DNA of 64,000 bases from positions 11,190,001 to 11,254,000 of the forward strand of contig OX291562.1 in the NCBI GenBank assembly GCA_946406115.1, in the 5' to 3' direction. The notes beneath the pieces are model-generated. The model saw nothing but the letters and a program-made list of their open reading frames with translations, searched no databases and had not been told where the DNA came from. Positions within the stretch are counted from its first letter, which is position 1; each line of letters opens with the position of its first letter. This stretch comes from Apoda limacodes. Taxonomy: Eukaryota; Arthropoda; Insecta; Lepidoptera; Limacodidae. Position numbers and translations under genes: made by a program. Shown in pieces: positions 1 to 64,000 of the stretch.

Positions 1-1011
1 TATGATTTCAAATAACTCCTAGTGACTTATAAAGTCCTAGTACATCAATCTTCCAAACACACAAAATCTTCATAGAATTAAGAAATACATTATAAATATA
101 CTTACATAGAAATAATCTTTCTTCGTTAATGCGTCCCTGAAGGTCCTTGAAGAAAATATATCATACATGCCATATCTGTAGGCCCAAACCGACACAAAGC
201 GGGCGCGGCCGCGGGTGAGCGTGGCGGGTGGAGTCATTCACACGACTAGGTTTCTCTCGTACAATCCGCCTGTTTCGGTTACACCGGACGGTGCGTGTTG
301 ACTGTTTAGACGGACAGTTAATCTAGACGCCTCAAAAATGGAAATAGATACGAAGGAATTTATATCATAATCTTTTGTCTATTTTTTTAAATGTTATCTA
401 AGGTACTTAAAGACATTTTTGTATATTTATATAATTTGTCAGGATGCAACCTTAAATCAGCATTAATCGTGTTGAATTATTATAGTATGTATTCCTGATT
501 TCACATAACTCGTTTTTCATTGAAGGTACGAATTTTCCATTAATAAAATGGCTTCTTTATCCATTAAACTGGCCAATGTTTGTGAATGTTTTATTACGTC
601 TGACCCGCCAGTACCTCGAGCGCTGACGGTGTCGCCGAATCGGCGCCAAGACCCGCGCGCCCGCGCCCTTCCCGGCACACGCACCTGCGCCCGCTTTCTG
701 TCTGTTTGGGCACTATGGCTAAGTCCTGGCTCAAGATTAATCTTTTAACCTCATCTTTGCTATGAAAATAATAATTTACATTGATATAATATAATATTAT
801 AGAAATATTAATGTTATAATATTCCTGATTTTTATTGTGTATACATATCATTTACATATTGATGTTTAAAGTTTAAATAAAGGGTCTTACGTTAACTTCT
901 GATCAGACTTTATAACAACTTCAATTGGTGTCTATACCTAGTTTTTACTAAGACTTTTTATTTAGACATTGTTATACGCTCATCTTAGTTACAAAAATAC
1001 TTGTATTTCAG
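1..1011. other. Intron of the ADAM gene, with a possible TIR element
   Basis: No exon was recognised here; the sequence ends in a pyrimidine-rich acceptor (ttgtatttcag) at 1,011. Two GC-rich patches stand out, about 195-235 and 600-700. Their outer parts form an imperfect inverted repeat, 183-206 against 687-710, with about 21 of 24 bases matching. This suggests a short non-autonomous DNA transposon. Open frames across the GC-rich patches look incidental. Confidence 0.5.
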
Positions 1012-1126
1012 ATGTGTATGAAGCAGAAATGTCTACCAGTGGAGTATGTTCAAGCACTTATAGCTAGAAAGGAAAATTCAGTCTGTCCGTCCAACTGTTC
1101 TGGTAATGGCGTTTGTAACTCAGAAG
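1012..1126 (+). CDS. ADAM exon: end of cysteine-rich domain and start of EGF-like module
   Basis: The exon follows a tttcag acceptor and ends at a GAAG|GTAAGT donor in phase 1. It encodes 38 residues beginning [10 protein letters not shown], matching the 'vCm..kC' end of ADAM cysteine-rich domains, and then the first EGF cysteines ([11 protein letters not shown]). The ATG at its edge is internal, not a start codon. Confidence 0.8.
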
Positions 1127-4100
1127 GTAAGTTGATTTTAGAGTTTAGTAAAGCGTATGAGAAAAAACACATTTTTTGGAATTTTTGTTTTATTTTTTTT
1201 GTTAACTGTTTTAGGTCATTGTCATTGCGAACCCGGCTTTGCGCCACCGCTGTGTGCTTTACCGGGTCATGGAGGGTCTGTAGATTCTGGTCCTAGCACA
1301 AATCCTAACAGTAAGATTCTTTATACTATTGAACAATGTATTTTTCCAAAATAGATTATATACATGCAAACTTTTCCTCCTTATGATATTGATATAATTT
1401 TAACTAAGATTAAAATGTATTGTAACATAGAGAAGTTTGTATATTGCAAACAAGTTGCTTGGTGCTTAAGTAGTATTACCAAGTCGATTATTTTTACCTG
1501 CCTCTCCTTCCTATTGTAAAACAACCTACAATATTGTAATTTTTTTCTTTACAGTACAAAGAAACTTTATGATCACTATGTATGTGATTTTCCTGGGCAT
1601 CATACCTTCATGTCTGATCATCATGTTCTTATTTTACTATTCAAGACACAACAATATCTGGTGGAAAAAGCAAAGAAAATCGTACGTACATGATATTAAC
1701 GCCAATGAAAATACTGGTGCTTCTGGGAGTGGTACTAAATGCACAATTGGTTGTTTTGGTTCTACTAATTTTCCTAAACTAGCTAATAATTCATGTGCCT
1801 TGAAACTGTCTCCTTGTTTTGCACGATCAGATAGTAATAATTCTGCCCTAATCAAAGGTACAGACACTGAATCACGTAAAGAGTCAATTTTTGATGAAAA
1901 ATTAATATACGCTAATAGTTCTGTATGTAAACAAAATGATGAATCATCAGAAAGCCCCGTTTATTCCAACATATCAGAAATTAAACCTTCTAAACTAGAT
2001 GCAAATGTTAAATTTCAAAGTATAGAAAATAAATCAGTCTTGGTTCATAATATACCTAAAACACATAATACAGAAGAATGTAAAAAGAAAAACGCAGCAG
2101 TTTCAAAATTAGACTATAGAATTAAAAAAGATTGTAATAAAGAAGCAATTGTTCACGTTAATTCTACAAATAACATTAATCCCAGTTTAGCTTCATCAGA
2201 TCCTCACATTTACGATACTATATCAAAGGATTACAAAACTTCTAAATCAAACTTTAATTCTCAAATAAGTCAGCCTAAAACAATACCAAACAAAATAATT
2301 AACTTTTTTGATAAAAGCGACCATGAAAGAAAAGAGTTTCCTGTTAAAAAGATCAATCGTAAAATTAATAAGGATGATATTAAAATCGTAGACTCTAATT
2401 ATATTGAATCAATGAAGCAAACAGAAATAAATGGAGCACTTCCAGCATATAGAAATACGAAAGGAAATAACTCTAAACTTGCAATAAATAAAAAACCTCC
2501 AATAGAAATAATCAAAACTGGTTTAGCGTCAACAACTAACACAATGATATCAAATACAAAAGAATGTCAAATTCCTCCTCTGCGTAATATCAAAGATAGT
2601 TTATCACAATCGACAGTATCAAAACATGTCGCAAAATTAGAAGAGCTTAAAAAATAAATTCATTTTCATCATTATGCCTGTAAATACATCAATTGTTTGT
2701 TCTACAGTTTGTTGAAAATTACCTATTTACATATCTTTGTTATATAATGACGAATTTGAAAAGTAATTGTACAACTTTGTACGAAATCGTGTAAAATTTA
2801 CGGTCCCTATAGTCACGGATCAAAAGTAATTTTGTATTGATGGAAATTTAATTTTAAAAAGTCTGCTAAAATTATTTTTCGACTTGATTATTACCATATT
2901 ATTTATATACTTCCATAAATATGTTAATTCAAAAATTCGACTTTTACCAACAAAGTTTAATGCTTTTCAAATGAGATGTTATGTTCATAAACTGTTTGCT
3001 GCTTTCGTTTTTCTATGTTTACTTGTGTATTTTTTGTATTATATTTAGTTTGTAAGATTTAATTATTTTAGTGTCAGTATGGGCTTTACTCTTTTCTATG
3101 CCTTGTCAGTTTTCTGTCTGAAATAATTGTGAATGCTTGGGAAATGTATCAAAAAACATAGAACATTAATTTTAATAAACTGTATATAGAACCTATTCAT
3201 TTTCCTTTTTACTTTATATATAAAAATATTGTCATCGTGTTAACAAATACGACTAAGCATTGTTCCAAATAGTTCATTTCTTTCATTATTATTTTTGTTA
3301 TTTATTATTCGTATATACATTGACAATATTTTTACATCTTTTTTCGCGTAGTCTTCTAGATGGTGTTATGTTATTGCTTAATTTTTGGTGAGTGGTTTTA
3401 CTTGATTTCTTAATTTGCATGACCCTTGTACCGAAGCTTAGTAATCAGCATTATATTAAAATAGAAAAACTGAGGCTTTTGCCAAGTGAACATATAGATC
3501 TGCGATATATAGACGTTATCTTACAAATGAAAGAGGATATATTTTACTGTGTCTGTCTGTTTAGTAAAGTAATATTGTCTCTATGACCGCTACCGCAGCT
3601 ATGCACACTTAGGGTTATTTATTAACCCTTTGTTTTCAATGCTACATGTAATTGTAACAACTTAAATAGATATTTATAATTTGGTGCTTTGGTGTAAATG
3701 TTATTTATTTAAGATTACTCCTTTAAATTAATGAGTTTTAATCTTACAGGTTACAGTCACCTAAGAAAACGAGTCTGCCTCATCGACTCTCACGAAGTGC
3801 TACAAAATTCGCTTCCAGTTTTCAAAATAATTCCCAAAATATTCCCCAACCGATTAATGTTCATACCGTTTCAAATCCTGACGACATGAGTTCCAGCCTA
3901 CTTCGAAATGAATCCGACCAAAGCCCTGCTGGAAACATAAATCCGTCTATAAACTTCTTTGGAAATTTTAAGGGATTCTCTTTAGCTCCAATTGACAAAA
4001 ATCCTGTTCCGGCTTCAAAACCCAACGAATCAGTCGACGAACGTACCGATAAAAATGATAAAAATAAAGCAGAAAGTATAAATACGAAAAGCGCTAAAAT

Positions 4101-6183
4101 AACACCTGTGCATAGAAGTGGAAGCAGTAGTCAAAATTTAGTGAATCAAGCAGTTGTAAAACCTGTTATAAGATCAGCTCCACCTTTGCCAGTTGTGCCT
4201 ACCATTGCTAAAACTAGTCCAAGCACAAGTCCATCAGTTAAAAGAACAAATAGCTCTGTTCAAAGTAAAATAAAAGCTTTAATGAGTGGAGAAAAATCTG
4301 AAGATATACATCATTCTCTAGCAAACCCCCCACTAAGACCAGTCATTTCCAGTCCAATTCTAGAAGCTTCTACATGTACAGCAAAGGAGCTTATATCACC
4401 GCTCCAAGGATCCAAAACTTTAGGACCAGTGAGAGCAGCTCCTTCGATTCCTGTTACATCACCAGAATTACCAAAAAGACCTTTAAGCATGCATTCATCT
4501 ACAATTGTACCTCAAAAACCCTTGCCAGAAGAACCTAAGAAGGTGAAGGAAGGTATTTCTCTTAACAGGATTGCATCGTTCTTAAAGCACGAGAAACCAA
4601 AAGAAAAAGAACGCAATCCAGTTGAACGCAGTCATTCTCTTCCGAAGAATACAGCAAATCAAGTTAAGCTCCCTAAAGCTGTAGACAAAATGACGTTACG
4701 AAATTTACAAATATCGAATCCAATACTACAAAAAGAAATTGAATTGCCTGTAAATACTGTCCCGGTTGTGTCCGACTCAGAAGATGCTGAAGATCCTAAA
4801 GCATTTACCAACAGAGCACAAAGTATGAGAACTCCTATCATACACAAACCGGTAATACAAAGTTTTGGATCAATGAGACAAGCACCTGGAGTTCCCAGGC
4901 CCATTTCTATTGTTGGAAGACCAACAGCACCACCACCACCTTTGCCAAATTCAAGTAATGTTGAAACAAATGATACTTTTTATCAGAATCCCAAACCTCA
5001 AGCTGAAATCAAATCTACTGATTATGTTGATTGTATAGAAGAAAAACCAGTTCCCTTGAGTCACATAGACGAAGATTCTGGTGAAAATATTTACACAATA
5101 ATAGAAGAGAGTCCAATTAAGCATTTGAATCCGTTACCTAGTGTACCTATTAAAACAATACCTCAGATACCGCCCGAAGGGTATAATACTCCTAAACCTA
5201 TCACATCTACTTCTGGAAGTTCAGAAAGTATGGGCTTGTTAGGAGAAATTGTAAACGAGATTCAGACCCGTAATTTTGATTCTATTTATTCTGCGTCAAC
5301 ACTTTCTAGAAAAAAGAAGAAAGATAAGGACATAAAAGTTCAAACTTCTGAATCAAACAGAGACAGTACATATATGAACACAGATCATTACAAAGTTCCA
5401 GAGAGTGTTTATAGTAATTCTGGAGCAAAATCTAGCGCTGCTTCTACGACTAGTAGTGGATACTTACACCCTTCTGCAGTAAATGTCCCAACTTACTTAA
5501 ATAAAACTGAAAAAGAAGAAAAGCTAGACAGTGAAATTCCACCTCCTTCACCTTCTGCCAAAGGTCCTAATTCTAAAATACCAACATTCAGTAGACAAAT
5601 AACACCACCTGGACTTAGAACTACTTCAACTTTTAAAAATAATCCTCAGTCCCCTAAAACTTCCAACAAAAACCTAAATCCAAAACTATCAAATAGTCCA
5701 GACGTTGTTTCTAGCTGTTCAATAACAGAAACAAAGAATGTAAAACCGCCAGATGTTATAAACAATAATAAATTGACAATTGAAGTACCAAAACTTACAA
5801 CGAAACCAAACGTTATCACTAAACCGAACGATAATCGACCACCATTGCGAACTGCGCCGGTAATAGAAAAGAAACCTACTGTCAAAATTACTCCATCTTT
5901 AAAACCTGTAGTAAACAATAAGCCACTAATTGAAAAGAATCCGCCCATAAATCGAACAAGTTCTAAAGCAGATACAAATGTTAAGGTAATAGCTGATAAT
6001 TTAAATAAAAACAAACCTAAACTGATTCCTAAACCTACGATAACAAGCGTGCAAAGGACTGATTCTAATATTAAACCAAGTGGTACAAAACTAAGTGCAA
6101 AACCTTCTAACGTAGCTAGTTTACAACAGAAATTTGAGAATAGAAAATCTTTTGGAAAAGACACTCCTGTTGTAAAAAAGTAA
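1012..6183 (+). CDS. ADAM-family metalloprotease (Meltrin/ADAM12/19-like), C-terminal half, partial gene
   Basis: This is the 3' part of a gene for a membrane-anchored ADAM protein. The family cleaves cell-surface proteins and binds partners through a long cytoplasmic tail. The visible exons are 1,012-1,126, 1,215-1,310 and 1,555-1,681, followed by either a read-through tail (to 2,657) or a spliced tail (3,750-6,183). All splice sites are GT-AG and the phases join cleanly. The protein runs from the end of the cysteine-rich domain (CMKQKC) through an EGF-like module ([11 protein letters not shown], then CHCEPGF) to a transmembrane helix, a basic stop-transfer stretch (WWKKQRK) and a tail. The propeptide, the zinc-binding protease and the disintegrin domain must lie upstream of the window. 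The family call is firm; the subfamily is inferred from the EGF module and the very long proline-rich tail. Confidence 0.85.
1215..1310 (+). CDS. ADAM exon: rest of EGF-like module
   Basis: The exon completes the EGF-like fold with [13 protein letters not shown] and continues into a glycine/serine-rich stalk (GHGGSVDSG). The acceptor is gttttag and the donor is ACA|GTAAGA, phase 1. The upstream intron is only 88 bases. Confidence 0.8.
1555..2657 (+). CDS. ADAM exon: transmembrane segment, reading through to the shorter cytoplasmic tail
   Basis: From the acceptor at 1,554 the frame enters IQRNFM, then a hydrophobic helix of about 22 residues ([20 protein letters not shown]), then WWKKQRK. If the donor at 1,682 is not used, the frame stays open for a further 325 codons to a TAA at 2,655-2,657. 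That tail is lysine-, asparagine- and serine-rich with tyrosine motifs (SPVYSN, HIYDTI) and no recognisable domain. A stop-free run this long in AT-rich DNA supports real coding. AATAAA at 3,174-3,179 would serve this isoform. The ATG at 1,569 is not the protein start. Confidence 0.75.
3174..3179 (+). terminator. AATAAA polyadenylation signal for the short-tail ADAM isoform
   Basis: A canonical AATAAA lies about 520 bases after the TAA at 2,657 and before the next exon's acceptor at 3,749. This is where a transcript ending in the read-through tail would be cut. Confidence 0.45.
3750..6183 (+). CDS. ADAM terminal exon: long proline-rich cytoplasmic tail
   Basis: The exon begins after atcttacag at 3,749. 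Joining from a donor at 1,682 (exon ending ...AAATC, then GTACGT) is phase-correct: the split codon becomes TCG (Ser) and the tail reads on as [16 protein letters not shown]. It is open for 810 residues to TAA at 6,181-6,183. The protein is disordered in composition, with many proline motifs suited to SH3 domains (APPPPLP near 4,925-4,948, [14 protein letters not shown]) and tyrosine sites (ENIYTI, ESVYSN, DSIYSA). Long SH3-binding tails are known in ADAM12/19-type proteins. The first in-frame ATG, at 3,886, is unlikely to be a start because the upstream 45 codons are open to the acceptor. Several AATAAA signals follow, at 6,191-6,200 and 6,620-6,625. Confidence 0.8.
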
Positions 6184-6619
6184 GTGTCTTAATAAATAAA
6201 ATTAATATAAAGTTATTAAGAAAAAAAGATATATCTAGTCCATATTTTTATACTTATAATGCCATAATATGTATACAGCTAGGATGCAATAAAATTGTCC
6301 AACAAGTTCCGCTAAACCACAGTTTCGGTAAACCGGCCATTGTTAACTTTTTGATTAATATAGCAATGATTCTCTTGAATCAGCCATTTAATTTATTTGT
6401 GAAAAAGACAATTTAAACACTTTAAATATTCTAGAAATTGAGTAGAACCAACTATAATATTGTTTAAATTAAATAGATAGATGTAAATACTTGTGTGGAT
6501 TTTACCTTAATCGAGGAAACTAAATATAAAGGAAAATTCATAGGAATGTAGATTGATAGTTAAGAAATATTTAAGAGATCTCTGTAAATATGTCTTAAGA
6601 ATAGTCATAATTTTGATCA

Positions 6620-6625
6620 AATAAA
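6620..6625 (+). terminator. AATAAA polyadenylation signal of the long-tail ADAM isoform
   Basis: Canonical signals occur immediately after the stop (6,191-6,200) and again here and near 6,683. The later ones would give a more usual 3' UTR length of about 450-520 bases. Confidence 0.4.
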
Positions 6626-6639
6626 AGTGTCTTATAAAC

Positions 6640-9040
6640 AATTGATAAATATAGAACTAGTTTCCATTTGTATTTTTGTATGATAAATAAAGAATAATGG
6701 AGCTTTTGTTAAAATAATGACTCATGATGATAGAAATAAGTGAGTATACATAACAAATCTAGATTCTGTCTTACTTAAGGGGCTTAAAGGTACGGTAACT
6801 ACCGCCACCATTACATGTTTTTTATTTCTAAATCAAAAAACGTAATGGTGGTGGTTGTTAGCGTATCATAGTGCCTTAAATATATTTTTCAAATAATATC
6901 GAAGAAACACTAAGTACGCCAGACATTTAATATACTTTCACTAATATAAAGTTTATGTTAATATCGAGTGCTACGTAGTGTCCATACATTTCCACGTTAA
7001 TAATTGTATAAAAGTCCGCAGTGTGGTGCTAGATCAATGTATTTTTGCTGTGTTTCGACTTTTAAAATGAGAATATTTTATGTAAACTATATATTTTTAT
7101 ACTTTATAAAAATATACATTTGTGTGTGCGTGTCCAAAATAACAAAATTAAACAACAATAATAGCTTTTTTGCAATAATTTTATTGTATTAATAGGATTT
7201 AGTAGTGACATAAATACACTCTTGCAAAACTAGCTTGGTACAAATTTTTATGGTGCTGACGCTGTTGCAAATATCGAATAATAGCTAATATTAAAATTAT
7301 AATTGATATTTTAATTTAAAATTACTTTAATAACAGTCGCAATTAGTTAATAAGTCTCAAGCCGAATATTAGTGGCACCTACAGATCACGTATAAACAAA
7401 ATAGCGGAGACGACGTGTTGGAAGAGTTCATAATCTATGGAATTGCCGTATCATAATATTTTGACTGTAATTTCACTTTTTACTTAATTTTCATTTACTA
7501 TTTCTATTTGATGAATTATTAATATCTTACTTCAAGAACTTGCCCTAGGCATATTATTTTTTGTACTATCTAACCCCATGCAGAATTGATGTAGAATTTA
7601 AAAGATGACACCACGACACTATATCTGTCTCGCTTTAACACTTATTACAAAGTGTGTGAGGGAAACAGATGTATCGTTCGTGAATTTGTTTGACAATAGT
7701 ATTTTTTATTACCAAAACTCCTAGTAACAACTTTCTTATAATTATTAAAAAACCTTGAATAGTTAAAAATTGTACAACTCAATTTATTACAATCAATACT
7801 GCCATTTTACTTTTGTTTGATGAAGACTGATTTTTTTATAAAATTTATAAGGCGTTTTATTAATGTTAATAAGTAGTCGTCACGTAATTTTTTAAAAATA
7901 AAAATGGGGTAATAAAAAGTGCTAGAAATTTTTTAGTGCCGAAAAAGTAAATTTAGTGCTAAATTCATAAAAAAATCTGTGAATGTCCATACTAATATTA
8001 TAAATGCGAAAGTAACTGTTTGTCTGTCTGTAGCTGAACCGATTAATATGGAATTCGGCATGGAGATAGTTCGAGGCCCGGGGAAGGACGTAGGGTATTT
8101 GAAAACGTCAAGTGTGAGTCAGTTTTTTTCTATAATTGAGGATTTGCTATTAAAATCCTTCACAGATAACCGAATTTAGGGCGGGTGGAACCGCGGGCAT
8201 AAGCTAGTTAATAATAAAGCACTAATTTTTGTTTTCAAGGCCCAACCAAATTGAAAAAAAATTTTTATTAATTAATTACTTAATTCCCATAAATATCATA
8301 AGCGCTTTCGCTTTAAGTTAGTTGTGATAAAGAAATTAATATAACTAAGTGAATAAATCGAAGTACATGAATGTAGTTGTAAATACAACCAAAGATATTT
8401 ACGTGAGTTTTCCATAGTTGTGTATTTTAATTCCTTTTACGATTTTTACGATATGCTGTATTTATAATTATATCATTTTAATATAATTTGTTTACAAAAT
8501 TAAATATAAAATGAAAAATATGAATAATTTAGTAAATGATCTGATACTTTTATACTTACCAATAATTATTATATAGAATACATTTTAAGTTTAAATTTCA
8601 GTGATCTAATAGTTTTAATAAGTATTTAATTTAAAGAATACATTGCTATTGAATTTATATGAGTCTTATTACATTCCGTCTGTCTAATACCACGGTTAAA
8701 TAAGAATGGTAATACCTACTATAAAAAATCACAATATAGCGCGGACGCGGATCAGGAAGAATTGCGTTCAATGACCGGTCACTATTTGTCTCTGTGGCGC
8801 GCGCATTATTACTTGCCGTCGCGCTCACACAGATGCGATGACCGCTGTTATAACAAATTAATACTGTTTGACCACTGAACACAAGCTAAAAGGTCAATGT
8901 ACGAAATTCTTCGTGTTTCGCGTCCGTGATATAGCTGTTTTTATCGGTCGAAAGCGTTCGGAACTACGCAAGCGGACCTATATAATTGTCACCCAGTGAG
9001 CTGCACGTAAGCTGTGAAGTGAGTCCCGAATGAACTAGCT
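6640..9040. other. Intergenic DNA downstream of the ADAM gene
   Basis: No convincing coding region is seen. The stretch holds an imperfect hairpin at 6,797-6,859 (arms of about 25 bases around the word ccaccattac), one dispersed repeat at 7,984-8,205, and a more GC-rich patch at 8,650-9,050. That patch has a TATATAA at 8,979-8,985 but no obvious gene after it. Confidence 0.5.
7984..8205 (+). repeat. Lepidopteran short interspersed repeat (copy 1)
   Basis: Starts 'ccatactaatattataaatg' and ends 'gaaccgcgggcataagctag'. The same element is present in reverse at 41,362-41,500 and 56,929-57,150. The words at both ends are very common in moth and butterfly DNA. Its class (RTE-derived SINE or other) cannot be fixed from one window. 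Confidence 0.65.
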
Positions 9041-9288
9041 ATTATCACCTCTTATTAGACTGTTGCTAAAACAGTCTTGCCCTAACAGATTTCCGCGGAA
9101 TCATTTTCTATAAGACCGCAATTCGCAAGATCTTACAGCCTTCGTATTTGAGAATTAACTCTATGCCCTAGAAGAAACGCCATGCGTTTTCGAAGTTCTT
9201 CGAGTCGATGGAAAAGTGGTAGAATAATGTTAATTTAGGCCTATATCACCTTGGATACTGTATAAAAAAAATCACGTTTTTTGTTTTA

Positions 9289-9543
9289 TTAAGGGTCGCC
9301 TTAGGACCTCAGGACGCGATGCGGCTTTTTTTGAGATAATAACACATTATAGACCTTGTTTACTAGGAAAAGATACAAATTAATTATAATGAGAGCACAA
9401 AAAGGAACGTAACTTGTCGGAAGTACAGCAAGATTGCGCGCCGTTGGGATGCGTATCTTTTTGTTTAGTAAACAAGGTTCATAATGTGTTGATATCTCAA
9501 AAAAGCCACGTTGCATCACCGTCGCGATTTGAGGCGACGTTAA
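9289..9543. mobile_element. 247-bp TIR element flanked by TTAA (piggyBac-type MITE?)
   Basis: The two arms are near-perfect inverted repeats about 85-95 bases long (catnnggc, tttttgaga, aacacattat, gaccttgtttacta in the left arm; their complements in the right). TTAA sits directly outside each end, at 9,289-9,292 and 9,540-9,543. A TTAA duplication is typical of piggyBac-group elements. It has no coding capacity. Confidence 0.6.
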
Positions 9544-9639
9544 CAGTATAAAATTAAATTACGTGTGTAGACGTGCAAATGTATATGTGTGTTCATAGTT
9601 TCGAGCGGTAACAGGATCGTAATGTGGCTACATATTGCA

Positions 9640-9930
9640 TGAAGTCAGCAATTATTCGCCCCACTGGAGGGGCACTGCCGCTCTTTGGGGAAGGAGGCTT
9701 AGGTTATAGTCCACCGTGATGGTCCAGTGCTGATTGGCAGACGTATACCTACTACAAAGGTGGCAATCAAGCTTACGGTCTGCCCGATAAGCCCGAAGCC
9801 TATGGACGCTTGCAAAACACCTGGGGCAAAACTTGCGCCTTGCCGACCCTTCAAAAATCTAATAATTCTCCTTTATCTCTTTTACCAAAAGAAAACGGGT
9901 GCCACGAAGTGGTAATTTGAGTTTAGGAAA
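9640..9930 (-). repeat. 3' tail fragment of Jockey/CR1-group LINE, reverse orientation
   Basis: The stretch 9,755-9,880 is the reverse complement of the LINE tail seen at 50,790-50,905: the words 'ggtggcaa.caagcttacgg' and 'gccgacccttcaaaaatcta' are shared. The preceding 'ggaggcttaggttatagtcc' piece recurs at 43,383-43,440, so two repeats may be fused here. Confidence 0.6.
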
Positions 9931-10070
9931 AAGAAAAAAGTCGGCTGGAGTCTTGCAGAAGCAAATAGTTAACTTTCCCACACAGGCAACAATTTAACTA
10001 TAATAAAATTACATCCGCCTAAATAAGAAATTCCCGAATAAACTTCTACGCATCTTAATTTTTCTTGTTA

Positions 10071-10299
10071 GGGTTAGCTTAGACCGAGACGCAATGCGAC
10101 GCGGCATTTTTAAGATAGCAACACATTATGGATCTTGTTTACTAGACAAACAGATACAAATTATAGTTAGAGTAGAAAGTGAGATGGAACGTGTCGGAAG
10201 TACATCGTATGCGTATCTTTTTGTCTAGTAAACAAGGTCCATAATGTGTTGCTATCTTAAAAATGCCGCGTCGCATTGCGTCTCGTTCTGAGCTGACCC
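10071..10299. mobile_element. 229-bp TIR element related to the copy at 9.3 kb
   Basis: The arms are inverted copies about 90 bases long (gacgcaatgcgacgcggcat against its complement, then aagatagcaacacattatgg). The internal core 'gtcggaagtaca' matches the core of the 9,293-9,539 element. TTA precedes the left end, but no TTAA follows the right end. Confidence 0.6.
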
Positions 10300-10311
10300 G
10301 TGGGTCTAGTA

Positions 10312-10500
10312 AACAAGTTTCGCGATGTGACGTGAAGTGGCTGGAGGATGCGCCGCGCGGCGTCTCGTGTCACTACGAGCAACCAGACGCAACGCGACAT
10401 AAATCGGCTTGAAGATGCGCCACGCGGCGCATCCCAACGTCGCGTGGCGACTCTCAAGAAGGGGTGACATAATTCAGGGGCACATGCATTATGTGACATG
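10312..10500. repeat. GC-rich palindromic block adjoining the TIR element
   Basis: It begins with the same 'gtctagtaaacaag' word as the TIR element, then carries two related near-palindromes, 'gatgcgccgcgcggcgtc' and 'gatgcgccacgcggcgcatc', about 60 bases apart. It may be a damaged third copy or a nested element. Confidence 0.4.
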
Positions 10501-10639
10501 ATGTGTAAACAGGGCGGAGTCCGCTCGGTGAGTAAGAATAGCCAATAGGCTAGACCGACCAGCCATCAGCCGATCATCATCGCGTCTGGTTCCGATAAAA
10601 ACCACCTATCCTGAGTAGAACAAAGGCAAGGTTCTCAAC

Positions 10640-11190
10640 AGACTGATAAAAAAACTCAATTTTTAAAATTATGACTGCCACCAACTACGCCGTTAATGAC
10701 AACCATAGGCTGGGCGTACTCAACAAAGCGTTTCTACAGAACAGAAGCCTAAGTTTGCGCTCCATTGAAGTACTGGATGAAGTTTGCTCTAACGATCTCT
10801 TGGTTATTATGTTAGGCTCCAGGCCTACGAAGCCACTGCGACAGACTTTGATAAACTAAGACAAATTCAAGGAAGCTCTTTAAATAATCAGCTTACCACA
10901 GCTAAATCTTATTCGCCTGCTCTCATAAGAACTCTAATATTGATTTGGTCATCGAATTTGTCACCCAACAGTCACTCGCAAGCTACGAGCATAAAATAAA
11001 AACCAGTTAAGAGCGATCTCAGTGTATGTGGAACAGCTTATAAATGAAACAGCTTAAAACCGGTGTGAAGTATTACTTGAACGCTGTCGTCACGTCGAAA
11101 AATATAAATAAGCCACTTATAAATGTCCTCTGTGAAATCTGTGATGCAGTGCCCCTGATCCGTTGCCCAAAATCCGAAATGACTGGTGAA
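10640..11190 (+). pseudogene. Jockey-type LINE endonuclease fragment, decayed
   Basis: The frame at 10,671-10,859 reads SLSLRSIEVLDEVCSNDLLV, then RPTKPLRQTLIN. This resembles the end of the endonuclease domain of Jockey-clade elements, where a conserved SDH(L/R)PV motif is followed by a short linker. Here the SDH has become SND, so the catalytic histidine is gone. The following sequence continues in shifted frames with stops. Assignment is by motif only. Confidence 0.5.
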
Positions 11191-12890
11191 AAGGTAATAC
11201 TTTGTGTCTATGAAATTACGTAACCGTGGTAGTAGTAACCGTTAATAAAGTTTACTCAAAGCCATTAGTGAACTAAATTATCTATATGACGAGGGCTTAG
11301 GATCGTCATTGATCATCGCCCTGTTAAAAATACTTATTAATCAATAATCAGGGGTAAACTCAATTTTGATAGTCTAACATAGCAGAACTTCGTCTTCAAT
11401 AAATAAATAATTAAACTAATTTAGTCATTAAAAGGAAGGCATGGCGCTCAGGGTGTCGACTTCAATAGATTTATAATTCCAGTTAGCCTGGAGGCTACAT
11501 CCCTTCTATCGCGTTTTGGTGACTGCTTTTTGTACGCCTGTAGCCTTCTTGAAACTTTTGTAGAAGGATTCTAGTATTCGGCAGGGATAATTGTTACGTT
11601 GTCGTCGTGCGGCGTTGGGCTCTCTTATTAGTAACTCTATGACCTCGGGCACCGGTGAACGCTTGTTTAGAGCACTTGCTGATGGTAGCTTAAATTAGTG
11701 ACTGGTAAGAGATTCGATGCCACGTCAATTTGTCGTGAGATCTAATAAGAGAGGATACGATCAAGTTGCTTTAAGCTAATAAGCTTTTAAAGGCTTTCTT
11801 GAATACGCCTTTGTCGGATAGAAGTCAGAGGGCCATATAATAACGGTAAGAAATTCAAAGCAAAATCCGTCTAAGAAACCTAGGCTTACGTTATGTGAAA
11901 GCTCTACCGTCAAGTATTTCCAGCCTATGGCTATTGGTATTATTGCAGTACTATAAACGGTGCATGATAACTATATACATTTTCTTACGAAGTCACGTAA
12001 ATTGGAATAAGTAGCCTAAGCCTTTATGGGAAGTGAGGCACACCTACAAGACGATGATCAGGTGATGGCTGGTCATGGCTTTTCGGTATTGATAGCCAGT
12101 TGCGAGTATTTCGTGGTACTTATTTATACTCACCAAGTAGCCCCAAAACACATTTCGACATATATTTTAACCGTTTTGGAGTAAATATAAAGCAAACGGT
12201 AAATCGGCAGCAAAAAAATAAATAATTTTCCTTTTAACGCCGGATTACAGCTAAAATACTAGAGATACAATAGTAATATGTAGGAGCTTTTTTTAAAGGA
12301 TATTTAATAATCTATAGTTTTTACATACACATTTTTTCCGTATCAGCAATAATTGCCGAGATATAAAAACTGAAAAAGGGTATCTATTTTCCAAGATGGC
12401 GGCGTGGGCGCAACAGCTATCGATGGGGACTTTTACTATGGTCAACGGGAAGTCTTAATGAACAACTACATCAAAATTCAGAACAGCTGAAGAATAAAAA
12501 AATAAGTTTTGAAATCGGTTCACAATTGACAAATAAATCGGTGGACATACCGTCCAACATACTCCTTTCTTCCAATTAGCCGTGTTTAAATGTCGATTTA
12601 TTTTTTACTTCTTTGTTGTGGTAGTCCAAGATTTAAATTAAACATAAAAAGCTTGATCTCTCTAGTAATCAATGTTCAAATTTAAAAAAGTTCATTCCAT
12701 TTTCAAATTTCATATTTGATAGCCGAGCAGTCAAATATAAAACATTGCGGGTCGCTCTCGGATACTGTACTGCAAGTACGATTTATCCCAAAGAAACTTG
12801 TGCAAGATATGGTCGCATATAGAAGCATGTTTGAGAAAACTTAATAACGACCCATGTGTGGACTTTGCCTGTCTAAAATCCTCTGGGCGA
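11190..12890. other. Intergenic DNA without recognised genes
   Basis: No long or convincing reading frame. One inverted word pair, 'ctctcttattag' near 11,620 and 'ctaataagagag' near 11,743, could close a loop of about 110 bases. The piece 12,360-12,560 (aagatggcggcgtgggcgc) resembles dispersed repeats but no second copy lies in this window. Confidence 0.45.
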
Positions 12891-12894
12891 TTCA

Positions 12895-13820
12895 TTTGGA
12901 TTTTTTATCCACTTAGATCTTCTAACCAATGATGATTTCCTGGGGATTCATTTGGATAGTAAAATCGTTACATATTATTTTCTTTTTGCCGGGAATGAAG
13001 TCTTTCAAAAGCAATCAGAAAACTCATAACAAAATCCATGAATACAGATTAGTGTTGCAGCTCCATATCTATAACCATATCTCTGTAACTATTGATCGCA
13101 GCCTAGTAGTTTTTTCACACAAAAGAAAGATATAAAAAAAAATCAGATGACAGCTGTTAATCTAGAAAGAGCTATATCTTTGTGACTATTGATCGTAGAC
13201 TAGTAATTTTTGTACAGAATTGATAGATCTCATCACGATCTTTATTGTGGAAGACAACTGTGAAACTAGGAAGGGTTATATCTTCGTGACTATATTGATG
13301 GTATACTAGAAGTTTCTGTACAGAAATGATAGATCTCATCAAGAACTTTATTTCAGATGGTAGCTGTCAAACTAGGAATGGCTTAATCCCCATAAATAAT
13401 GATCGTATACTAGTAGTTTTTTTACAGAAATTATAGATCCCATCAAGATCTTTCCTTTGGATGATAGCTGTGAAACTAGGCGGGGTACACGCTAAAGGCA
13501 GTCTATCAACTATTAGTTATAGTTATCATATATTATTGTTTTCAACTTTTCCAGACGTCCCGCTTTTGACAAACTGTAATTGTGTAAAATAAATATGAAA
13601 TACTAAAGATCCTTTCTTAATACTTGTGACAACCCTGTCTCTTAATTGAGTTGTGATGCTGATACCTTCGCGGTGGCGGCATGTGATTGATAATATCAAG
13701 GGAGTCGGAATACTGGTAGATAGTATTAATACTGTGTCAAAATACTACTTTTAAGTTTTTTTGTCCACTTAGATCTTTTAACCAATGATGATTTCCTGGG
13801 GAATTCATTTGAATTCTTTG
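12895..13820. repeat. Degenerate ~105-bp tandem array between two direct repeats
   Basis: About four units are seen between roughly 13,070 and 13,485. Each carries the words 'gatcgtanactagtagtttt', 'tgatagatctcatcaagatc' and 'gctgtgaaactagg', with spacing near 104-107 bases. A copy of 'ccacttagatcttctaacca' plus about 35 further bases lies on each side, at about 12,909 and 13,768. Confidence 0.55.
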
Positions 13821-13821
13821 T

Positions 13822-14121
13822 GACAAGGATCCCCTGCGGCACAGTTGGGAGGCAAACTGCACTACTTACTTGCTAAATTAAAAAGGAGGGGTTCGATCCC
13901 TGTAGAGAATGCGAATTTTATGCAACATTTGAAATTTTTGACAAACAATTATATGAGAAATACATGTGTTTAATTCGAATCTGCGTGTAAGTGTGATATT
14001 TGTGTATGTATTTATAAAAAAGTAAATAGGTATTTGTATCCGTTGTATTGTACCTAGTTGGTGCAAACTTTGCTTTACAGATAGCGCCGCCGTAGCGGTG
14101 TGTTATGTCGAAAAAAAAAAA
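13822..14121 (+). mobile_element. tRNA-derived SINE, full length but diverged
   Basis: The head carries an A-box-like 'cacagttgggagg' (about 13,839) and a strong B-box 'gggttcgatccc' (about 13,888), the internal Pol III promoter of a tRNA-type SINE. The body ('gtatttgtatccgttgt') and tail ('aactttgctttacag') match the copies at 35.8 and 37.6 kb. It ends in a run of A. Confidence 0.7.
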
Positions 14122-14344
14122 TAGATAATAGAATTATAATTACAAATTTTCGACGTTTTTAACGTTCTGTTATTGAATTTGTAGTGGTATAACATGAGTA
14201 AGAACTCTTATGAAAAACAAGTGCAGGGTCGGCATTTGAACTCAACTTTTTTCAAGGAATCGTACAGTTGATACAGCTGCAATCGTGCAAAAAGATTATT
14301 TCCAATCACTGATCGGGAAAATTGCGAATTTTAGATTTTTTTTC

Positions 14345-14690
14345 TGAACTGACAATGCAGTTGACTGATGCAGCCATTAATGCTCCACCGGGCTTTTGGG
14401 GCGAGACTCTGGAACATTGCGAGTGACTGGAGGCGAGAAGCGCCCCGGCACTCTTTGATACCTCGTGTATCCGTGCGGTCGCCGACGAACCCGGAGACGG
14501 GGAGACTAGTCTCTCTAACCGGATAGATTAGTACGTACCGAGGCAGCCTAACAATAGTTTTTCGACCATGCCGAGGTTGGTCGGGAGGATGATGGTTGTG
14601 GATTGCACAATTAATACATTCGAGTGATTTTGTGTACGCTCGAAAAAGCGGATTGCCAGGTCCTTTAAGATATTGGGGAATCGTGGGAAA
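14345..14690 (-). mobile_element. Fragment of an A-tailed retroelement (family with 'ctgatgcagccatta' end)
   Basis: Read on the minus strand it contains the frame PPDQPRHGRKTIVRLPRYVL, shared with the plus-strand copy at 37,060-37,470. On that strand it ends with the complement of 'ctgatgcagccatta' and an A-rich tail (poly-T on the given strand at 14,335). Related pieces lie at 34,046-34,215, 42,040-42,235 and 52,430-52,690. The class is not known to me; an A-tailed non-LTR element is the simplest reading. Confidence 0.5.
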
Positions 14691-14960
14691 CGTCATGACA
14701 ATCTACGCTCAAAACTATCTCCTCTTTTTCATCACACCTAAATATGCAACAATACGCTTTACTTTTTAACCTAGGCGTTATTTTGCTTTAACTGTACAGA
14801 CATGCCCTAACCTTTGGACTTGGACAAATCTCACAGCATTATCTCCATAGGTTTCACGTGCCGAATAAATATGTAAACCAAAAAAAACATAGGTATCCTA
14901 ACAATATATACTCATTATTCACAGTAAAGTTTGGTTTTATAGTCACTGATTAATGAAAAC

Positions 14961-15190
14961 CTGCCAAGTGCGAGTCTGACTCACGCATAAGGGGTTCCGT
15001 ACCATTATCTATAAAAACTACCAAAAAAATACATTTGTTGTATGGGAGCCCACCTTAAATAATTTTAATTTAATTATTTATTATCTTCTCTTGAGAGAAG
15101 TTATTATAATAGGTCTAAAAATCGATTTGTGTTTTCTGTACGTTTTAAAAGCTGGAGAATCGTTTGCAATCATGTTCAGAGTGATGTGTG
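14961..15190 (-). repeat. Lepidopteran short repeat with 'cgagtccgactcgcac' end (copy 1)
   Basis: It begins 'ccaagtgcgagtctgactca', continues 'ggggttccgtaccattatct', then 'gtatgggagcc'. Other copies lie at 34,899-35,090, 45,061-45,287, 53,066-53,356 (decayed) and 55,337-55,584. The terminal palindrome of the family (gcgagtccgactcgc) is partly mutated here. Confidence 0.65.
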
Positions 15191-15199
15191 TGTGCGTGT

Positions 15200-17460
15200 A
15201 CGTATGCATGTTACTTTTTTTTGCGCCTCGATATCTCAAGACCTAATTGACAAAATCGCTCACGGACCATTTTAATCGATATACCACGTCATGTCTTAGA
15301 TCTGAAAATATTTTGGAAAAATTCTGTCCAGCGGTTGTTTTTTATATCGCTAAAAATTGTTTTTATTTTGTTACGCGATAACTTCGCGGATCGAGAACAC
15401 ATTTCTACAGTTTATACATATATGAAAGGACTAACACGCAAAATGGTTCCATTCAAATTTGGTAAGGATTGGTTCATAGAAACTTAGAATTTAGTATTTG
15501 TGGTTATAGTGGCAACAGAAATCACATCTCTTCCATAACTTCCAAGTACGGTCCTATACCGATACCTACCACCTACAGTGAGGCACAAATCCAAACATTT
15601 GATTCAGGGCAAACATTGAATCAACCATTAACTCTGTAAAAAATGCTGGTTATGCTCCCGTTTAGTTTATGTATCGTCAGTTTTAGCGGGGGGGGGGGAA
15701 TAAACTCCCAACTACCCCCCCCCCCCCCCCCCTCTGTATACATCCCTGCATACAGCTTAGAGTCCGCACCGCCACTGAAGTCCTGTCATAAAAACTGAAA
15801 CTATTGCAATAAAATTTAATAAAACATCGGCGAATCTGTTTTACCTTATTGGAAACCAGAGAAATAACAAGTTATACTTTGATAGGGATAGCAGTTTGTG
15901 TAATAGGTACCTATTAGGTATAATTCTTATTGAGAAGATTTAGTTTAGACTACTGGTGTCCACTCGATCTTAGATAAAGAATCAAAACCCTCGCACCCTC
16001 TCGATAGAGAGTAAATTCCTTGCCGGTGGCTACAGATAATACATACCTAGTAAACGTACTGCAGCGTGCGGGGGCGTAAAGAAGCTGCTTCTACCTATTT
16101 CTTATTAGGTATCGGGATATCTGCTAATAAAAATACGACATCGGGAGTTCTTTTATGTATTCAGATGTTCTTTTCAATCGCCACAAGAGTATACATCCTT
16201 TAGACTTATCTACTACCTAGGAGATTTATTATACAATTTTAAACTTATCTGCAGTACGTCTTCTTTCATTAGGCCATCCTTCAATAGGCCTCGGGTCGTC
16301 GTGTCGGTACATTGGGTTATATCTACATTAAATCGCAATGGTCGCGATGCTTAGTGCATTTTGGATACTGGAGTATCTTATCCTAAATCTACTGGCAATA
16401 TTAGACCATTCTACAAATTCTAGGGCTCCCTGATAGAGACAGGAATCGACCCTCCAAATTTAAATAGACTTGTCCGATCTATAATTTTCACTGGAATGTC
16501 AATAAATGTAAAAATACTGACAAACTCTAAATTCCAATTGTTTTTATTTAAAAACGCACTGACACCATCTATTATATTTTCATAAAACCACTACGAAGTA
16601 TTTGCTGCGTGAAAAACGTTCGCTAGCATATTTACTTCCTTTACACTTAACAAGAGGTCGTAACCTCTACAGTACCTAGTTATCGGACTTGAGTGGTGGC
16701 GTGGATTCCACTAACTAAAGTACTAAAGTTACAATATGCAGGCAGATAAATCAAGGTGCAACCTTACTTCTGTAGTTTCCAGCCACGGATCTCAGCACTG
16801 GTAAACTTTGAATGATTACCTAGGTATTCAAATACCATAAAAGAATCCACTTTCGGAAGGTTATCTGATTGAGCTTGTACAAAACCAGCTTCAACTTTAT
16901 TAATACTCATAATGTGTAGGTATTGGTTTTATAGTAATTATCACAAATTTACACTCTTGATATGTATCGACACTTTATTTTGGTACTTATCGTGTCTCAG
17001 CTCCGTCGAGTTGTGAGCGACTTATGAATGAGTGCACGAGCGTGCAGTCCGTTCAAGTACGACGACGTCACACGTAATCGCGGCGCATTGGCTTTTAGCG
17101 GCTCGGAAGAGTTATTTTATTATTTAATAACTCTGTAAGTAATGGTCCGATTTTAATAATTCAAAAAGATATACCATTCTTATGTTATAAAGAACAACAT
17201 AGGTACCAATTCTATTTAATTTGTTTTAACTGTACTGATCCTCATTACTAACTTTTATTTTTATTAATGGCTCGTTTTGATCATTAGTACTTATAAGTAC
17301 TATTGAAAATTAAAAGTAATTTTTTTTAACAATAGCAAACTATACTTTGGATTTTCATCAATTTATCTTATCGTAAACTACAACAATAACATTGGTACTA
17401 AATTACTTCTAAAATTCAATCACATTCTCTTATGAAAAATTAACGTAATCTTATGCGTTT
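15200..17460. other. Gene-poor interval with a G11...C18 tract
   Basis: No coding region was recognised. The notable object is a run of 11 G (15,688-15,698) followed 16 bases later by a run of 18 C (15,715-15,732). A GC-rich patch at 17,000-17,110 has no attached gene that I can see. Confidence 0.5.
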
Positions 17461-17542
17461 GGTTCTTTTATGAAATTCCGGCGGATTCTTCCCCAACTTG
17501 AAAGCTGATTCATTGTCAAGACATAGACATGCTGGACATTCT

Positions 17543-17851
17543 TCACCAGTAATTTCTTCCATAATTTTTCGAAGCCATATTATCTCTCTCGCAGTATAAC
17601 TGCGGTATATGCATGAGATGGCTACCGTGCTTTGTCTTTTGCTGGATGGCTATTGGCCCTCCGGCATACATGCACAGAATACCTAAAGTTGACCTTCCAG
17701 TGTGTATATCACCTCCATGGTCGGCATCACTGTAGCACTCCACATTGTGTGTTTCATCTGGCCTGTAGACTATGCCTTCATTAATCGTCTTTTTCAGATA
17801 CCTACATATCCTCCTGATGTTAATGACGTCATCCTTTGAAGGTTTATCCAA
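17543..17851 (-). pseudogene. Copia RNase H fragment
   Basis: The frame includes CYSDADHGGD and GRSTLGILCMYAGGPI, the usual Copia RNase H signature (YSDADWAGD followed by RRSTSG). The upstream helix RRICRYLKKTINEGI is also typical. The tail drifts out of register. Confidence 0.75.
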
Positions 17852-18440
17852 ATTATGGGATGAGATACTAACCGCAAAGGTAATGCTCGGCCTTGTGCCT
17901 GTTAATAAATATGCCAGTTAACCAACTGCTTCATGGTACGGTACGGTAATGGTGTCAATGAAGGTTCTGAGTCAGCTTTGGCATTATTTATACTAACAAA
18001 AATTAGGGCATCAATCCTTTTCGTACGGATTTAAATTTTTGTTTTAAAAATGTAACGTTAGTAAAATTTTAAAACCACCACTTATTATTGATGATCAAAC
18101 CATATGCTTGCAAAAATAAATTACTTAAAATCAACTTTTACAACAACGAGTTGGGCAAATTTATTTAACAACACACTCCACGTTCGATGCATGCAACTGA
18201 CGTCCACGAAGTGAGGGCAGGGTCCAAACTTTGACACGCGAACGGTGTACGCTTTTTGTTGTAGAAATATTGAACCATCAGCATTCCTTTTTATTTCTAT
18301 CCCTAGGGAGTAAGTGGCGGGTTTAACGGCTATCTTAAACCAAGCTCTCATTTCTTCGAGAAATTAGTTGCCCTCTCTCTCGCTAGTATCTGCGATAAGT
18401 CACCCACATATTAAGCAAGAATTATTTTCTCGTTCCCTTT

Positions 18441-19134
18441 GGGGCCATTCATTTATTACGTAAGACGATTTAGGAAGGGAGGGGGGTTGACCATGTCTTA
18501 TTCGTAAGATCACAAAAAAGCGCAGTTAAAATTATACTTTGAAAAAAATTATACTTTGTTTGTGCGATAATTATTGAACATGGAGGTTGAGGTCCCATTC
18601 AAGATTGTCCCTTCAAGATGCGCTCATAGATAGAATTTCTTTAGTAGGTATGCTCTAAATACTTTGCGTCGAAAAAGGCAGCGCAACTTCACAAAAAACT
18701 TCATGGCCGTATTTCAAATATTGAAAAAGAAGGAGCATTAGCATATGTTCAAGGCGCGGCAAAGTTTTGTGCCGCATCGGGGCTGATGTGGAATGGGTGG
18801 ACGTCGACGACGTCACAATCCTGCAAAATGAACTATAAGCAGCACCTATTATTAGAGATGTTCCAGTAGCAGATCCACTTTCCGAGTGGGTTTTGAGCCC
18901 CTGGAATGAAAATCTTATGTAGGTAAAGATGAATGATTAAACCAAAGTTTATCACTACCACAAAATAAACATCGAAACCAACCAAACGAGTATTCATTTT
19001 TTCCTTAAGATGCTTACGTAAGAAATATTAAACAGGGGGGGAGGGTGTCGGCCTATTCTTATTTTTTCTTATAATAGGGGGGAAGGGGGTCAAAAACTAG
19101 CGAAAATCGTCTTACGTTATAAATGAATGGCCCC
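18441..19134. mobile_element. 694-bp TIR element nested in the Copia remnant
   Basis: The left end 'ggggccattcatttattacg' is matched by an inverted copy at 19,102-19,134, and the similarity extends about 35 bases (taagacgatt). TTT lies on both outer sides, so a 3-bp duplication is possible but not proven. The interior has G-rich and C-rich patches and no intact frame. It must be younger than the Copia insertion it splits. Confidence 0.65.
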
Positions 19135-19834
19135 TTTTGTTCTGAAAAATAAGCAGGGATCAGTTTTCACGATGTAATCTGTTATGCATCTGTTCCAACA
19201 AAGTAGAGCATGATTTAGTACATACGACCTTTATTTAATTTAAAAACGAATTTCTCTTCAGTCTGCCCTTCAGGTGGTTTCATGTATATCCCTTCGTCCA
19301 ATGCACCATATAGGAAAGCAGTCGAGACATCAAATTGTGCTAGTTTAAGTCCTTATATAGTGGCAACACTTAAAACAGCTCTTATCGTGCTACTTCTAGC
19401 AACAGGACTGAAGGTCTCGTGAAAATTTACATCTTTTCTCTTGTGAATATCCTTTTATGACCAGATGAGCCTTGTATTTGTCTGTTGAGTTTGTTTTAAT
19501 TTTAAATAACTATTTACAAGGAACGGTTTTCCTGCCTTTTGGTAATTCGACTAGCCCCCACGTTTTGTTATATTTTAACGAATCAATTTCGATTTCGATA
19601 GCTTTCTGCCACTTTTCTTTGTTTGGACATGATATTGCTTCTTTAAAGGTTTTTGGATGAAACATTACAGCAGCTTCAGTAGCCATAACATAATTATTAA
19701 ATCGTGTAGGCTTGAGATGCCTTCTATTTCTCAAAGTCATCCTTTCTATTTCTTCTTGAGGGGGAACTAGGTCATCAGGTTCGTTTTCCTCTTCGGAATG
19801 AGTAGAGTCATACACCAATTCTTTTAGATAGACT

Positions 19835-20115
19835 TGTCAATAATCTCCTCATCAACCTCATTATTTTGTCTAGACAAAGAGGGGTTTTCAATAAATTTAT
19901 CCTCATATTTGTTTGTCAACAATCTCCTCATCAACCTTATTATCTACTGTAGACAAACAGAGGTTTTCAATAAATTCATCCTCATATTGGTTTCAATCAG
20001 TTTACTGTGGTTTCTTTCCTCAATAATTACTTTCTCTAGACAAAGATAAGTTTTCAATACATTCATCCTCATATTGGTTTTCAATCAGTTTATTCCGGTT
20101 TCGTTCCTCAATATC
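19835..20115 (-). repeat. ~81-bp tandem repeats inside the Copia polyprotein region
   Basis: Three units share 'ttttcaataaattcatcctc' and 'ttgtcaacaatctcctcatc' words at spacings near 81-84 bases. On the minus strand they translate to repeats of the type QYEDE.IENL.LSR, which lie in the hydrophilic linker between integrase and RT. Confidence 0.55.
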
Positions 20116-21539
20116 ACTTTCAGTATTAACTTTGACTTCCTTGAAAAGATTTGGAAAAATATGGTTGAAGTTTTTGATGAGATCGGACTTTGGTTTTTCA
20201 GGTATATTTTCTTTAGATTTTGCTAGCAATGGTATCTCTTGGAATGACATATATCTATCATTTTAGAAACTTCTTTATCCCAAATTCTGTAACCATCGTC
20301 TCCTTCATAGCCAATCAGTATTCCTTTTTTGGCTTTGCTTCGTAGCTTTTGTGGGCATAACATGTGCAGCCTATTATTATATAATTATATATAATTCTCA
20401 AATATTTGATATCTAGCTTTTTATCTTGCCAAAGTTCATGAGGTAATTTGTGTGAAATACTTGATGGTCCTGTGCGATTTAACACGCAAACAGTCGCATT
20501 TAATATTTCTGCCCTGACGCCGGCAAGAATTTTATTATGTGCGTGCATGATTGCAAAAGCTGCTTCTACCACAGTTCTGTTTTCACGCTCTACGCAACCT
20601 GCTTGTTCTGGCTTTTAGGGCATCGTAAATCTTTGGTTTATGCCGCATTCTGTTAAGCTATTTTTAAACTCTTCACTGATGAACTCTCCTCCATTAACGC
20701 TTAGTATTTGTTTTACTGTATGTCCAGTGATTTTTCCTTGTTTTAAGAAAGCTTTATTATAGTTTTGTAGCTGCTTCAAACTTCTCATGTAGAAAATAGA
20801 TGTGGCGGTAACGTGTGTATAGCACGGACCCGAAGTACAAAGAATTTCGTACATTGACCTTTTACTTTGTAACCTGTGTCTTTTTGAGCAGTGGTATCAA
20901 AAGTTGCTGCTGGTTCTTGGGGCATGTGGCACTTAATCGTCAAGTCTTCAGCACTAGGTATCGCCCTGCAATCTGCTTATAGTTTTTCATTTATTAAAAT
21001 GCATTAGTAGTATAGGGTGCTGTGCCTTTGAGTCCTCCGCTATCGCCTTATCCATGATAGTTGTATGACTTAGACAACAGTCTGGCTTCGAAATTATTAA
21101 ATCTCACTTGGAATAAACTTTTAGCAAACTTTTATCGTTCTACTACCATATTAAAGTATTAGAATTTATGGGGATTTGGAGTTGAGGATAGCTAAAGGCA
21201 GATTAAGGAAGCTTTTGTTTAATGTGAAAATAGTGATGATATTCTCTTTGATGAAAAGACTATTTCAGAAATTCGTTATTTACTATCTTTCAGTATAATA
21301 AAATGAAATAGTTTTCATAGTTGTTAGGATTGCATGGAAGAGCCCGAGAAATACTTTATATTATTTATATCCAACAATAGTAACACGGTGCTGGCATAGA
21401 CAATAAAAGACTAAGGAGTCTTAACAATGGACTTAAAACGTAGTGATTATATTATCTTTGAATGGACTTATTGCAACACTTAAAAAAAAACAAAGAACCT
21501 CCGCGCTTTCAATTCTTTACTCTTTAGTATTCTTTGGAA

Positions 21540-21616
21540 TTGAATTTGCTGTGTTTGTAATTTCTCGGAATTTGTGTTTGCTAGAATCTTGCAAATACTG
21601 ATTATCACTTAAAATG
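21540..21616 (+). other. SNRPD2: Sm D2 exon 1: 5' UTR and first two bases of the start codon
   Basis: The exon end is inferred from the sequence ...TTAAAAT|GTACGTATA at 21,616/21,617. Joined to the acceptor at 21,698 (tttttgcag|GGCTACT) it makes ATG GCT ACT ACT. The upstream boundary given here is arbitrary, because the transcription start cannot be seen. Confidence 0.6.
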
Positions 21617-24251
21617 TACGTATATTAAAACCTAGTCCCCAATAAAAATAATTTTAGCTTAGAGATATTTTTGGTCTACTATTGGTTTATTTTTGCAGGG
21701 CTACTACTACAAAGCCACGCTCTGAATTGACGTTAGAGGAACTAGGTAAAATAGAGGAAGAAGAGTTTAGCACAGGGCCTCTCTCTGTGCTTACGCAATC
21801 TGTGAAAAACAATACACAGGTTCTTATTAACTGTCGTAATAACAAAAAATTGCTTGGGCGTGTGAAAGCTTTCGACCGGCATTGTAACATGGTTTTGGAA
21901 AATGTTAAGGAAATGTGGACTGAAGTGCCTAGGACCGGTAAAGGGAAAAAGGTAAATGTTTTTGCGCTAATGAAGTTAATTAAAAAAAAAACCAGTATTC
22001 TAGTTATTTTAGGTTATCTTTGTATTAGGGCATAGGTAGAGATTCAAAACACAAGGTTACAATAATCGTTTGGACAGGAATTATGAAGTAGAGATAAACT
22101 GAGCTTGTTTTTATTAATGGCGACTTAGATGCTCATTCTCACATTGAAAACATTTTGCAGCCCCATGTTCTTCCATTTTCACTGAGCATTGGCTTAGGTT
22201 TTACTTTGATGTATGACAATGCTGGTTGTAATACAGCTAAGAGGACCCAAGAATTGCAGTTGCAAGTGAACATTTAAGTTCTGTTGTGGCCTGCTCAGTT
22301 CCCAGACTTAAAACCAATTGGAAATTAATAGGATGTTCTCCAGAGGTGCGTTTTGGGAGACCTTGGCAGCATATGTCGCAGCCATCTGGTTAAATTAGCT
22401 AGTTAATTGGGAGCCTAGGCAGATAGTTAAGTATGGAAAAGAAATTATCATATAACTGAACAGATTATTATATAAAACATAACTGAAACACAAGAGAATC
22501 TGAACCTAACCCAACATTACATGACTTATACAGTGCAATTTCTATTCTTTTCATTTCCATACTTGACTATCTGCCCAGGCGTCCAATTAACTGGCAAATT
22601 TAACTAGATGGCTGCAACATATACAGCCAATGAATGATTGTCACAGGATGAGATAAATAACCTTACAAATACAATTAACCGCTGAGGTCATCAGGTTTGA
22701 AATAATTGTGTTTGTCATATTTAAAGGAGAATCTGAAGCGAAGTTGAAGCCATTTGCTTACCACTTGTCAAGCAAGACTAAAGTGGTTGGTGAAAAGAGG
22801 CTGTCGCTCATATGATGTGTATACAGCCACTGATTAACCCCTTAGGGAAAAAAACCATACCTATTGTTTGTATGAAAATTATTAACATCAGATTCATGAT
22901 TGAAACATTATTTTCAAACTGAGCCAAGGCAAGCCAAAGCAGATAGGTATCTAAGTGATGAGTTTGTGCAAAACTAAAACTAGTTCATAATAGATGTTTT
23001 AGACCAGTAGTTCCCAAAGAAAAAAAGTCATAACCTCTGTTTTAGACAGTATTTTATTTACTAAATTAATTCCTAATAATTATAGCTATGGGAAATTCTT
23101 ACCACAGTTGCATTTTTATATGAGGCCAATAGCTGTCTCTAATATATGCAGTCTTTTGTTGCTGGGACTATATATAGAGCAATTCAATACACAAATTTTA
23201 ATTTTTTTTTTCTAAGCAAATTTTTTGTCTTCTGTCAAAACATTGGACATTTTCCATCCATATAGGCACTATTTTTTCATATTTTATTTCCTACAATACT
23301 GTTTTAATGTCACATCCATTTTTATCAGTAGGTACAGTCAAAAGATAAATCAAGAAATGGATCCAATTTTTTTTTAATTATCTTAGCGAAAGGCAAAGAG
23401 TATGTTAAGAGCCTATACAGCCACACGGCAGTTAGATTAGGTAATGAATAAAACAAAAACTGCAATTTTTATCTGATATACATGTGTCAAAACAAAGTGC
23501 AATTCGAAAGATTCCCCCCAATTTCATTTACTACATCTACCCAACCTAATCCAACAACCTGTGTTCTGAGGAATTGTTCAAAATAATGCCCTACTACTTT
23601 CTACCATCGCACGGCTTGCCATCGGCAGGGAATTCAATCTCACACTTTAGCACCTAAATGGTAGCATACAGTGTGGTTTCAGAGAAACTTCCTCCCCCGA
23701 ACGCTTGGGTTGTGGAATGAGCTCCCTGCCAAGGTTTTCGCTAAGGACTACAGTATGGGGTTCTTCAAAAAAAATAATCTTAAGTGTTGACAAGGCGCGA
23801 GTGATGCCCCTGGTGTTGCAAGCGTCCATAGTCTACGGTGACCACTTACCATCAGGCGGACCGTAGGCTTGTTTGCCACCTTAGTGGTATTAAAAAAAAA
23901 AAAACTTACCCTTGATATACTTGTAAATTTTACTAGTGTACAGCTACTTGTTACAAATGTAGATCAATGTTTTCGAGACAAAATTCACTAGAACTAATCA
24001 AGTTTGGATTAGTAACTGGTAACTGCTAGACTAGTAAACTAGCATTCTTTCATAAATAGGGTCCAGTTGTAAGTTTGAGAATCTATAATGCTACTTGGAA
24101 TTGTGCAATAAAGAATATTGATTCATTGTAATGTTTTATTTTTCAGGGCAAAGCTGTTAACAAGGACAAATTTATATCTAAAATGTTTCTCCGTGGAGAC
24201 TCCGTGATCCTAGTCTTAAGGAACCCTCTGGCAACTGCTGCAGGAAAGTAG
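21617..24251 (+). CDS. SNRPD2: Small nuclear ribonucleoprotein Sm D2
   Basis: Sm D2 is one of the seven core proteins that form a ring on U1, U2, U4 and U5 snRNA in the spliceosome. The coding exons are 21,699-21,951 and 24,147-24,251, giving 119 residues with the start methionine (human 118). The sequence matches the family almost throughout: EEEEFNTGPLS-like start, the Sm1 stretch [39 protein letters not shown], a GKGKK linker, and Sm2 [17 protein letters not shown]. Exon 2 begins with a G that needs an AT before it. A donor at 21,617 follows AAAAT, so the start codon seems to be split AT|G by an 82-base intron. Intron 2 (2,195 bases) carries decayed transposon pieces. AATAAA lies at 24,427-24,432. 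Confidence 0.93.
21699..21951 (+). CDS. SNRPD2: Sm D2 exon 2
   Basis: Carries the third base of the start codon and 84 further codons, through the Sm1 motif to GKGKK. The donor is AAAAAG|GTAAAT in phase 0. Confidence 0.93.
22095..22350 (+). pseudogene. Tc1/mariner transposase remnant in Sm D2 intron 2
   Basis: Broken frames give [20 protein letters not shown], then [17 protein letters not shown], then [15 protein letters not shown]. These match the D-D(E/D) part of Tc1-like transposases (DNARPHTA and WPAQSPDLNPIEN). Stops interrupt it and the last motif has lost its catalytic acid (PIEN to PIGN). Confidence 0.75.
23558..23904 (+). mobile_element. 5'-truncated 3' end of Jockey/CR1-group LINE
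   Basis: Matches the end of the larger element at 50,620-50,930: 'tgtgttctgaggaattgttc', 'gccatcggcagggaattca', 'taccatcaggcggaccgta', then 'gtttgccaccttagtggtat' and a run of A. This copy keeps the 'gaatgagctccctgccaagg' part that the larger copy has lost. Confidence 0.8.
24147..24251 (+). CDS. SNRPD2: Sm D2 exon 3
   Basis: The exon follows tttttcag and encodes 34 residues ([18 protein letters not shown]... to LATAAGK) and a TAG. It contains the Sm2 motif whose Arg-Gly lines the RNA channel in Sm proteins. Confidence 0.93.
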
Positions 24252-24426
24252 TCATCTGATAATTTAAGCTCTTAATGTAATTCTTTAGTATTAACGTTAA
24301 GGAGAAACAACATACATTAATGTGAGGGTTATACATTACAATTACAGGTTATTTTCAGACAATTTTGTGTAAAGATTAAAAGATTGGATAATCTTTTAAT
24401 ATTGATAATGGTGTAACATGTAATGA

Positions 24427-24432
24427 AATAAA
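24427..24432 (+). terminator. SNRPD2: AATAAA polyadenylation signal of Sm D2
   Basis: Canonical signal about 175 bases after the TAG at 24,251. Confidence 0.6.
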
Positions 24433-24706
24433 TACTACTTTCATTCCACAGTTTGTTTAATTATTAATTCTTTGATGGGGCAAAGCACTTTGCTTCCACT
24501 ACATTCTTGAAGAGATTGTCTAGAAAAACTGATTTGGTTTATTTTTTTATTTATTTTTTGGCAACAGGTTTGGTCATTCAAATACTAATCTTTTCTACCC
24601 CTAGTTACTAAATCTAAGACATCAACTGCTGGTGGGGGCCTACCCACCATAGGCCTTTACATCAGCTTGACTCGCTGCTTGCGTCCACTGGCTTTCTGCG
24701 GCTCAG

Positions 24707-25081
24707 CCAACCAGGGAGATTATTTCAGGAAACCTTGAGGATTTAGTTCGCAAGTTCTAAATGCCACCTTTTAGCCCGAAAAAACATTTTCCCTACCAGT
24801 GTGTGCCTATTCTAAGGCTTGTATTATGGGTTGAGTTCTTAAGAATTGTTTGTAATTATACCTGCGGCTACTTTCCGTCGACACATCACTTGTCATCGGC
24901 GTGAAATTCACCCACACACCTTGGAGCCTAAATACTTACGCACGGTGAGATTTTAAAGGTGCTTCCTCTTGCGATCGGCTTACTTAATTGAGGAATTGCC
25001 TTCCAGTAAAGGTTATCTTTAGGGAGTATAGGTATAGGGTTCTTCAAGTCGAAAAGAAAGGATATCTATTCTGAATTACTA
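24707..25081. repeat. 375-bp direct repeat, left copy (flank of the RTE element)
   Basis: Reading base by base, I find this stretch identical to 29,288-29,662, offset 4,581. It starts 'ccaaccagggagattatttc' and ends 'gatatctattctgaattact' plus A. Outside it the two flanks differ at once on the left side. The content is itself an old LINE 3' end: 'cttggagcctaaatacttac' and 'gaattgccttccag' resemble the CR1-group tail. Confidence 0.9.
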
Positions 25082-25285
25082 TAATAATAATAATAAGCCT
25101 TTATTACTGACAATTACATACAAGTTGGTGAAAACATATATGTAAATACATTGTTAATTTATTTATGCTATTAATATGCTAAAAATAAAATAAAAATAAA
25201 GTTTGTTGCACATCATTCCGGAGTTTTGTTTGTGTCAGCGTGTTCTTTTAACACATAGGCCTCCTCCAACCTTTTCCAGGTTGCT

Positions 25286-28173
25286 CTATCTTTGGCAGCT
25301 CTTGTCCATAAAGCACCTGCTGTTTCTTTGAGATCGTCTGACCACCTTTTTTTTTTGTCTACCTCTTTTCCTCTTAGTGTTAAATCTAGGGGTCCACTCT
25401 GTTAAGGTTTTGCACCATTTATTCGTCTGGTCTCTTAGCATGTGTCCTGTCCATCGCCACTTGAGTTGTTTTGTTTTAGTTGTAATATCTTGAAGCTTTG
25501 TTATTTTTCTTAGTTCTACTGCTTGCTTCTTGTCTTTTCTTTTGAACCCCAGGATACTCCTTTCCATGCTCCTTTGGCAAGTTCGGATTCTATGCTGTAG
25601 TTTCAGTGTGGTGGCCCATGTTTCACATCCATACGTAAGTATAGGTAGAATACATGTGTTAAATAGTTTTCTTTTCACTTGCATACTGTATTTGACATCT
25701 TTCATTACATGTTTCAGGGACCAATATCTTTTCCATGAGTTTGCTATTCTTCGCTCTATTTCTTGTTCGAGCTGGTCATTGAAAGAGATAAGTTGCCCTA
25801 GGTATATGTATTCGTTTACATACCCTATAGGTTCACCTTCTAACTGTATAATAGTCTTTGATCTATTGGTCATTAGTTTTGTTTTTCCTCTATTCATAAC
25901 AAGTCCTACTTTTCTGCTTTTTAGGGATAGTTCTGTGATCATGGTTTGTAATGTTCTGCACAGTCAGTGATCAGCACTATGTCGTCAGCGAACCTAAGAT
26001 GGTTGAGCTTTGTTCCGTTGATATTTATTCCCAGGTTATCCCAGTTTAATTCTTTGAACACTTCTTCCAGCACTGCAGTAAAGAGTTTTGGTGAAAGTGG
26101 GTCACCTTGTCTCACTCCTTTTTGGATTGGGAAGCTATCTCCTTGTGTTTCCAATTTCACTTGTGCTGAGCTGTTTTGGTAAATGTTCCTTATTAACCTT
26201 ATATATTTACAGGGTACCCCCTGGGTTTTTAGCGCTTTCCATATGTAAGAGTGTTCCAGTGAGTCAAAGGCTTTGTGATAGTCAACAAAACCTAGATATA
26301 AAGCGTATCCATATTCCTGGCTTTTTTCTATTAATTGTTTTAGGGCATGCATATGGTCTATAGTTGAATATCCAGGTCTGAAGCCTGCTTGTTCACGTGG
26401 TTGTTGTAGATCCAGAGTTCTTTTGATGCGATTCAGGATGATTTTGGAGAAAACTTTATACACATTTGACATTAAACTGATGGGTCGGTAGTTACCCATG
26501 TTACTTTTGTCTCCTTTTTTATGTATTAGGATTATGGTACTATTTGTCCACTGGCTAGGGATATATTCTGAATCCAATACCTTGTTGTAGAGTTCCGTTA
26601 GTGTGTATACTTTTTGTGGTAGGGTCATTTTTAATGTTTCGTTTGTTATGTTGTCTGGGCCAGGTGATTTGTCATTTTTCTGGGTATGTATAGCAAAGAT
26701 CACTTCTTCTTCAGATATCATTGGCACGGTCTCCTCATTTTCTTGTGTGTCTAGTCTAATGGTTTCGTCTTGTGAGATTTGAGAGGTATATAAATTTCTG
26801 TAAAAGTCGGTGGCTACTGTTAGGATTGTCTTTCTTTCAGTTATTAGTTTTTTGTTTTTGTTTAGAAGAATTGGTATCCATGATTTATGCTCTTTTAGTT
26901 CTTTTAGGGCCCTTTTAATACCCCCTGTTTTGTTAATATAATCATTGATACATTCATTTTGTCTTTTTAATCGGTCTTTTTTTATATTTTGTGTTATTTC
27001 CTTACTTATTTTAGCTATTTCTCTGGCCACGAGTTTATCCTTTTTATTCTTAAACATCTCTTTCCTCTTTTGTAGGAGTTGCAAAGTGCTTTTACTAAGT
27101 ATTTTGGATTTGTTGTTTCTAATATTTCTATTTTCGTTTAAGCTATTGATTTCAAGGTTGTACATTTCTTGTATTGAGTTGGTTGGGTATTTTGAGCTGT
27201 AATTTTGTGGGGAAGGAACATTTAAGAACTGATTTCTAAAGTTTTTCCGAGATTTCCTATCTTGATACTGAAGTGTTGCTCTAACCATTCTGTGGTTTGT
27301 GTTAAAATTAAGTTGATTAATAACTTTAACATCTTTGAATGCATCGGGTCGGTTACTAAGAATATAATCTATTTCATTACGGTATGTGCCGTCAGGTGAT
27401 ATCCAAGTCCATTTCTTTGAGGCTTTTTTCTTGTAGCAACTGTTCATAATTGTAAGATTATTTTCTAAAGCCATGTTCACTAACCTTCTCCCATTAGGGC
27501 TTCTTCTTCCTAAACCAAATTTTCCCAGGACTTTTTCTTCACCTTGGTTTTGTTCGCCTATTTTACCATTAAAGTCGCCCATCACAATGACATTTTTTTG
27601 TGTATTCTGTAGGGTGGCAGAGAGGCTTTTATAGAATTCGTCTTTGCATTTATCATCCGCCGATTCTGTTGGCGCATATACTTGTATAATAGACCATGGA
27701 TTGCGGAAACCGGGTATGTTTATGTTCAGTATTACAATTCTCTCGGAAATACCTCTGAGTTCTTTAATGTGTTTCTTTAAGTCTTTTTTTATCAAAAAGC
27801 CAACTCCATACTGTCCTTGTGTCTGTCCTTTGTAGTACAAGATAAAGTCCTGGTATTCCTCTATACGATCACCAAGTCTTCGAATTTCACTCAAGCCGAG
27901 GATGTTCCATTTAATATCTTGCAGTGCATTACTTAGTTCAAATAATTTTTCATCGGTTCTAAGAGACAGTGTGTTAAGTGTTGCTATTTGTATGTTATAA
28001 CTTTGGTCTTGTTTTATTTGTCTTCTCTTTTGCATTCGTCTTTGACTTTGTGTTGGAGGGTTGCGGTCATTAACCCCCACGGTGACCGCTATCCGGCTTG
28101 GGGGCATGTTTTGATTTTTCTTGTGTGGTGTTGTTTCTTCTATGTTCGTTATTTTCCGGTTTCTGATGTGCAC
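25286..28173 (-). CDS. RTE element ORF2: endonuclease and reverse transcriptase, with one frame break
   Basis: Residues about 40-290 form an APE-like endonuclease: ATLNTLSL, LSEIRRLG, a GDFN motif (VIVMGDFNGKIG) and an ...NEIDYILSN...NTNHRMV end. The reverse transcriptase follows: NDKSPGPDNITNETLK, HKKGDKSNMGNYRPISLMSN, GFVDYHKAFDS, KGVRQGDPLSPKLF and the catalytic LRFADDIVLIT. After that the frame breaks at 25,950-25,951, where one base seems missing, and the C-terminal 200 residues continue in the next frame (25,286-25,942). Total length would be about 960 residues, usual for RTE. The extra open frames on the opposite strand are shadows. Confidence 0.85.
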
Positions 28174-28179
28174 CTTTTC

Positions 28180-28955
28180 TCATTGCTTTGTACCTGCTGA
28201 AGGTGTTGGGTTTGCGTTTGACCTAGCAAGGTGTATAGGTCTAGATGAGTTTGTTTTATTTATTTTTGTCGGCCCTTGCTGGTCTTTATTATCATCCTGT
28301 GATGATGCTCCGTTAGGTGATTCTGTGGGTTGCCGCTTTCGCTTATCGTAGCTCTTGTGTTCCTTAGGTTTGTCTTGGATAATTAATTTATCATACATTA
28401 TGTATGCCAGATTTCCTTTTTTTATTTCTTCTTGTTGCTTTATTTTTAGCTCCTTTCTAATTGCTATGACGTCCTTGGGATAATCTTCTGTAGCATATAT
28501 GTTAGGAGGTAATTGTTTGTTATTGCGTAAGAGTTCGCGTTTTCGCCATTCCAAAGTTAATGAAAGAAGGATGGGTCTTCTTTTTTGCACTTCCTTCTTC
28601 CCTAATCTACGTACATTACTGATCTCCCATTTGTCCCAGTTTTCTAGTGCCATGTTTTTATTGCAGTCATTTAGTGTTTTTAGGACTAGTTCTAAAAGTT
28701 CGGCATTGTTGCTTTCTTTTTCTTCTAGCCCGTGTAAAACGATATTGTTTTTTCTTGTTTCTCGCTCAAGGTTATAATTTTTCCTTTTTAGAATTTCAAT
28801 TTCGGTTTTTAATTTGAGGTTTTCCTCTACTAGAGGTTTTAATTTTTGTTCCATTGTGTTAGACAAACTTTCCGCATTTTTATTGTTTGTTTTTGAAATT
28901 CAGTTTTCATATCCTCCATTTTCTGTAGCAATAGTTGAATGCTGCTGTCTTCCAT
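28180..28955 (-). CDS. RTE element ORF1: coiled-coil, basic protein
   Basis: The clear part is 28,180-28,866: a coiled-coil start (LKPLVEENLKLKTEIEILKR), a central region (NNIVLHGLEEKE, then WEISNVRRLGKKEVQKRRPI) resembling the RNA-binding fold of LINE ORF1 proteins, and a lysine-rich tail. The real start is probably the ATG at about 28,955 (MEDSSIQLLLQKMEDM), but a one-base break in the T5 run at 28,877-28,881 separates it from the rest. ORF1 stops 6 bases before the first ATG of ORF2, so linked translation is likely. Confidence 0.65.
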
Positions 28956-29049
28956 TGTTATGTTCAGGTGTCATAAACTCGTATTATCTCTGTCTATTAT
29001 ATATTTATTTAGGGAATTTATTTTTCGGAGCTGGCAACACTTAGATATT

Positions 29050-29087
<38 letters not shown>

Positions 29088-29287
29088 TATTTTTATTTTG
29101 TTATTATGATGATAAATCTCTTTAGTTTACAAATCCTGCACTAAAAACACTATTTGTTGTTATAAACAGTACTTTGGTTGTTTAAATGAGTTAGTATTTA
29201 GCACAGATCAAGCACTTTTTACACTATATTTTGAGTTTGTTTTCAAGAGCGTCGCGACGTGTTGTTAATCGTATGACAGCCGGAAGT

Positions 29288-29662
29288 CCAACCAGGGAGA
29301 TTATTTCAGGAAACCTTGAGGATTTAGTTCGCAAGTTCTAAATGCCACCTTTTAGCCCGAAAAAACATTTTCCCTACCAGTGTGTGCCTATTCTAAGGCT
29401 TGTATTATGGGTTGAGTTCTTAAGAATTGTTTGTAATTATACCTGCGGCTACTTTCCGTCGACACATCACTTGTCATCGGCGTGAAATTCACCCACACAC
29501 CTTGGAGCCTAAATACTTACGCACGGTGAGATTTTAAAGGTGCTTCCTCTTGCGATCGGCTTACTTAATTGAGGAATTGCCTTCCAGTAAAGGTTATCTT
29601 TAGGGAGTATAGGTATAGGGTTCTTCAAGTCGAAAAGAAAGGATATCTATTCTGAATTACTA
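29288..29662. repeat. 375-bp direct repeat, right copy
   Basis: Identical by eye to 24,707-25,081. It is followed by 'ataataaataaataaa', so the boundary with the next sequence is simple-repeat-like. Confidence 0.9.
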
Positions 29663-29751
29663 ATAATAAATAAATAAAAAACAATTTTCTGGACAGAAAA
29701 GGTGGCCGTAAAATCCTATACTATGAGTATCTACCTACACACATATCAACG

Positions 29752-29955
29752 TTACGCTTGGGTTGTAGAATAAGCTTCCTGCCAAGGTTTTCTTTAATAA
29801 CTACAGTATGAGGTTCAAGAAAGAAGTTATCAGATTTTTGAAGAGTCGGCAACGCGCGAGTTGCAAGTGTTGCAAGCGTCCACAGGCTACGATGACCACT
29901 TACCATCAGGCGGACCATAAGCTTATTGGCCACCGTAGTGGTTTAAAAAAAAAAT
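29752..29955 (+). mobile_element. 3' end of Jockey/CR1-group LINE, short copy
   Basis: Shares 'cctgccaaggttttc', 'gactacagtatg'-like, 'ggtcggcaacgcgcgagt'-like and 'accatcaggcggacc' words with the copies at 23.6 and 50.8 kb, and ends in A9. Confidence 0.75.
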
Positions 29956-29959
29956 CTTT

Positions 29960-32520
29960 TTAACAATGCTTCGCCCGCGTCGTATTTGTTTATCGCCTTG
30001 GGATTTCTACTATACAGACTACGACAACCCTGAAGATCCATACTAAATATTAGTGGATGAGAAGATTCGGAGCCTACATCCAAACTTGACCTCTTTCTTA
30101 TATTAGTTGTGTGCGTCGCCAAGATAAAAACCTTTATTTTTTGTGATGGATCAGGTGTCCATAAAAAAAAACAAAATTACTATAAATATTATATTTATTC
30201 TATCTACGTCACTTTATTAGTTACATTGCAAACTTCACCTTTTTCGCACCCTTAAGCGAATTTAATATACGTACAGCTTGAATTGTACATACATATCATT
30301 GCTGTATACAGAGTATAAAAATATACCTACACACATACAAAAAAAATGGCCTGCCATTGGTTTATTACACTAACATAGGCAATCTTACTTATAACACAGT
30401 AGGTAGTCAAATAACCTAATAGTTTTAAATATCTTAAATTTTTGTAGATAAAACATTCAACGCATTGGCTGCACATGCTCGGAAGAAAGAGTAGTGGACT
30501 TACTGTCAACTAGTGAACGGCCATATTGTTTACATTTGGTGAACAGAACGATTTCAATGCCGCTGCCAATGCAATGTCATAGCTGTTAATGCCGTCAACA
30601 AAACTATTTCTAATTTGCAGCATTCATAAGAAAATATTAAAATGACCATAACATGTGTAATAAAAGGTAAAAGTTAATCAAGGCAATTCCTTTATTGGCT
30701 AGCAATCCACGAATTCGCTCCTGAGTGTATATAAAAATAATGCAGGTCAAATGTCTGAGTTGACTCACATTTAGAATTTATAACACTATGGCTTCATTAA
30801 AAGAACAATCTAAAATGACCATAAAAGCACAATGGTCATTTTCCGTACTTATCTGGACTAGGTTTACGTCTTTAAGTGGCACATGTCACATTTTATTCGC
30901 CTATCAAAATAAAACATAACTAGCCTAAAGCTATTGATAAAAAAGTAAGAATAGAAGTGAACAGGATATATATGGTTTGAGGTTATGTCTCTGTAAATGT
31001 TAATATTGTGATACAGCTCGTGGCTCGCTGGCCTGACACATGGCAAGCCGAGGTGGCTTACGAGTAAAATTTCAAACTGGTTGAATATCTGACAAACTTA
31101 TTTGGCTGTATTAAAGTTCCCGTACTTAGGCTGACAGACTGTCGATAAAGGTCATCAAGCCACAAGTAAGCGTACTAATTCCTACGTTTATCACCCATTT
31201 TACTTTCGGATTAACCAGGAACACACCTTCAACCACCACCATGGATAATGCGTAAGCATGCCATTAATGAACTTTTAAAAATCCGCTTAAACGCGGCCTT
31301 AGTGTACTTCAAAAAAGGATCAAATACAGACGACGAAACACTTACAATGTATTTTGAGTCTTACTATGTAGATAGAGAGTCAAAATTTCTTTGGCAAAAA
31401 GTATATAATGGCGTGCGGTATCCTGGTGGTAGTTGATTGATTAGGAACGCAAAAATTTATAAAAACAATACTCGATCTTGATAATACAAAATTATCACAG
31501 ACAGAGCAATCATTCAAATTGAAAAACTAAAACAATCATTGGTTAACGTACATAAAACTTAAATAGAAACTTTTATCAATAGGAGCTAAGGTAAGGTCAT
31601 CAGTGGTCTTTTTTGGCGGATCTACCATTCCAAAATGAATAAAAATTTAAACATTAAACAGTTTCATGAAAAAGAATTATGAAATTTTATCTCTTAGTTA
31701 ATTCTAAAATAAATCCTTTAAAAGGAATAAACCTATTTGATTAAATAAGGGACCAAACTTCATAATTCTTAATAAAACTTTTGTATATTAGTCTACAATT
31801 CGGTTTGGAATTCTACTAAATGGAAATTTTGTTACATTTTGAATGCTTTTCTTATACTAGGAACAATTGGGATTGTAAGCATGCATATCTTTTAAGCAAT
31901 AATGTAAAAAAAACATTCAATTAATGAAAAAACAATTGACAAGCCATTTAATACGACGCTTTTCTTTTACGCACATTAAAATTTAACAATTTGTCTTAAC
32001 AAAGAACAAGGTGCTGTTATGAAATGCATCATTAAAGTAACACAAGTTATGGGACGGCCATTTAAGGTTATGTTTTTAAGCTGCCATAGACATGGTCAAT
32101 ATTTACTTTTATTGGCTTTCAAAAACAACTGGAAAGTCAATTTTAATTACAACAATTACTACAATTACAATTGTAGTCAAAATTAATAATTGTTAATGAA
32201 ATAGCATATTTTGGGAAAACTAAAATATACATATTCATATCTTTAAATCGAATCTAATCGAAAAAGAAATAATAAATAAGTTAATTACTTATTTTTTAAT
32301 ATAACAAAAAAGTAAATGAATACCTATGTCAGTTGATTGAGCAATAAAAAACCGTTACTTTAAATCTTACGATCTATATTTCAATATTAATATGACTCCG
32401 AACTTGTATTTTAAATCACAATTTGAACATTCTCAGAGAGTTATGTCATTGTACAAAAATGTGTTTAAAAAACCCACTTACTAATCGCATCTGACAACTT
32501 ATGTTATTGGCAAATTTTGT
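29960..32520. other. Intergenic DNA between RTE element and acyltransferase gene
   Basis: No recognised gene. A 62-codon frame at 31,248-31,436 (LLKIRLNAALVYFKKGSNTD) has protein-like composition but no match I can name. The remainder is AT-rich. Confidence 0.45.
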
Positions 32521-32521
32521 C

Positions 32522-32527
32522 TTTATT
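32522..32527 (-). terminator. GPAM: Polyadenylation signal (AATAAA) of the GPAT gene
   Basis: TTTATT on the given strand, about 270 bases beyond the stop codon. The 3' UTR so defined contains the 28-bp tandem repeat. Confidence 0.5.
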
Positions 32528-32562
32528 GACATTTAAAAAAAAGTATTGTGTATTGCCAACAT

Positions 32563-32720
32563 TTATACACAATCACACTATAAGCCGCCAACTTTTATAC
32601 ACACGTTGTATATGGTCAACTTTTATACACACATTGTATATTGCCAAGGTTTATACACACATTGTATATTGCCAACTCTTATACACAGATTGTATATTGC
32701 CAACTTGCACAAAATCCTTT
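32563..32720. repeat. 28-bp minisatellite, about five and a half units
   Basis: The units are marked by 'acttttatacacacattgta' and 'tattgcca'. They recur exactly every 28 bases, at 32,591, 32,619, 32,647, 32,675 and 32,703. On the mRNA strand of the acyltransferase gene they fall in the 3' UTR and are UG-rich. Confidence 0.8.
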
Positions 32721-32796
32721 TTGTGTAAACAGCTAACTATAATACACAAACACACAGTGTATGGGAAAGTTCACAAAAATCACTGTATTTAAGCGA

Positions 32797-32993
32797 TTAC
32801 ACTTTTTTAAGCAATGGGGTGTCCATATTGTATTTGTACACACTTTCACATATATTGTCTAAAGACTGTTTGTTGTGATACGGTTCACATATTCTTATCA
32901 TACGTTGTCGGTTTTCGATGTAGAACTCTAAAACTCCCCACTGCTTCAGCAATCTTTGGCAATTTCGGATAGCGTCAGTCGATACGGCTTCAC
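32797..32993 (-). CDS. GPAM: GPAT last coding exon
   Basis: Encodes EAVSTDAIRNCQRLLKQWGV, LEFYIENRQRMIRICEPYHN and a lysine-containing end (PLLKKV), then TAA at 32,799-32,797. It matches the 'FKDIGVF...' end of the family. Confidence 0.88.
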
Positions 32994-35900
32994 CTGTAAG
33001 AAAATATCAAATTTAAGACCACTACAGGGCAAGAAAGGAGGCCATATTCTACCCACGTTAGCAGATTGGTGAACGTTGTCGATCTTTGAATTACAACAGC
33101 CAGGACCGACGGATTAACAAAAGCGTTCAGAATGTGTGGCATCAGTGGTCACCCATTCAATGATACACCACGGCCGGCATTGCTTAGCTTCACATATTGT
33201 TTATGATAGATACATAAATGCTAAGTCAAAGTCAAATTTTCTATATTTAAATTATGTTTTTTACGAAACACTTTAGTCGCCAAAATTATTAAATGGTTTT
33301 TAAAAAAATACTTATGTAGCTCTAAAGGCTTTGTATTTATATATGCATCAAGATGCTTAAACCAAAATGTGATACAACTATTTCGGCTTCCCTTTTACAA
33401 CCATTTCACGAAATTTTTGACACTATATGACTATACACATCTAATACCTTTAAACAAGCAATTCATGTATATATTTATAATCTGAATCTCGGAAACGGCT
33501 CCAACGATTTTCATGAAAGGTTGTATGCAGTGGGTTTCGGGGGCGATAAATCGATCTAGCTTGGTTTCATTTTTAGAAAATGTTTTATCCGTGTTTTCAG
33601 GCAATGATAAACTGAAAAATATGACTTCCTGACATCTATGGCAAGTAGTAATACTATTGTTTTTACCGACACAGCAACACTAAAGCTACTGAACAATAGA
33701 TGAACAATAGATTGGCGACTATTTTTTATCACATACAACATTGAGAAAAAAATTTAATGTGTATAAATTTTAATATACATACCGTATACCATATTATTTT
33801 GTGTAAATTCTTCGGTGAGCGTGTCTAGTGTGTTTTTCACAACCTCTCGCACTGACCCCTCTTGTATTGTCCTGCAAGAGGCCGCGTAGGCCTCCAATAG
33901 TGGTCGTATCGTCAGAAGTAGCCTCCGTCTGAAAATATACGCACATTTTATTCTCGTGTAAAAGAAACAGACCTTAAGGGAACGCTTTCTAGCCTTTATT
34001 TCACTTTACCACTATTCAGTTCATTTATGTCCCTTGAGCTGACTATGCAGTTGACTGATGCAGCCATTACTGCTTCACCGGACTTTTGGGGCGAGACTCT
34101 GAAGGAGTCTCAGATCTTATAGCGCCCAAAGCTCGCCGCCTCGCTCAATGGGAGCCTAGGCTTGGGGCAGTCCCTTCGACCAGCGTGAGCCTTGAACAAG
34201 ATTTGTTTTTTTTTTTATATTTTACTGTTTCAAAATGTTCCGTCACGTATTAGTAATAAAAATCTTAATTGACCCTTTTCAAAACCTCATGCTATACTTA
34301 TGATAACTCTTCTGCGTGAACAATATCTGGTAACTATTTGTCAAACAATATCTGTTACGTTTTGAACAATATCTGGTATTTGTATATACTTGTTGAAGAA
34401 TATCTTGTACTTGTTGTACAATGTCTGCTACTTGTTCAACAATATCTGTTAGAATATCTAGTAGCTGTTGAACAATATCTGGTACCTACTTGTTGTACAA
34501 TATCTGGTATAATACTTGTTTAGACTTGGCATATCTTTTGACAACTCAAACTATTTATAACACCTTTGAATAATTCCAGCAGTTTTTGATAAAATAATAA
34601 CGAAAAATAACAACGAAAATACATATATCACACATATTTTTTGCTTTTTGTTTCAGTTTTCCGTTTTCAAAAACGTAAAGCAAACAGGTCGGTAATTTCT
34701 TTATAAAACAACGTATTTAACATACAAACGCGATAATTGAATATTTTTACAAAATTACTATGGAACCAGATTTCTCTGTAGCGTTTAAAACAGGCATGCA
34801 GATGTGCACCTGCATCGACATTTAAAAATTTCAATTTCCACTTTGAACACAGCTAATTTTAAAATGAAATACAAAATGTTTTAAAAAAGAAGTGGGTGGC
34901 TCTATCTCATGAACCGTGATAGTAAGATAGTTGAAATATATTCACAGAATATGTATTTCTGCCGCTATAACAACAAATACTAAAAAACAGAATTAAATTA
35001 ATATTTAAGGGGGCTCCAATACAACAAACATATTTTTTTTTTGACGGAACCCTTCGTGCGCGAGTCCGACTCGTACTTGGCCGATTTTTTAAGTTAGCTT
35101 TGTACGTACCGTTCATCGATTGCTTCCGGACGTTTAGATATCCGGTACCTAATGTACTGCGCTGGGTCTGGCCTCTCTTCTTCATCGTCCTCTTCTAGAC
35201 TCTTAGCAAAACGTCGAGACCATCTCTGCTCTTCTATTCCGCTGTCGCTCTGGTACAAAAAAGACATAATAATAAATCTAGGTAATAAAAAACAAAAAAA
35301 AGGAAATCGCTTGCAAGCAATTTAATAGTGTAGTATAGACGACATTTTTTTTTATTGAAATTTACATAAGAATGTATGAAAGGTGTTTTTGATTTCGTTA
35401 ATATCACTAGATGACCTTGTTTAGTTATGTAATTCGGAAAGGCAAAAAGTAATTATCCTCACAGTTTATGCCCCAGTAGAGAGTAACCAGTAACTGGACA
35501 CTACTAGAAATATCAACTATATAAAATCTTGTTTTCCAATCGTAATTTGTCTTTTGAATATTTAAAAGTTAGCGCCTTATATCCAATCTCTCTATGTCGT
35601 GAAATACTTTGCAACAAAGAAATCCAGGGGATAGTACATAATATATAAATAAAATTATATCAAATTTTGCAAATCAATATGACCACTGCGTCTCCTATAA
35701 CAACCTTATTCAAAAAGAAAAGCAAAAATAAATTAAAATCATACATTTTTTCTTCCCGTTCAGCACGTAAACAATCGCAGCCTAGTTGGTAGTGTGGCAG
35801 ACTGCTGCGCAGAGGGTGTGGATTGGATTCCCGCATTGGACAAAACATTTATGTGATAAATAACGTTTGTGTTTGTCTTGAGTCTAGGTGTATTTATGTA

Positions 35901-38900
35901 TAATATCTTAGTATTCACAAAAAAAAAAGTTATATATATGTATTTGTATCCGTTGTCTGGTATTCATAACACAAGCTTTGCTTACTTTGGGGCCAGACGG
36001 CGCTGTGTGTAGTGTCCAAAAATATTTATTTATACACTACACACACAACCATATTTGTAATGAGCACATTGTTATTAAAAAAAGTTACAAGTTACAACCA
36101 ACTCGGTTATTTGACGAGGCAAGTTTATCATAATTATATTTTTAATTTATATCTGTTAAGAATAAACAAATTTTACCTGTACATTAGATATGACGTCATC
36201 AGCTAACAAAGTATCAATGGCGTCCATCATTTTCTCCTCGATCCTATGGCATGGCGGGCACAGTATGAACTCTTGGCTGAGTATGGAACACAGTTGTAAC
36301 GAAGCATCTATAAGGTCCGAATGTCGGATTTCATCTTGATCGGCATTGGGTTGTCGAATCAGACTTTCTAACGCGGTTGCTAAAACAATCATTCAATCAT
36401 ATATAAGTTATAACAAAACTAACTAATTATGTTTACAGTCGAAGAATCGGAGGAGTAAGACCACGGCAGTCTCGGAGATGTTGACGGTATAGTGGTTCCT
36501 TTGTGCCCTTTTTAGAAGGACAGGTCCACGGCCTTTCTTTGCGGTTTCACACACATAAAATAAAATGGGCGGATTAAGAAGTACTGGTATTTAATAGTTT
36601 AACTTTAGTCGGCGGTCAACTCGGTAGTAAGCGGAGCGGTGAACTGGCGGCGGTACTGTAGTCGTATACCAGACTTTGCCAGCGGCGCCGCCCGCCCTAA
36701 ATTTATACCAATGAATTGCTATAGCATGCTATAGGTGCAGCAATAGTTCGTTTAACTCTGTTATAGTTATTCCCACAGGAACTTTTGAATTTTTAGGGAT
36801 AAAAAGTAACGTATATGCTATTCCAGGACCTAACCTATATGTATGCCTATAATTTCATTTCGATGCGTCCAGTGGTTAAAGCGTGATTGAGTAACAAACA
36901 TCCATCCAGACATACATACAAACTTTCACATTTATAATATTAGTAGGATTATGACACGAGCGGCGTCGTGATGCGCGGAGCAGATTCAATTGTTGCCTAT
37001 AGACATCGGAACGGCGTTCGGCGCTGCACTCTCTTCGGCTAGCGTATAAGCACTCACTTGGGCGTGGAATGACCACTGGTCGGTGTATGCATGCAGCGTG
37101 CAGCGTGTCGGCGCTCATCCCCCCGACCGACCTCGGCATGGTCGTAAAACTATCGTTAAGCGGCCTCGGCACGTTCTAACGGCCCCAGATGACGATCTCG
37201 CTGTCCGGAACGGATACACGAGGTATCACAGTGCCGGGGCGCTTCTCGCCCCCTCTAAATCGCAACCGCATCCGCGTAACGGAGAACTCCCCTCCTGTCG
37301 GTGACTCACCTCCTGGTTCTAGACTCACGCCGGTCGAAGGGACGCCCCCGAGAGCGACAACCCAAGCCGAGGCTCCCTATACGGGCTGAGGCTCCTTCAG
37401 AGATTCGCCCAAAAAAGTCCGGTGAAGCAGTAATAGCTGCAGCAGCCAACTGCATAGTCAGATAGAAAAAACAAAAAAAAAGTTTCGGCGCTGAGGAGCC
37501 TTGTAAAGCCTTTCCCTTGAAGGTGTCTTCGGTAGGTCAAGTAGTCCTGTGCATTAACTAGCGGGTTCCGTACGGTCGATAGTTGATTTTTGATTGTTTA
37601 TGTATGATATGTATGTATTTACAAAAAAAAGTAATATTTATGTATTTGTATCCATTGTCCGGTATCCATAACACAAGCTTTGCTTACTTTGGGGCCAGAC
37701 GGCGCTGTGTGTAATGTCCAAAAATATTTATCTATACATATAATAAAATGGTAGGAAAGTCAAAACTGTAAATAAAATGTTAAATATTATTTTAAAAGAA
37801 TACTTGGGGTGTGATCTACAATCGATACCGCAGCCAAAAATATAGATTTTAGAATTTTCGTCTGTTTGTCGTCTGTATGTATGTTCGGGATAAACTCAAA
37901 AAGTACTGCATGGATTTACTTCAAAATTTGGCACGAATATTATTTATTATTAGGAAGTCGGGTCAACATATAGGCTACATATTATCACGCTATCACCTAC
38001 GGGAACGAGCAGTGAACCTTTATTTCTTCAACGCATTCTGTAACAACGTGTAATCTAACGACGCATATTTGATTAGCTTCTTAATTATTAATTATTCTAC
38101 TCACACATAGCCATTTATTTTATGTTAAAAGATCGTGTTAAGTCATAACTTAGATGTGTTATAATAATTCAAAAATAATAAAAAAAAAGTTTTTTTTTTT
38201 TAAAAACATTAGAATCATTTAAAAATTCATAAAAAGTATAAAATAATTTCTTCAAAATGAATATAATTTTTTTTATATCCACGTACGACTGCAAGAAAAG
38301 CAAGGCAATCTTTAGCAATACAATTTCTAAATTTTAACATCTTTTCAAACTGAGAACAGAGGTTTTATCATATACTTTTATAGTACTTTGTAAGGACCGG
38401 GCCGTTTGCCGGTGTTAAAAATTAACACCGGAGGCGTGAACAACGTGATTTCATTCACTATATACACAATTTCATATGGTAAACGTAGTTCAATTGCGAT
38501 ATTTTTCTTAGTATGAAAAATCGAACTTTCATTCTATTGGCTTTTATAAGAAACTATCTTACTATAATATTATTGAATACTACATAATATAACCTATAAC
38601 CTACCTAATATGGCGGGTGCAGCGTAGTGTGCAACAATCGAGTTCGCATAGTAGGAAAGCTCAAGTGAAGCCGGGATGGAAAGTTGAGGCTTTATAGTAT
38701 GTTTTTCACCCGACCCTTCCCTTCGAACCAAACCTCGGCCCAACATGTCCAACTGTAACAAAAAAATATATAAAATAGAGTTGTTATCACTTTTCACTAT
38801 TTGGTACTTAGCGCATATATACATGTTTTCAGGTATCCTACTGATATTATTAATATAACATTTTGTAAATTTGTTACTCAATCACGCCGAAACGGAGCAT

Positions 38901-41900
38901 CCAATTGAGCTATTGATCCAATTGAATATTTGGCACAGAGATAGTTAACAAAGGCTACTTTTCATCCTGGAAATATCAAAAGTTCCCGTGGGGATTAATA
39001 ACCAAATTCCACTCGAACGGACTGTAGCTACGGATATTGTTTAACACAAGTGTACAGATTTTATTGTTCAAAAATTATAAGAGAAAGGCGGCATGTGCAA
39101 TAGGCCATAGTTCACCAAGCTGGCCCAGTACAGACTTTTATACTAGTGGCTTGTGATTACTGTCAGAGTCTCCAGACCGCCTCTTAGGCTGACTAATGAC
39201 ATGTGTTACTTTTTAAAACGGTAAAAATCAATACTTGTAGTCAGTATATTAGGTTGAAAATTTAATCCTATATAGAAGAACTCATACCAAATGGTTTTTA
39301 CTACCAAAAACACGATAGTTTAAATTCTTCTCGATATAATAAAAATATTAAAGACCTCGAAATTTTCAGTTTTTGACCTCTTATCACTTAACGTATACGT
39401 CCCATCATTTAATGGATATGTAACAGCTAAATTCTAGAAAATCAAATAAGTTTTTAAGTAAATACCTAAAAACCTATCCGACGTTCATGTTGATTTATAG
39501 TTAAAAGCACTGTGGTCTCTTGTCTCGCTCACGTGCACGCGATAACAAATAGCTGCCTTTCATGCTGTCGTAGTCATCGTATGTGGGCGGGTAAATCTTA
39601 ATTCAAGTCAGAGTACCGGATCTTAAGGCCTCCGCCTTGGCTTTAAGACGACTGCATCATGTTTAATACATTAGAAAAAATAGAATAGCTAAAAGAAGAC
39701 GTGTTTAGTTACTTACCGCATGACCAACTACTGTAGTCAAGTCCCCCGTATAGCCGAGGTCTCTTCCAGCTCGACACAGCTTGGCTCCACGCTGTTCCAC
39801 GCAAGATTCGAGCTGTTTCAAGCTGCACCCTTGTCTCTGTTCTGTTAGAAGAACGTACGATACCACGTTGGTGGCCATAAGGGCGGTTGTTTGTGCTGCG
39901 TCTGAAACAAAAATATGGAACATGTATATCTATATCACAGCCTAGTTCCATGGTCTGGTCTTCCTCGCCACAGTCCCAGAATGCGCTGCCTGGACTATCC
40001 CCACTTGTGCCGGAGAAAATTGCATCGACCGTGTCCTGTATATATTTATATATATTTATTATCTGACTCTCGGTCAGGGCTCACACGATTTTCATGAAAT
40101 TTAGTATGCAGGGGGTGTCGGGGGCGAGATAGATCTAGGTAGGTTTAACTTTCAGAAAACGTCGTTTTATCCGTGTTTTTACGCAATGATACACTGCGCA
40201 ATGATAAAATGAAAAATCCTGACACCTATTGGCGAGTAGTATAACTATTATTTTTACTGACACAGCAACACTAAAGCTACTTGTACTAATAGATGGCGTT
40301 GTTAAAAAAACGAGCAGAGCTCGGTCTTCCAGATACTTCTATTAAGACGGCATCAGAGTTTACATAGCAGGTTGAAGCCTTTTGGTTTCAATGTAGGGTG
40401 AGTGCTCTGAGCATAGAAGGAATCCACTGTACCCTCGCTCCACTCTGCTCTCCAGTGTTCGTTGATTTGGAAATGTCTGAGCGCCTGAGCGGATAAGTAC
40501 GGAGGATGTCTTGACTTCAGTCTGTGCGATGGTGGGTAGACGGACCCTACCTTACCTATCAATTTTACTATGTCGTATGTAGCTAATTTAATAATTTACC
40601 TCAGCCTAAGAATTCATTTCATTCACAGTCGGCCATCGCCTTTTATGTTGAAGAAAGTTCCGACAACGTCTAGACATCATTGGCGAATAAACGTATGACG
40701 GGCTGGACAGCTCAAGAAGAATGTAACGAGAAAGGCTATTTGGAAGCGCTCTGCCTGTCTAGACGGCTTCGATGGCTGACTGTATGATTTAAATGAATGC
40801 TTAGGGTGTGGTCTTACCGTAAACAAGATGCCTTCCTATAGCCTCAACCATGATTTTATGGTCGATGCTCACGTCAGCACCGTAGAGACTTGACTGACTG
40901 TGGTTGTAAAGTATTTGCCGATCCAAATTAACTGCCAAATTGTTGTTCGGAGGCGTTAAAGGTCGCTCTATTGGTGACTTCAAATAGTTGTACTTCTGGA
41001 AAGACTGGACTAATTCCTGTGAAAATAAATAAAAAATACGTTTTATTCTACACTATGCACTGGGCACGTACATAAATAAACGTTTACCCCCGTGGGGATA
41101 ATTCAAAATCTTTTGATTCAACTGGGTTTTTATAAACACTTAAGGAAAATTAGCAGTAAAAACTATTATTAACTTAACAACTTAATTACAATATTGATTT
41201 ATCGCCAGCAAGTAATACAGTAGTAACTCTTTATACAAACACCATACAATGCATAGATAAGTTTTTAAGTAACTTAAGTAATCAATACACATTTTGTATT
41301 ACAACATTCGAATAAAAACAAATTTGCAATGTACATTCAATAAATTTTAAATTATTTTATTCACTAGTTTTTGCCCGCGGTTCCACCCGCCCTAGATTTA
41401 GTTATCGGTGTAGAATTTCAACAGTGACTCCTCAATTAAAGAAGAGAAAAAAACCCGACTCACACTTGACGTTTTCAAGTAGCCTAAGTCTTTCCCTTTG
41501 TACACTAAATGTTGTTAAATTAAGTCTGATTTGATGATTTACAAATAAATAATAAAACAATAAATAAATATTAGAGGTTTTCGGTACTATTAATATAACC
41601 CGTTATCTTATTAAAGATGTTGAATCGTTAAAACGATAATAATATGCAATAGTTATCTATATTAATCAATTTCAATAAATTATTAAACCTATTAAAATTA
41701 ATAAGTTGAACACAGTTCAAAAGAGTTATTAGTAACCTATTTGAATATATATTGTTTTGATTTGATTTGATATATATGTATATTTATATCTGTTTGATGG
41801 TTTGGTCGCTACGGAGCAACCAATTGAGCTGATTTTTGGTACAGGGATTTTTGAAGGGACGGAGAAAGATCTAACTAATTTTTCATCTCGGTACATTAAA

Positions 41901-44900
41901 AACCCCCGGGAATAGCTGTAACCAAATACCATGTTGACAAACTATTACTATATAGCTTGCTAGAGCAAACTTTGCATTTATAATCAGGCTATATCAAGTA
42001 AGTTTTTTTTTGAACATAATGTAATAACCTGATTCCTAGCTTTTTTTTTTCTGACTCAATACTGCAGTTGGCTGATGCAGCCATTACTGCTCCATCGGGC
42101 TTTTGAGGCAGTCAACGCTTCAGGGCTTTCCGCGGGGCGGCTCGGCTTTGGCTGTCGCTCTTGGTGTTCCTAGCACCTGGCCGGATGCTTTGGTGACAGA
42201 AGGAATCACAGGAATCTAGCACTATCTCGCTCTTTTAGCCTTGACAGCACATGATGTTTGACACAAGGTTTCGCCGTAGAAATTCCTTGCCAACATCCGA
42301 ATATACAAGAAGCAGGGGCTATCCGATTACGAATAATAAATATTGAGAAGTGAATATTAAAGAAAAAATGTATTTATTAGATTCGTTCAGCATGTCATGA
42401 TTTCCTTTAAAAATATAATAAAAATTTAATAAATATCTGTCTGTCTGTATATAAGAAGAATATGGCTGACTGATTTAATGAGATATTAACGCATAGCCCA
42501 AACCGCTGGGTGTACAAACTTGAAATTTGGCATGTGGGTTCCTTACTTTATGTGTAAGGCTCCAATAGAAAAGATTTCGCAAAATTTATCCCCTAAAGGT
42601 GTAAAATGGGGGTTATAATTTTGAAAAGTCCGTTAATTTTGAAATTAAATGCATAAAAATTGGGATACGGCGCTTAGGTTGAAAATTAAGATTGTCATTA
42701 TTCAACATTTATGAAAGGGAGAAACACAGGGTGTGAAACATAGTATAGGTAAAACATGAGACAATTACACCTTTCTTTTTTAACCAAAGTCCATGCGGAC
42801 TAAGTTGCAGGAAAATCCATTGTTAAACATAGACCTCTTCTTATATGTTCCCTCAACAGCCGGCTGTCAACAGTGTATTGAAGAGGAAGAAAGAAGCTAG
42901 TACCAAACGAAAACTAAACACCACCTACTTTCAAAGATATAGGCTGATTGAAATCCACTCTTATGCTCCCATGGTTAGTATTCAGAGTCCTCCAAATTCC
43001 TCTTAAAGCTGACCAAAACGTTTCCATCTGCTTCGGCATTCCCAATTGCTCCCTTACAAAGTTACCATCGACCAGTCTGTCGTAATTCAAGGTGACTGGT
43101 ACTAATAATGCGTCATCTATGGTACCGTCAAGGTAAGCGTCCATTATCACGGACAAAATTCCAGCTGAAAATTAAATAGAAACTAATTCGATTTTGTAAT
43201 GTAAAGTAATAATTTCGCACTAAGCTTGGGCGGTGAACTATGGCCCAAGCCTCCTTTCTCTAAAATACTTGCTGAAACTGCTTATTCTATAATTACGATG
43301 TTGAAATTTGTATGTGTACAACTTGAGGGAATTAGCTTAGTCTTAATATTTACGACTATGGATAGTAGATGGATATGTTATAGGAGGCTTAGGTAATAGT
43401 ACACCGTGCTGGCCCGGTGCGAATTGGCAGACGTTGTCGTGTTAGTGACTATTCCATTGTAAGCATTTTCAAGCCGTCTAAGGCTTCTGTAAGACTTAAT
43501 CAGTGCTGTCATATGATAACGGCCAGGACCTACGGTTTAAAGTAACATATACTATACACTAGCGCCGCCACTAGAAATTGTTTATTTCTTTTTTGTACAA
43601 AGCGTATTTTAAAATAGTGAAAAAAAAAAATACTAAGTAGTCGTATACTATACATATATAAAACTTTTCGTATTGTTCATAGATTATTTCTGTTATTTTT
43701 ATTTCGGGTTTTAAAAGTGGCCGCCTTTTTTCAATACCCCAATTAAAACTTTCCGTCATATTCTACAAATAACACAAAAGTTTGTAATTTCTTTTTAAAT
43801 ACGTGTTATATGAAGTAGCAATAAATAATATCTATTGGAACTTAGAAAAATGTGCCACTAACCTATCTAATATAATTCTACCCTTTGCGGCTAATAAGTG
43901 TAACGCTAAATATCTATGTAATTATGTGTTTTATTTATTGTGCTACGAAACAATTAGGAAAAAATACCAACCCCAATGTCCTTTAGTATAATGACGAGCG
44001 TGCCAAATAAAATACAAGACACATTAACAAATATACACGAAAAAGTTTTTTTTAAATAAATAAGTAAATATTATACCAAAACCTTAATGCTAAGATATAA
44101 GGACAAAAACAATAAAACATTGTGTATTATGGGTTGTAAGGAGAAAATTACAAACGAGAGGCTATTTTGAAGCCAAATTCCGGTTCCGCACAGTCGGTGT
44201 CACACACAATGTTTTTCATCACATTTGCGAATAAATAAATAAAAATATAGGGTGAATAAATAAATAAACTCAACAAAACACAATTGAAATCGCTAAAATA
44301 GAAGTAGAGAAACGTTTTGGCTCAAGTTATATAACTTGTAATTGCTCGCTTGTAGTGTCTGCGTAGTTCATAATTTTAATAGACAGCTTTAATGCATACT
44401 AAATAGAATAGCCGCGTCATTTCCACCCGTGAGTTCTATAAATTCGCGCTTTGCTTTGAGACAAGTAAAATTTACAAAGAAAAAGCCAGTGGGAGGAATT
44501 AACTTCTTAGCACCCGCATTCACTGCGCTTTTTAGGAGTAAGTGTGATGAAAATATCCGTCCCCAGTGGTTTTACACACGTTAAGATAGTGCTTTACTCC
44601 TCAGGGTCATAGCGTGAAGTAATATAGCTCAGGTTACAGAGCCTTTCACAGTAAACGGGCCTAAGGGCATGCAAGTGAGTTAAGTTGATCGTTACACACA
44701 AAGTATCAGAATCCTCAACATATCGTTCTCTATCGTCTCCCGTGAACGCTTAGGTTGTCGAATGAGCTCCCTGCCAAGATTTTCTCAAAGGACTACAGTA
44801 TGGGTTTTCTCAAGAAAGAAGATTTTTGATTTTTGAAGGGTCGGCAACGCACGAGTGATGCCAAGTGAAGGCTGCGTTGATCGCTTAATATCAGGTGGGC

Positions 44901-47900
44901 CGCAAGCTTGTTTGCCACCATAGTTGCCACGCCAGAATAGGGAGTAATGGAACCTAGTGTGTAATAATGTCCATTTTTATTTTTATCTACGCAACTGTGT
45001 TAAAAAATGTCGTATTAAGCGCGCGAGTATTGGTCGTTACACACTTAATTGTAGTATTCCTAATCGGCCAAATAATTCCTAAAATTACTTGCAAAAAATC
45101 ACGTTTGTTGTATGGGAGCCCCCTTAAATATTAATTTTATTATTTTCTAGTATTTTTTGTTATATAAATATACATCATCTGTGAAAAAGCCTGGTGACAG
45201 AGAGACGGACGGACGGACGTACGGAAAGCGGAGTCTTAGTAATAGGGTCTCGTTTTTTACCTTTTGGGTACGGAACCCTAAAAAAAGAAGTACAAAAAGT
45301 TTACAATCCACACTGAGCCCGCGTGAAATTTCCCACGGTGGGGGCAGACCGTGCCCCAGCAGTGTGGTGGAACGCGACTTATAAGAAGAAAGTGATACAT
45401 GGACACCCAGACTTAAGACAAACACAAATGAACCCGCGCCCTCGTTTCAGCAGGCAGGAGCATTAACAACTGAGTCACTTTATAAGGCAGTCAAAAAAAT
45501 CTACTTATCGCTTATTTATAACAATACAACGAAATAGAATACTCAATGTTTAACTAACACCTTATTTGTTTACTCTACAGCTAAGCTAATACGTTTGTAT
45601 CAATATTTAAATATATTTCCGTCCTCTACCCTATTATTTTTTTAAAAAAAAAACCAAATATTTATTTACCTTTAGGCGGTTGTGGTTTTCCTGTTCTAGT
45701 GCGACCTCCTTCTATGAAAAACTCTATATTATTGTGTTCCGCTAAACTGTTCAAAATATACGCTCTGGGAACAAAATATATTTACATTACGTTAGGAAAG
45801 TATGCATGTATTTATAACATCACGGTTTTTATCATTTAGGGGATAACCAGTCCAGTAAATAAACATTGCTTACCTTAGAGCAGCCTTGTACATAAGATCA
45901 GTCTTACTCTCAGAACCATCGGTTCTTCGTTTTATGTAAAAGGCACCGCAACCTCGCAAGAACCAACTAAAAAAATTTTTTTCAAAGTTCTAGTTAATCA
46001 ATTTAAAACAATAAAAATAAAAATAATCTCTAATAGTCCGAAAATTTAGTTTTTATAATTTATTTAGAAAATAAATATTATTTAAGAGAAAAACAATAAA
46101 TAAGCTGGTAACATTGTTTTTTAAAAGAACAAAAAGAAAATTTACTTCTTACCCAAACAATGGTATCCTCATATTATCGCCCGCCGCAACTAAAGGCGGT
46201 CTTATACCCGTCAGGTACAGGGTAAATGTTACTAATATGTAGTCAAAATGTGATCTATGCAGCGGTATAAAAACGAGCGGCAGCCCCGCCGCGTTAGCGC
46301 GTTTTAACCGCTCGATACACGCGCTTCTAGTACCACATACGCCGCCGGCTACCCTTCTAACTGCTTTGTGGCATAACCATGCAACAAACCTGAAATAAAT
46401 AAATACAAAATACTTTAGAATTATTAATAATTTCGCCAATACACGTAAAGAAGATAATTTCGAATCATAATTTTATATAATTCACTCTTTGGCAAAGAAA
46501 TTTACTGTCCTATTTATAAAAAGAAAAATTATCTGTAGCTGCTTCTTTGCTGCACGTCGCTAACATTTTAGAATTGATTTAAAAAAAACGTGAGTAAGAC
46601 GAGCGTGTTTCAACCGCTCGAAAGCTGTAAAATAAAGTCTCTTACTTGAGCACGTTATTGCTCATAGCAGAGCTGATATCTTGAAGAACTGTAAGTGCTC
46701 TCTTTTCCACTTTTTTTCTGGTTTCTTGGTACTGACTATTAGATTCATCTTCCGTCCCTTCATTATTCTCTTCTCCTTTTAATTTCTTTAACTCTTCTTG
46801 TGTAGTCTCTTCTATCGCGTTTTGGAAACGCTTGTCTTTTATTACCTGCCAAAGAAGAAAATTATCGTCAAATACATGATAAAATAAAGATTAAAGATTG
46901 GCTCTTTCTGTAACTTGATCCAAAATTGTTGACACTATTATATCTATTGACACCAATTGATGAAAAATCTAATATAATACCCTGTTTTTAGGTACACAAC
47001 TTAGGTAACAGACAAAGAGCCGTGCTACAAGGTAAGGTTAAGATTATCTATACGAATTAGTATAGATATACCGTTACTACCGTTAGCAAAATTTTTAAGC
47101 CGTAAGTATATCCAATGTATATAAATGAGATATGTCAGTTCTAGGAGCCAATTGTCACGCGATCGAATCACGAATGCGTAATAAAGTAAGAATTTAAACT
47201 TTTCTCGAATGAAAATGTAGTTAAGCAATTCTGGTAATGTCGAATCCGACATTTCTCGAACGCAAGAAAAAAAGAACTTATATTAGCAAATATGATATGT
47301 TTTAACCTTTATTCCTTTCATGCATTATTAGTCTTTTCTCATTTAATTAATTGGCCGATTTTCGGCTTTATTAATACGCCCGTGACAAAAATATTTTTCT
47401 ATTTCTATTAATTTCCATCATAACAAACACTAGGTTACATCACATACACTGACAAAAATGTTTATGGTCTGGCGCCGCCATCTTTAGTGCTGCGTAGTAT
47501 TTTGATAATACTTATTAATAATAATTGAATAATCACAATTACACATTTGAAAAATACTTATAATTCTCAGCCAAAACAAAGCCAAAAAAAAAACAAATAA
47601 AACACTCAATAAAAACAGTTTTTTGGGGGTGAGTAAGGTTGCCAGAGCTCTTTGAGGATTCGCTGCGCGGACAGCGGAGGACCGGCGGTGCTTGTTGCTG
47701 TCATGCTCGGCGTAGACGCTGCGTGTTGGTTCGGCGGTCAGGGAGACCTGACCGCTGGCCGCCCGCAGGTTGAACGGGATCCCGAACCCAGGGATCACAT
47801 AATCTCCGCCCTGGGAGGCTGATCCGCCAGCCTGTGTAAAGTATCTGAAGTGGTAGTCGTGCCGGAGAAGGAGACCGGAGTGGACCCGGCTACTACAACA

Positions 47901-50900
47901 GAGGGGGATCAGGGGCCCTTCCGCCCGCCGTGCCAGCAACCGTATCATCTGTGGCGAGCTTCGGCAGTCTTAGAACCGCACCTTTTGTCCTCTAAGCTGT
48001 CTGTGCAGTGAATCCTCATCCTTAGTCTTCGTAACTTTTTTAAATATAATGGCCATGAGAACGAAAAAGAAAAGAGTTTGTACAGCGGCTACTCCATCCA
48101 CATATAATGTGGATTTTTGCAACATCAGGGGTATTCACGCAAATCTTAACGCAGTCCACCATCATCTCGAGACTGCGCAGCTGACCATTCTTTTTTTTAA
48201 CGGAGACGCAGATATCCTGCCCGGCCAGCACATCATAGCTTCACTACCCCGGCTACAAACTCGAACACAATTTTATGAGCCGTGCCGGTGTATGTATGTT
48301 CGTCCGGGAGGATATCTGCTGTCGCCGCCTTCATAGCCTTGAAGACAGGCACCTGTCGATATTATGGGTGCGCGTAGATTACGGCGGCCACACTCGTATC
48401 TATGCGTACCTATACAGGTCTCATAGCGGTGACACGGACGTAACTCGACTCTTCACGCACCTGAGTTTGACGACTGACAAAGTTCTAGAGCAATATCCCA
48501 CAGCAGAACTAGTTATTTTGGAAGACTTTAACGCCCACCATCGTGAGTGGCTCAGTTCTCGAACCAATAACTATGCTGGGATATCTGCTCATGAATTTGC
48601 TCTGACCTATGGATTCTCTCAGCTGGTACTTTCTCCAACGAGAATACCAGATATAGAGGAACATACGAGCTCATTACTGGACCTTTTGCTGACTACTCGT
48701 CCGAACGGATACTCCGTCTCAGTGGATGCGCCTCTTGGCTCCTCGGACCACTGTCTCGTTCGGACTTAAATGTCATTCATGCACACAACCCGATCGTGTG
48801 TGGCACTATAAGTCGGCAGACTGGGATGGATTGCGAGAATTTTACGCATCGTACCCGTGGAGGCAGATCTGCTTTAACTCAGAAGATCCTGACGTCTGCG
48901 CAGCCGCAGTCACTGCTGGCGTCAAAAAACGACCGTGGTTTAATAGGTCTTGCAGAAAAGCTAGAATTCTTAAGCAAACTGCCTATGAGGCTTGGACCAC
49001 GGCTCGTAGTGATAAGGATCCGAATATTTCTGAGTTAAAACGCAAATTAAATGCTGCCTCGAGGTTCAGTAAGAAAGCAACTGCCAGAGCAAAATTCCAA
49101 TTCATCGGCAAAATAGGTGCGCGACTTGCGAGCTATCCTTCTGGGAGTCGTGCTTTCTGGTCGCTTGCCAAAGCTGCCGAAGGGAACTTTTGCCAGTCGT
49201 CGTTACCACCCCTGCGAAAGACCGATGGTGACTTGGCCCATAGTGCTAACGAGAAAGCCGATCTACTGGGCTTTGCCTCGAACTCGAATATGAACGATGA
49301 AGGCGCTGTACCACCTACTATACCGTGGTGCGGTAAGACCATGCCGGAAATCTCCATAACGCAGCGGGAGGTCCGGCAGGCGTTGCTTTCTCTAGACGTT
49401 CATAAGTCGAGTGGGCCAGACGGTATACCAGCAGTGGTGCTTAAGCAGTGTGCTCCTGAGTTATGTCTTGTACTCACGCGCCTCTTCGCGCTTTCCTACG
49501 CTAACGAAGACTGCGAATGTGCACCCGGTGCCCAAAAAGGGCGATAGATCAGATCTATCGAACTACAGGCCTATCGCTATTTCCTCCCTCCTCTCCAAGG
49601 TGATGGAGCGTGTGATCAACACACAGCTTCTAAGATACCTAGAAGTACACGACCTGGTCAGTGACCGTCAATGTGGCTTTTGCCACGGCCGCTCGACTGG
49701 TGACCTTCTAGTGTGTCTCACACACCGATAGGCACTAGCCATTGAGAGTCAGGGGGAGGCATTGGCATGTAGCCTGGACATAGCGAAGGCGTTCGATCGG
49801 GTCTGGCACCGGGGTCTTCTATCGAAGTTGCAATCTTAAGGAGTGCCCGAGGGTTTGTGCAAGTGGGTGGCAAGGTTTTTGTCCGGCAGACGCATACGAA
49901 CCGTAGTTGACGGTAGTTGCTTTGATAGCATGGACATTAATGCTGGTGGTGCAAGGCTCTGTGCTGTCTCCTACGCTGTTTCTACTGAATATCAATGACA
50001 TGTTGGACATCAACAACATACATTGCTATGCAGATGACAGTACTGGAGACGCTTTTTACACGGGTCGTGCAAACATCCCTCGTTCTGTTGTGGAGGAAAA
50101 CCGTGGAGAACTTGTGTCTCAAATCGAGACCACACTGTCCAAGGTCTCTGACTGGGGACGGGTAAACTTGGTCCGATTCAACCCTACAAAGACACAAGTG
50201 TGAGCGTTCACCGCAAAGAAAACTCCATTCACTGTAGTTCCACAATTCCAGAACACTACCCTCTCCATCTCCAAGAGCATTGGGATCCTTGGTGTCGACA
50301 TCTCCAGCGATGTTCAGTTCCGAGATCATTTACAAGATAAGGTGAAGCTGGCGTCCAAAAAACCTGGTGTACTCAACAGAGAGAAGCAGTACTTCACGTC
50401 GGGGCAAAGTTACTTTACAAGTCGCAAGTTCGGCCCCACGTGGAGTACTGCTGCCATCTCTGGGCGGGTGCACCCGGATACCAGCTTGGCCCTTTTGACT
50501 CGGTTCAACGACGGGCTGTGAGAATTGTCGACGATCCCAAACTCACTTGCGGTATCGAGCCCCTAAGTCTGAGGAGAGACTTTGTCTCCCTGTGTGTGTT
50601 CTACCGCTTGTACAATGGGTTGTGTTCTGAGGAATTGTTCGAAATGATGCCCACGAATACTTTCTACCATTGCACCGCTCGCCATCGGCAGGGAATTCAT
50701 TCTCACACTTTAGAACCTAAATGTTCGCGTACAGTGCGATTTCAGAGAAACTTCCTCCCGCGAACGCTTAAGTGGTGGAATTAGCTCGTTATTAGATTTC
50801 TGAAGGGTCGGCAACGCGCAAGTGATACCCCTGGTGTTGCAAGCGTCCATAGGCTACGGTGACCGCTTACCATCAGGCGGACCGTAAGCTTGTTTGCCAC

Positions 50901-51217
50901 CTTAGTAGTATATAAAAAAAAAAAAACGTTATAAATAAGCCAATTTGCTTTAGCCACCTCGTCCTTGTACACATAGCTAGTAAAAATAAAACATTGGTTT
51001 GCAGCCGATTTTTATAATATTCAGTTTATAACAAACAGTCAAGTGAACTTACGTTGGGCACCACGTCCTTGTAAAGATAGCTGGTGAGATTGAGACACTG
51101 TGCCAGGTCACAAAGGTAGCGTGATACGACTCCTCCGTTCGCGAACTTCTGACGACCGATGTCCAAAATGTTGATCACTGAACCCGTATCTGTTGATTTT
51201 GGGTCTTGCCATGATTC
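32797..51217 (-). CDS. GPAM: Glycerol-3-phosphate acyltransferase, mitochondrial type (GPAT1; Drosophila mino-like), 5' end missing
   Basis: The enzyme moves an acyl group from acyl-CoA to position 1 of glycerol-3-phosphate, the first step of phospholipid and triglyceride synthesis, usually at the outer mitochondrial membrane. Thirteen exons were placed on the minus strand: 51,217-51,053; 46,845-46,646; 46,389-46,153; 45,966-45,874; 45,764-45,670; 43,164-42,929; 41,016-40,818; 39,901-39,717; 38,752-38,605; 36,379-36,177; 35,249-35,110; 33,928-33,783; 32,993-32,797. Every junction is GT-AG, all phases agree, and the sum is 2,244 bases (747 residues plus stop). All four acyltransferase blocks are present: HRSHFDY, GCGAFYIKR, FIEGGRTRTGK and VPVTLNYDR. 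Vertebrate GPAT1 has about 828 residues, so 80-110 N-terminal residues are missing. The EGGRTRTGK form and the C-terminal domain fit GPAT1 better than peroxisomal GNPAT. Confidence 0.92.
33445..33745. repeat. Lepidopteran dispersed repeat ('tctcggaaacggctccaacg' family), copy 1
   Basis: Shares 'gattttcatgaaa', 'gcgataaatcgatcta'-like, 'gttttatccgtgttttc' and 'acacagcaacactaaagcta' with the copy at 40,045-40,345. Lies in the intron before the last GPAT exons. Class unknown. Confidence 0.65.
33783..33928 (-). CDS. GPAM: GPAT exon l
   Basis: Encodes RRLLLTIRPLLEAYAASCRT, matching 'LQRLLGPLLEAYSSAA' of vertebrate GPAT1, then REVVKNTLDTLTEEFTQNNM. Confidence 0.9.
34046..34215 (-). mobile_element. 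Fragment of the A-tailed 'ctgatgcagccatta' retroelement
   Basis: Begins 'ctgactatgcagttgactga' and contains 'ttttggggcgagactct', as in the 14.3-kb copy. A T-run follows at 34,206. It lies inside a GPAT intron. Confidence 0.5.
34315..34515. repeat. Degenerate short tandem repeat ('gaacaatatctggta')
   Basis: About nine copies of an 'acaatatctggtacttgttg'-like unit at irregular spacing of 15-30 bases, inside a GPAT intron. Confidence 0.7.
34899..35090 (+). repeat. Lepidopteran short repeat with 'cgagtccgactcg' end (copy 2)
   Basis: Runs from 'tctatctcatgaaccgtgat' to 'cttggccgatttttt'. The terminal near-palindrome gcgagtccgactcg is at about 35,060. It ends 14 bases from the donor hexamer (35,104-35,109) of GPAT exon k. 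Confidence 0.75.
35110..35249 (-). CDS. GPAM: GPAT exon k: acidic segment
   Basis: The correct frame gives SDSGIEEQRWSRRFAKSLEE, DDEEERPDPAQY, then RISKRPEAIDE. Another open frame here is a shadow; only this one fits the neighbouring phases (0 in, 2 out). A short repeat element ends 20 bases beyond the donor. Confidence 0.85.
35772..36032 (+). mobile_element. tRNA-derived SINE, full length
   Basis: The head has an A-box-like 'cctagttggtag' at 35,781 and a B-box-like 'ggattggattccc' at 35,819. The body ends with 'taacacaagctttgcttact', 'ggggccagacggcgctgtgt' and 'gtccaaaaatatttat'. Located in a GPAT intron. Confidence 0.75.
36177..36379 (-). CDS. GPAM: GPAT exon j
   Basis: Encodes TALESLIRQPNADQDEIRHS and LQLCSILSQEFILCPPCHRI, matching the region of repeated helices in the C-terminal domain ('SLCYLLSNE...LPCQ' in vertebrates). 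Confidence 0.88.
36430..36955. repeat. Intronic repeat ending 'ctttcacatttataatatta'
   Basis: The right end (36,880-36,950: 'agtaacaaacatccatccag', then 'ttataatattagtagga') is a common lepidopteran repeat terminus and matches the end of the 7,984 family in reverse. The left limit is uncertain. Confidence 0.45.
37060..37470 (+). mobile_element. A-tailed retroelement fragment, best copy of the 'ctgatgcagccatta' family
   Basis: Contains the frame HPPDRPRHGRKTIVKRPRHV shared with the 14.3-kb copy. It ends 'gcagcagccaactgcatagt', 'cagatag' and an A-rich run. The orientation relative to the A tail defines plus as its sense strand. Confidence 0.55.
37575..37740 (+). mobile_element. tRNA-derived SINE, 3' part only
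   Basis: Nearly identical to the 3' half of the 35.8-kb SINE ('tgtccggtatccataacaca', 'ggggccagacggcgctgtgt') without the tRNA-like head. Confidence 0.7.
38605..38752 (-). CDS. GPAM: GPAT exon i
   Basis: Encodes LDMLGRGLVRREGSGEKHTI, then PASLELSYYANSIVAHYAAP. The LELSYYANS stretch is the well-conserved 'ELNFYSN' segment of the GPAT C-terminal domain. Confidence 0.88.
39717..39901 (-). CDS. GPAM: GPAT exon h
   Basis: Encodes AAQTTALMATNVVSYVLLTE, a hydrophobic helix matching the 'STHIVACLLL' region of vertebrate GPAT1, followed by CSLKQLESCVEQRGAKLCRA and GDLTTVVGHA. Confidence 0.88.
40045..40345. repeat. Lepidopteran dispersed repeat, copy 2 of the 33.4-kb family
   Basis: Matches 33,445-33,745 over most of its length. 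This copy keeps the end 'aacgagcagagctcggtc', missing from copy 1. Confidence 0.65.
40818..41016 (-). CDS. GPAM: GPAT exon g: linker after the catalytic domain
   Basis: Encodes ELVQSFQKYNYLKSP, a variable polar loop (PLTPPNNNLAVN) and a helix SIDHKIMVEAIGRHLVY. This corresponds to the loop and membrane-associated region after block IV. Confidence 0.85.
41362..41500 (-). repeat. Lepidopteran short interspersed repeat (copy 2 of the 7,984 family), truncated
   Basis: Starts 'actagtttttgcccgcggtt' and runs to 'cttgacgttttcaagtagcc'; the far end is missing. Confidence 0.65.
42040..42235 (-). mobile_element. Fragment of the A-tailed 'ctgatgcagccatta' retroelement
   Basis: A T-run at 42,041-42,050 precedes 'ctgactcaatactgcagttg' and 'gcagccattactgctcc', giving the same end as the other copies in reverse orientation. 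Confidence 0.5.
42929..43164 (-). CDS. GPAM: GPAT exon f: block IV (VPVTLNYDR)
   Basis: Encodes ILSVIMDAYLDGTIDDALLV, then PVTLNYDRLVDG, GNFVREQLGMPKQMETFWSA and a VDFNQPISLK end, close to the GPAT1 pattern throughout. Confidence 0.92.
44738..44925 (+). mobile_element. 3' end of Jockey/CR1-group LINE in a GPAT intron
   Basis: Shares 'gaatgagctccctgccaaga', 'gactacagtatggg', 'gggtcggcaacgcacgagtg' and 'gcttgtttgccaccatag' with the larger copy. Confidence 0.75.
45061..45287 (-). repeat. Lepidopteran short repeat (copy 3 of the 14,961 family)
   Basis: Contains 'gtatgggagcccccttaaat', 'gacggacggacggacgt' and 'tttgggtacggaacccta'. The frames here on either strand are not genes. Confidence 0.7.
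45670..45764 (-). CDS. GPAM: GPAT exon e: block III (FIEGGRTRTGK)
   Basis: Encodes AYILNSLAEHNNIEFFIEGG and RTRTGKPQPPK. The EGxRSR-type motif is intact with threonine in place of the first serine. Confidence 0.92.
45874..45966 (-). CDS. GPAM: GPAT exon d: block II (GAFYIKR)
   Basis: Encodes WFLRGCGAFYIKRRTDGSES and KTDLMYKAALR. The arginine of block II, which binds the phosphate of the substrate in this family, is present. Confidence 0.92.
46153..46389 (-). CDS. GPAM: GPAT exon c: block I (HRSHFDY)
   Basis: Carries the catalytic H-x4-D motif in PLVFIPLHRSHFDY. A hydrophobic stretch follows (ILVTFTLYLTGI), then RPPLVAAGDNMRIPLFG. Histidine and aspartate are both intact. Confidence 0.92.
46646..46845 (-). 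CDS. GPAM: GPAT exon b: charged linker
   Basis: Encodes VIKDKRFQNAIEETTQEELK, then an acidic segment, then VEKRALTVLQDISSAMSNNV. Predicted helical and hydrophilic. The intron before it (46,846-51,052) houses the 3.3-kb LINE. Confidence 0.88.
47630..50930 (+). pseudogene. Jockey/CR1-group LINE, frame-disrupted, in the first visible GPAT intron
   Basis: A 3.3-kb non-LTR element lies antisense to the host gene. Endonuclease parts: CNIRGIHANLNAVHHHLETA (48,049 frame), then AELVILEDFNAHHREW and LGSSDHCLV (48,275 frame). Reverse transcriptase: SSGPDGIPAVVLKQCAPEL, PVPKKGDRSDLSNYRPIAI, ACSLDIAKAFDRVWHRGLL, VVQGSVLSPTLF and the YADDS motif near 50,030. A C-terminal region with AVRIVDDPKL and HCTARHRQGIHSHTLEPKC leads to the 3' UTR and A-run at 50,916-50,927. 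Frameshifts near 48,260, 48,745 and 49,530, stops at 49,729 and 49,838, and a deletion just after 50,782 show it is inactive. Confidence 0.85.
50931..51052. other. Short intronic stretch between LINE and GPAT exon a
   Basis: The sequence 'ccacctcgtccttgtacaca' at 50,955 resembles the exon sequence 'ccacgtccttgtaaagatag' at 51,061. This may be chance or a small duplication. Nothing else is seen. Confidence 0.3.
51053..51217 (-). CDS. GPAM: GPAT exon a: N-terminal region
   Basis: Encodes 55 residues (ESWQDPKSTDT... SYLYKDVVPN) that align with the stretch of GPAT1 just before the first conserved helix. Starts in phase 0 after tttcag, so at least one coding exon precedes it. Confidence 0.85.
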
Positions 51218-51619
51218 CTGAAACAAATAAGTAAGTATTTAACCACAAATATAACACAAGGATGTAGGTACTTAATCCATAAGAAAATGTAAATTGGTAT
51301 TTATAAAATTAAATTATTGAATGTATTTGTGTACAGATTACTAAAGAGGCAAAAAAACGTGTTTACGACTTTTGATGGTAGAAGTACAAAACATTATAAA
51401 AGTAACTAAACAGTCAACGCCAGATGAGACATTGGTTACTAAGTAGGTTGGCTAGTTTCAGAACTTTATGGATAATTGGTTTGTAACATTTTTTAACTGT
51501 GTTTTGTACAAAGAGGAAATATGTAAAGAATATCTTTTGGCGGCGCTAGTAAGATAGGAACTCCGCTGTAAGTTAGTCTATGATATTTTTATAATAATAA
51601 AATTTTTTTACAAAAAAAC

Positions 51620-52132
51620 AACCGGCTTCAAAAAGATGCACTAAAATGGTAAAAAATATTACTAATTTCCAAAAATCTGATCTGAATTACAGTTTGAAAT
51701 TGGTGTCATGCAAGCAAAGTGTGTGTTTTATAAACTGTTACATAGGTACATAGATACCAACTTCAAACTGTAATTCAGATCGGATTTTTGGAAAGTTGGT
51801 TGTTTTTGTTAAAAAGTTTTTATTTTTTTCTTTAAAGTGACGAATTGCTTTTTTTTTCTTGTACACTAAAAACATCCATACTCGTAACAAAGTTTTATAC
51901 AATCATCAACATAATAGGCGTTTCACCAGTTCCAACGTAACATTAATAATTTTTTTTTCTCCAAAAGTTTTAGTTTTTAGTTTCACTATATAATATGGGA
52001 CTACCTGAAAAGTATAATCTTTTAAATAAAAAAAAGAATTTCTCAAATCGGTCCAGGCGTCTTCGTGAAATCGGGTAACATACATAAAAAAAGACGACGA
52101 ATTGCGAACCTCCTCCTTTTTTGAAGTCGGTT
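51620..52132. mobile_element. TIR element ('aaccgacttcaaaaa' family), copy 1
   Basis: The ends are 'aaccggcttcaaaaagatgc' and, inverted, 'ttttttgaagtcggtt'. An inner inverted repeat ('ttacagtttgaaattggtgt' against 'accaacttcaaactgtaatt') spans 51,684-51,779. 'gacgacgaattgcgaacctc' near the right end is a well-known word in insect repeats. No coding capacity. Confidence 0.65.
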
Positions 52133-52429
52133 AAAAATGCCTAAATACTCGTATTACTGACTGACAGTTTACCAAAAAGAATTTGTACGAAGAACAAAAG
52201 TTTTTGTTTAATAATACTCTACAAACTGTAAATAAAATAGAAAAAATTTAATTTATTCTTGACTAAATACTTATTTTCTATCTCTCCCAATTTTTGTTAA
52301 CGCGATGTTTTATTCATTACAAAAAAATATCACGTTAAAAGCAATTTTAAGCGTTTTTCTTATAATATTCAAACTGTTCCTTGTCATAAAATTTAAATAT
52401 ATTAATTTGATTAAATATATTAGGTAGTG

Positions 52430-52690
52430 GGTGCGGTTGCGATTGAGTAGGGGCGAGAAGCGCCCCGGCACTCTTTGATACCTCGTGTATTCTTGCGGGC
52501 GCCGACGAACCCGGGGACGTCGGCGTCGTGTGAGGGGGAAGTCCCTATTCGGGGAGGTCGTTGAGACTAATCTCGCTATCCGGACAGCGAGATCGTCATC
52601 TGGGGCCGTTGTTACGTGCCGAGGCCGCCTAACTATAGTTTTACGACCATGCCGATTTGCACAATTAGTCGATTCAGGTGACTTGAGTCT
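52430..52690 (-). mobile_element. Fragment of the A-tailed retroelement, without its tail
   Basis: Shares 'gaggggcgagaagcgccccg'-like, 'cactctttgatacctcgtgt' and 'cgccgacgaacccggggacg' with the copy at 14.4 kb. The A-tail end is absent. Confidence 0.5.
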
Positions 52691-53065
52691 AATTACCTCC
52701 TTCCTAAATAAGCTAAAGTAGTGACCATGTGTAATAAAAAATAATTAAATGTATTTATATGATTAGGTTTCTTTGGCTCACTAGATCTAGAATTCTGAAT
52801 AAGCTAAATCTAAATCTAAAATTAGCAATGATTAATTTTTAAAGAGACTTTTTTGCTAATTTAAAGAATTTTTCGCAATTATTTTAAATGTGACTGATAG
52901 GCAAAAAAAATATATATCCTTAATGCCTCAAACTAGTTTTTATGATAAATTATTTAAGCTAGATTTTGACGTTGGCTGTCGCCGTAATGCTAGCCAGAAA
53001 TTATATAGCGCTATATCTCCTTGTTTACGTGTCAGCATGTGACAGTAAGCGATTAGCATTCATTT

Positions 53066-53356
53066 TTAGGGTTCCGTATCAAAGGAGTGTCAACAGAGCC
53101 TACGCTATCTGTCCAACTATTAAGGGGCTTAATTTTTATGCCGCAATAGGTAGAAACCTAAAAAAATCATTTTTTGCTTTTTAGTAAAAACGATTATAGG
53201 TACATAAAAGCCTCAAACTTAAAACAATTGAAGTGTAAACTCTGTAGTAAAATAACAATAAATAAAAAGTGAAATGCGGGTATAGGATTAGTTAATTCTT
53301 TAGTGCTAAGTGCTAGGTTTGGTACGTAAGTCCGACTCGCGCTTTACCGGTTTTAT
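53066..53356. repeat. Decayed copy of the 14,961 repeat family
   Basis: Begins 'tttttagggttccgtatcaa' and ends 'aagtccgactcgcgctttac'. The middle is worn. Confidence 0.5.
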
Positions 53357-53359
53357 TAA

Positions 53360-55330
53360 ACTGTACGCAGCGTTTTACTTACGACACCCGTATGTGAAAT
53401 TTCATCAGTCTTTGAAATTATAAGGATGAGTCATACGGAGGAACACATATTTATTCATATTTATATTTTTACAATCTGGTTACTGAACCCTTGAAATTTA
53501 ACCCTCGCTTGACTCACCCAAACAATTAAATTTCGAACTTAATTGCAGCGATGCTAGGCGTTTTTTAACTTTTGGTTTTGATCTGAAGTGTCCAGTAAAA
53601 ATAAAGTGACAGTTCCAAAAGCAAATACCAACTTTACCTACCAATTAAATACTATTCGACAGGTGTTTAAGAATGTAGCCGTTCTGTACACACGTACAGA
53701 CAAAGAAACCTTTATCATTGTTAATCAATAAATCCTAATCATAGGCATAGAGAACTGAACAGCAAATTTCCTAGCCGAATGTGAAAAAAAAAAGGACGCA
53801 AAAGTGTGAAAGTGACGAAGCTAAACTGAGGAATCTTGTCTCTTTCTAACTTGTTTTAATGAACATAAACAAACAAAATGCCGGACGTTGATAGAAAGAG
53901 AAAAGAGACCACAGGTTTCCTATGTCTCTTTCTAAAGGATGGTCAGTTTTGTGAGGCTATTGCACAGTCCATAGGACAGATTACAGAACTCGATGTCTAT
54001 GATCTCAAGAGATAGGAGGAAAAATCCTAGAGTTGGCATAGACGTAGTAGGTATTATTCTTTTTTATTGATGCAATGTTTACAAAATCCATGCTTTTTAT
54101 GCCTCAATACATAAATGTCTAATTCTATGCCTTATATCGACCATCACAAATGAAACAACAAATGCAATCATCATTGTAATTTCATTCGTGTTGACATCCT
54201 CATTCCATGTCCGTTACAATGTTAGAAAGAGTCAGAATTGTCTTAATAGGTACTATCCCAATAAGAGTGAAGGAGACAATATTGATTCACAAAGAGCCCA
54301 GCAATTCACCTGCTTCTATTTATTCACTGAATGGTGTCTGTAAGTGATAATGTAGTATAAAAATACATAGCATTCAATGAGCATCCGTATGTACGTATAT
54401 GTATACATTGGTAGTCAGATATGTTACGTGATAGAATGTAAAGAAATTAGGTGCCTATATGTTTAGCTTTCCAGTAACATTGTAAGACATTAATCTTATC
54501 ATTTATTTATTTGGGGCACATAATTATTTATTCATGCAAGTGTAATATGTAGTGTAAGTACCTACCTGATGTATCAGTACAGAAAAGCATTTTTTTATTA
54601 TATTACATTGAATTCATAAATACCCTAAAAGATTGTTAATATATTTCAATCTTCATCAAAAGTCGTATTTTTTTTTTACTTATTTTGGAAAATTAAAATC
54701 AAGAAAACATGATAAATTCTTAACACATAAAGGAGGTGTAATACGCAATTGTATAAACATTTTATTTTTTATTTGAGACTAATTATTTCTTAATTTTGAA
54801 TTTACTAAATTGGGTAGGTTTATAAAAAAATTTGGGGGTCCATTGACCAATTTTGATACTTATGTTTTTTTTTGGGTGCCTTAGACAAAAGGCTAAACTG
54901 GAACCCTATATATAATTCGTCATAACCCTGTGTGTCATAGCCTTATAGTTCCACCGTCTTTGGGTAGATTGTAAGGGTTTTTGTGCAGCGATGTTTCTTG
55001 TGTGAATAACCCCATGTTATGAAAATTGGATAATAATTTTTTTAGGGGTGCTCTTAATACTTAAACCAAAAAAATCTTTTTCGCGCAGCCTATCATTTGT
55101 GGAACATCTTGAAACAGGCTAAAGTTAATCTATATTTTATATGCATTGCCTTTTTTCTAATATTCATATTTTGTGAGTTATTAGCTTCCAGAGATTAAAA
55201 AATTCTGAGAAATAAGGGCTTTACAAATACAATACAATTTAAAATTATTTTGGACGAAATCGGTTCATAAGTTGTTTAGATATCCGCAATAATTCTCATT
55301 CTACAGAACCCTAGCTCAATGCGTGTACGA
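53360..55330. other. Intergenic or intronic DNA, no recognised exon
   Basis: The missing first GPAT exons could lie here or further upstream on the minus strand, but I could not identify one. Small inverted words around 'gtctctttctaa' (53,838 and 53,895-53,935) are the only structure noticed. Confidence 0.4.
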
Positions 55331-55336
55331 CACACA

Positions 55337-55584
55337 CCTGGCCGTTTTTTAGGGTTCTGTACCCAAACTTAGACTCCGCTGTCCGTCCGTCTGTCACCAG
55401 GCTGTATCTCATGAACCGTGATAGTTAGACAGTTGAAATATTCACAGAACAAATACTAAAAAACAGAATAAAATAAATATTAGAGTGGGCTCCGATACAA
55501 CAAACGTAATTTTTTTGTCGTTTTTATAGATAACGGTACGGAACCCTTCGTGCGCGAGTCCGACTCGCACTTGGCCGTTTTTTT
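55337..55584 (+). repeat. Lepidopteran short repeat, best copy of the 14,961 family
   Basis: Runs from 'ctggccgttttttagggttc' to 'gcacttggccgttttttt'. It has the intact terminal palindrome gcgagtccgactcgc at about 55,552 and the 'cgctgtccgtccgtctgtca' block. Confidence 0.8.
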
Positions 55585-56928
55585 AAAATAACATTTTAAT
55601 TAATTGCATATTTTCGATGACCTCGTAAAATACAATTTTATTTTGTATTTATCTCCTGCATATTTCACTATGTAATTCTATGAAGATAAGATTGATGTAC
55701 TTTTCATACAATTTCGTCATCTTCGCCGCATGTGACTAAAACACGTGAGTTTTAGTTCTTTTTTATACGTATGATACATAACAGGTAATTTTTTATAACG
55801 CAGCATCAAACTATTTCATAGGATCCAGTTTACTATAAAGACAACTACTTCTGTTCACGTTTAAGAATATAAAGCATTAAAATAAAAAGTAAAATGGCCA
55901 AGTGCTTGTTTACAAGTTTATTTTCTTCAACCTAGCGCCATATGTGAGTAATTATGAAAACTACGTAAATAATTTTAAACTTGCGTATATATACTGATTG
56001 AAATCACGTCATGCCTCCTTAACAAACACCACCAGAAGAAAAAAGCTACGTCCATTTGAAAACGGTGTTGGCCTGGTTCTTACGATGTGATATACATATT
56101 TCTACACTGAAAGAAAAACAGCCAATAAAGCGCTTTATTAACCAGAACTTTATTGCAGAAATAAAAAAAAATATTTAAAGTTAATATAATGCGATTATTG
56201 CAGCAATACAATTAAAATTATTAATTCTTTCACTAAGATTTTTTATTAAATTTGGCATACAATTAGTTGTAATATGCTTTTGAAAATTATTCAAACGATA
56301 AAGTTAGAATGATAGGTCGTTCAACAAAGCAGCTTTTCATTTTAAAAAAGATAATGTTGAAATTAGCTAAATAGGGATTATTATTGATGCAATATTTATA
56401 ATGATTAGTCGTTTAAATAAGAAGCTTTATAAATATAAAAAAGCGCTTTTAATTTTTAAGTATCGCGTAATGTATAAAATTTTTTTTTTACGTAGATACT
56501 ATACTCTGTAAACACAGTATTTCATTGATTTAATAGGTACTACATTTTATTTATTAGATTATGTGTTTCACGAATTTCATTATTAAATTGACAAAGATAA
56601 TTTTAGCATCGTAAATCAGATATTTAAAAAATCATAAAATATTATTGTTTTGAAAGTGTTTAAAAAATTGATCATCCAGTTCCCATGTGTGTTAAGACAG
56701 TAAGTAAGACCATGGTGGAACTCAAGACATTTTCTTCGCTGGGCAATGTTGCCAACTTCGAATAATAACATAATTATACAGCATGATGTTTACAGTTAAG
56801 TTATGGCCAGTCGCGAATTGCGTCGTTCTATCTGAGACCCTCATAAAACAAAATTAGTTGAAGAAACAAAAGGAGAGAAAAAATTACATATACATATAAT
56901 ATTATGCATTTCTTAAAATAATAAAAAA

Positions 56929-57150
56929 CTAGCTTTTGCCCGCGGTTCCACCCGTCCTAAATTTATTTTCAGTGTAGGATTTCAACGGCACTCCTCAATT
57001 ATAAAAAAAAAAACCGACTCACACTTGATGTTTGACGGAAACTATCAGCATGCCAAATTTCATCTGAATCGGTACGGTGGTTTAAGCGCGAAGAGATAAC
57101 GGACAGTCGGAGAGTTATTTACACATTTATAATATTAATATAGTATTATT
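56929..57150 (-). repeat. Lepidopteran short interspersed repeat (copy 3 of the 7,984 family)
   Basis: From 'aactagcttttgcccgcggt' to 'cacatttataatattaatat'. The most complete copy in the window. Confidence 0.75.
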
Positions 57151-58180
57151 ATGAAAGTATGGACTAGTATGGATAAGTAATCTATAAAAAAAAAATTGAT
57201 TTTAGCGCACCCCTTGCCATAGATTTTTTTTATGGTGATGATAATAAATCAATTATAAATAATTGAAATAAATGAATGCCTCATCGATTTAGCGTTTAGT
57301 TAAAAAATTGCTAATTTGTATATTTCTCGAGTTATTCCTAAAATTTTATCTCAATATTTATACCTAAATGTCGCAAAGTCAACTAAACTAAGAGTAGGTA
57401 TGTATTTAAACAAACCGCTACCTATATTGTCGTTATGTGATATTGTGAAATCTATTCAATTAGCCTTCAAGCGTTCGTTTTGCGCTAAATTATTATTATT
57501 ATTTTTTTTTCACCTGTCATTCGTTCGTTTATGTTGGTGTCAAAAATATTAAAATTTAAGAATTATCTGTTGAAAACTATGGTTTTATTTTCATCGTCCT
57601 AACTAATATATAAATGCAAAAGTCTGTTATTTTGTATGTTCAATTGTTTGTTATTCCCATCGTTGCACAAAGAAACAATTTAGGCACAGATTTTTGTAGG
57701 CATGAAGAAGAATATAGAGTGTTTTTTTATTAAGAGTTCTCAAAGGAGTAGTTACTAATTTTTCGTGGGTGAAACCTGAGGGCGCTATTTACGTCAGAAA
57801 CTACTACATATCTATCTTATCTCTTTTTTTCTATCATCTAGTAGGTATTAGTAGTTTGCGAAATGTAAATATTGAGAAATAACTTATTCTAAAAGAAATA
57901 TGATAAATTCTTTTCGCGTAAACCTCAGTAGCATTCGCATAGTTTTTTAGTGTTATTTTTCAAAGGAGAGGTCTTATTTCTTTTAGGTACATACACGCAG
58001 TGAATGACTTTATTACAAAGGTATTTTGTATAATGGGTCTGGCAACACTGCAATAGGTTTTGTGCAGCGAGCAGCCAGCGAGTGTATATTTCATCATTCA
58101 TTCATTTCTCTTTGAACTACGTGCGGATATAGATATTTAGACAAAGTCAATATAAGTTTAGTCGTTGCTGCTAATATCAA

Positions 58181-59147
58181 ATGGAGGACGTCGAAAATCT
58201 GTTAAAAACATGGGAACTTCCAGAACTAATTGATGTTTTCAAAGGTAAGTAAATTTTATTCGCTACCTACTAGGTAAACCCGCTAGTGAGTTTATATTTC
58301 ATGGTTTAGACGCATAATCTTGTTTCGAATCACCAATTTCTCAAGCGTACCTATTTCTTTCAATCGCTAAAGTTCCAATTCATAGTTCGACCAAACCGAC
58401 TCATAGGTACATAGGTACCTAAATACTATTTAACAGGCAGGTAACCTCGTCGAACAAGAATAGATAAGTAGTTCAACTTTAGATCCTAAACTTAGTACTA
58501 CAAATAATATATTGGTTAAGTTCCTGGTTAAGTTTACTATATAATACTTAGTAGGTACCTACTTACCTAAGGTGCGTTCCAATTCGCAACTAAAAGCTTT
58601 TTAGCTTGCTACTCATATGTAAATCTGATGGCACAGAGGAAGTTTTTCCCTTCCGCTCCTTTTTAGTTACTCTGACCGAAAGTGGTTTTGGCGCCGCGCC
58701 GGGGGTAGAGTAATTTTCCAACTGTCAAGTTGAATTCTTTACACTGCCATAGAAATGGTAGAAATTTACTCTTCTTAGTGTGAAAATTAATAAACGGGTT
58801 GATTTTTCAACTTTACCGGGCGATAATTACTCTGCTTTGGAACATAGCCCTATATCTATATTAATATTTTTTCCGCTTTGGACTTTCCAAGTTCCGTTAT
58901 TTAGTGTCGGTCAGAGACACGCCCTTTTGATTTATTACTGGCCAAGATTTAGGTACTCTAGTCTAGATTGTGTACCTACTATTTTATAACAAAGATTCAA
59001 AGCATTATGTAATCGTTTTCAGAAAATGAGGTAACATTAGAAGCTTTAGCCTCTTTAACACCAGAAATTATCAAAGATTTAATACCCAAAGCTGTAAAAC
59101 CCTTGGCGGGCGCTATTTCTTCGTTGTTGGAAGCCCTGGGCATATGA
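58181..59147 (+). CDS. Small SAM-like domain protein, two exons
   Basis: Exon 1 (58,181-58,244) starts at ATG after 'ctaatatcaa' and ends AAAG|GTAAGT in phase 1. Exon 2 (59,023-59,147) follows 'atcgttttcag' and ends TGA. The product is 62 residues: MEDVENLLKTWELPELIDVF, then KENEVTLEALASLTPEIIKD, then LIPKAVKPLAGAISSLLEAL and GI. The spacing of hydrophobic residues (L..W.L.ELIDVF.EN.V.LEAL..LT.E..K.LIP) fits the sterile alpha motif fold, a small helical protein-interaction module. It has no known partner here. A second frame stays open past the TGA to a GTAAGT at 59,209, so the protein may be longer in another form. SAM-like genes of this kind can belong to mobile elements. Confidence 0.6.
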
Positions 59148-59609
59148 ATATACAGACTTAAACACGTCTGCCTCTCCCTCTAAACTTCCACAGCTGACCA
59201 ACATTACTGTAAGTTTTTACAAGTGTTTGATTGTTACTTTATATTTCTGTGAATCCACTTGTGTAACCCTATTATCTAGTTCTGCAGAACATTTTCATAG
59301 TACTTACCTATTATTTTTGCTTTCACCAACATTTTAATATTACATAGTTCGCTAATAATTGTAACTTTCAGTAGCTATTGTGTAAATAGGACGTTATTTT
59401 TTTAATGCCTAAACTTGTTTAAATTTTTAAAATTTTCAATATGTAAAACATCTACTTAACTTCATTTTTTTTAACTTAGCTTGTCTGAATATTGTGACTT
59501 ATAGCTTACAGCTGATATATAAGTATAGGTATGAAGCATTACTTTAATTTGACTTACAGAACATTCTACAATTATCAGACATTGAAGCAGCTTTTTTTTT
59601 TTTTTGGGT

Positions 59610-60256
59610 AACCAACTTCAAAAAAGGAGGTTCTCAGTTTAACCTGTATGTATGTTTGTCTGTGATTATCTCGTGTTTGGCTGAACCAGTTTTCAGATAA
59701 GTATTTGTTACATTCTGGAGAAGGTTTTGGTATACAACAAATGGATGCGGTTTGCTTGATGGTAAACGGTCACTGCAGCCTATGGATGGTAGCAACACTT
59801 GGGGAGTTGCCGGTCCTTTAAAAATCTAATAACTTCTTTCTTAAAGAACCCCATACTCTAGTCCTTAGACAATTCCACAAAACACATCCAATTATACAAG
59901 CAGTAGAATACACACAGGAAACCAAAGTCTCTTCTTAGACTTAAGGGTTCGATACGGCTTGTGAATTTAGGATTGTCAACAATTTTCTTAGTGTATGAAA
60001 ATAAAGCCAGGTCACTTAAAGTAAAAAATTAAAACTTTTTAAGAATTATCTTCTAAGTGATTGTAAACACTGCACTAAAAAGGTTAGTATAATTATTTCA
60101 ATAATCTGATCAAAATTACAGTTTGAAGTTGGTGTCGTGCAAGTGAAATGTGATATAAACTGTTAGATATAGACACCAACTTCAAACTGTAATTATAATA
60201 AAAAAAAAATGAAATAATTATTTTTATCTTTTTAGTGCATCTTTTTGAAGTTGGTT
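59610..60256. mobile_element. TIR element ('aaccgacttcaaaaa' family), copy 2, with a LINE tail inside
   Basis: The ends are 'aaccaacttcaaaaaaggag' and 'atctttttgaagttggtt'. The inner inverted repeat (60,118-60,202) is the same as in copy 1 at 51.7 kb. A reverse-oriented LINE tail at 59,742-59,875 has been inserted into it. Confidence 0.6.
59742..59875 (-). mobile_element. Jockey/CR1-group LINE tail, reverse orientation
   Basis: The stretch 'tgatggtaaacggtcactgc', 'cctatgga', 'gagttgccggtcctttaaaa' and 'accccatactctagtcctta' is the complement of the tails at 23.8 and 50.8 kb. Confidence 0.65.
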
Positions 60257-60380
60257 GGTTTCTGTTAAAAAAGTTTTCATATTAAAAAAAATATGTGTTC
60301 ATAAGCTATGCACAAAAATCAAAAGGTTACCAAAAAATAATGTATGGCGTTTAAAATAAATAGATGGGCTTGAAGTCAAT

Positions 60381-60584
60381 ATGCCGGTTATACATTATTA
60401 TATGGGAATTTTATTAAGAACTGCAAATTTTGATGATCACTTTTTTGCATATGAGGTTGAAGAACCTGAAATACCAAAAGATGTAGTGACATTTCATAAA
60501 TTTCTCGTCTCACCAATTTCTTGTAATATAAGTATTTTAAAATCAGGGCGTAAATATGTAACAGTATGTAGCCCTTTATAAATA
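60381..60584 (+). CDS. Unrecognised 66-codon frame
   Basis: Encodes MPVIHYYMGILLRTANFDDH, FFAYEVEEPEIPKDVVTFHK and LVSPISCNISILKSGRKYVT, with a stop after CSPL. The composition is protein-like and the frame begins 1.2 kb after the SAM-like exons on the same strand. I cannot name a family. It may be a remnant of an element's coding region or chance. Confidence 0.25.
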
Positions 60585-61084
60585 GCACTTTCAGTTATTT
60601 GAGTCCTTGCTCAACTGTCCTTATCAGTAACATATAAATTTATTATAGTAGAAACAATATTCGCAAATTAGTATACTTGTGTATTTCACTTAAGGATTAC
60701 TGCTGATTAAACAGTTGTTATTGTATGATTATTTATGTAACATAGGTATAAATCGCGGTACGTAAGTTGACCTGCGCCGTAACACATTTTCGGTTCGTTA
60801 GTACATTACTCTCTTTTTTTTCTAATGAGAAAAACTAAAATGAACCTTTTTATTAAAATAAGTAGCTCAGATGAGCGATAAAGTGGTAAAAAACTGTTTC
60901 ATACAAGCTGCAATGGGTCTTGTAATTCAGTATAAAGTAACTTTATAGTAGCAACAATACGCTCACGACCCGTGCAGTAAGAATTTTCCCTGCACCCACT
61001 GGTGGGTAGATCATTGGGTGCAAGAGTCGTAAGCGCTACAATACACCTTTTTAGTTTGATACAAGCAACAACGGTCCTTATTAA

Positions 61085-62235
61085 CATCAAATAGGCAGCT
61101 TATTAGAAGAAATAATGCAACTTATTAATTTTAAATAAGGGACTTTATAGGCTTAAACAAAAAGCTATATGGGAACTACAATGCATCTTATTAACTTCAA
61201 ATAAGCAGCTTATTAGAAGCAACAATTTAACTTATTAATTTTAAATAAAAGACTTTATATGCTTAAACAAAAAGCTATACGGGAACTACAATGCATCTTA
61301 TTAACTTCAAATAAGCAGCTAATTAGAAGCAACAATTTAACTTATTAATTTTAAATAAGAGACTTTATAGGCTTAAACAAAAAGCTATATGGGAACTATA
61401 ATGCATCTTATTAACTTCAAATAAGCAGCTTATTAGAAGCAACAATTTAACTTATTAATTTTAAATAAGAGACTTTATAGGCTTAAAAAAAAAGCTATAT
61501 GGGAACTACAATACATCTTATTAACTTCAAATAAGCAGCTTATTAGAAGCAACAATTTAACTTATTAATTTTAAATAAGAGACTTTATAGGCTTAAACAA
61601 AAAGCTATATGGGAACTACAATACATCTTATTAACTTCAAATAAGCAGCTTATTAGAAGCAACAATTTAACTTATTAATTTTAAATAAGAGACTTTATAG
61701 GCTTAAACAAAAAGCTATATGGGAACTATAATGCATCTTATTAACTTCAAATAAGCAGCTTATTAGAAGCAACAATTTAACTTATTAATTTTAAATAAGA
61801 GACTTTATAGGCTTAAACAAAAAGCTATATGGGAACTACAATACATCTTATTAACTTCAAATAAGCAGCTTATTAGAAGCAACAATTTAACTTATTAATT
61901 TTAAATAAGAGACTTTATAGGCTTAAACAAAAAGCTATATGGGAACTACAATACATCTTATTAACTTCAAATAAGCAGCTTATTAGAAGCAACAATTTAA
62001 CTTATTAATTTTAAATAAGAGACTTTATAGGCTTAAACAAAAAGCTATATGGGAACTATAATGCATCTTATTAACTTTAAATAAGCAGCTTATTAGAAGC
62101 AACAATTTAACTTATTAATTTTAAATAAGAGACTTTATAGGCTTAAAGAAAAAGCTATATGGGAACTACAATGCACCTTTTTAACTTCAAATAAGCAGCT
62201 TTATAAGAGCTACAATGAATCATTTGAGTTTTAAA
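61085..62235. repeat. 110-bp tandem array, ten full units plus worn ends
   Basis: 'gcagctta' or a close match recurs at 61,095, 61,205, 61,315 and every 110 bases to 62,195. Units share 'agaagcaacaatttaactta', 'ttttaaataagagactttat', 'aaaaagctatatgggaacta' and 'atcttattaacttcaaataa'. Inner units differ by only a few bases, outer ones more. Weaker relatives extend to about 62,440. Confidence 0.95.
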
Positions 62236-62506
62236 TAAGTTGATTGACAAAAGCAAAAATGCCCCTTTTAATAACAAGTAAATAGCTTTCTACCGACAGT
62301 AATATTCGTTTTTTAATTCGAAATGTCTGGCTTTACTGAAGTTACAAAAAGTATTTTTAGTAACAAATAAGCAGCTTGATGGACCCATCAACAATTTTAA
62401 GTTTATAACTGTTAACAAGATACTTTATAGGCTCGTATTTAAATAAGAAAGTTGATTGCTGCTAATAATATTTTGATTCCATCAATTAAGTATTTTTTTC
62501 AGTGTA

Positions 62507-64000
62507 TGGTTTAGAGTTTTTTTATGGCTTGAACATGTTAAATATTGCCAGTTCTAATAAACTGACTCAAAAAAAAACCATAAAATGCAGTTGACCCACT
62601 GTAATTCAAGATATGCCTTTTAATATGCAACTTGCAAATAATGCGATAGTGATGTAACAGGTGACTTCAGTGATATCGAAAACGCGTAGAGGTCAGAATG
62701 AAAGTTCGAATAATCGATCGATTGTCCGTTGTTATCCATGCGAGGTCGTCGCACCAGGCAGACGCGTGGGCGCCTCGCGCGTCTATTGGCCCGCCAACAT
62801 CACGCCACCTTTCATGTTTAAATTTGGAACATAATGCAGCCGGTATAGAGATCAATCGGGTTTGTTCTACATTCTATCAAGCCCGTGTTGTTGACAATGT
62901 GATGCCAGATCCACTAGTTAACTTTATGTTATGTCATAATGGAAGCTATAGTGAATACAATCGGCTTTTATGATGCTAAAAATTATTGCAATTCTTTATA
63001 TAACTCTAGTATTTCTTATATAATGTCACTCAACAGCAAGTAGCGCTCATGGTCCACTGGTGCTCATCGATGCACAAAACGGTACAAAATAGTGAGGCGG
63101 CGTGGTCGGATATCAGATAGGTGACCGCTAGAGACAAACTATAGAGGCTAAATCCCCGGATGACATTAGTGGCGATGCACAAAGGGAGCAGTATACCTTT
63201 CTTAAAATCATTTCAGAGGTGACAACTCTCTCTTTTTTGCTATTTGCAAAAAAATAAAATAAAGATTTAATTTTATATAAAGAACGTAGAACCGATAATT
63301 TTTTTTAAAAAAAAGTTAAAACGAAGTCTCTCACTGAAATTGTAATGTTTTTATATTATTAACTTAAAATTTAAATAATGGGATAGGAATAAAAAATGTT
63401 TTCTTATAGACGGGGTTGGGGTTTCATTAGTGAGCTCTCGATAATTTGGCACGCGAGATCTTCACTAGTGAATGACAATAATCGCAAAAGTAAAAAAGTT
63501 ATAACATGAACAGTCGGTAATCCTATAGCGCAAGGTGGAAACTAATATTTTAATATTATCTTTTTATATAAATTTTGTTAAAGCTGTACGATTGTTTGTT
63601 ATTATTATCCACTTTATTTTAATGCACACATTACCTTATATTATGTTAAAAAAAAAAAAAATTATACTAAAAAGTATTGGTCATCGGATTAAGGGCAGCC
63701 ACTTACTTATTCGCGCCGACCGCACCGAACCGATGTCGCCTTTCGAACTATTGTTCCAGTGATTTGCTTCGTTTCGTGAGGATAGGTGCGTGTGCAGGTG
63801 GTTCATCATCAAATTTCATACAACCAAAATACGACTAGTTCGGTGCGGTCGATACGGATATGTGTTTGTTCAGCTTTATGGTTGACAATATAACCTATTT
63901 GTTAATCAGTAGGGCGCGTGGTTGGTAACTGATTGAGAAATGGGCACTCGAAGTCACTACTGACATAAGTTTAATGAGTTAATTAGAGTAGGTAATTTCT
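62507..64000. other. Unassigned DNA at the right edge
   Basis: No supported gene. A GC-rich patch at 62,740-62,830 gives short open frames on both strands. 'cgaccgcaccgaac' at about 63,717 is repeated inverted at about 63,838-63,851. This could be a promoter region for a gene outside the window or for the missing GPAT start, but nothing proves it. Confidence 0.4.

Follow-up and report, generated by a model that had tools for sequence, protein, structure and literature searches.

How does a LINE come to lie between two identical copies of a 375-bp sequence? This question is raised by a locus in the genome of Apoda limacodes, within the stretch of DNA analysed here (hereafter the window; 64,000 nucleotides, positions 11,190,001 to 11,254,000 of contig OX291562.1). 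We consider that the two copies are a very long target-site duplication, produced by ordinary target-primed reverse transcription in which a nick or end 375 bp distant served for second-strand synthesis, and we assign this reading a probability of about 0.88. Pairwise comparison within the window showed that positions 24,707-25,081 and 29,288-29,662 are identical over 375 bp, with the first base beyond the match already mismatched on both sides. The left copy adjoins, at 25,082, the (TTA)n tail that forms the 3′ end of a minus-strand element, while the right copy adjoins the 5′ end of the same element at 29,287. The preliminary description, which had placed two identical segments directly at both ends of an RTE element, was thus borne out, with 0 mismatches and no extension of the match. 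No other exact direct repeat in the 64 kb scanned, a window that contains no N bases, is as long as this pair, and chance is ruled out as the source of the identity. The next 24 direct repeats listed all fall inside a tandem array of 110-bp units at 61-62 kb (60967-62366), in which 11 copies were registered, mostly with 95-96% similarity. The window also contains an inverted repeat (10071-10299; 87-nt arms, 94% complementary, 55-nt spacer), perhaps a small hairpin element.

The sequence between the two copies (25082-29287, minus strand, 4,206 bp, sense start at 29,287) was identified as an RTE-like LINE based on Pfam AP-endonuclease and reverse transcriptase domains and on alignments of sister copies. 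It is complete at its 5′ end, since the sister copies L017 and L019 start at the same 5′ base (element position 1) and L018 starts one base later (position 2). The main part of ORF2 (25939-28173, minus strand, 744 aa) encodes the endonuclease and the reverse transcriptase, and PF03372, PF14529 and PF00078 all map within this single frame, whose identity to the 120 listed of 343 protein relatives ranges from 41 to 60%; among those 120, the relatives are lepidopteran wherever the source name gives an organism. In the window copy, ORF2 is broken and its remaining C-terminal part (25286-25942, minus strand, 218 aa) is read in a different frame, with indels there that are absent from L017 and L018. 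A probable ORF1 of 228 aa, taken from the open reading frame listing and without a Pfam match, spans 28180-28866 on the minus strand. Because this candidate exceeds the 43-aa ORF1 described for RTE-1, the clade name RTE is used provisionally. The stretch after the last ORF is about 200 bp long and ends in the (TTA)5 tail (25082-25096, minus strand), which can be read directly in the sequence and is joined to the target at ...ATTACTA; the 3′ ends of the sister copies carry similar TTA-type tails. A long A run on the sense strand is present within the 5′ UTR (window 29050-29085).

Identical terminal direct repeats have a superficial resemblance to those of LTR retrotransposons, and the 375 bp could accordingly be regarded as part of the element, whether as terminal repeats, as LTR-like sequence or as transduced sequence. 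LTR elements carry their terminal repeats at other copies, are bordered by a 4-6 bp duplication outside them and have TG...CA ends. We searched the assembly from which the window derives (800,300,627 bases in 31 contigs) with the 375 bp and scored the best 40 of 406 candidates. The full-length identical sequence was found at two places, both in the window, and the other 38 scored matches, pieces of an old dispersed repeat, were 69-72% alike and confined to positions 61-359. The 375 bp at other copies of the element, which the preliminary description had named as evidence that would overturn its reading, was therefore not found among the best 40 of 406 candidates. A second query, consisting of the 5′ 538 bases of the element (window 28750-29287), matched eight places in the genome, the window included (8 of 8 scored). 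Three sisters reach the 5′ end, among them L017, which aligns to element positions 1-4203 with 99.6% identity; the flanks of L017, L018 and L019 are unrelated and lack the 375 bp. Since, among the best 40 of 406 candidates, the repeat is found in full only here, and three 5′-reaching sisters are without it, the 375 bp is target DNA, which supports the earlier reading of a 375-bp target-site duplication. Identical target repeats stand at both ends and are absent from the element itself, as in a LINE insertion, whereas among the candidates scored the terminal repeats occur only here, the flanks outside them differ, and comparison within the window revealed neither a short outer duplication nor TG...CA ends. 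Based on the genome search and the 5′ flanks of the sisters, a repeat or LTR carried by the element was rejected, and we give it practically no weight.

The duplicated DNA itself contains an old piece of a dispersed repeat. It corresponds to positions 82-352 of the 375 bp (24788-25058, plus strand, with its counterpart at 29369-29639) and shows about 70% identity to its relatives. Members of the same repeat family were observed elsewhere in the window, at 23560-23904, 29754-29954, 44737-44924 and 50586-50927. We aligned the left flank, one 375-bp copy and the right flank as a continuous sequence against six genomic relatives (L003-L008), to which the pieces inside the 375 bp are 69-72% identical and those of the right flank 80-86%. 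The two are separate fragments of one repeat family that overlap in family coordinates; thus, this alignment gave no independent proof of the junctions.

How the family usually integrates was read from its other copies. The 3′ end of the element (window 25082-25600) was used as query and matched all 40 scored candidates (best 40 of 93), and junctions were read at 32 of the 39 non-window places among them. Matching was exact and a repeat could reach at most 15 bases into the element or end at most 45 bases before it; single lengths are therefore approximate and may contain chance extension. A direct junction repeat of at least 9 bp was present in 23 of the 32 sisters vs 10 of 264 mismatched flank pairs, the window flanks being among those paired, which indicates that the family uses staggered-cut integration. 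Twenty-two of these repeats measure 9-17 bp and one, in L050, 37 bp; none of the 32 sisters has a junction repeat of 100 bp or more. The match extends 6-10 bases into element-aligned bases in five of the 23 (L022, L026, L029, L037, L040) and stops 5-14 bases short of the element start in L017, L018, L019, L028, L038 and L042; at the 5′ junction of L017, the short duplication is separated from the start of the element by seven additional bases. The nine sisters without a repeat of at least 9 bp are L020, L039, L041, L043, L044, L045, L046, L049 and L052, with repeats of 8 bp in both L039 and L049. Long repeats abutting the junctions were not found in these nine copies, the scan having reached 206 bp upstream in L046 and 272 bp in L052. 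Repeats that do not abut the junctions are present in L049 (41 bp, 90%) and L045 (82 bp, 83%) and were taken as dispersed repeats. The sister copy represented by L050 with L062 (C21) is 5′-truncated at element position 723 and has a duplication of 36-37 bp, the second longest of the 33 copies read. Truncation at the 5′ end is strong in the family as a whole, with eight places matching the 5′ end vs 93 candidates in the 3′-end search (40 of 40 scored matched). The window insertion is an outlier, one among 33 copies read and about tenfold above the next longest, not a family trait. The preliminary description had remarked that RTE-clade elements are known for variable and sometimes long duplications; the sisters read here do not show this.

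The insertion is also young. The window copy differs from its nearest sister, L017, by 7 substitutions in 4,195 aligned bases, four of which are private to the window copy when L018 is used as outgroup; these numbers support the earlier description of the insertion as recent. At this private rate (4 in about 4.2 kb), hand arithmetic gives at most about 0.7 expected differences between the two 375-bp copies, so the 0 observed is unremarkable.

In element sense, the ancestral site reads ...TTTATTTATTAT/TAGTAATTCA ... CTCCCTGGTTGG/CTGAGCCGCAGA..., and the boundaries of the duplication locate the two putative nicks. The first-strand nick, at which priming would have occurred, falls at 29662-29663 (sense TTATTAT/TAGTAATTC), and the second-strand nick at 24706-24707 (sense GGTTGG/CTGAGC). 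In 23 of 23 sites listed (the window and 22 sisters), the duplicated stretch has TA among its first four bases, a by-eye count made without a chance control; pairing with the TTA tail may account for part of this. Since the first-nick site of the window carries TA as those of the sisters do, the first step of integration looks ordinary; the tail and the 5′ end of the inserted element are both normal. No motif is common to the first-nick site and GGTTGG/CTGAGC. This agrees with the statement in PMC6895275 that second-strand sites are often unrelated.

Based on these observations, we infer two nicks followed by fill-in. A full-length RTE-like LINE would have entered an A+T-rich site by target-primed reverse transcription, with a first nick in the plus strand of the window, after ...TCTGAATTACTA, providing the primer for reverse transcription that began at the (UUA)n tail. 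Second-strand synthesis would then have been primed from a 3′ end of the other strand 375 bp off, vs about 12 bp in most sisters, and fill-in of both long single strands would have copied the 375 bp to either side of the element. The distant 3′ end may have come from the element's own endonuclease or from repair, or else from a nick or break that arose independently, either in the same duplex or in the sister chromatid.

This explanation covers all features of the locus with one event. Points against it are that only one of the 33 copies read has such a duplication and that the second-nick site shares no motif with the first. The identical end sequence would equally result if a 375-bp tandem duplication had come first and the element had later hit the exact joint without a duplication of its own. 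However, the insertion would have had to strike one bond among hundreds, the tandem duplication and the insertion would have to be of about equal age, and the element would have needed no duplication of its own, yet a junction repeat is present in 23 of 32 sisters (with none clear in the other nine); we regard this order of events as very improbable. Slightly less remote, although still improbable, is an assembly artefact in which the flank was falsely doubled during haplotype collapse or joining. The identity of the two copies would fit such an error, and the evidence consists of assembled sequence. Nevertheless, there is no reason why a false join should coincide exactly with both element ends, the assembly comprises 31 contigs for 800 Mb, the window is free of N, and identity of the copies is what a young age predicts.

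A further possibility is a sub-case that overlaps with the favoured reading, so that the odds of the two are not exclusive. The event may have been associated with replication or a break, the cDNA having been attached to a 3′ end of the sister chromatid, in which case the locus would be a small LINE-mediated tandem duplication. Joining to a sister-chromatid 3′ overhang has been proposed in PMC7058536 as the origin of a duplication of 22.6 Mb that has an L1 at its joint. The end product would be identical; the sequence does not distinguish sister-chromatid joining from a pair of distant nicks in a single duplex, and we consider this route possible, though rather unlikely. In the tumour case as in the window, a direct duplication has a single LINE at its joint; that of the tumour is somatic and 22.6 Mb long, and that of the window spans 375 bp.

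Long duplications around LINEs are known from human L1. PMC5223499 reports that L1 duplications in repair-deficient cells range from 5 bp to 5.3 kb, and that duplications above 100 bp make up at most 10% of the insertions in HeLa cells; a more random, distant nick is suggested there, a proposal that the authors label speculative. The window shares with these insertions a LINE between target copies longer than 100 bp, for which a distant second nick has been suggested. Those insertions were engineered in cultured cells and were commonest with defective nucleotide excision repair, whereas the RTE-like element of the window inserted naturally, in an insect genome. In the L1 data quoted in PMC2912911, extremely long duplications accompany 5′-truncated copies and full-length copies have 10-17 bp; the window copy is full length, which speaks against a simple parallel. 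A median of 21 bp is given for human mobile-element insertions in PMC12350158.

Among lepidopteran RTE elements, PMC2887409 gives duplications of 20 bp for HmRTE-e01 and 10 bp for HzRTE-1. Both resemble the window element in their AP-endonuclease and reverse transcriptase, their simple-repeat tails and their varying duplication lengths, although these lengths are ordinary compared with 375 bp. Published values are 10-12 bp for SR3, and a Bov-B study surveyed duplications over the range of 10-49 bp only. A limited search of open PubMed Central text found no RTE-clade duplication above 100 bp. The bdelloid rotifer element R9 is likewise a non-LTR element whose stagger is very long, 126 bp according to PMC6895275. 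It differs in being rDNA-specific, by the title of the R9 paper, and in that the long duplication is given as its product, while the long stagger in the window is an isolated event in a family with mostly about 12 bp. Long duplication is known in kind from L1, and in this otherwise ordinary family it is a rare event.

PMC6895275 calls the second half of LINE integration very poorly understood. A natural, young and fully readable outlier beside ordinary sisters separates the two steps, with the first nick appearing normal and the second alone displaced. The locus also shows how a LINE can give rise to a small duplication with an LTR-like structure. We tentatively propose, with the odds somewhat against us, that RTE-type LINEs in the insect germline occasionally finish on a 3′ end hundreds of bases off or on the sister chromatid, generating small tandem duplications with the element at the joint. 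If this is true, recombination between the repeats could later restore such loci to a single clean copy of the target, with no trace of the element.
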